Below are positions 1 through 34,452 of a DNA stretch of 34,452 nt, piece by piece. The translations under genes and the position numbers were made by a program. Position 1 is the first letter of the stretch. Each line of letters opens with the position of its first letter. The DNA is from Rubrivivax sp. GTDB taxonomy: Bacteria; Pseudomonadota; Gammaproteobacteria; Burkholderiales; Burkholderiaceae_C. The stretch is taken from positions 1-34,452 of the forward strand of contig JALORQ010000035.1 in assembly GCA_025458805.1 (NCBI GenBank), written 5' to 3'. A model generated the notes under the pieces. The model saw only the letters and a list, made by a program, of their open reading frames with translations, was not told the origin of the DNA and ran no database searches.

Positions 1-1370
1 TGCCCAGCATCTACACCCTCGACGCGACGCCGGCGCTGATCATGCTGGCCGGCATCTACTACGGGGCGCAGTACGGTGGCTCGACGACGGCGATCCTGAT
101 CAACGTGCCGGGCGAGTCCAGCTCGGTCGTGACCGCGATCGACGGCTACCAGATGGCGCGGCGCGGGCGCGCCGGCGCCGCCCTTGCGGCCGCGGGGCTG
201 GGCTCGTTCTTCGCCGGCACCGTCGGAACCCTGGTCATCGCCGCGTTCGCGCCGCCGCTGACCGAGGTGGCCTTCAAGTTCGGCCCGGCGGAGTACTTCA
301 GCCTGATGGTGCTCGGCCTCATCGGCGCGGTGGTGCTGGCCTCGGGTTCGCTGATCAAGGCGCTCGCGATGATCCTGCTGGGTCTGCTCATCGGGCAGAT
401 CAACACCGACGTGATCTCGGGCGTGCCGCGCTTCAGCTTCGACATCCCGGAGCTGACCGACGGCATCGGCTTCGTCGCGATCGCGATGGGCGTGTTCGGC
501 TTCGGCGAGATCATCGCCAACCTGGGCCGCCCCGCCGAGCACCGCGAGGTCTTCACGAAGGACGTCAAGGGCCTGTGGCCGACGCGGCAGGACTTCCGCG
601 ACGCGGCGCCGGCGGTGGTGCGCGGCACGGCGCTCGGGTCGTTGCTCGGCGTGCTCCCGGGCGGTGGCGCGCTCCTCGCGAGCTTCGCGGCCTACACGGT
701 CGAGAAGAAGATGAAGCTTCGCCCGGGCGACACGCCGTTCGGCAAGGGCAACATCCGCGGCATCGCCGGCCCCGAGAGCGCCAACAACGCCGGCGCGCAG
801 ACCAGCTTCATCCCGATGCTCACGCTGGGCATCCCGCCCAACGCGGTGATGGCGCTGATGGTCGGCGCGATGACGATCAAGGGCATCCAGCCCGGGCCGC
901 AGGTGATGACGGGCAACCCGGACCTCTTCTGGGGCCTGATCGCCAGCATGTGGATCGGCAACCTGCTGCTGGTGGTCCTGAACCTGCCGCTGATCGGCAT
1001 CTGGATCAAGCTCCTGACGGTGCCCTACCGGATGCTGTTCCCGGCCATCCTGAGCTTCTGCTGCATCGGGCTCTACACGCTCAACAACAACAACTTCGAC
1101 GTCTTCATGGCAGCCGCGTTCGGCCTCGTCGGATATGCCTTCTACAAGCTCAACTGCGAGCCGGCCCCGCTGCTGCTCGGCTTCATCCTCGGGCCGATGA
1201 TGGAGGAGAACCTGCGCCGCGCGCTGCTGCTCAGCCGTGGCGACTGGTCGACCTTCGTGACGCGCCCGCTGTCCGCCTGGCTGCTGTTCGCCGCGCTGCT
1301 GATGATCGTCGTCGTCTCGCTGCCGGCGATCAAGAGCAAGCGGCAAGAGGCCTTCCAGGACGCCGACTGA
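1..1370 (+). CDS. tctA: Tripartite tricarboxylate transporter large permease TctA (5' end cut by window)
   Basis: This is the large, multi-pass membrane subunit of a TTT-family transporter, which takes up tri- or dicarboxylates together with a small TctB subunit and a periplasmic TctC binding protein. The frame is already open at base 3, and the residues PSIYTLDATPALI read straight into the ATG at 42, so that ATG is internal and about 50-60 N-terminal residues lie outside the window. Visible family signatures are GIYYGAQYGGSTTAIL near the start, LGVLPGGGALLASF, and the highly conserved GIAGPESANNAGAQ followed by a proline- and glycine-rich segment. Many hydrophobic helices follow, with a charged C-terminus. 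The substrate cannot be read from the sequence; tctC and tctB would be expected just upstream. Confidence 0.95.
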   Translation, partial: PSIYTLDATPALIMLAGIYYGAQYGGSTTAILINVPGESSSVVTAIDGYQMARRGRAGAALAAAGLGSFFAGTVGTLVIAAFAPPLTEVAFKFGPAEYFSLMVLGLIGAVVLASGSLIKALAMILLGLLIGQINTDVISGVPRFSFDIPELTDGIGFVAIAMGVFGFGEIIANLGRPAEHREVFTKDVKGLWPTRQDFRDAAPAVVRGTALGSLLGVLPGGGALLASFAAYTVEKKMKLRPGDTPFGKGNIRGIAGPESANNAGAQTSFIPMLTLGIPPNAVMALMVGAMTIKGIQPGPQVMTGNPDLFWGLIASMWIGNLLLVVLNLPLIGIWIKLLTVPYRMLFPAILSFCCIGLYTLNNNNFDVFMAAAFGLVGYAFYKLNCEPAPLLLGFILGPMMEENLRRALLLSRGDWSTFVTRPLSAWLLFAALLMIVVVSLPAIKSKRQEAFQDAD

Positions 1371-1411
1371 CGCGCGCTCCGGGGCGCGCCGCCCGCACGA
1401 CCGCCGCCGCA

Positions 1412-3004
1412 TTGCGCCTTCCCGCTGCACTTGCTCCGCTCGAGGGTCCGGTCTTCCGGGGGCTGTGGCTCGCCTGGCTGGCGGCCAACCTGACGATGTG
1501 GATGAACGACGTCGCAGCCGCGTGGCTGATGACGACGCTCACCTCGAGTCCGGTGATGGTGGCGCTGGTGCAGACCGCATCGACGCTGCCGGTCTTCCTG
1601 CTCGGCCTGCCCAGCGGGGCGCTCGCCGACATCGTCGACCGGCGGCGCTACTTCGCGGCCACCCAGCTCTGGGTGGCGCTCAACGCGCTGCTGCTCGCGG
1701 CGCTGGCGGCCGCCGGGCTGCTCACGGCCGAGCTGCTGCTGCTGCTGACCTTCGTCAACGGCATCGGACTGGCGATGCGCTGGCCGGTCTTCGCCGCGAT
1801 CGTCCCGGACGTCGTCCCGCGGGAGCAGATGGCGCAGGCGATGGCGCTCAACGGCATCGCGATGAACCTGTCGCGCGTCGTCGGGCCGGTGCTGGCCGGC
1901 GTGCTGCTGGCCGCGGTGTCGAGCGCGGCGGTGTTTGCCCTCAACGCGGTGCTCGCCGCGGTGGCGCTGGGTCTCGTCCTGCGCTGGAAGTCCGCGCCGC
2001 GCACCAGCGCGCTGCCCGGCGAGCGCTTCGTCGGCGCGCTCCGCATCGGCCTGCAGCATGTGCGGCAGTCGCCGCGGATGCGCGTGGTGATGCTGCGCGT
2101 GTTCCTGTTCTTCCTGCAGGCCAGCGCGCTGCTGGCGCTGCTTCCGCTCGTGGCGCGCGAGGCGGGCGGCGGCGCCGCCCTGTTCACGCTGCTGATGGCC
2201 AGCATGGGCGGCGGCGCGATCACCGCAGCGCTGCTCTTCCCGCGCTGGCGCCAGCGCTTCGACCGCGACCAGTTCGTGCGCTACGGCACGCTCGTCTGCG
2301 CCGCGTCGAGCGCACTGGTCGCGCTGGCGCCGCATCCCGCGGTGGCGCTGCCGGCCACCTTCGTCTCGGGGATGGCGTGGATCTCGACGGCCAACACGCT
2401 GGCCATCTCGGCGCAGCTCGCGCTGCCGAACTGGGTGCGCGCGCGCGGCATGGCGGCCTACCAGATGTCGCTGATGGGCGGCAACGCGTTCGGCGCGCTG
2501 CTCTTCGGCAAGGTGGCCTCGTTCGTCGGCGTGCCCGCGGCGATCGTTGCCGCGTCCGTGTTCGGTGTCGTGGCCCTGCTGGCTACCCGGCGCTACACCG
2601 TCGAGGGCGAGGACGTCGACCACAGCCCGGCGCCGGTGAGGCCGGCGCCGGAGATCGCGATCGAGATCGGCGCCGACGAGGGGCCCGTGATGGTGACGAT
2701 CGAATACCTGATCGACCCGGCGCGCGCCGCCGACTTCGCGCAGGTGATGCAGCGCACGCGCGCGGCGCGCCTGCGTCAGGGCGCGCTGTCGTGGGGGCTG
2801 TTCCGCGACACCTCGGTCCCCGGTCGCTACGTCGAGTACTTCGTCGACGAGACCTGGGTCGAGCACCTGCGGCGACTCGAGCGCTTCACGGCCGCCGATG
2901 CCGAGCTGCGTGCCGTGCGCATGGCCTTCCACGTCGGGGCTCAGCCCCCGCTGATCCGGCGCTACGTGGCCGAGGGGCTGGTCGACCGGCCGGGCGCCGC
3001 CTGA
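1412..3004 (+). CDS. MFS_3-family transporter (EntS-like exporter with C-terminal soluble domain)
   Basis: This is a twelve-helix major facilitator of the MFS_3 'transmembrane secretion effector' type (PF05977-like), related to the enterobactin exporter EntS; the cargo is unknown. The N-terminal half shows WLAANLTMWMNDVAAAWLM and the loop motif GALADIVDRRR. The second half has more helices. After the last helix, a soluble extension of about 110 residues begins with VMVTIEYLIDPARAADFAQ and resembles a ferredoxin-like dimeric barrel, which is usual in this family. The start is uncertain: no ATG or GTG lies between the tctA stop and the first helix in this frame, so the TTG at 1412 was chosen (530 aa), without a clear ribosome site. 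It follows tctA by 41 bases and may be co-transcribed with it. Confidence 0.85.
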   Translation: MRLPAALAPLEGPVFRGLWLAWLAANLTMWMNDVAAAWLMTTLTSSPVMVALVQTASTLPVFLLGLPSGALADIVDRRRYFAATQLWVALNALLLAALAAAGLLTAELLLLLTFVNGIGLAMRWPVFAAIVPDVVPREQMAQAMALNGIAMNLSRVVGPVLAGVLLAAVSSAAVFALNAVLAAVALGLVLRWKSAPRTSALPGERFVGALRIGLQHVRQSPRMRVVMLRVFLFFLQASALLALLPLVAREAGGGAALFTLLMASMGGGAITAALLFPRWRQRFDRDQFVRYGTLVCAASSALVALAPHPAVALPATFVSGMAWISTANTLAISAQLALPNWVRARGMAAYQMSLMGGNAFGALLFGKVASFVGVPAAIVAASVFGVVALLATRRYTVEGEDVDHSPAPVRPAPEIAIEIGADEGPVMVTIEYLIDPARAADFAQVMQRTRAARLRQGALSWGLFRDTSVPGRYVEYFVDETWVEHLRRLERFTAADAELRAVRMAFHVGAQPPLIRRYVAEGLVDRPGAA

Positions 3005-3059
3005 CCGACCTGCCGCGCGCCGCTAGCATCGCCCACCTTGCCTTTCTGACCCGCCCGCC

Positions 3060-4688
3060 ATGACACACGCCTTCGACTGGAGCCGCGGATACGCCAGCCG
3101 CCGCTCGCCCGTCTTCGCCCGCAACGTCGTCAGCACGTCGCACCCGATCGCCGCCCAGGCCGGCCTGCGCGTGCTGCAGGACGGTGGCACCGCGGCCGAT
3201 GCCGCGATCGCCGCCGCGGCCTGCATGACCGTGGTCGAGCCCTGCAGCAACGGCCTCGGCTCGGACCTGTTCGCCATCGTCTGGGATCCTCGCGACGGCA
3301 CGCTGCAGGGCCTCAACGCCTCGGGCACCGCCCCGGCGGCCTGGACGCCGGCCTACTTCAGAGCGCGCTATGGCGCCGATGCGCGCGCGCCCGCCAAGCG
3401 CGGATGGGACTCGGTGACCGTGCCGGGCGCGATCGCCGGCTGGGTGGCGCTGCACGGTCGCTACGGCTCGCGGCCGCTGGCCGACCTGCTCGAGCCGGCG
3501 GCGGTCGTCGCCGAGCGTGGCTACGCGGTGCCGGTGATCATCCAGCAGAAGTGGGCCAACGCCGCGTCGCTGCCCGAGCTGACGACGCAGCCGGGCTTCG
3601 CCGACACCTTCCTGCCGTACGGCCGCGAGCCGCGGGTCGGCGAGCGGTTCGCGCTGCCCGACGCCGCGCGCACGCTGCGGCGCGTCGGCGCCACCGGCGG
3701 CGAGGCCTTCTACCGCGGCGAGATCGCGGCCGCGATCGCGGCCCATGCCCGCGCCCACGGCGGGGCGATGACCGAGACCGACCTCGCCGGCTACGCGCCG
3801 GAATGGGTGACGCCGATCGCGCGCGCCTACCGCGGCCACGTGCTGCACGAGATCCCGCCCAACGGGCAGGGCATCGCCGCGCTGATCGCGCTCGGCATCC
3901 TCGAGCACTTCGACCTCGCCGCGCTGGCGGTCGACGGCGTGCAGAGCCAGCACCTGCAGATCGAGGCGATGAAGCTGGCCTTCGCCGACGTCTACCGCCA
4001 CGTCGCCGACGCGCGCGCGATGCAGGTGACGCCGGCACAGATGCTCGACGACGCGTACCTGGCGTCGCGCGCCCGGCTCATCGACCCGCTGCGCGCGCAG
4101 GACTTCGGCCCCGGCCTCGCGCCGCAGGGCGGGACCATCTACCTGACGGCCGCCGACGAGCGCGGGATGATGGTCAGCCTGATCCAGAGCAACTACATGG
4201 GATTCGGCTCGGGCGTGGTGGTGCCGGGCTGGGGCATCAGCCTGCAGAACCGCGGTCACGGCTTCACGCTCGACGAGCGGCGCGCCAACGTGGTCGCACC
4301 CGGCAAGCGGCCGTTCCACACCATCATCCCGGCCTTCCTGACGAAGGACGGCCAGCCGCTGATGAGCTTCGGCGTGATGGGCGGCGACATGCAGCCGCAG
4401 GGCCACCTGCAGACGCTGGTGCGCATGCTCGACTACCGCCAGCACCCGCAGGCGGCCTGCGACGCGCCGCGCTGGCGCTGGTTCGGCGGCATCGTCAACG
4501 CCGAGGACGGCTTCGATCCCGCCTGCGCCCAGGCGCTGCGCGACCTCGGACACCGCGTCGAGCCCTTTGCCGACAGCTACCAGGACTACGGCGCCGGCCA
4601 GTTCATCTGGCGCCTCGGCGACCCGGCGGTCGATGGCTACGTCGCCGCCAGCGACCCGCGGCGCGACGGGCTGGCCGCCGGCTGGTGA
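3060..4688 (+). CDS. Gamma-glutamyltransferase family protein
   Basis: This is an Ntn-hydrolase of the gamma-glutamyltranspeptidase family (542 aa, normal length). Members self-cleave before a threonine that becomes the nucleophile of the small subunit, then hydrolyse or transfer gamma-glutamyl groups. The N-terminus has the typical ASTSHPIAAQAG-like stretch (here VVSTSHPIAAQAGLRVLQ) and GGTAADAAIAAA. The expected cleavage site is Gly-Gly-Thr359 in the segment GGTIYLTAADERG, followed by a serine- and asparagine-containing stretch and by FGVMGGDMQPQGH near the C-terminus. No Sec signal peptide is visible, so it may be cytoplasmic, as in the GGT-like acylase and hydrolase branch. I cannot decide between glutathione breakdown and another gamma-glutamyl substrate. 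The GNAT gene starts 19 bases downstream. Confidence 0.92.
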   Translation: MTHAFDWSRGYASRRSPVFARNVVSTSHPIAAQAGLRVLQDGGTAADAAIAAAACMTVVEPCSNGLGSDLFAIVWDPRDGTLQGLNASGTAPAAWTPAYFRARYGADARAPAKRGWDSVTVPGAIAGWVALHGRYGSRPLADLLEPAAVVAERGYAVPVIIQQKWANAASLPELTTQPGFADTFLPYGREPRVGERFALPDAARTLRRVGATGGEAFYRGEIAAAIAAHARAHGGAMTETDLAGYAPEWVTPIARAYRGHVLHEIPPNGQGIAALIALGILEHFDLAALAVDGVQSQHLQIEAMKLAFADVYRHVADARAMQVTPAQMLDDAYLASRARLIDPLRAQDFGPGLAPQGGTIYLTAADERGMMVSLIQSNYMGFGSGVVVPGWGISLQNRGHGFTLDERRANVVAPGKRPFHTIIPAFLTKDGQPLMSFGVMGGDMQPQGHLQTLVRMLDYRQHPQAACDAPRWRWFGGIVNAEDGFDPACAQALRDLGHRVEPFADSYQDYGAGQFIWRLGDPAVDGYVAASDPRRDGLAAGW

Positions 4689-4707
4689 CCGCGGCGCGGA
4701 GCCGGCC

Positions 4708-5556
4708 GTGAGACTCGCCGACCTGCGCCCAGGCTGGCACACCGACTTCATCCTGCATCGCTTCGACGCCGAGGTGATCGAGCGCGACGACTGCCTCGTC
4801 GTGCGCACGCCGTCGAATCCGACCTACTACTGGGGCAACTGCCTGCACCTGCTCCGGTTGCCGCGCGACGACGAGCTCGCCCACTGGCTGGCGCGCTTCG
4901 ACGACGAGATCACATCGCGCCAGCCGGCCTCGCGCCACGTGGCGATCGGCAGTGCCGACGAGTACCGCGGCGAGCGGCGGCCAGGCTGGCAGGCGGCGGG
5001 GTTCGACCTGGTGGTGCAGCGCATGCTGCGGCTGACGCCCGGGGCGCTGCGTCCGCCGGCACGCCCGCCGCGCGGCGCGGTGCGGCTGCGCCCGCTCGAC
5101 CTGGCGGTCGACGGCGATGCACTGATCGATGTCGAGATGACCGATGCCGAGGGCTTCGAGCCGGCCGGCTACCGGGCCTACCTGCGCGATCAGCACCGTC
5201 GCTACCGCGCGATGCAGTCGGCCGGCATCCTGCAGTGGTTCGGCATCGAGTGCGACGGCACGCTCGCCGCCACCTGCGGCCTGATCCGCGATCGCGCCGA
5301 GACCGGTGCCGACGGGCGCTTCCAGCGCGTGGTCACGCATGCCGCGTGGCGCCGGCGCGGGCTGGCCTCTTGGCTGGTGCACGGCGTGTGCCGCTTCGGC
5401 TTCGACCGCTGGGGCGCGGGCGCGCTGTACATGGCAGCCGACCCCGACGACGTGGCGATCGGCATCTACCGTTCGCTCGGTTTCGCCGACCTCAGCCTCG
5501 GCGCCGGGCTGCAGCGCAAGTCGCCGAAGGATCGCGCGGCGGGTCCCGGTCCATGA
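4708..5556 (+). CDS. GNAT-family N-acetyltransferase
   Basis: This 282-residue protein has a GNAT acetyltransferase fold in its C-terminal half. The acetyl-CoA binding motif A is visible as RVVTHAAWRRRGLASWLVHGV, followed by the motif B-like AIGIYRSLGF. The N-terminal half (about residues 1-125) looks like a second, degenerate GNAT-like domain with WGNCLHLLRLP and AIGSADEYRG. Such double GNATs acetylate small amines or peptides; the substrate here is unknown. The GTG at 4708 was chosen because GGAG lies six bases upstream and the preceding in-frame residues overlap the GGT gene without similarity to a domain. The stop overlaps the next gene's ATG (ATGA), so translation of the two is probably coupled. 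Confidence 0.86.
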   Translation: MRLADLRPGWHTDFILHRFDAEVIERDDCLVVRTPSNPTYYWGNCLHLLRLPRDDELAHWLARFDDEITSRQPASRHVAIGSADEYRGERRPGWQAAGFDLVVQRMLRLTPGALRPPARPPRGAVRLRPLDLAVDGDALIDVEMTDAEGFEPAGYRAYLRDQHRRYRAMQSAGILQWFGIECDGTLAATCGLIRDRAETGADGRFQRVVTHAAWRRRGLASWLVHGVCRFGFDRWGAGALYMAADPDDVAIGIYRSLGFADLSLGAGLQRKSPKDRAAGPGP

Positions 5557-6458
5557 CGTCGGTGCCCGCCGGGGCGCGCGCCGATTCGCGTGCCGCCGGG
5601 CTCGCGCTGGCGGCGCTCGGCGCGATCGCGTTCTCCGGCAAGGCCATCATCGTCAAGCTGGCGTATCGGCACGGCGTCGACGCGGTGACGCTGATCATGT
5701 ACCGCATGCTGTTCGCGCTGCCGATGTTCGTCGCGCTCGCGTGGTGGGCCGGACGCGGGAAGCCGCCGCTCGCGGCGCGCGACTGGCGCGCCGTCGCGGG
5801 GCTCGGCTTCACCGGCTACTACCTCGCGAGCTTCCTCGACTTCGCCGGGCTGCAGTACATCACGGCCGGTCTCGAGCGGCTGATCCTGTACCTCAACCCG
5901 ACGCTGGTGCTGCTGATCGGCGCCGTCGCGTTCGGCCGCCGCGTCACCGCCGCGCAGCTCGGCGCGCTGGCGCTCAGCTATGCCGGCGTCGCGCTGGTCT
6001 TCGCGCACGAGGTCGACGCGAGCGGCGACGGCACGGTGCTCGGCGCCGCGCTGGTGTTCGGCAGCGCGGTCAGCTATGCGATCTACCTGGCGTACAGCGG
6101 CGAGGTGGTGCGCCGGCTGGGCGCGCTGCGCCTGACCGGGCTGGCGACGACGGTCGCCTGCCTGCTGTGCATCGGGCAGTTCCTGCTGCTGCGGCCGCTG
6201 CAGGCCGCGGTCGTCGCGCAGGAGGTGCTGTGGCTGTCGCTGCTCAACGCCGTCTTGTGCACCTTCGCGCCGGTCGTCATGATCATGCTCGCGATCGAGC
6301 GCATCGGCGCGACGCTGACCGCGCAGACGGGCATGATCGGGCCGCTGTCCACCATTGCGCTCGGCGTCGCGTTGCTGGAAGAGCCGTTCAACGCCTGGAT
6401 CGGCGCCGGCACGGTGCTGGTGCTGGCGGGCATCGCGCTGCTCGCGCGGCAGCGCTGA
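5553..6458 (+). CDS. EamA/DMT-superfamily transporter (RhaT/YdcZ-like)
   Basis: This is a ten-helix inner-membrane permease of the drug/metabolite transporter superfamily (301 aa), made of two EamA repeats. Typical signatures are LGAIAFSGKAIIVKLAYRHGVDAVTLIMYRM in the first helices and IGPLSTIALGVALLEEPFNAWIGAGTVLVLAGI at the end of the second repeat. Members export amino acids, nucleotides or other small metabolites; the sequence does not show which. Its ATG overlaps the stop of the GNAT gene by four bases, which points to translational coupling and perhaps a common substrate, but that is inference. Confidence 0.9.
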   Translation: MTSVPAGARADSRAAGLALAALGAIAFSGKAIIVKLAYRHGVDAVTLIMYRMLFALPMFVALAWWAGRGKPPLAARDWRAVAGLGFTGYYLASFLDFAGLQYITAGLERLILYLNPTLVLLIGAVAFGRRVTAAQLGALALSYAGVALVFAHEVDASGDGTVLGAALVFGSAVSYAIYLAYSGEVVRRLGALRLTGLATTVACLLCIGQFLLLRPLQAAVVAQEVLWLSLLNAVLCTFAPVVMIMLAIERIGATLTAQTGMIGPLSTIALGVALLEEPFNAWIGAGTVLVLAGIALLARQR

Positions 6459-6500
6459 CGCGCGGGCATCGTGCCAGGCATCGGAACAGAGGACGAGAAC

Positions 6501-7289
6501 ATGGATCTGGGGATCAGGGGCCGCTGGGCCCTGGTGTGCGCCGCCAGCCGCGGTCTGGGCCGGGGCTGCGCGGCTGCGCTGGTGCGCGAAGGCGCCAACG
6601 TGGTCGTCACCGCGCGCGGGGTCGAGGCGCTGCAGCTGGCGGCGGCGCAGCTCCAGGCGCTGCGCCCCGGCGCAAAGGTCGTGCCGGTGGCAGGCGACAT
6701 CACCTCGCCGGCCGGCCGCGAGGCGGCGCTGGCGGCCTGCCCTCAGGTCGACATCCTGGTCACGAACGCCGGCGGCCCGCCGCCCGGCGATTTCCGCGAC
6801 TGGGACCGCGCGGACTGGCTGCGCGCGGTCGATGCCAACATGCTCGCGCCGATCGAGCTGATGAAGGCCACCGTCGACGGCATGGCCGAGCGCGGATTCG
6901 GACGCGTCGTCAACATCACCTCGGGCGCCGTGAAGGCGCCGATGGACGTGCTGGGACTGTCCAACGGTGCGCGCAGCGGCCTCACCGGATTCGTCGCCGG
7001 GCTCGCGCGGCAGCGGCGCCTGGCCGCGCGCAACGTGACGATCAACAACCTGCTGCCCGGGTCCTTCGACACCGACCGGCTGCGCGCCACGATGGAGGCC
7101 TCGGCGCGCGCCGCCGGCCAGCCGTTCGAGACGGTGTGGGAGTCGCGCCGGCGCCAGGCGCCGGCCGAGCGCTTCGGGCATCCCGACGAATTCGGCGCCG
7201 CCTGCGCCTTCCTGTGCAGCGCGCACGCCGGCTACATCACCGGCCAGAACTGGCTGATCGACGGCGGCGCCTACCCGGGCACCTTCTGA
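6501..7289 (+). CDS. Atypical short-chain dehydrogenase/reductase (SDR)
   Basis: This 262-residue Rossmann-fold protein belongs to the SDR superfamily, which carries out NAD(P)(H)-dependent oxidation or reduction of carbonyl or alcohol groups. The cofactor motif CAASRGLGRG is near the N-terminus, NAGGPPPG follows, and the catalytic serine region reads VNITSGAVKAP. The usual YxxxK is absent: the matching stretch reads LGLSNGARSGLTG, so tyrosine and lysine appear replaced by Ser and Arg. The family C-terminus TGQNWLIDGGAYPGTF is intact. The ATG at 6501 is preceded by AGAGGA at good spacing; the upstream in-frame GTG at 6471 has none. It follows the EamA gene by 42 bases. Annotations as 3-oxoacyl-ACP reductase would be unsafe because of the changed active site. 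Confidence 0.9.
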   Translation: MDLGIRGRWALVCAASRGLGRGCAAALVREGANVVVTARGVEALQLAAAQLQALRPGAKVVPVAGDITSPAGREAALAACPQVDILVTNAGGPPPGDFRDWDRADWLRAVDANMLAPIELMKATVDGMAERGFGRVVNITSGAVKAPMDVLGLSNGARSGLTGFVAGLARQRRLAARNVTINNLLPGSFDTDRLRATMEASARAAGQPFETVWESRRRQAPAERFGHPDEFGAACAFLCSAHAGYITGQNWLIDGGAYPGTF

Positions 7290-7313
7290 CCGCCGGCCGC
7301 GCGGCGGCGGTCA
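7287..7313. terminator. Symmetrical hairpin between convergent genes, possible bidirectional terminator
   Basis: The 9-base arms 7287-7295 and 7305-7313 are perfect inverted repeats with a 9-base GC-rich loop. The left arm begins with the TGA stop of the SDR gene; the right arm, read on the minus strand, begins with the TGA stop of the TPR gene. There is no U tract on either side, so it is not a classic intrinsic terminator. It could still block read-through or protect both 3' ends. Confidence 0.45.
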
Positions 7314-8210
7314 GCGCGCGGCTGCCTTCGCCGCGGCCTGGCGCGCGCGGTACTGCGACGCCCGGACGTCGTCACCGCGTGCCGCGTGCAGCGCCGCCAG
7401 CTCCTCGAAGACATATTCGTCGGGTGTGCCGGCGGCGTCGTTCTCGCGCTCGAGACGCAGCTGGATCGCCAGCGCCTCGTCGACTCGACCGAGCCCGCGC
7501 AGCGTCCAGGCCACCGACCACCACGCGATGCGTGTCCTGACCAGGTCGCCGGACCGCTCGTTGACGGCGACGTTGGCCTCGAACATCGCGAGGGCCTCGT
7601 CGAGCCGGCCGGCCTGGTGCAGCGCCAGCCCCGCGTTGTGGCGCAGCGCCGACTCCCAGCGCACCGCCGACGGGTCGGCGGAGCTTGTCGCCAGGGCCAG
7701 CGCGCGCTCGTTCCAGCCCAGTGCTGCAGCCGGATCGCGCTCGACGAAGGCCAGCATGTGCAGTGCGTCGACGGCGAGACCGTCGAGGCCGGCGCCACGT
7801 GCGATCGCGACCGCGTCGAGGTAGGCGCGACGCGCTGTCTCGCGCGCGGCATCTGTCATCTCGTCGTCGCGGTGTGTCGCCGAGACCCAGGTGCGACCCC
7901 ACTCGAGCTGCCAGCGCGCACGGGCTTCGGCGCCGAGCCCGGGAAGCCGCGGCTCGATCGCGGCCAGTTCGGCGCGCGCCTCGTCGAAGCGCCGGCGCAG
8001 CCCGTAGGTGCGGGCGATCTGCGTCTGCAGGATCGCCTGCTCGTCGCCGGTGGCGGTCGCGGCGCGCGCGCGGAAGCGCGCCTCGGACACCTCGGGGCGG
8101 GCGAAGTCCCACAGCGCACGCAGCTCGTCGGCGGTCATCGAAGGGCCCGGGAGGTGGACGAGGGCGGCGATCAGCGCGACGCCGGCGCGGGTCGGGCCAC
8201 GGGCATTCAC
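7311..8210 (-). CDS. Tetratricopeptide-repeat (TPR) protein
   Basis: This protein of about 299 residues is rich in helical repeats of TPR type, such as RHNAGLALHQAGRLDEALAMFEANVAVNERSGD and SVAWTLRGLGRVDEALAIQLRLEREN. TPR proteins are scaffolds for protein contacts; no catalytic motif is visible. The GTG at 8210 overlaps the TGA of the upstream cyclodeaminase gene (GTGA), and the 24 codons after it have strongly G/C third positions, as in real coding. The ATG at 8139, giving MTADELRALWDFARP, is a serious alternative and may be where the conserved part begins. It is the last gene of the minus-strand run that starts at cysD. Confidence 0.78.
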   Translation of the reverse strand: MNARGPTRAGVALIAALVHLPGPSMTADELRALWDFARPEVSEARFRARAATATGDEQAILQTQIARTYGLRRRFDEARAELAAIEPRLPGLGAEARARWQLEWGRTWVSATHRDDEMTDAARETARRAYLDAVAIARGAGLDGLAVDALHMLAFVERDPAAALGWNERALALATSSADPSAVRWESALRHNAGLALHQAGRLDEALAMFEANVAVNERSGDLVRTRIAWWSVAWTLRGLGRVDEALAIQLRLERENDAAGTPDEYVFEELAALHAARGDDVRASQYRARQAAAKAAAR

Positions 8211-9139
8211 CGGGGCCCCACGGCGAGCAGCGCGGCGGCGAGATCCTCGAGCGCGGTGCCGACGGACTTGAACACCGTGCGCTCCGCCGCATCCCGTCGG
8301 CCCGGGACCTCGCCCCGGCACAGCGCCGCGAGCGTGCCGCGGATCTGCCGGCGGTCGAGCGCGCCCGAGCCGAGCGGCGCGACGAGGTCGCCGCTCTTCG
8401 CCAGCGCCTCGTCGGTGTCGACGAAGACGGCCGCGTCGCGCCAGCAGTCGTCGTCGGCCTCGCGCATCGCCGGCGTGAAGCTGCCGATCAGGTCGAGGTG
8501 GCTGCCGGCACCGAGCCAGCGCCCGTGCACGACCGGCGCGGTCGCGGTGGTGGCGCAGCTCACGATGTCGGCCGAACTCGCGGCGCCTTCGAGGTCCGTC
8601 ACCGCGGCGGCATCGAATCCCCGCTCGCGCAGCGACGCGGCGAGCGCGGCCGCGGCGTCGCTGCGACGCCCCCAGACCCGCACGCGGTCGATCGGGCGAA
8701 CGCAGCGCATCGCCTCGGGCAGCAGCGCGGCGATCTGCCCGGCCCCGACGATCAGCAGCGTGCGCGCGTCGGCGCGCGCCGCGAAGGACGCGGCGAGCGC
8801 CGAGGCGGCCGCGGTGCGCCGGTTGGTCAGCGTCGTGCCGTCGATCAGCGCTCGCGGTGCCCCGGTGGCGACGTCGAAGAGCGTGTAGGCGGCATGCACG
8901 GCCGGCAGCCCGCGTGCGGCATTGGCTGGCGCGACGTTGACCGTCTTGACGCCGTAGCCGGCGCCGGGCAGCCACGCCGGCATCAGCAGCGAGGTGAGAG
9001 TCGTCCCGTCGCCCGCGGGTATCGCCAGCACCTGTCGCGGCGGCGCCTCGCAGCCGCGGGCGAACATCGCGCGCAGCGCCTCGACCAGCGCGTGCATCGG
9101 CAGCGCGGCGGCAGTGGCATCGGCGTCCAAGATCAGCAT
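8207..9139 (-). CDS. Ornithine cyclodeaminase / mu-crystallin family protein
   Basis: This 310-residue NAD(P)-dependent enzyme has the family's two-part build: an N-terminal substrate domain with GVKTVNVAPANAARGLPAVH and the segment IDGTTLTNRRTAAASALAA, then a Rossmann domain with IVGAGQIAALLPEA. The signature near the C-terminus is SHLDLIGSFTPAMREAD. Family members include ornithine cyclodeaminase, delta-1-pyrroline-2-carboxylate reductase and alanine dehydrogenase; the pyrroline-carboxylate or ketimine reductase role is at least as likely as true cyclodeaminase. It starts 23 bases after the response regulator and overlaps the TPR gene by a GTGA. Confidence 0.88.
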   Translation of the reverse strand: MLILDADATAAALPMHALVEALRAMFARGCEAPPRQVLAIPAGDGTTLTSLLMPAWLPGAGYGVKTVNVAPANAARGLPAVHAAYTLFDVATGAPRALIDGTTLTNRRTAAASALAASFAARADARTLLIVGAGQIAALLPEAMRCVRPIDRVRVWGRRSDAAAALAASLRERGFDAAAVTDLEGAASSADIVSCATTATAPVVHGRWLGAGSHLDLIGSFTPAMREADDDCWRDAAVFVDTDEALAKSGDLVAPLGSGALDRRQIRGTLAALCRGEVPGRRDAAERTVFKSVGTALEDLAAALLAVGPR

Positions 9140-9162
9140 GGTCGGATCGGCCCCTCGCGGGG

Positions 9163-9843
9163 TCAGCGTTCGTCGGCGTCGATGAGGCCGGCGCGGATCG
9201 CGAATCGCACCAGCGCCGGCAGGTCGCTCACGCCGGCCTTGGCCATGAGCCGGCTGCGGTAGGAGTCGATGGTCTTGGGCGACAGCCCGAGCCGTTGCGC
9301 GATCTCGCTGCTCGACTGGCCGCGCACGACGAGGGCGGCGATCTCGCGTTCGCGCCGAGACAGCGTGCCGAGCAGGGCCGCGTCGTCGTCGCCGCTGCGG
9401 GCCGCGTCGGACCGTTCGGCGACACCGGCGCCGACGTGGCGTTGCCCGGCGCGCACCGCCGCGATGGCCGCCAGCAGCTCGCGCGCCGGCGCGCCCTTCA
9501 GCAGGTATCCCCCGGCGCCCAGCCGCAGCGCTTCACGCAGGTGGCGCGGCTCGGCCGACATCGTGAGCACGATCACGCGCGCCGCCAGGCCGGCCTCGGC
9601 CAGCGCGGCCAGCAGGTCGAGCCCGGATGCCGTGCCGAGCTTGAGGTCGAGGACCACGATGTCCGGCTGCGCCCGGCCGATCGCCGCCAGCGCGCGCAGC
9701 GGCTCGTCGGCCTCGGCGACGACGTGGTGCCCCGCCGACTCGAGCACCGCGCGCAGGCCGTCGCGCAGCATGGCGTGGTCCTCGACGAGCATCACGCGGG
9801 CCGCGTGGTCGGTCGCGGGCCAGGGCGCGAGCGCCGCCGTCAT
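9163..9843 (-). CDS. LuxR/NarL-family two-component response regulator
   Basis: This 226-residue cytoplasmic transcription regulator has a receiver domain at about residues 15-130, with acidic pocket Glu21-Asp22, phosphoacceptor Asp66 in IVVLD and the conserved lysine in GGYLLKG. A LuxR-type helix-turn-helix follows at about 158-215 with LSRREREIAALVVRGQSSSEIAQ and SPKTIDSYRSRLM. The start ATG overlaps the stop of the histidine-kinase gene (ATGA), so it is very likely its partner. The target genes are not visible; the position downstream of sulfate genes suggests, but does not prove, a link to them. Confidence 0.94.
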   Translation of the reverse strand: MTAALAPWPATDHAARVMLVEDHAMLRDGLRAVLESAGHHVVAEADEPLRALAAIGRAQPDIVVLDLKLGTASGLDLLAALAEAGLAARVIVLTMSAEPRHLREALRLGAGGYLLKGAPARELLAAIAAVRAGQRHVGAGVAERSDAARSGDDDAALLGTLSRREREIAALVVRGQSSSEIAQRLGLSPKTIDSYRSRLMAKAGVSDLPALVRFAIRAGLIDADER

Positions 9844-11270
9844 GCCGCGGCATCCGGCCAGGTCAGGCGCACGACGGTGCCGCCGTCGGCGCTCGCGCGC
9901 ATCTCGATCGCCGCGCCGATGCCGCTGGCGCGCTCGAGCATCCCGACGATGCCCAGGTGCCCGGGTCGGCCTGCGCGCACTTCGGGGGGCAGACCGCGTC
10001 CATCGTCGATGACGGCGATCTCGAACCCCGAGGGGGTGCCCTGCAGCACGACGCGCACGAGGCTGGCCCCGGCATGCCGCACGGCATTCGCGATCGCCTC
10101 GCGGGCGATCATGAAGGCGTTGTACTCGACCGATGGTGGCCAGCGCACGCCCTGCAGCTCGCCGTGAACCTCGAGCAGCACGTCGACCGCCGCGCCGGTG
10201 TCGCCGCGCACCGCGACCTCGTTGTCCAGCGCGGCGGCGAGCCCCTGGGCCTCGAGCAGCGGAGGACGCAGTTCGGCAAGCACGTCGCGCACCTCGGACA
10301 TCGCGTCCTCGAGTGCACGCGACACCCGCAGCACGCGCGCGTGCCCCGGCATCTCGGGCCCGATCTCGGCCAGCGCGACGTCGGCGTTGAACCGGGCGCC
10401 AGCCAGCGTCTGTCCGAGCCGGTCGTGCATCGCCTGCGCGACCCGCTGCGACGTACGCTGCTCCTGGGACAGCAGCTCGCGCGTCAGCGCCGACAGCCCG
10501 CGGCGCGACTCGAGCAGCGCCTGCGTCGTGCGCTCGAGCTCGGTGGTGTCGACCATCACGCCCAGGGTGAAGGGCGCGCGGCCGTCGGCCGGCTCGATGA
10601 CGCGCGCAATGTCGCGGAAGTGGTGCCAGTTCCCGGCCGCGTCGCGCATCCGGTAGGCGATGTCGAGCTCGCCGCGACGCGCCACCGCGTCGGACACCGC
10701 GGAGAGCACGCGCGCCCGGTCGTCGGGATGGATCGCGCGCGCGAAGGCGTGAGGGTCGCCGGTCCAGAGGTCGACCGGATAGCCGAGGTCGGCGACGCGC
10801 GGGCTGATGTAGAGCGTGGAGCTGTGGGCATCGAGCGCGGCGCGGTAGATGATCGCCGGCACCAGCTCGGCGAGCTCGCGGAAGTCCCGTTCGCTGTCGC
10901 GCAGCGCGTCCTGCGAACGCCTGCGCGCGGTGATGTCGGTGAAGAGGACGGTGAGCCCGTCGGTTGCAGGATACAGGCGGGTCTCGAACCAGCGACCGCG
11001 CGGCTCGAAAGGATCCTCGATCGTGGCGGGTCGCTGCGTCGCCATCGCCTGCTCGCAGGCGCGGTGAAAGACCGAGCCGACACGTTCCGGGAACTCGTCC
11101 CACACGTGGCGGCCGACCAGCGAAGCGGCGCCGGGCCTGCCGAGCAACTCGGCCGCGCGCTCGTTCGCGAAGGTGTAGCGCCAGCCGGCATCGAACGCGA
11201 CGAGGCCGTCGCCCATGCGCGCCACCGCGGTGCGCAGTGCGGCCATGCGGTCGTCCGTCGTCGGGTTCAT
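9840..11270 (-). CDS. Soluble PAS-domain histidine kinase (NarX/DegS-type)
   Basis: This 476-residue sensor kinase carries two PAS domains (about residues 10-115 and 125-245, the second ending with a PAC-like stretch), then a HisKA_3-type dimerisation helix with likely phospho-acceptor His282 in AMHDRLGQTLAG. A HATPase domain follows, with NAFMIAREAIANAVRHA (N box), IDDGRGLPPE and LGIVGMLERA (G boxes). No membrane helix or signal peptide is seen, so it should sense a cytoplasmic cue. The H box is less basic than usual. The ATG at 11270 was chosen; an ATG four codons upstream (11282) is equally possible. It overlaps the response regulator gene by four bases and follows the SLC13 gene by about 40. 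Confidence 0.93.
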   Translation of the reverse strand: MNPTTDDRMAALRTAVARMGDGLVAFDAGWRYTFANERAAELLGRPGAASLVGRHVWDEFPERVGSVFHRACEQAMATQRPATIEDPFEPRGRWFETRLYPATDGLTVLFTDITARRRSQDALRDSERDFRELAELVPAIIYRAALDAHSSTLYISPRVADLGYPVDLWTGDPHAFARAIHPDDRARVLSAVSDAVARRGELDIAYRMRDAAGNWHHFRDIARVIEPADGRAPFTLGVMVDTTELERTTQALLESRRGLSALTRELLSQEQRTSQRVAQAMHDRLGQTLAGARFNADVALAEIGPEMPGHARVLRVSRALEDAMSEVRDVLAELRPPLLEAQGLAAALDNEVAVRGDTGAAVDVLLEVHGELQGVRWPPSVEYNAFMIAREAIANAVRHAGASLVRVVLQGTPSGFEIAVIDDGRGLPPEVRAGRPGHLGIVGMLERASGIGAAIEMRASADGGTVVRLTWPDAAA

Positions 11271-11313
11271 CGCGCCACGCATTGTGCGCCTGCGGGCCGC
11301 GCGCGCCGCGGGC

Positions 11314-13047
11314 TCAGGCGAACGGGAAGAAGACGGGGATCGCCGCCAGCGCGATGGCGATGAAGACCAGCGACACCGGCAGACCGGCACGCGCGAAGTC
11401 GCCGAGCGTGTAGCGGCCCGGCGACATCACCATGAGGTTGGTCTGGTAGCCGTAGGGCGTCACGAAGCTGCAGCTGGCGCCGTACAGCACGGCCATCACG
11501 AACGGCGCGGGACTCAGCGACAGGTGCTCGGCGACGCCCATCGCGACGGGGAACGCCAGCGCCGCGGCGGCGTTGTTGCTCATCAGCTCGGTGAGTATCC
11601 AGGTCACGACGAGGATGACGGCGAGCGCGGCATACGGGCCGTGATCCGAGGCGCCGGCCATCAGCGCGCCGGCCAGGATCCCGGCGACCCCGGTGCGGAT
11701 CATGACCTCGGAGATGATGAGCGCCGAGGCGATGATGACGATCAGGCCGTACGGCATGTTGCGCCGCAGGTCGGCGACGCGCGCGAACCCGAAGAGCAGG
11801 AACAGCGCCAGCAGGACCATCAGGCCCTTGAGGAAACCGACGACGCCGAACGCCGACAGCGCGATCACCGCGACGAAGCCGGCCATCGCGATCTGGCCCT
11901 TGCGCGGGTCGATGAACTTCTGCACCTCGTGGCGCGAGACGATGACGAAGTTGCGGCTCAGGTTGTTGCGCTTGTCGAAGTCCTTGCCGACGACCAGCAC
12001 CAGCGTGTCGCCGACCTCGAGCGGCACGTTGGCGATCGGGCCGGCCAGCCGCTCGCTGCCCCGGCGCACGGCGACCACCGCGGCGTCGAACTGCGACCGG
12101 AAGTCGACCTCCTTGATGGTGCGCCGCGCCAGCGTGGAGTTGGCCGCGACGACGACCTCGACCAGGTTGTCCAGCGGCAGCTGGTAATGCTGGCCGTGCG
12201 TCTTCAGGCCATCGATCTGCGTCAGCAGGTCGAGCCGGGTGATGTCCCCGGTGAAGACCAGCAGGTCGCCGGCCTGCAGCGCCTCGTCGGGCTCGACCGG
12301 CGCGATGACGCGCCCGTCGCGCACGATCTCGGTCAGGAACAGGTGCGACAGCCGTCGCAGTCCGCCGGCCTCGACCGTGCGCCCGACGAGCGGGGAACCC
12401 GGCGTGACCGTCGCCTCGAGGAAGTATCCCGTGGGGGCCTCGTCGGCCGGCGGCATCGCCTTCAGGATGCGCGGATAGGTCAGCAGCATCGTCGCCGCGC
12501 AGCCGACGACGATCAGGATGCCCACCGGGAAGAGGTCGAAGATGTGCAGCGGCGGCAGCCCGCGCCCGACCATCAGGCTGTTCATCAGCAGGTTGGTCGA
12601 CGTGCCGACGAGCGTGAGGATGCCGCCCAGCGACGCCGCGTAGCACATCGGCAGCAGCAGGCGCGACGGCGGGTGCAGCCGGCTCTGCTTGAGCGGCCCG
12701 AGCAGCGAGGCGACGACCGCGGTGTTGTTGAGGAAGGCCGAATACAGCGCGGTCGCCGCGTAGAGCTTGGCGAGCGCCCAGCGGTAGCCGCCGCGCAGCA
12801 GCGCTTCGGCGGCGCGCTCGAGCAGCCGCGACTTGTCGAGCACGACCGACAGCAGCAGCAGCACGACGACGGTGACCAGCCCCTCGTTCGTGAACTGCGC
12901 GAGGCTGTCCTTGACGCTGATGAAGTCGACGACGACGAAGACCAGCGCGATCGAGCCGAACACGGTGGCCGGCGCGTGCCGGCCTCGGATCAGCTCGAAC
13001 ACCAGCCAGGCGAGCCCGGCCAGCACCAGCGCCTGCTGGAGCGACAT
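11314..13047 (-). CDS. SLC13-family permease with two RCK_C domains (probable sulfate transporter)
   Basis: This 577-residue inner-membrane protein has the divalent anion:sodium symporter/ArsB-like fold. Helices fill about residues 1-200 and 400-577, with the SLC13 signatures LYSAFLNNTAVVASLLGPL and GTSTNLLMNSLMV in the first half and TELMSNNAAAALAFPVAMG in the second. Between them lie two soluble TrkA-C/RCK_C domains (about 205-290 and 300-385), which probably gate transport. This build is that of the SAC1/SLT-like sulfate permeases, often found next to sulfate adenylyltransferase genes. Here it follows cysNC by 19 bases on the same strand, so sulfate uptake is the best reading. The substrate assignment rests on context. 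Confidence 0.9.
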   Translation of the reverse strand: MSLQQALVLAGLAWLVFELIRGRHAPATVFGSIALVFVVVDFISVKDSLAQFTNEGLVTVVVLLLLSVVLDKSRLLERAAEALLRGGYRWALAKLYAATALYSAFLNNTAVVASLLGPLKQSRLHPPSRLLLPMCYAASLGGILTLVGTSTNLLMNSLMVGRGLPPLHIFDLFPVGILIVVGCAATMLLTYPRILKAMPPADEAPTGYFLEATVTPGSPLVGRTVEAGGLRRLSHLFLTEIVRDGRVIAPVEPDEALQAGDLLVFTGDITRLDLLTQIDGLKTHGQHYQLPLDNLVEVVVAANSTLARRTIKEVDFRSQFDAAVVAVRRGSERLAGPIANVPLEVGDTLVLVVGKDFDKRNNLSRNFVIVSRHEVQKFIDPRKGQIAMAGFVAVIALSAFGVVGFLKGLMVLLALFLLFGFARVADLRRNMPYGLIVIIASALIISEVMIRTGVAGILAGALMAGASDHGPYAALAVILVVTWILTELMSNNAAAALAFPVAMGVAEHLSLSPAPFVMAVLYGASCSFVTPYGYQTNLMVMSPGRYTLGDFARAGLPVSLVFIAIALAAIPVFFPFA

Positions 13048-13066
13048 CGGTGCCCGCCGCAGCGCT

Positions 13067-14817
13067 TCAGCCGGCGATCACGCCGCGCTCGCGCAGCACC
13101 TCGATGACGCGATCGGCCGCTGCCTCCGCGCCGAGCGCGGTCGTGTCGAGGCGGATCTCGGGCGCCTCGGGCGTCTCGTAGGGCGAGTCGATGCCGGTGA
13201 AGTTGGCCAGCTCGCCGCGCCGCGCCTTCCTGTACAGCCCCTTGACATCGCGGCTCTCGGCCACCTCGAGCGGCGTGTCGACGTGGATCTCGAAGAACTC
13301 GCCCTCCTCGAGCAGTGCGCGCGCCATCCGCCGCTCGGCGCGGAACGGCGAGATGAACGCGGTGATCACGATCAGCCCGGCATCGACCATCAGCCGGGCC
13401 ACTTCGGCGACGCGGCGGATGTTCTCGACGCGGTCTGCTTCGGTGAAGCCGAGGTCCTTGTTGAGCCCGTGGCGCACGTTGTCGCCGTCGAGCAGGTACG
13501 AATGGCGACCGAGCGCGTAGAGCTTCTTCTCGACGAGGTTGGCGATCGTCGACTTGCCGGCACCGGACAGGCCGGTGAACCACAGCAGGACCGGCTTCTG
13601 CCCCTTCTGCTCGGCGCGCGCCTTCTTGTCGACGTCGACGTGCTGCAGGTGGATGTTGTGTGCGCGACGCAGCGCGAAGTGCAGCATCCCGGCGCCGACC
13701 GTGTTGTTCGTCATCCGGTCGATCAGGATGAAGCCCCCGGTCTCGCGGTTGGTCTTGTACGGGTCGAAGGCGATCGGCCGGTCGAGCGCGATGTTGCAGA
13801 CGCCGATCTCGTTGAGATCGAGCTTCTTGGCCGCCAGGTGCTCGAGCGTGTTGACGTTGACCTTGTACTTCGGCTCGGTCACCGTCGCGCCGACGGTGCG
13901 GGTGCCGACCTTGAGCAGGTACGGGCGCCCGGGCAGCAGCGGCTCGTCGGTCATCCAGACGATGGTGCACTCGAACTGGTCGGCGACCTCGGCCGGGCTC
14001 GACGCCGCCGAGATGACGTCGCCGCGCGAGATGTCGACCTCGTCGTCGAGCGTGATCGTCACCGACTGCCCGGCCACCGCGAGCGGCAGGTCGCCGCCGT
14101 GGGCGACGATGCGGGCGACGCGGCTCTCGCGGCCCGAAGGCTGGACGCGCACGCGGTCGCCGGGCCGCAGCTGACCACCGGCGATCATTCCGCAGAAGCC
14201 GCGGAAGTCGAGGTTCGGCCGGTTCACCCACTGGACGGGCAGCCGCAGCGGCAGAGACTGCTGGCGCGTCTCGTCGATCTCGCAGGTCTCGAGGAAGGCC
14301 ATCAGCGTCGGTCCGTGGTACCACGGCATGCGGGCGCTGGGCTCGGTCATGTTGTCGCCCTTGAGCCCAGACAGCGGGATCGAGACGATGTCCTCGAGCC
14401 CGATCTGGCGCGCGAACTCCCGGTATTCGGCATCGATGCGCTCGAAGACGTCCCTGGACCAGTCGACCAGGTCCATCTTGTTGATCGCGAGCACCACGTG
14501 CCGGATGCCGATCAGGCTGACCAGGTAGCTGTGGCGGCGCGTCTGGGTCAGCACGCCCTTGCGCGCGTCGATCAGGATCACCGCGAGGTCGGCGGTCGAC
14601 GCGCCGGTGACCATGTTGCGCGTGTACTGCTCGTGGCCGGGCGTGTCGGCGACGATGAACTTGCGCCGGTCGGTGCTGAAGAAGCGGTAGGCGACGTCGA
14701 TCGTGATGCCCTGCTCGCGCTCGATCCGCAGGTGATGAAGCGCAGCAGGCTCTTCTTCTCGTGCTGCTCGAGGTAGCGCTCGATGTCGGTCGCAATGAGG
14801 TCGGAAACATGTGCCAT
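13067..14817 (-). pseudogene. cysNC: Bifunctional sulfate adenylyltransferase subunit 1/APS kinase CysNC, internal deletion with frameshift
   Basis: CysN is the GTPase subunit that drives CysD to make APS; the fused CysC phosphorylates APS to PAPS. The N-terminus is normal ([20 protein letters not shown], then [11 protein letters not shown]), but at about 14724-14728 the sequence jumps, in another frame, to [15 protein letters not shown]. About 50-55 codons are missing, including P-loop GxxxxGKS. After the jump [12 protein letters not shown] (14630-14647), NKMD, the beta-barrel domains and a complete APS kinase with P-loop GLSGAGKST (about 13546-13573) are intact. The longest single frame after the jump begins at an ATG at 14614, giving 515 residues without the GTP-binding start. 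The APS-kinase half could survive if translation restarts there. It starts one base after the cysD stop. A sequencing or assembly loss is a real alternative to a true mutation. Confidence 0.88.
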
Positions 14818-14818
14818 G

Positions 14819-15724
14819 TCAGAAGTACCCTTCCTGCTTCTTCTTCTCCATCGAGGCCGCCTGGTCGTGATCGATCATGCGGCCCTGGCGCTCGCTGGTC
14901 GTGGTCAGCAGCATCTCCTGGATGATGTCGACCAGCGTCTCCGCATTCGACTCGACGGCGCCCGAGAGTGGGTAGCAGCCGAGCGTGCGGAAGCGCACCT
15001 TCTTCGTCACCGGGGACTCGCCGGGCTCGAGGCGCGACGCCATGCGCTCGTCGTCGACCATGATCCAGGTGCCGCCGCGCCAGACCACCGGCCGCTCGGC
15101 CGCGAAGTACAGCGGCACGATCGGGATCTTCTCGAGGTGGATGTACTGCCAGACGTCGAGCTCGGTCCAGTTGCTGATCGGGAACACGCGGATCGACTCG
15201 CCCTTGTGCTTGCGCCCGTTGTAGAGGTGCCAGAGCTCGGGGCGCTGGCTCTTCGGATCCCAGCGGTGCTGCGCGGTGCGGAAGCTGAAGATGCGTTCCT
15301 TGGCGCGGCTCTTCTCCTCGTCGCGCCGCGCGCCGCCGAAGGCGACATCGAAGCGGTGGTGGTCGAGCGCCTGCTTGAGGCCCTGCGTCTTCCACAGGTC
15401 GGTGTGGATCTGCGAGCCGTGGTCGAACGGGTTGATGCCCTGTGCCTTCGCCTCGGGGTTCTGCCAGACCAGCAGTTCCATGCCGATCTCGCGCGCCATG
15501 CGCTCGCGCATCGCGTACATGTCGCGGAACTTCCACGTCGTGTCGACGTGCAGCAGCGGGAAGGGAGGCGGGGCAGGGTGGAAGGCCTTGCGCGCGAGGT
15601 GCAGCATCACCGCACTGTCCTTGCCGATCGAGTACAGCATCACCGGCCGCTCGGCCTCGGCGACGACTTCGCGCAGGATGTGGATGCTCTCGGCTTCCAG
15701 CCGTTGGAGGTGGGTCAGGTTCAT
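14819..15724 (-). CDS. cysD: Sulfate adenylyltransferase subunit 2 CysD
   Basis: CysD (301 aa, full length) is the catalytic ATP-pyrophosphatase-type subunit of ATP sulfurylase; with CysN it makes APS from sulfate and ATP in the cytoplasm. Seen are the PP-loop [15 protein letters not shown], the segment [40 protein letters not shown], and the C-terminal family end [10 protein letters not shown]. It is the first gene of the minus-strand run and is separated by 124 bases from the divergent cysQ-like gene. Because its partner CysN is damaged here, ATP sulfurylase activity depends on whether that lesion is real or another copy exists. Confidence 0.97.
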
Positions 15725-15848
15725 CTTGGGTCGGCCGTCCGCCGGCGTGACTTCGGCACGGACGGCAACTCTAGGCGATCGATATGGCGTTCTTCAGACA
15801 TCCTGGGCATTTGCATAATCGGTGCCACCCGCCGCTTTGTGTTGCGCG
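15725..15848. promoter_or_regulatory. Divergent control region between cysD and the cysQ-like gene
   Basis: These 124 bases hold the promoters of both divergent units. Toward cysQ the hexamer CATAAT (15814-15819) resembles a -10 box, with a weak TTCAGA-like -35 at 15793 and a short 15-base spacer. The interval is less GC-rich than the genes around it. I see no convincing CysB-type site. Shared control of sulfate activation and PAP removal is plausible from the layout alone. Confidence 0.35.
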
Positions 15849-16628
15849 ATGAGCCACGACATCCCCGATCCCCTTCGATTGCTGCAGGCCGTCGAGCACG
15901 TCGTCGACGAGGCCTCGGCCATCGTGATGCAGGTCTATGCGCAGGACTTCGCGGTACGGGCGAAAGACGACGCGTCGCCGGTCACCGAAGCGGACGAACG
16001 CGCCGAAGCCTGCATTGTCGCGGCGCTGGGCGCGCTGACGCCCGACGTTCCGGTCGTTGCCGAGGAAGCCGTCACGGCCGGGCGCGTTCCTTCGCCCGGA
16101 AGGCTGTTCTGGCTCGTCGATCCGCTCGACGGCACCAAGGAGTTCGTCAGCCGCAACGGCGAGTTCACGGTGAACGTCGCTCTCGTGAAGGACGGACGGC
16201 CGCTGCTGGGTGTCGTCGGCGCCCCCGCGCTGGGGCGCCGGTTCGCCGGCCTCGTCGGCGAAGGGGCATGGGTCGGCGACGCGGACGGCCGCAGGCCGAT
16301 CCGCTGCCGTGCCGTGCCGCCCGAGGGGCTGACGGTGGTCGCCAGCCGGTCGCATGGCGATGCCGCCGCGCTCGACGCCTTCCTGGCCGGCCGGCGCGTC
16401 GCGAGCCTCGCGTCGGCGGGATCGTCCCTGAAGCTGTGCCTGGTGGCCGAGGGCCGCGCCGACCTGTACCCGCGCCTCGGGCGCACGATGGAGTGGGACA
16501 TCGCGGCCGGTCACGCGGTGCTCGCCGCAGCGGGCGGGCGCGTGGCCGACCTGCAGGGGACCGAGCTGCGCTACGGGAAGCCCGGCTTCGAGAATCCGCA
16601 CTTCGTCGCGAGCGGCCCGGCGGACTGA
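15849..16628 (+). CDS. cysQ: CysQ-like 3'(2'),5'-bisphosphate nucleotidase
   Basis: This 259-residue Mg-dependent phosphatase of the inositol monophosphatase superfamily removes the 3'-phosphate of PAP (and PAPS), the by-product of sulfotransfer and of PAPS reduction. Metal-binding motifs are clear: VVAEEAV, then FWLVDPLDGTKEFVSRNGEFTVNVALV, and EWDIAAGHAVLAAAGG near the C-terminus. The DPLDGTKEF form is the one typical of CysQ rather than SuhB. The ATG at 15849 (MSHDIPDP) was chosen over the GTG at 15822, which lies in the presumed promoter. It is divergent from cysD and leads toward the sulfotransferase operon, which fits PAP recycling. Confidence 0.93.
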   Translation: MSHDIPDPLRLLQAVEHVVDEASAIVMQVYAQDFAVRAKDDASPVTEADERAEACIVAALGALTPDVPVVAEEAVTAGRVPSPGRLFWLVDPLDGTKEFVSRNGEFTVNVALVKDGRPLLGVVGAPALGRRFAGLVGEGAWVGDADGRRPIRCRAVPPEGLTVVASRSHGDAAALDAFLAGRRVASLASAGSSLKLCLVAEGRADLYPRLGRTMEWDIAAGHAVLAAAGGRVADLQGTELRYGKPGFENPHFVASGPAD

Positions 16629-16667
16629 TTGCCGCGTTGCGACGCGACCAAGTTCGCGAAACGAACC

Positions 16668-16680
16668 GTTGCATCGCAAC
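16668..16680. repeat. Short perfect palindrome GTTGC-ATC-GCAAC, possible operator
   Basis: The 13-base element lies in the 152-base gap between cysQ and the lipoprotein gene. Its arms of five bases match perfectly around a three-base centre. A TAACAT hexamer at 16701 could be a -10 box for the following operon. A related element, TTGCA with six bases and TGCAA, lies upstream of the synthase at 28351. Function is not shown by sequence. Confidence 0.3.
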
Positions 16681-16780
16681 AATCGGTCATGCGGGGCCGC
16701 TAACATCCGCCGCCGGAAGGAATGACCGGCACGCCGCCGCCAAGCGTGGCGACCGCGCGTTTCTCGGAGGGTGTCTGCCT

Positions 16781-18175
16781 GTGCTGAAGACGGTCCTGGT
16801 CATTCTGGCCGCGACGTTGTGGCTCGCCGGCTGCGGCGGGTCTCGCGACCCCGCCGGCGCGGACGTCCGCGTCATCGCGCTCGAGGTCGCCGAGAGCTCC
16901 GGCGCGGGCGAGGCGATCGCCTTCCGGGCGACGCTGGGCAATGCCGGCCCCGGCAACGCCGAGGGCGTCGCGGTGGCCTGGACCTCCGGCGGCGCAGTCG
17001 CGGCCGGGCCGCCGGATGTCGAGTGCGTGCCCGGCGTCGGCGTCGCGTGTCCCTCCGCGCTCGGGGCCACGATGACGCTGGCCGCGCTGCCGGCCGGCCG
17101 CTCGATCACCTTCGTGTATCGCGTGCCGGTGGCCGTCGAGGCGCGGGGCGACCTTTCGGGCACCGTCTCGGTGGCCTCGGCCGGCGACCCAGACACCGGC
17201 AACGACAGCGCGACGGCGGTGACGCGCGTCGTCGATGCGAGCAACGGCGTGTACCGGGTGTTCGCGGCCGACGCGCGCGAGTACCAGCTCGAGATCGACG
17301 TCGACGCGGGCAGCTACACGATGAGCGGCAATGGCCATTCCTCGACGCGCGCCTTCGCCGTCGACCCTTCGGGCGACCTCGTCGTCGGCGGCGCCAACGC
17401 CCGGCTTCGCACGGCTGCCGACCTCGTCGTCGGTGGCCACGACTTCGGCCGCGGCGTGCTCCCCTTCGTCGCGGCACGGCGCTTCGTCAGCGATCCGACG
17501 TCGCTGGCCGGCGCATTCAACCTCGTCACGCTCAACGTCGCGGCCGACGGAAGCGGACGGACGACGCGCGCGGCCACGGCGCAGTTCAGCGGCAACGAGC
17601 TGGCGGTCTGCCAGGACGACTTCCAGGTCGCCGCGGCGCGCAACTGCCCGGTGGGCTCGGTGCGCACCTATGCCCTTGCCGCCAGCGGCGACGTCATCAC
17701 CGGCACCGACGTGGTGCCGGGCCGTCCCTCGTTCGCCTTCCGCATCGCGCGCTCGGGGCTCGCCAGCATCCTGCTCGCCGCCGGCCCCAGCACCTCGGGA
17801 CGCGACGGCGACGACACGCTGCAGCTGCGGCTTGGGCTCCTCGACGGCCCGCAGGCCGGGCTGCCCGGCGGCGGCCCGGACCGCCCGTATCGCGGCCCGG
17901 CGCTCGGCGCCGACACGCAGCCCGATTGGCTGACGATCGTGCTCGAGCCGACGAGCTATGCGGCGCTCGGCGCCAACATCGACGACGTGGCCGGCCTCGT
18001 GCGGCCGAGCGCGAGCGCGCCGCTGTCGATGCTGGCCGGTGCGCCGACCCCGGCGCTCGGCGGCGCGCCGGTCTGGGTCATGCAATCGCTGCCGCTGGTG
18101 GTCGTGTTCGGCAACGCGACAGCGCCCGCGGGCACGCCGAATGCAAGCGGCCTGATGCAAATCGCCGTGCCTTGA
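16781..18175 (+). CDS. Secreted lipoprotein with DUF11-like domain, otherwise unknown
   Basis: This 464-residue protein begins with a lipoprotein signal: a short hydrophobic stretch VLVILAATLW ending in the lipobox LAGC, so it should be anchored by lipid in the cell envelope. Residues about 30-145 resemble a DUF11/CARDB-type Ig-like domain (TLGNAGPGNAEGVAVAW, LPAGRSITFVYRVPV, then GDPDTGNDSATAVTRVV). The remaining 300 residues look beta-rich, with repeated Gly/Asp/Ala motifs and no catalytic signature I recognise. The GTG at 16781 has GGAGG at 16766-16770, ten bases upstream. It heads the run leading into the sulfatase-like and sulfotransferase genes (20-base gap), so it may act at the surface with the exported product; that is inference. 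Confidence 0.8.
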   Translation: MLKTVLVILAATLWLAGCGGSRDPAGADVRVIALEVAESSGAGEAIAFRATLGNAGPGNAEGVAVAWTSGGAVAAGPPDVECVPGVGVACPSALGATMTLAALPAGRSITFVYRVPVAVEARGDLSGTVSVASAGDPDTGNDSATAVTRVVDASNGVYRVFAADAREYQLEIDVDAGSYTMSGNGHSSTRAFAVDPSGDLVVGGANARLRTAADLVVGGHDFGRGVLPFVAARRFVSDPTSLAGAFNLVTLNVAADGSGRTTRAATAQFSGNELAVCQDDFQVAAARNCPVGSVRTYALAASGDVITGTDVVPGRPSFAFRIARSGLASILLAAGPSTSGRDGDDTLQLRLGLLDGPQAGLPGGGPDRPYRGPALGADTQPDWLTIVLEPTSYAALGANIDDVAGLVRPSASAPLSMLAGAPTPALGGAPVWVMQSLPLVVVFGNATAPAGTPNASGLMQIAVP

Positions 18176-18195
18176 CCTCTTCCGGGACCCGCGTG

Positions 18196-19014
18196 ATGGA
18201 CCTCAACCACATCGTCTTCATCGTGATGGACAGCTGCCGCTGGGACAGCTTCCAGGCCGCGGCCACGCCGAACATCGACCGCCTGGGTGTCGCGCAGCGG
18301 CGCTATGCCTACGCGTCGTGGACGGCGCCCTCGCACCACGCGTTCGCGATGGGGCTGATGCCGCACACGAGTCCGCGCGACGTCTTCGCCTCCGAGGTCT
18401 ACAAGGACGAGTACGCGCAGTGGCGCGAGCGCACCGGGCACGGCGGCATCGAGTTCAAGGCCTTCCTGCCCGATCTGTCGCTGCCCAAGGTGCTGCGCAC
18501 CCTGGGCTATCGCACCGTGGCACGGGTCTCGATGCCGGTGCTCAACCAGAGCACGCTGATCAGCCGCGACTTCGACGACTACAAGCTGATGCCGACCCAC
18601 AACGAGTTCCATCGCATGGTCGACGAGATGGAGTTTCCCGACGGCGAGCCGCACTACTACTTCCTCAACCTCGGCGAGACGCACTACCCGTACATGCTCG
18701 ACGGCAGCCGGCTGCCGCGGATCTCGGGCGTGCACGGCGCGCTCAAGGCGATGGACGACCCCGCGGTGGCGACCAGCAACCCGACGGGCTTCGATCCGGG
18801 CCAGATGGAGATGCTGCGCCTGCAGCAGATCAAGTGCGTCGAATACCTCGACGGCCAGATCGGCCGCCTGATGGCGGCGACGCCGCCCAACACCCACTTC
18901 ATCGTCACCGCCGACCACGGCGAGCTGTTCGGCGAGGAGGGCTACTTCGGCCACGGGCCCATCATGCACGAGAAGTGCTTCGAGGTGCCGTTCGTCGAGG
19001 GGCGGCTCGGCTGA
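18196..19014 (+). CDS. Compact sulfatase-like (alkaline phosphatase superfamily) hydrolase
   Basis: This 272-residue protein has the metal-site layout of the alkaline phosphatase/sulfatase superfamily: VFIVMDSCRWDSF (Asp12) at the N-terminus, TPNIDRL, the probable nucleophile region SWTAPSHHAFAMG with Thr43, and FIVTADHGELFGEEGYFGHG near the C-terminus. The CxPSR motif of true formylglycine sulfatases is absent, so Thr43 is the more likely nucleophile and the reaction (sulfate, phosphate or phospho-group transfer) is open. It is much shorter than typical 450-550-residue sulfatases and ends soon after the metal-binding histidines, with no sign of a frameshift. No signal peptide is seen. The sulfotransferase starts 17 bases downstream. 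Confidence 0.85.
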   Translation: MDLNHIVFIVMDSCRWDSFQAAATPNIDRLGVAQRRYAYASWTAPSHHAFAMGLMPHTSPRDVFASEVYKDEYAQWRERTGHGGIEFKAFLPDLSLPKVLRTLGYRTVARVSMPVLNQSTLISRDFDDYKLMPTHNEFHRMVDEMEFPDGEPHYYFLNLGETHYPYMLDGSRLPRISGVHGALKAMDDPAVATSNPTGFDPGQMEMLRLQQIKCVEYLDGQIGRLMAATPPNTHFIVTADHGELFGEEGYFGHGPIMHEKCFEVPFVEGRLG

Positions 19015-19031
19015 CCGGGGACGCGAGCGCG

Positions 19032-19937
19032 ATGGCCGCCCCGCTCTTCCTCCTCGCGCCGCCGAGGTCGTACACGTCGCTGTTCAACGCGATGCTCGGG
19101 CAGCACCCGCAGTGCTTCGGGCTGCCCGAGCTCTGCCTGTTCAACGTCGACCGGCTGATCGACCTGTGGGTGCGCGACTCCGACGAGATGGGGAGCGAGG
19201 CGAAGACGCGCCACGGCCTGCTGCGCGCGGTGGCCGAGATCTACGCCGGCGAGCAGACGATGCAGTCGGTGCGCATGGCCCTGCACTGGTGCGCGGCGCG
19301 ACAGGAGTGCACTACGGCCGACGTCTACCGCGAGCTCGTCGCGCAGATCGATCCGCTGGTGGCGGTCGAGAAGAGCCCGGCGTACACGATCGACCCGAAG
19401 CGTCTCGAGCGCATCCGCGCCTGCTTTCCCGACGCCCGCTACCTGCACCTGACGCGCCACCCGGTCGGCCAGTGCAAATCGGTGATGAGCCTTTACGAGG
19501 GCACATACGCCGTGCACGTCAACTCGATCGACTTCCTCGACGACCGCGCCATCATCGAGCCCCAGTACGCGTGGCACGATGCCAACGTGAACATCCTCAA
19601 CTTCCTCGACACCGTGCCGGCGTCCCAGCAGATGCGTATCCGCGGCGAGGACATGATGAACGATCCGAAGAAGCATCTGGTCGCGATATGCCGCTGGCTC
19701 GGCCTGCGCACCGACGATGCCGCGGTCGAGCAGATGATGCACCCCGAGCGCTCGCCGTTCGCCTGCTTCGGGCCGCTCGACGCGCTGTTCGGCAACGACC
19801 CGAACTTCCTTTCCGGGCCCACGTTCCGCCCGCACACCGTCAAGGTGCCGTCGCTCGACAAGCCGGTGCCGTGGCGCGAGGACGGGCAGGGGCTCAAGCC
19901 CGAGGTCGTCGCGCTCGCGCGCGAGCTCGGTTATTGA
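19032..19937 (+). CDS. PAPS-dependent sulfotransferase family protein
   Basis: This 301-residue cytoplasmic enzyme should move a sulfo group from PAPS to a hydroxyl or amine of an acceptor. The 5'-phosphosulfate loop is LAPPRSYTSLFNAMLGQHP at the N-terminus, and the 3'-phosphate site is RYLHLTRHPVGQCKSVMSLYEG in the middle. A conserved segment VAVEKSPAYTIDPKRLERI lies between them, and RIRGEDMMNDPKKHLVAICRWLGL follows. The acceptor is unknown; similar bacterial enzymes act on lipids, sugars or polyketides. It is preceded by the sulfatase-like gene and followed by a small unknown gene, an outer-membrane factor and an HlyD fusion. The PAPS-making genes lie 4 kb away on the other strand. Confidence 0.93.
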   Translation: MAAPLFLLAPPRSYTSLFNAMLGQHPQCFGLPELCLFNVDRLIDLWVRDSDEMGSEAKTRHGLLRAVAEIYAGEQTMQSVRMALHWCAARQECTTADVYRELVAQIDPLVAVEKSPAYTIDPKRLERIRACFPDARYLHLTRHPVGQCKSVMSLYEGTYAVHVNSIDFLDDRAIIEPQYAWHDANVNILNFLDTVPASQQMRIRGEDMMNDPKKHLVAICRWLGLRTDDAAVEQMMHPERSPFACFGPLDALFGNDPNFLSGPTFRPHTVKVPSLDKPVPWREDGQGLKPEVVALARELGY

Positions 19938-19954
19938 CACGGGGTTGCTGCGCG

Positions 19955-20362
19955 ATGGAAAGCCACTTCGATCCGCCCAAGCGACGCCGCATCGCGCCCG
20001 TGCAGGGCGATCCGGTGACGACGCACCCCGACCTCGACCGTCTGACCCCGCACCAGCGCGCGCTGCGCGAGGCGCTGCTGCGCGAGTTCAAGTCGCGCCG
20101 CGCGAAGAAGTTCGTCGAGCGCCAGATCCAGTACATCAACGCCAACCGGCAGGTCGCCGAAGGCATCAAGATCCTGTTCGACGAGCACGGCCAGCCGCCG
20201 GCCAACGCCCCGCTCGAGGACATCATCGAGGAGCGCCGGCAGCTCGAGTACCAGGTCAAGTGGTTCGAGGCGATGCTGCTCGAGATGCAGACCCGGCTGC
20301 TGCGCGTGCGCGAGATCGAGGCGCTGGCGCTCGACGTGCTCGCGCGCTCGCCCGGCGAATGA
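19955..20362 (+). CDS. Small basic helical protein of unknown function
   Basis: I do not recognise this 135-residue protein. It has a charged N-terminus (ESHFDPPKRRRIAP), a helical middle with many basic residues (EFKSRRAKKFVERQIQYINANRQ), and a C-terminal helix likely to form a coiled coil (LEDIIEERRQLEYQVKWFEAMLLEMQ). There is no signal peptide or membrane segment. The ATG at 19955 lies 17 bases after the sulfotransferase, and its stop overlaps the start of the NodT gene (ATGA). The setting suggests a cytoplasmic helper of the sulfotransferase or of the export proteins. High G/C third positions and the tight overlap support a real gene. Confidence 0.8.
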   Translation: MESHFDPPKRRRIAPVQGDPVTTHPDLDRLTPHQRALREALLREFKSRRAKKFVERQIQYINANRQVAEGIKILFDEHGQPPANAPLEDIIEERRQLEYQVKWFEAMLLEMQTRLLRVREIEALALDVLARSPGE

Positions 20363-21921
20363 ACCCAGACAAGCGCCGCATGGCCCTCCACGCCCCCCCG
20401 TCCCTGCGCAGGGCCCGACTCGCGTCGGCGGCCGTGCTGGTCTCGCTGCTCGTCGTCGGTGGATGCGCGATGGGCCCCGATTACCAGCGGCCCGAGGTCG
20501 AGCTGCCGTCATCGTTCGGTCGCGCCGCGCCTGCGGCCGGCGCGCTGGTTCCCGACACGCTTCCGCTGCCGGTGCACGGCACCGCGCAGCAGCCCGTGAC
20601 GGCCGGACCGGCGGAACTCGTCGACGCGCCCTGGTGGCAGTCCTTCGGTGATCCGCAGCTCGACGCGCTGATCCGCATCGCGCTCGACGAGAACAAGGAC
20701 CTGCGCATCGCCGCGCTGCGCGTGCAGCAGTTCCAGGGCTCGCTCGACGTGGCGAGGTCCGAGCGCCTGCCCCGCGTCGGCGTGCAGGCGCTCGGCGGCA
20801 GCCAGTGGCTGAGCGAGAACCGCCAGGTGCGTCTTCCTCTGGGCACGGATCCGACGGGCGAGGAGTATTCGGTCGCGCTCACGCTGGGCTGGGAGCTCGA
20901 CCTGTGGGGCCGCATCAGCCGCTCCAACGAGGCGGCGGCGGCCGAACTGCTATCGGTCGAGGAGAACCGGCGTGCGCTCGTCGCGTCGCTGGTGTCGCAG
21001 ATCGCCTCGACCTACCTGCAGCTGCTGTCGGTCGACCGCGAGATCGAGCTCATCGGCCGCATCGTCGACAGCCGGCGCGAGAGCGTGCGGCTGCTGGCCG
21101 CCAAGCTGGCCGGCGGCCGCATCGGCGAGCAGCCGCTCCTCTCGGCCCGTGTCGAGCTGGCGCAGCTCGAGTCCGGCCTGGCTGCGAAGGAGCGCGAGGC
21201 GGCGACGCTCGAACACGCGCTGGCCACGCTGATCGGCCGCGCCCCCGGGCCGGTCGTGCGCGGGCGCCGCTTCGACACCCTGTCGCTGCCGGCGATCCCG
21301 GCCGGCGTCCCGGCGCAGGTCATCGCCCAGCGCCCCGACGTGCGGCAGGCCGAGCAGGATCTGGTGGCCAACAACGCCCGCATCGGCGTGGCCAAGGCGC
21401 AGTACTTTCCGGTGCTGGCGCTGACCGGCCAGAACGGATTCGCGAGCGAGGACCTCAGCAAGCTCACGATGCTGTCGTCGAACTTCGGCTTCTTCGGCCT
21501 CACGCTGCTCGGGCCGCTGTTCGACGGCGGTCGCGTCGCCGGTCTGGTGCGCGAGGCCGAGGCACGTCAGCAGGCCAGCGTCAACGCCTACCTGCGCGCG
21601 GTGCAGGCGGCGCTGCGCGAGGTCGAGGATGCCCTGGTGTGGCACGGCAAGATGGTGCAGCAGGGCGAGGCCCGGGCGCGCGAGGTGCAGGCTCTGGCCG
21701 AGCAGGCCGACTGGTACCGGCGGCGCGAGGCGGGTGGCGCCGGCGAACTGATCGAGGTGCTCGGCGCCGAGCGCCTGGTCTACCAGGGACAACTCGCCCA
21801 GGCGCAGACGAGGCGCGACCAGGCGCTGGCGCTGATCGCCGTCTACAAGGCGATGGGCGGGGGCTGGAGCGTCGCCGATCACGTGCCGGCCGACCTGCGC
21901 AAGGACGAACAGAAGCCATGA
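20359..21921 (+). CDS. NodT-type outer-membrane efflux lipoprotein (TolC-like)
   Basis: This 520-residue outer-membrane factor would form the exit channel of a tripartite pump. It begins with a lipoprotein signal, VLVSLLVVGGC (Cys36), then the family hallmark AMGPDYQRPEVELP and APWWQSFGDPQLDALI. Two OEP repeats of long helices follow, with LGWELDLWGRISRSNEAAAAEL and GPLFDGGRVAGLVREAEARQQ. Total length and the NodT motif are normal. The ATG at 20359 overlaps the previous stop (ATGA), and its own stop overlaps the start of the HlyD fusion in the same way, so the two products probably work as a pair. No RND or ABC pump gene lies nearby. Confidence 0.95.
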   Translation: MNPDKRRMALHAPPSLRRARLASAAVLVSLLVVGGCAMGPDYQRPEVELPSSFGRAAPAAGALVPDTLPLPVHGTAQQPVTAGPAELVDAPWWQSFGDPQLDALIRIALDENKDLRIAALRVQQFQGSLDVARSERLPRVGVQALGGSQWLSENRQVRLPLGTDPTGEEYSVALTLGWELDLWGRISRSNEAAAAELLSVEENRRALVASLVSQIASTYLQLLSVDREIELIGRIVDSRRESVRLLAAKLAGGRIGEQPLLSARVELAQLESGLAAKEREAATLEHALATLIGRAPGPVVRGRRFDTLSLPAIPAGVPAQVIAQRPDVRQAEQDLVANNARIGVAKAQYFPVLALTGQNGFASEDLSKLTMLSSNFGFFGLTLLGPLFDGGRVAGLVREAEARQQASVNAYLRAVQAALREVEDALVWHGKMVQQGEARAREVQALAEQADWYRRREAGGAGELIEVLGAERLVYQGQLAQAQTRRDQALALIAVYKAMGGGWSVADHVPADLRKDEQKP

Positions 21922-24368
21922 CCGATCAGTCCAAGAAAGTCGCGCTGCCGGCCTACCTGCCGCGTCGCCTCGATGCGTTCCGCATCGTCCGCGGCGACCA
22001 GACCAGCTACATCCTGCGCGACAAGCTGCTCGACAAGACGCACGATCTCGAGCCCTGGCAGTTCTTCGTCCTCGAGGTGCTGCCGGGCTGCGAGACGGCG
22101 CCCAAGCTGCTTTCGGTGTTCGAGGACCGCTTCGGACGCAAGATCACCGAACCGGAGGTGCTCGGCTTCTTCGGCTGGCTGGCCGACCAGAAGCTGCTCG
22201 ACGCCGACGCCGAGAACCATCCGCTGCTCAAGCCCTTCACGCGGCCCGGCTACGCCGTCGAGCAGGGGCTGGCCAAGCCGAAGTCGTTCGAGGAACTGGC
22301 AGCCTTCATGGCGCCCGCGGGGGCGCAGCCGGCCGCTCCGGCCGCGCCCGCCGCCGCGGAGGAGGCGGACCTGCCGCCGGGCGTCATCGACGCCGACAAC
22401 CTGGACCCGCGGCGCCACGGCAAGGTGCTGTGGCTGTTCTCGCTGCAGCCCTTCGTTCGCTTCGCCAGCCCGTTCTTCGCGCCGCTGAAGTGGGCGATCT
22501 ACGTCGTGCCGGTGCTGGCGCTGACGGCGCTGTTCCTGCTGCTCGAGTTCGGCCGCGTGGCCGTCGCCGACCTGCGATCGGTCCAGGGGCTGACGACCCT
22601 GGCCTCGCACGTGGTGTTCAGCCTGTTCACGGTCAACCTGTTCGCGGTCCTGACGCAGGCGACCGTCGCGCATCACTACCGCGCGACCGTCAGCGACATG
22701 GGCGTGGCGCTGTACCTGGGCTTCCTGCCGCGTCTGGTCGCCCGCATCCGCAACGTGCGCCAGCTCAACCGGCGCGAGCGCATGTGGGTGCACGGCGGCC
22801 CGCTGCTGATGCGGCTGTTCCTGTTCAGCCTGGGCGTGCTCGTCTGGTACAACAGCCGCGACGGCGCGCCGCTGCTGTCGCAGGTCGGCCTGTCGCTGGC
22901 GTTCATCGCCGGCATCAACATGATCGTCGGCAGCGCCAACCCGCTGGTGCGGGGCAACGGCTATCACCTGCTGGCCGCCTTCATCGACGAGCCGCACCTG
23001 CGCGGCAAGGCCTACCGCGCCTTCATGAACCGCCTGCGCGGCGGACCGGTGACCGAGAAGGATTCGAACGTCCTCGCCGGCTATGCGCTGGCCACCTTCC
23101 TCTACATCTACGTCATCGGTGCGCTGGCGGTCTACATCGTCGCCAACTTCCTGCAGCGCCTCGAGCTCGGCGGCGCGGCTTACATCGTCGCCGGCGTGCT
23201 CGGGCTGTATCTGCTGTACCGCTCGATCACCAAGTTCCGCCGCATCAGCCAGGCCTACGACCGAGCGATGCAGTTCGACCGCTGGCGCAAGCGCGCGCTG
23301 CCGGCCGAGGGGGGCGAGACACTGCAGACCGAGGAGCCCCAGGGCAGCCGCACCGCGATCTACCTGCGCCGTGCGCTGGCGCTGTCGCTGCTGCTGCTGC
23401 TGTTCCTGCCGTACCCGTACGAGCCGGGCGGCGACTTCCAGGTCTTCCCGAGCGAGAGGCAGGTCCTGACGACCGACGTGCCGGGCATCGTCGAGGAGGT
23501 GTTCTTCGACGGCGGCGAACAGGTGCGCAAGGGGACGGTCGTCGCGCGGCTGGCGAGCACCGACCTGCAGGCGCAGGTCGCGACGCTGGGCGCACGGATC
23601 GCCGAGCAGGAAGCCGTGATCGCGGACCTGCGTGCGAAGCCCAAGCGCGAGGAGATCCTGGTCGCGCAGAAGGCGCTCGAGACGGCGCTCGAGCGGGCAC
23701 GATTCAGCGCGGCGCGCGTGCCTCGCACCGAGAAGCTGTACCGCGAGCGCCTGGTCTCGTTCGAGGAGTTCGATGCCGTGCGCAAGGAGGCCGAGGTCGA
23801 CGCGCGCGAGGTGGCGCAGCGCGAGGCCGCGCTGGCGCTGGCCAAGGTCGGCACGACGCCGCAGAAGCTGCAGGCCGAGCAGGCCCGCCTCGACAGCCTG
23901 CGCGAGGAACGCGCCGGCCTGGAAGGTCGCGTGCGCCGGACCGAACTCGTGATGCCTTTCGACGGCACGATCCTGACGCTGCGTCTCCGGGATCGCAAGG
24001 GCAGCGTGCTCGAGAGGGGGCAGCCTTTCGCGACCGTCGAGAACGCGCGGTCGGTGACCGCCGAGATCGAGGTACCCGAGTCCGAGATCGGCTTCGTGCG
24101 CAGCGACGGCGAGGTGCGGGCGCGGCTGAACGCCTTCTCGGACCAGATCTTCACCGGGCGCGTCGCGACGATCGACCGCAACGTCACGACGAAGGAGTTC
24201 GGCAACGTGGTGAAGGTCGTCGCGACCATCGACAACCTCGATGGCCGCATCAAGAGCGGGATGACCGGCCACGCCAAGGTCCAGGGCGAGACCATGCCGG
24301 TGTGGCGCGCGTTCTCTCTCGCGCTGCAGCGCTTCTTCGCGGTCCAGGTCTGGTCCTGGATCCCCTGA
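21918..24368 (+). CDS. Fusion of PqqD-like, degenerate M50-like membrane domain and HlyD adaptor
   Basis: This 816-residue inner-membrane protein has three parts. Residues about 10-105 resemble a PqqD/RRE-like winged helix (DLEPWQFFVLEVLPGCETAPKLL). After an Ala/Pro linker, residues about 170-460 are a multi-helix domain like the M50 site-2-protease type. Residues about 480-800 are an HlyD/membrane-fusion adaptor, with an anchor helix RALALSLLLLLFLPYPY, a lipoyl-like half GIVEEVFFDGGEQVRKGTVVARL, long coiled coils and the second half VMPFDGTILTLRLRDRKGS. The M50 zinc motif HExxH is missing: AVLTQ (243-247) occupies its place in my ungapped comparison, and NPLVRGNGYHLLAAF replaces the DGY-type site. 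It is therefore probably a transport scaffold, not a protease. Its start overlaps the NodT stop by four bases. Confidence 0.88.
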   Translation: MTDQSKKVALPAYLPRRLDAFRIVRGDQTSYILRDKLLDKTHDLEPWQFFVLEVLPGCETAPKLLSVFEDRFGRKITEPEVLGFFGWLADQKLLDADAENHPLLKPFTRPGYAVEQGLAKPKSFEELAAFMAPAGAQPAAPAAPAAAEEADLPPGVIDADNLDPRRHGKVLWLFSLQPFVRFASPFFAPLKWAIYVVPVLALTALFLLLEFGRVAVADLRSVQGLTTLASHVVFSLFTVNLFAVLTQATVAHHYRATVSDMGVALYLGFLPRLVARIRNVRQLNRRERMWVHGGPLLMRLFLFSLGVLVWYNSRDGAPLLSQVGLSLAFIAGINMIVGSANPLVRGNGYHLLAAFIDEPHLRGKAYRAFMNRLRGGPVTEKDSNVLAGYALATFLYIYVIGALAVYIVANFLQRLELGGAAYIVAGVLGLYLLYRSITKFRRISQAYDRAMQFDRWRKRALPAEGGETLQTEEPQGSRTAIYLRRALALSLLLLLFLPYPYEPGGDFQVFPSERQVLTTDVPGIVEEVFFDGGEQVRKGTVVARLASTDLQAQVATLGARIAEQEAVIADLRAKPKREEILVAQKALETALERARFSAARVPRTEKLYRERLVSFEEFDAVRKEAEVDAREVAQREAALALAKVGTTPQKLQAEQARLDSLREERAGLEGRVRRTELVMPFDGTILTLRLRDRKGSVLERGQPFATVENARSVTAEIEVPESEIGFVRSDGEVRARLNAFSDQIFTGRVATIDRNVTTKEFGNVVKVVATIDNLDGRIKSGMTGHAKVQGETMPVWRAFSLALQRFFAVQVWSWIP

Positions 24369-24405
24369 TGGCAGCGCCGGGCGGCCGGCGTCGCCCGGAA
24401 TGACG

Positions 24406-24429
24406 AAGGGCCGGTGGCTGCCGGCCCTT
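24406..24429. terminator. Strong hairpin terminator between convergent units
   Basis: Perfect 9-base arms AAGGGCCGG (24406-24414) and CCGGCCCTT (24421-24429) enclose a six-base loop. The plus-strand side continues with TTTG, a weak U run, so it best serves the operon ending at 24368. It also lies before the end of the oppositely directed gene and may separate the two units. Confidence 0.7.
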
Positions 24430-24469
24430 TGTCATGGTGAAGGGATCGTGCGCGCGGCCGCGGCCGGCC

Positions 24470-25792
24470 TCAGCGTACCGGCGGTCCCAGGCGGGTGTCG
24501 ACGCGCCAGACGCCGTCGTTGACGGGGCCCTGGCCGGTGTCGGGCACGAGCCGGTTGTAGTAGATGTACGGTCCCTTGGCGGTGATGAAGTACTCCGGGT
24601 CCAGTCGCACGCGCGGCTTCGTCGAGTCGTTGGTGAGCATCCGGAAGTCCTGCCGCAGCGGGTCGATGCCCGACATCGCGATGTGGGTGGGGACGCCGAG
24701 GTCCCAGAACTTCGAGCTCGCGCTGACCTGGAAGAACACGTACGAGCGCCCGTTGTGCACGAAGGCCTCGGGCGACCAGACATAGGGCAGCGCCGCGGGA
24801 GTCGCGATCGTCTTGATCACCGTCCAGCGCTTGACTCCGTCGACCCCGGCGATCTGGCGGTAGACCCGGATCGACTTGCGGCCCTGGGGCATCGTGATGA
24901 AGACGTACTCGTTGCCGAACTCGGGCGCGCGCCACATCACGGCGCCGAGCTTGCCGACGTCGTCGAAGGTCAGCTGCTCGAGACGACCGTTCGCGGTGTC
25001 GTAGGTGAAGATCTGGTCCTTGAGCCGGGCCTCGCTGCCGGGCACCTTGCCCTGGAAGATGATCTTCCGCGTGCCCGGTACCCAGCGCCGCGCGTTGCCG
25101 TCGGTGAGTTCGCTGATCGGCAGCAGCTGTTCGGTGCCGGCGCTCGCCAGGCGGCGCACGTACACGCTGCCCTTGACCGACGACACGTGGTGGATGCGGG
25201 GGTCGGTGTCGCTGCGGTCGAGCGAGCCGGCGGGCGACGCGCGGCCGGCGGAGTTGGGGATCGCCCCCGCGCTCCACGCCCCCTCGCGCATGCGCGCGCG
25301 CCCGAGCACCGCGGTCTGCGGCGTCCAGTCGGTGGCGCTGGTGTACTTCGTGTAGACGATCTCGGAGTTGCCGTTCCACGCCACCCACTCCGGGCCGTTG
25401 CCGAAGTCGGTGGCCGGCGCGACGTTGGTGTCGACGAGCACGCCGCGCCCGTCGGCCGGGACGAAGGCGCCAGTCTGGAAGTCGACGCGACCGACCCACA
25501 TCCGGCCGCGCCCGGGGTTGGAGCCGCCGACCTCGGAGAAGACGAGCCTGGCGTTCCCGGTGCCGAAGTTGCACGTCGAGCAGAAGACGCCGTTGCGTCC
25601 CCAGTCGAACTCGAAGTCGGGGATCGCCGCCTTCGTGACCTGCACCTCGGGCAGGGTGGTCGACTGCGCGCGGGCGGATGTCGGAGCCTGGGCGATGCCC
25701 ATCGCCGCCAGCGCGGCGACCGCTGCGGCAAGGGCGGTCAGCAGCGGGCGATCCGGGCGGCTGGCGTTCGCGCTCGAGGGACGGATGTTCAT
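24470..25792 (-). CDS. Exported beta-propeller-like protein of unknown function
   Basis: This 440-residue protein has a Sec signal peptide: basic N-terminus, hydrophobic LLTALAAAVAALAAMGI and a likely cut after SARAQ. The mature part is beta-rich with TolB/WD-like repeats, for example DQIFTYDTANGRLEQLTFDD, GRMWVGRVDFQTG and KSIRVYRQIAGVDGVKRW, which suggests a propeller. A CxxC pair (FCSTCNFGTG) near the start of the mature part could form a disulfide. No active-site motif is evident. It is downstream of, and on the same strand as, a second propeller-like exported protein with a 109-base gap. Neither has an evident link in sequence to the sulfotransferase operon, although they are neighbours. 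Confidence 0.8.
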   Translation of the reverse strand: MNIRPSSANASRPDRPLLTALAAAVAALAAMGIAQAPTSARAQSTTLPEVQVTKAAIPDFEFDWGRNGVFCSTCNFGTGNARLVFSEVGGSNPGRGRMWVGRVDFQTGAFVPADGRGVLVDTNVAPATDFGNGPEWVAWNGNSEIVYTKYTSATDWTPQTAVLGRARMREGAWSAGAIPNSAGRASPAGSLDRSDTDPRIHHVSSVKGSVYVRRLASAGTEQLLPISELTDGNARRWVPGTRKIIFQGKVPGSEARLKDQIFTYDTANGRLEQLTFDDVGKLGAVMWRAPEFGNEYVFITMPQGRKSIRVYRQIAGVDGVKRWTVIKTIATPAALPYVWSPEAFVHNGRSYVFFQVSASSKFWDLGVPTHIAMSGIDPLRQDFRMLTNDSTKPRVRLDPEYFITAKGPYIYYNRLVPDTGQGPVNDGVWRVDTRLGPPVR

Positions 25793-25901
25793 CGCAGGGA
25801 TGGTAAGGCGATCGGCACGCGCGCGGCGTGGCGCCCGCCCGCCGCCCCCGCGGATGTGCGGGCACCCGGCGTGAACGAATGCCGCCGGGCCGGCCGCGCG
25901 T

Positions 25902-27122
25902 TCAGGGGGCGACGATCTCGTACAGCATCAGGCGTTCGCGCTTGTCCTGCTCGTACTGCTGCAGGATGGGCAGCGCGCCGGTCCAGCGCTGCGGCATCTC
26001 GTGGCGCGAGTACTTGTAGGTGATGCCGTTGGCGGGCGGCGGGACGACGAGCGAGTGCTCCTCGACGAAGCTCGCGCCGCCATCGACGCTGGTGAGAACC
26101 GCTCCGCTGCCGCTGTTCGTCGGGATCGAGACGAACAGCTTGCCGCCGCTCAGTCCCATCTTGACGTACACCGATCGGCGGGCGCCGTCGATCGCGCGCG
26201 GCGCGGTCCAGGCACGCGTCGCCGGATCGCGCCGCAGGTACAGCACGTCGCGGTCGTCGACGACGACCACGTGCACCGTGTCCAGGTCGTCCTTGACGGC
26301 GCTGAAGTGGCTGGCGAACGGGTCGTTCAGGTCCGGCTCGGCCGTGTCGACGTTCACCTGGAGCTGCGCCCAGGCCGTCGCCACGTCGCTCGCATCGAGG
26401 CGCTCGGCCCACCACAGCACGTTGCGCACCCGGAAGGAGATCCCGACGCCGTCGGCCGTCAGCACCGGTCGTGCGCTGCGCGCCTTGGAGCTGCTGCTGC
26501 CGCCGAGCACGTCGCTCGCGAGCGACCAGCGACCGTCGAGGTCACGCCGCAGCAGACGCAGGCTGAACTGACCGGTGGCGGCGTCGCGCGCGAGGAATGC
26601 GCACCAGATCACGCCCTGCCGGTCGGTGATCGCGGCCGGGTTCTGCGCTGCCAGCGAGCCGGCGACGAAGGCGCTCTCGTTGCGCAGGCTGGCCCAAGTG
26701 CGGGTCGACGGGTCGTACGCCAGCAGGCGGTGGCGGATGCCTCCCGACTTCACGCCGTGCACGAGCGACAGCCGATCGCCGGTCAACTCGCCGTCGACCG
26801 TCGACGATTTGTCGGTGTCGGCGAGGCCCAGCGCGAGCTGCCACTGGCGTCCGCCGTCGAAACTGCTGAACAGGGCCAACCCGCCGCCCGACCGCCTCGA
26901 GCCGCGATTGATGACCAGATGAAGCGCCCCGTCGGCGGTCTGCCACATGCGCTCCTGGTGCCGGTAAGAGATGATCTGTTCGGAACTGCTCTCGAGGTTG
27001 GTGGCCACCGGCAACACCGTCTCCGCCGACGCGGCACTCATCCAGCAGAGCAGTGGAAGGGCGACGAGCCACGCGGCGCGCGCCGCGCGGCGGTGCGTCG
27101 CCCGGGTCGGGTGGTCGGTCAT
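25902..27122 (-). CDS. Exported sialidase-like (BNR/Asp-box) propeller protein
   Basis: This 406-residue protein has a Sec signal peptide (AAWLVALPLLCWMSAASA, then ETV). The mature part shows Asp-box motifs of the sialidase/BNR type, FSSFDGGRQWQLAL and LTSVDGGASFVEEH, and repeated beta-blade phrases such as GRWSLASDVLGG. That points to a six-bladed propeller that may bind or cut glycans or other surface polymers. The catalytic Arg triad and Tyr of sialidases cannot be assigned by eye, so hydrolase activity is unproven. GGAG lies six bases before the ATG at 27122. It is the first gene of a two-gene minus-strand unit and diverges from the hydrolase gene at 27277. Confidence 0.82.
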   Translation of the reverse strand: MTDHPTRATHRRAARAAWLVALPLLCWMSAASAETVLPVATNLESSSEQIISYRHQERMWQTADGALHLVINRGSRRSGGGLALFSSFDGGRQWQLALGLADTDKSSTVDGELTGDRLSLVHGVKSGGIRHRLLAYDPSTRTWASLRNESAFVAGSLAAQNPAAITDRQGVIWCAFLARDAATGQFSLRLLRRDLDGRWSLASDVLGGSSSSKARSARPVLTADGVGISFRVRNVLWWAERLDASDVATAWAQLQVNVDTAEPDLNDPFASHFSAVKDDLDTVHVVVVDDRDVLYLRRDPATRAWTAPRAIDGARRSVYVKMGLSGGKLFVSIPTNSGSGAVLTSVDGGASFVEEHSLVVPPPANGITYKYSRHEMPQRWTGALPILQQYEQDKRERLMLYEIVAP

Positions 27123-27199
27123 GGAGGCTCCAGAGGCTGCGCGCAGACGCGCAGCAGATCGATGGGGCTTCGCGATGTTAGTGCCGTAAGCGCGCGTTT

Positions 27200-27223
27200 C
27201 GCATCCCCGGGCTGCGGGATGCG
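27200..27223. repeat. Inverted repeat in the divergent gap 27123-27276
   Basis: The 8-base arms CGCATCCC and GGGATGCG enclose an eight-base loop. They lie in the 154-base gap between the propeller gene and the hydrolase gene. The next bases contain a short direct repeat of GCGTGTC. This may be an operator or a hairpin in a leader; no regulator is identified. Confidence 0.35.
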
Positions 27224-27276
27224 TGTCGCGTGTCGCGGTATCGCGGCCCTTCGGTGCCCATCGCTATACTGAGTTC

Positions 27277-28287
27277 ATGGGCGATAAGGACCTTGGCGTT
27301 GGCTGTTCGAGGCCCCTTGTCGAAGCGGCGCCCCGCCTTCGGGCGCGCCGGGCCTTGATCGCCGCGATGGTGGCCGGAGCGGGGCCTGCCGCGGCCGGGC
27401 CGCTCGCCGAGTGGCTGCGGGCGCGGCGTGAGCGCGGCGAGAATGCCGACGACGGTCGGCAGGATGGCGACGATCCTTTCGGCATCGGCGGGCGCACGCA
27501 GGACAAGCCGCTCGCCCTGCCGCCCGGGGCCGAAGTCCGCCGCGACCTCGCCTACGGCCCTGGCGAGCGTCAGCGCATCGATGTCTACCTGCCGCCGTCG
27601 CCGCGGAACGCGCCGATCCTGTTCATGATCCACGGCGGCGCGTGGATGATCGGCGACAAGTCGTACTCGCGCGTCGTCGAGAACAAGGTCGCGCGCTGGC
27701 TGCCGCGCGGCTTCGTGTTCACGTCGATGAACTATCGGTTCTCGGATCCGCCCGATCCGCTGGGGCAGGCCGACGACGTGATGGCCGCGCTGGCGTTCGT
27801 GCAGCGCAACGCACCGCAGTGGGGCGCCGACGCGGGCCGCCTCGTCATGATGGGTCACTCGGCGGGCGCCCACCTGGCGGCGCTGGTCTCCGCGGACGCG
27901 TCGCTGCGCGCGCGGCATGGCGCTCGGCCGTGGCTGGGGACCGTGAGCCTCGACAGCGCGGCGATGGACCTGGTCGGCCTGATGGAGGCACGGCACGCCC
28001 GCTTCTACGACAAGGTGTTCGGCAGCGACCCCGCGCTGTGGCGGCAGGCCTCGCCGGTGGCGCGGATGTCGCCGGGCGCGCCCCCTGCGCTGGTCGTCTG
28101 TTCCAGCCGTCGTGAGGATTCCTGCCGGCAGGCCGAGGCGTTCGCGACGAGTGCCCGCGCCGTCGGCAGCCGGGCCGAAGTGCTGGCCGTCGACCTCGGG
28201 CATGGCGAGATCAACAGCCGCCTGGGCGCCGCGGGCGATCTCACCGAGCGCGTCGACGCCTTCATGCGATCTCTCGGGATGCCCTGA
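27277..28287 (+). CDS. Alpha/beta hydrolase (carboxylesterase/HSL-like)
   Basis: This 336-residue protein is an alpha/beta-fold hydrolase. The oxyanion motif is FMIHGGAWMIGDKSYSRVV, the nucleophile elbow is MMGHSAGAHLAAL, and the likely catalytic histidine is in DLGHGEINSRLG near the C-terminus. The substrate is not shown; related enzymes cut short esters, arylformamides or lactones. The N-terminal 90 residues are unusual: a basic-hydrophobic stretch RRALIAAMVAGAGPAAAGP that could be a signal or anchor, then a charged linker. The ATG at 27277 was chosen. TATACT ends six bases before it, which could make a leaderless message; the GTG at 27223 is another in-frame start. It precedes the giant synthase by 237 bases on the same strand. 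Confidence 0.85.
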   Translation: MGDKDLGVGCSRPLVEAAPRLRARRALIAAMVAGAGPAAAGPLAEWLRARRERGENADDGRQDGDDPFGIGGRTQDKPLALPPGAEVRRDLAYGPGERQRIDVYLPPSPRNAPILFMIHGGAWMIGDKSYSRVVENKVARWLPRGFVFTSMNYRFSDPPDPLGQADDVMAALAFVQRNAPQWGADAGRLVMMGHSAGAHLAALVSADASLRARHGARPWLGTVSLDSAAMDLVGLMEARHARFYDKVFGSDPALWRQASPVARMSPGAPPALVVCSSRREDSCRQAEAFATSARAVGSRAEVLAVDLGHGEINSRLGAAGDLTERVDAFMRSLGMP

Positions 28288-28350
28288 ACTCCACGCAGCC
28301 TGGGCTAGCGTGACGATTCACGCGGATGCGGGGGCGACTCCGGCGTCCGC

Positions 28351-28366
28351 TTGCATCAATGTGCAA
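28351..28366. repeat. Palindromic element TTGCA-N6-TGCAA upstream of the synthase
   Basis: The element lies in the 237-base gap (28288-28524) between the hydrolase and the synthase. Its symmetry (5-base arms, 6-base centre) fits a binding site for a dimeric regulator such as a LysR or MarR type. A TACTTT hexamer follows at 28378. Apart from this and the ribosome site at 28514-28520, I see nothing certain in the gap. Confidence 0.3.
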
Positions 28367-28524
28367 CGCTTGCGTGGTACTTTACTTGCAGGTGCGGGAG
28401 GGGAGGACGGACATCGGTGATCCGGGCTCAGCCGTGCGTGGGGTGCCGCCATGGAGCCGAGCCCGCGACGGGTTCCGTTTCATGCCCCGCCGCCCGCCTG
28501 CTGCACGCGCCCCGAGGTGATTCG

Positions 28525-31500
28525 ATGCCCAAGTTCGAGACGCTCGTCTTCACGCCCAGCGGATGGCACGCGGCGACGCTTGCCGTCGCGGCATGCCGAG
28601 CCGGTGCGGTCGGCGTGGTCGATGCGCAGTTCGACCGGGGTGCTGCGCGTGGCGTGGGGCTGATCGAGTCGCTGGCCGCCGGCGGCACGGCGGGGCTGGG
28701 GCTGCGTGCCCCTCGGCTCGACGTCGACGCGATAGGCTCGCTGGCCGGTCTCGTCGCCCGCGGCGCCTTGCGCTGGCTGATCGTCGACGTCGCCGACGCG
28801 GAACGGCTTGCCGATGCGCTTCGTCCCTTGCGCGCTTCGGGCCTGCTTGTCCTGGGCGAGGTCTGGCAGGCTCCCGGCACGGTGGCGGTCGATGCGGGCG
28901 CATTCGACGGCCTGATCGTCAAGGGCAACGAATCGGGCGGGCTGGTCGGCGAGGACGCCACCTTCATCCTGCTCCAGAAGTGGCTCGGACGCACCGAGGT
29001 GCCGCTCTACGTGCGCGGCGGCCTGACCCCCCAGGTGGCCGCTGCCTGTGCGGCGGTCGGTGTGGCCGGCGGGGTGCTCGACAGCCAGGTGCTGCTCTTC
29101 GACGAGGCGGGGTTGCCGCCGGCCACGCGTGCCGTCATCGCCGCGCTGTCGGGCAACGAGACCGTGGCGGCCGGCGACGGCGAGCGTGGCGAGTACCTGC
29201 GCGTGCTCAGCCGTCCCGGGCACGCGGTCGCCAAGGCATTCATCGCCGAGGCCGAAGGGCTGGCGCAGGAGGAGTTGCTTCGCCTGGCCGAAGGACGCAT
29301 GGGCTGGGACGACCCGAAGTCGGGGCTGCTGCCGGTCGGTCACGACGTCTGCTTCGCCGCCGCGTGGCGCGAGCGCCACGGCCACCTGGCCGCGTTGCTG
29401 GCCGACATCGACCGCGCCGTCGGGCGCAGCCTGCGCGTCGTGGCCGCGCGTCCGCCGCTCGCCGAGCGCGCCGCGCTGGCGCAGGCGTTCGGCATCCGCC
29501 TGCCGATCGTGCAGGGCCCGATGACGCGCGTCAGCGATGTCGCCGAGTTCGCGCTCGCGGTCGCCGAGGGCGGCGCGCTGCCGATGGTCGCCTTCGCGCT
29601 GCTCAAGGGCGAGGCGCTCGAGCGTCTGCTCGCGAAGACCGCCGCGCTGCTCGGCGACCGACCCTGGGGCATCGGGCTGCTCGGCTTCGCGCCGCAGGCG
29701 CTGCTCGACGAGCAGCTCGCGGCCGCGATCCCGCACCGGCCGCGCTACGCCATCATCGCCGGAGGCCGTCCGGACCAGGCCGTGCGGCTGGAAGCCGCCG
29801 GCGTCCCGACCTTCCTGCACGTGCCGTCGGCGGCGCTGGTGCCGATGTTCGTGCAGGAGGGCGCGCGCCGCTTCATCTTCGAGGGCCGCGAGTGCGGGGG
29901 CCACATCGGCCCGCTGTCGAGCTTCGTGCTGTGGTCGACGATGGTCGACAAGCTCGTCGAGCTGATCGACGGGCGCAAGGTCGCCGCCTCGGAGCTCGAG
30001 CTGGTCTTCGCCGGCGGCATCCACGATACCGTGTCGTCGGCGATGCTGCAGGTGCTGGTCGCTCCGCTGGTCGAGCGCGGCGCGCCGGTGGGCGTGCTGA
30101 TGGGCAGCGCCTACCTGTTCACCCAGGAAATCGTGGCCAGCGGTGCGATCGTGCCGCGCTTCCAGCAGGAGGTGCTGGCCTGCGAGCACACCGTCAATCT
30201 CGAGTCCGGCCCCGGGCATGCCAGCCGCTGCGCCTACACGCCGTTCGCGCGCGACTTCTTCCGCCAGCGCGCGCAGCTGCGCCGCGACCGCGTGCCGGGT
30301 GACGAGGCCCGGCGCGTGCTCGATGACCTGATCCTCGGCCGGTTGCGCATCGCGTCGAAGGGGACCGTTCGAGCCGGGGACAGTGGCGCACTGCAGCGGC
30401 TCGACGAGTCGCGGCAGCACGAGGAAGGCATGTACATGCTGGGCCAGGTGGCGACGCTGCGCGACCGCGTCACCACCATCGCCGCGCTGCACGACGAGGT
30501 GACCCGCGGCGCCGCCGATCTGCTGCGCGCGCGTGCGGCCGCCACGGGGGCGGCCGACGATCGGGTGCTCCCGGCGGCGGCGCCGGCGGACGTCGCGATC
30601 GTCGGAATCGCCTGCCTGCTGCCGAAGGCCGACGGCACGCGCGCCTACTGGGAGAACATCCTCGCCAAGGTCGACGCGATCACCGAGATCCCGTCGCACC
30701 GCTGGGACTGGCGTCTGTACTTCGACGCCGACCGCAGCCGTCCCGACCACATCTACTCGAAGTGGGGCGGCTTCCTCGACGACCTGGCGTTCGACCCGGC
30801 GCGCTACGGCATGCCGCCGAATGCGGTGAAGTCGGTCGACCCGATGCAGCTGATGGCGCTCGAGGTCGCGCGGCGCACGCTCGAGGACGCCGGCTACGAC
30901 CGCCGTCCCTTCGACCGCGAGCGCGCGTCGGTGATCGTCGGTGCCAGCGGCGGCGCCGGCGACGTCGGCCAGCAGTACGGCCTCCGTTCGGAGCTGCCGC
31001 GCTTCACCGGCACGCTGCCGCATGACGTCGCGGGCCGGCTTCCCGAGTGGACCGAGGACACCTTCGCCGGCATCCTGCTCAACGTCGTCTCGGGCCGCAT
31101 CGCGAACCGGCTCAACTTCGGCGGGCTCAACTTCACCGTCGATGCGGCCTGCGCGTCGTCGCTGACGGCCGTCTACCACGGTGTCGCCGAACTCGTTGCC
31201 GGGCGCAGCGACTTCGTCGTCGCCGGCGGCGTCGACACCGTGCAGGGACCTTTCGGATACCTGTGCTTCAGCAAGACGCAGGCGCTGTCGCCGCGCGGGC
31301 GCTGCCGGACCTTCGACAGCACCGGCGACGGTATCGTCATCAGCGAGGGCATCGCGATGGTGGCGCTCAAGCGCCTGGCCGATGCCGAGCGCGACGGCGA
31401 TCGCATCTACGCGGTGATCAAGGGCGTCGGCGGCAGCAGCGACGGCAACGCCAAGGGCATGACCGCGCCGCTGCCGGCCGGACAGATGCGCGCGATGCGC

Positions 31501-34452
31501 CGCGCCTACGCGATGGCCGGCTTCGGCCCCGAGACGGTCGGGCTGTTCGAGGCGCATGGCACCGGCACGGTCGCCGGCGACACCGCCGAGCTCGAGAGCA
31601 CGGCCGCGATGATCCGCGAGGCCGGCGGCACGCCGCGCAGCGCGGTCGTCGGCTCGGTGAAGACGATGATCGGCCACACCAAGGCGACCGCGGGCGTCGC
31701 CGGCCTGGTCAAGGCCGCGCTCGCGCTGCACCACCGCGTGCTGCCGCCGCACCTGCACGTGCAGGTGCCCAACGAGCGGTTGCGCGACCCGTCGAGCCCG
31801 CTGTACGTGCTCGACGAGGCCCGGCCCTGGGTCGCGGGCACGCAGCCGCGGCGCGCGGCGTGCAGCGCGTTCGGCTTCGGCGGCACCAACTTCCACGTCG
31901 TGCTCGAGGAGTACGCACGCGAGTACCGGCCCTGGCTCGAGCCGGTGACCAGCGACCACTGGCCGGCCGAACTGCTGATCTGGTCGGCGTCCGACCGCGA
32001 CGCGCTGCTGGCAGCGCTGCGCGCCTTCCGGGCTCAGCTGCCGCTGCCGGCCACCGTCGCGCTGCGCGACGTCGCGGCGACGCTGGCCTCGGCCTGGGAC
32101 GGCGAGGCCACCGAGCGCTTCGCGCTGGTCGTGCGCGGGCTCGACGAGGCGGTCGCGCGGGTCGACGCCGCGTTGGCTGCGCTGGCCGGGGGGTCGATGC
32201 TGCCGCCAGGAGTCTGGCACCGCAGCGGCCCGCCGCCCGCCGGCAAGGTCGCGGTGCTGTTTCCGGGCCAGGGCTCGCAGTACCCGGGGATGGGGCGCGA
32301 GCTCGCGGTGCACTTCCGTGAGCCGGCCGAGGCGCTCGGCGACGCCGACCGCGTGCTGGCCGACGACTTCGAGGCCCGCTTCGGCGCCGGATCGCGGCTG
32401 TCGCGTTTCTTGCACCCGCGCGGCGCGTACGACGAGGCGGCCCAGGGGGCCGCCCGCGCGGCGCTGACGTCGACCGACGTCGCGCAGCCTGCGCTCGGCG
32501 CCATCGAGGTCGGGCTGTGGCGGCTGATGCAGCGCTTCGGACTGAAGGCCGACATGGTCGCCGGGCACAGCTACGGCGAGTTCGTCGCGCTGCACGTGGC
32601 CGGCGCCATCGACTTCGCGGCGCTGATGGCGTTGTCTGCCGCGCGCGGCCGGTTCATCGTCGATGCCGCGCGGGACGCCGGTGCCGAGCTCGGCACCATG
32701 GCCGCGGCGACGGCATCGCGCGATGCCGTCGAGCGCGCGATTGCAGGAATCGAAGGCGTCGTCGTGGCCAACCACAACGCACCGGCGCAGAGCATCCTCT
32801 CGGGCCCTCACGCGGCGGTGCAGGCGGCGCTCGAACGTCTCGCCGCGCAGGGCATCGAGGCCCAGCCGATCCCGGTCGCGGCGGCCTTCCACTCGGCCCT
32901 GATGCGGCCGGCGCAGGCGCCCTTGGCGGCGCTGGTCGATGCCACGCCCTGGCAGCCGGTCGCGCTGCCGGTGTATGCCAACACGACCGCGGCACCGCAC
33001 CCGGCGGATGCCGATGCGTCGCGGCGGCTGATGGCCGAGCATCTTGTGCGTCCGGTCGAGTGGGTGGCCGAGGTCGAGGCCATGTACCGCGACGGTGCCC
33101 GCGTCTTCGTCGAGGTGGGGCCGAAGACCGTGCTGACGCGCCTCGTGGCACGCATCCTCGACGGGCGCGAGCATGTCGCGGTCGCGCTCGACGACGGGCA
33201 GGGCCTCGCCGGTTGGCTCGGTGCCGTCGGTCAGCTGCTGCTCGCCGGCGTCGCGATCGACGTGCAGGCGCTGTTCGATCGGCGCGACTGCAGGCCCGGC
33301 GATCCGCAGCGTCTGGCGCTGCTGGCGCGCGAGACGCCCCTTCCGAAGACCGCGTGGTGGCTCAACGGCAGCGGCGCGCGTCGCGTCGGCGAGCCGGTGC
33401 GGCAGATCGGCGTGACGCTCGAGCAGGCCCGGTCCGCGCCCGCGATGCCGCCGCGCGGCGACGCGCCCGCAGCGGCCGCGTCGCCGGTTGCCGTACCCGC
33501 GCCTGCCGGCGAACACCCTTCGTCCGACCCCCCGTCCCCGCGTGCGCCGTCGGCAGCCCCGGCCGCTGCGCCCTCGCCGCAGCCGCGACCGGCGGTCACC
33601 CATCCCACCCCCCATGCCGCCCCGAGGAGGACCCTTCGCATGGACGACCGACGACCGCCCCCGGTCACTGCCGATGCGGCGGTGCTGGCGGCCTACTTCG
33701 ACACGATGCGCCAGTTCCTGGAGACCCAGGAACGGGTGATGTCGGCGTACCTCGGCCAGGCGCCGTCGCTGCCTGCCGGAATGCGCATGCCGAGGCCGCC
33801 GGTCTCGCTGCCGGCCGTTGCACAGCCCGCGCCGACGCTGCCGCAGCCTGTGGCCGTGGCTCCGATGGCCTTGCCCGCCGCGGCCCCTGTGGCGCCGCGT
33901 GCCCCCGCCCCTGTGGCTGTCCCCGCGCCGGCGCCCGCCGCGGCGGCACATGCGGCCCCGGCGCAGCCCGCGCCGCCCGTCGCCGCCGCGCCGGCCCCTG
34001 CGGCAGCCGCCGCGGCGTCGGGCGGCCTGACCCGCGGCGCGATGCAGGACATGCTGCTCGGCATCGTCGAGCAGAAGACCGGCTACCCGAAGGACATGGT
34101 CGGCCTGGACCAGAACCTCGAGTCCGACCTCGGCATCGACTCGATCAAGCGCGTCGAGATCGTCGGCGCGATGCTGCAGGGGCTGCCCGAAGCCGTGCGC
34201 GCCGCTCTGGCCGACAGCCGGGGCAAGCTCAACACGCAGCCGACGCTGGCGGGAATGCTCGACCTGCTGACCGCGGCGGCCGGCGCCGGGGCGGGCGCTC
34301 AGGCGGCCGCATCGGAGGCCCGCGTCCCTTTTGATTCGGCCGGGGCGGAACCCCAGGCGGCGTCCCGCCTGCCGTCCCGGCATGTCGTCGAATCCGTGGC
34401 CGAGGCGCCGGACGCGCGCGCCTCGCGCCGGCTGCAGGTTGGTCGCTTCGTC
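28525..34452 (+). CDS. Giant PfaA-like iterative polyketide/fatty-acid synthase, 3' end beyond window
   Basis: The frame reads open for 1976 codons to the last base, so the gene continues outside. It starts at ATG 28525 after GAGGTGA (28514-28520). Domains in order: NPD-like domain 1 (about 1-235, KGNESGGLVGE from Lys133), NPD-like domain 2 (about 310-600, GRECGGHIGP at 454-463, the FMN-site type of PfaD), KS (689-1128; Cys876 in DAACASSL, His1011 in EAHGTGT, His1051 in GHTKATAG), AT (1242-1560; Ser1349 in GHSYGE, FHS with His1456, a malonyl-type pattern), Ala/Pro linkers around a short helix, and an ACP (about 1835-1915; Ser1873 in LGIDSIKRVEI, the PUFA-synthase form). Further reducing domains probably follow. 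It should build a long or polyunsaturated acyl chain or polyketide from malonyl-CoA in the cytoplasm; the product is unknown. Confidence 0.92.
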   Translation, partial: MPKFETLVFTPSGWHAATLAVAACRAGAVGVVDAQFDRGAARGVGLIESLAAGGTAGLGLRAPRLDVDAIGSLAGLVARGALRWLIVDVADAERLADALRPLRASGLLVLGEVWQAPGTVAVDAGAFDGLIVKGNESGGLVGEDATFILLQKWLGRTEVPLYVRGGLTPQVAAACAAVGVAGGVLDSQVLLFDEAGLPPATRAVIAALSGNETVAAGDGERGEYLRVLSRPGHAVAKAFIAEAEGLAQEELLRLAEGRMGWDDPKSGLLPVGHDVCFAAAWRERHGHLAALLADIDRAVGRSLRVVAARPPLAERAALAQAFGIRLPIVQGPMTRVSDVAEFALAVAEGGALPMVAFALLKGEALERLLAKTAALLGDRPWGIGLLGFAPQALLDEQLAAAIPHRPRYAIIAGGRPDQAVRLEAAGVPTFLHVPSAALVPMFVQEGARRFIFEGRECGGHIGPLSSFVLWSTMVDKLVELIDGRKVAASELELVFAGGIHDTVSSAMLQVLVAPLVERGAPVGVLMGSAYLFTQEIVASGAIVPRFQQEVLACEHTVNLESGPGHASRCAYTPFARDFFRQRAQLRRDRVPGDEARRVLDDLILGRLRIASKGTVRAGDSGALQRLDESRQHEEGMYMLGQVATLRDRVTTIAALHDEVTRGAADLLRARAAATGAADDRVLPAAAPADVAIVGIACLLPKADGTRAYWENILAKVDAITEIPSHRWDWRLYFDADRSRPDHIYSKWGGFLDDLAFDPARYGMPPNAVKSVDPMQLMALEVARRTLEDAGYDRRPFDRERASVIVGASGGAGDVGQQYGLRSELPRFTGTLPHDVAGRLPEWTEDTFAGILLNVVSGRIANRLNFGGLNFTVDAACASSLTAVYHGVAELVAGRSDFVVAGGVDTVQGPFGYLCFSKTQALSPRGRCRTFDSTGDGIVISEGIAMVALKRLADAERDGDRIYAVIKGVGGSSDGNAKGMTAPLPAGQMRAMRRAYAMAGFGPETVGLFEAHGTGTVAGDTAELESTAAMIREAGGTPRSAVVGSVKTMIGHTKATAGVAGLVKAALALHHRVLPPHLHVQVPNERLRDPSSPLYVLDEARPWVAGTQPRRAACSAFGFGGTNFHVVLEEYAREYRPWLEPVTSDHWPAELLIWSASDRDALLAALRAFRAQLPLPATVALRDVAATLASAWDGEATERFALVVRGLDEAVARVDAALAALAGGSMLPPGVWHRSGPPPAGKVAVLFPGQGSQYPGMGRELAVHFREPAEALGDADRVLADDFEARFGAGSRLSRFLHPRGAYDEAAQGAARAALTSTDVAQPALGAIEVGLWRLMQRFGLKADMVAGHSYGEFVALHVAGAIDFAALMALSAARGRFIVDAARDAGAELGTMAAATASRDAVERAIAGIEGVVVANHNAPAQSILSGPHAAVQAALERLAAQGIEAQPIPVAAAFHSALMRPAQAPLAALVDATPWQPVALPVYANTTAAPHPADADASRRLMAEHLVRPVEWVAEVEAMYRDGARVFVEVGPKTVLTRLVARILDGREHVAVALDDGQGLAGWLGAVGQLLLAGVAIDVQALFDRRDCRPGDPQRLALLARETPLPKTAWWLNGSGARRVGEPVRQIGVTLEQARSAPAMPPRGDAPAAAASPVAVPAPAGEHPSSDPPSPRAPSAAPAAAPSPQPRPAVTHPTPHAAPRRTLRMDDRRPPPVTADAAVLAAYFDTMRQFLETQERVMSAYLGQAPSLPAGMRMPRPPVSLPAVAQPAPTLPQPVAVAPMALPAAAPVAPRAPAPVAVPAPAPAAAAHAAPAQPAPPVAAAPAPAAAAAASGGLTRGAMQDMLLGIVEQKTGYPKDMVGLDQNLESDLGIDSIKRVEIVGAMLQGLPEAVRAALADSRGKLNTQPTLAGMLDLLTAAAGAGAGAQAAASEARVPFDSAGAEPQAASRLPSRHVVESVAEAPDARASRRLQVGRFV
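33625..33642 (+). promoter_or_regulatory. Internal in-frame ribosome binding site and ATG within the synthase
   Basis: AGGAGG at 33625-33630 is followed after nine bases by ATG at 33640, in the same frame as the synthase. The reading from there (MDDRRPPPVTADAAVLAAYF) begins the segment with the short helix and the ACP. The site lies between two Ala/Pro-rich linkers, where a protein break would do little harm. Confidence 0.4.

Follow-up and report, generated by a model that had tools for sequence, protein, structure and literature searches.

The locus raises the question of what is made by a synthase that carries two NPD-like units ahead of its ketosynthase, and what the genes around it contribute. 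The window, that is, the whole stretch of DNA analysed, comprises 34,452 nucleotides of a Rubrivivax sp. contig, and the synthase frame (28525-34452, plus strand) starts with an ATG at 28525 and stays open for 1,976 aa up to the end of the window, which is also the end of the contig. It is a genuine gene with the order NPD1-NPD2-KS-AT-ACP. Pfam NMO matched two stretches in all at a loose threshold (E≤1), the better being residues 317-653, while ketoacyl-synt matched residues 689-954 and 962-1079, Acyl_transf_1 residues 1245-1550 and PP-binding residues 1844-1890. The preliminary description had placed two NPD-like units before KS-AT-ACP, and on this Pfam NMO, the phmmer matches to FabK and the profile comparisons agree. 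The ketosynthase (30589-31761, plus strand; residues 689-1079) has Cys876, His1011 and His1051, and the acyltransferase (32257-33174, plus strand; residues 1245-1550) has Ser1349. The ACP core (34054-34194, plus strand; residues 1844-1890) carries the motif reported earlier, LGIDSIKR, at residue 1869 with Ser1873, after which the gene leaves the contig.

The remainder of the gene was sought in the same genome, and contig C87 was found by searching with the partner protein of a relative; genes on C87 and at the loci of relatives were called by codon bias. The end of C87 holds an 805-aa open frame (L108:17393-19810, minus strand) with KR and DH (HxxxGxxxxP) that is 64% identical to the synthase of the related genome G024, and this is very probably the continuation of the synthase in the same MAG. 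The ends of contigs C81 and C87 do not overlap, and about 14 residues are missing as judged by eye against the full-length relative P0002. The KR YxxxN and the DH motif are intact in the C87 frame. Next come a KS (387 aa) and an AT-DH-PPTase (1,222 aa), which correspond to one gene of 1,595 aa in G024. This partner (L108:12555-17389, minus strand) has a frame break inside the KS, either an assembly error or decay, and is a single frame in G024 and G014. It is followed by an ACP-like protein of 99 aa (E about 0.001), a phosphodiesterase-family protein (PF01663), an alpha/beta hydrolase whose 14 PDB matches at 1e-12 were esterases, epoxide hydrolases and similar, and a 488-aa protein (L108:8090-9556) with no Pfam match. 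The gene order of C87 is retained in G024 and G014. In some relatives, homologues of the 488-aa protein are again found close to the synthase.

Upstream of the synthase, the window contains genes assigned to sulfate activation and transfer. These are CysN-CysC, the large subunit of sulfate adenylyltransferase fused to APS kinase (13067-14614, minus strand), CysD, the small subunit (14819-15724, minus strand), CysQ, a 3'(2'),5'-bisphosphate nucleotidase (15879-16628, plus strand), and a PAPS-type sulfotransferase (PF13469; 19032-19937, plus strand). The only PDB matches of the sulfotransferase at E≤0.001, and hence its nearest solved relatives, were 4gox ("Polyketide synthase", 7.5e-22), which we take to be the sulfotransferase domain of an olefin synthase, and the CurM sulfotransferase 4gbm (5.4e-21); by sequence, it belongs with these two to the Ols/CurM family. 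Beyond CysN-CysC lies a DASS/CitMHS-type anion permease with TrkA_C (11314-13047, minus strand), possibly for sulfate. The sulfotransferase is preceded by an STM4013-like hydrolase of the alkaline-phosphatase superfamily, scoring below the cut-off of its model (18196-19014, plus strand), and followed by a 135-aa protein without an assigned family that is conserved beside it (19955-20362, plus strand), a TolC-type outer-membrane efflux protein (20359-21921, plus strand), and a protein with a C-terminal HlyD-type adaptor (21918-24368, plus strand). Parts of this set recur in G014, G024, L033, L034, and L036. As called, CysN-CysC starts without about the first 120 positions of its model, and the space left before CysD is small (13067-14819), possibly reflecting a frame break. 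Three large proteins gave no telling Pfam match (16781-18175, DUF11 only; 24470-25792; 25902-27122), and homologues of the second recur near the synthase in some relatives.

The best overall reading, to which we give somewhat better than even credence, is that the gene encodes one of the two proteins, the large subunit, of a secondary-lipid synthase that works iteratively, reduces fully, and delivers a product for sulfation. The large subunit would be NPD1-NPD2-KS-AT-ACP-KR-DH of about 2,790 aa, a member of the tandem-ER group that also holds ArsA, and the second subunit would be KS-AT-DH-PPTase, followed by the small ACP. A full reduction cycle is possible since the KS and AT residues, the ACP Ser, the KR YxxxN, the DH motif, and the NPD2 His are all present. 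In the proposed cycle, the AT would load malonyl and the KS would condense, whereupon KR, DH, and NPD2 would act on one ACP, with NPD2 as the reductase of the enoyl-ACP, using FMN and NAD(P)H. NPD1 would be a decayed copy of NPD2, without reductase activity of its own and acting as its built-in dimer partner. The finished long-chain acyl or hydroxyacyl chain would be released by the alpha/beta hydrolase, and, as the gene content suggests, a hydroxyl left on the chain would be sulfated by the sulfotransferase with PAPS supplied by CysD and CysNC, and CysQ would remove the PAP. Export of the product may fall to the HlyD/TolC pair. CysD, CysNC, and CysQ could also serve another sulfated product. 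More tentatively, and with a little less than even confidence, we propose a sulfolipid pathway, for which no earlier description was found, in which a PUFA-like iterative synthase with a one-active, one-dead ER pair would pass its product to a standalone sulfotransferase of the CurM type, itself served by a dedicated PAPS supply. The products would be very-long-chain lipids carrying sulfate or, were elimination to follow, terminal alkenes, and the pathway would be widespread in Rubrivivax, Pseudomonas, Rhodobacterales, and Fischerella.

Terminal alkenes would be expected from the alternative that survives best, which is nevertheless unlikely, namely that sulfate serves as a leaving group, in the manner of CurM and the olefin synthase of cyanobacteria. 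In that mechanism, as set out in the available text of PMC3903477 and PMC3908369, a beta-hydroxyacyl-ACP is sulfonated, and an alpha/beta hydrolase here would release the chain with decarboxylation and loss of sulfate to give a long-chain terminal alkene. The CurM and olefin-synthase sulfotransferases do sulfonate a beta-hydroxyacyl substrate (PMC3903477, same portion), the two solved relatives of the sulfotransferase point in this direction, and the cluster contains both a discrete ACP-like protein and a hydrolase. However, no CurM thioesterase was among the 14 PDB matches of the hydrolase, and the sulfotransferase is a free protein rather than a fusion to a KS module, whereas the CurM and olefin-synthase enzymes are described in that text as PKS domains with a thioesterase following; here the two are separate genes. 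The phosphodiesterase, the export genes, and the second hydrolase would have no role in the scheme, and the genome of L072 has the hydrolase beside the synthase but gave no sulfotransferase match.

The two-protein synthase with a sulfated product is proposed to have a single working reductase, and this was deduced from a comparison of its two NPD units. NPD2 (29458-30519, plus strand; residues 312-665) keeps QGPM and ECGGH and combines the TIM-barrel fold with a motif III bearing the catalytic His, as in FabK/PfaD. For NPD1 (28525-29424, plus strand), similarity to NPD proteins within residues 1-235 was the point on which the tandem description hung, and it was found: residues 1-319 matched FabK structures in phmmer (5gvj, E 4e-7, over residues 99-237), a profile from 72 NPD1 sequences matched FabK through its positions 13-301 (E 2.5e-32), and NPD1 aligned with NPD2 in a profile comparison (probability 97, E 1.4e-10). 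The unit extends to about residue 300. An AlphaFold2 model of residues 1-665 had a mean pLDDT of 94.8 and a pTM of 0.94; the VIA-align rows for this tandem model hardly test NPD1. NPD1 belongs to the FabK/PfaD fold family by sequence but lacks the catalytic His, as motif III reads GNESGGLVG at 134-142, with Leu140 in the window, against GRECGGHIG at 454-462 in NPD2, in agreement with the GGL and GGH reported earlier.

Across the 80 rows in which the motif position was read, the His was lacking from NPD1 in 79 and replaced by R (26 rows), W (19), F (16), L (5), K (4), V (3), I (2), and Y, A, E, or S (one each). The single NPD1 His occurs in L072 from Desulfobacula (ETGGHVG), where homologues of the phosphodiesterase and hydrolase lie downstream of the synthase, and such a survivor fits a descent of NPD1 from an active copy. 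No motif I was recognisable at the NPD1 N terminus in the nine rows inspected. The NPD2 His was present in all 81 rows, a figure that is partly circular since the search patterns, which included this His, lie in NPD2. From the loss of the His in 79 rows, one catalytic reductase with a degenerate partner is the likeliest arrangement, and NPD1 is probably noncatalytic, as had been suspected.

The partner role is suggested by the dimeric state of ER domains of this fold and by the pairing of ERb and ERc as a heterodimer in the thraustochytrid synthase, both as given in the accessible part of PMC13311796, from which we infer that NPD1 is a built-in second protomer. E136, G139, Q151, G165, G166, and five further NPD1 positions were invariant across 71 rows, and the retained glycine pair 165-166 aligns with the FMN phosphate site, so that this site may persist and NPD1 might still bind cofactor. 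The same invariant E136, G139, G165, and G166 would also suit an alternative in which both units are active and NPD1 sets double bonds through other flavin or nicotinamide chemistry, such as isomerase or dehydrogenase activity of the FabX kind; FabX is among the fold matches, although to NPD2, and shows the fold to be capable of other chemistry. This alternative was judged distinctly unlikely because in 61 of 80 rows a bulky residue (R, W, or F) stands in place of the motif III His, because of the missing motif I, and because conservation is lower in NPD1 (mean majority fraction, 0.48) than in NPD2 (0.68), which was the search target.

The tandem arrangement is widespread. A genome scan gave at least 589 pattern matches, of which 549 were confirmed and the best 80 retained; these 80 come from Pseudomonadota, Planctomycetota, Acidobacteriota, cyanobacteria, Bacteroidota, and others. 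Both NPD units were present in 79 of them, the exception (L046) starting at a contig edge. Fifty-nine of the 80 loci extend past the synthase, with a type III PKS in 3, a partner KS or AT in 51, and neither in 5. The 54 chains that reach the KR mostly have one ACP (40 chains), and 12 have three to five (L044, L049, L059, and L069 among them). Tandem-NPD synthases also occur in genomes of the anammox bacterium Candidatus Brocadia (L053 and L081), and a literature search for a link to ladderanes through these members turned up nothing on this synthase family. Those of Methylosinus, Beijerinckia, Streptomyces, and a Rhodobacteraceae strain (L017, L018, L019, and L020) are plasmid borne, which suggests mobility.

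The assignment of the sulfation genes to the synthase was examined through their distribution. Among 61 genomes, the own genome included, a full-length synthase was found only in G000, G014, and G024, the ten other matches covering part of the chain at 26-40% identity. Those three genomes, and no others, also gave matches to the sulfotransferase (E≤1e-8) and the phosphodiesterase (E≤1e-20), a figure that overstates independence since the three represent one genus. A set of 25 synthase genomes (24 for the phosphodiesterase) was hand-chosen from the 80 loci and the own genus, mostly nearer ones. The sulfotransferase was found in 18 of the 25, in 15 cases on the contig of the synthase within about 25 kb (in G075 at only 34% identity) and in G066, G068, and G070 on another contig. 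No match was obtained in G064, where the synthase is near a contig edge, or in G074 and G079 to G083; G079 and G080 are both of the ArsA genomes searched. The sulfotransferase is thus not part of every tandem-ER system. Rubrivivax albus ICH-3 has the synthase and the sulfotransferase gene alike. The phosphodiesterase (E≤1e-10) was found in 20 of 24 genomes, 18 of them with it on the synthase contig at ≥38% identity (the contig of G063 being taken from its twin, G014), with weaker matches of about 30% in G081 and G082 and none in G067, G076, G079, and G080. CysN-CysC (E≤1e-60) was found in 16 of 25, nearly full length at ≥63% identity in 12, of which 10 had it on the synthase contig; A. vinelandii also has a match (48%). 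CysD and CysN are common in cysteine synthesis, and this, with the 7 of 25 genomes lacking a sulfotransferase match, would fit an ordinary very-long-chain fatty acid synthase that has sulfate genes as chance neighbours. That explanation is improbable given the 15 of 18 sulfotransferases lying close to the synthase and the sharing of both genes by the same 3 of 61 relatives.

The kinship of the synthase, like its gene content, bears on its product. By profile score the synthase is PUFA related, as the preliminary description had proposed: TIGR02813 gave 833.5 bits against 592 for the next model, though this lies below its curated cut-off of 1010.1 for a full chain, the present chain being cut by the contig end. 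The PfaA arrangement of multiple tandem ACPs and a separate PfaD was not found; both the window synthase and P0002 have one ACP stretch, and the ER is fused. The best PDB match of KS-AT was 7zma ("Putative polyketide synthase", 540 bits), then CurL (382 bits), with no PfaA among the best 60 of 92 matches, so that the PUFA link is not visible in the order of the PDB matches. A KS tree was built from 78 rows out of 159 extracted (156 plus 3), duplicates and many near relatives being dropped. In this quick tree (short search, no bootstrap, no PfaA references; 26 of 75 inner branches weak and several long branches among the outer rows), a node of support 93 unites the ArsA subgroup with the window subgroup and excludes the sampled modular KSs. 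The window subgroup comprises Burkholderiales, Pseudomonas, Rhodobacterales, and Fischerella and is separate from the ArsA subgroup, with which the Methylosinus and Beijerinckia plasmid genes cluster; by this tree the window synthase is sister to ArsA. Two Fischerella KS-AT genes, taken as Hgl-like from their layout, share 49-50% identity with the window KS, and presumed modular KSs mostly share 31-41% (full-length matches) or up to 46% (partial matches). An ordinary modular PKS was rejected.

An alkyl chain passed, as by ArsA, to type III PKSs encoded elsewhere to give phenolic lipids would agree with the NPD1-NPD2-KS-AT-ACP-KR order shared with A. vinelandii, but is very improbable since the KS falls outside the ArsA subgroup, the partner is followed by ACP-like, phosphodiesterase, and hydrolase genes with no type III PKS adjacent to the synthase on C87, no Chal_sti_synt_N match above the cut-off was found in the own genome (76% complete), and an extra DH and an extra KS-AT subunit are present. 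The system is instead best read as a synthase for a sulfated secondary lipid, and ArsA proper was rejected on the KS subgroup and the neighbouring genes.

ArsA is nevertheless the closest characterised enzyme. It is the phenolic-lipid synthase of the A. vinelandii arsABCD genes, and L083 was identified as ArsA from its species and gene order together with the account of arsABCD given in the consulted portion of PMC4824345. Shulse and Allen (2011) define 20 types, of which ArsA is "Type P" (PMC3098273, in part), and the window chain has the same order of tandem NPD-KS-AT-ACP-KR when the KR is taken from C87. L083 likewise has a tandem NPD with a degenerate first unit (GGW), followed by KS-AT-ACP-KR in one chain; no C-terminal DH was found in it, and the genes behind it encode two type III PKSs and a DH-PPTase protein. 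In the window system, by contrast, the second subunit is KS-AT-DH-PPTase, accompanied by genes for an ACP, a phosphodiesterase, a hydrolase, and sulfation, and the KS belongs to a separate subgroup. A literature search found no paper describing a double ER in ArsA-type proteins and nothing relevant on sulfotransferases alongside PUFA-like synthases. The fused pfaDA synthases of Ottowia, Aquimarina TRL1, and Flavobacterium N502540 also have an ER fused before PfaA, and the pfaBC partner in the latter two also bears a PPTase; unlike the window system, all three are tied to PKS-NRPS, and the excerpt of PMC13291983 in which they appear does not mention a double ER. With the fusion already in print there and the tandem front end in 79 of the best 80 relatives, ArsA among them, the earlier proposal of a distinct new class was rejected, and the front end is tied instead to a characterised enzyme.

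The swf clusters of sponge symbionts also combine a one-module PKS/FAS with a sulfotransferase. In the section of PMC3908369 that describes them, they differ in having KS-AT-DH-ER-KR-ACP and a reductase-sulfotransferase fusion, with no mention of a tandem NPD, and identity with swf was rejected because the domain order differs. Like NPD1/NPD2, the thraustochytrid ERb and ERc are two ER units of the same fold, but according to the accessible part of PMC13311796 they reside on separate proteins, and each has the catalytic His and carries FMN in the crystal. Nearly every member examined here has a decayed reductase copy, perhaps an in-chain analogue of that heterodimer. The linkage to sulfate activation marks a branch of uncharacterised secondary-lipid clusters in which chemists may look for 35S-labelled or sulfate-bearing lipids. 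The front end is already known in kind through ArsA, and the novelty lies more in the cluster, where a CurM-like sulfotransferase with CysD, CysNC, and CysQ is found upstream of a tandem-ER synthase.
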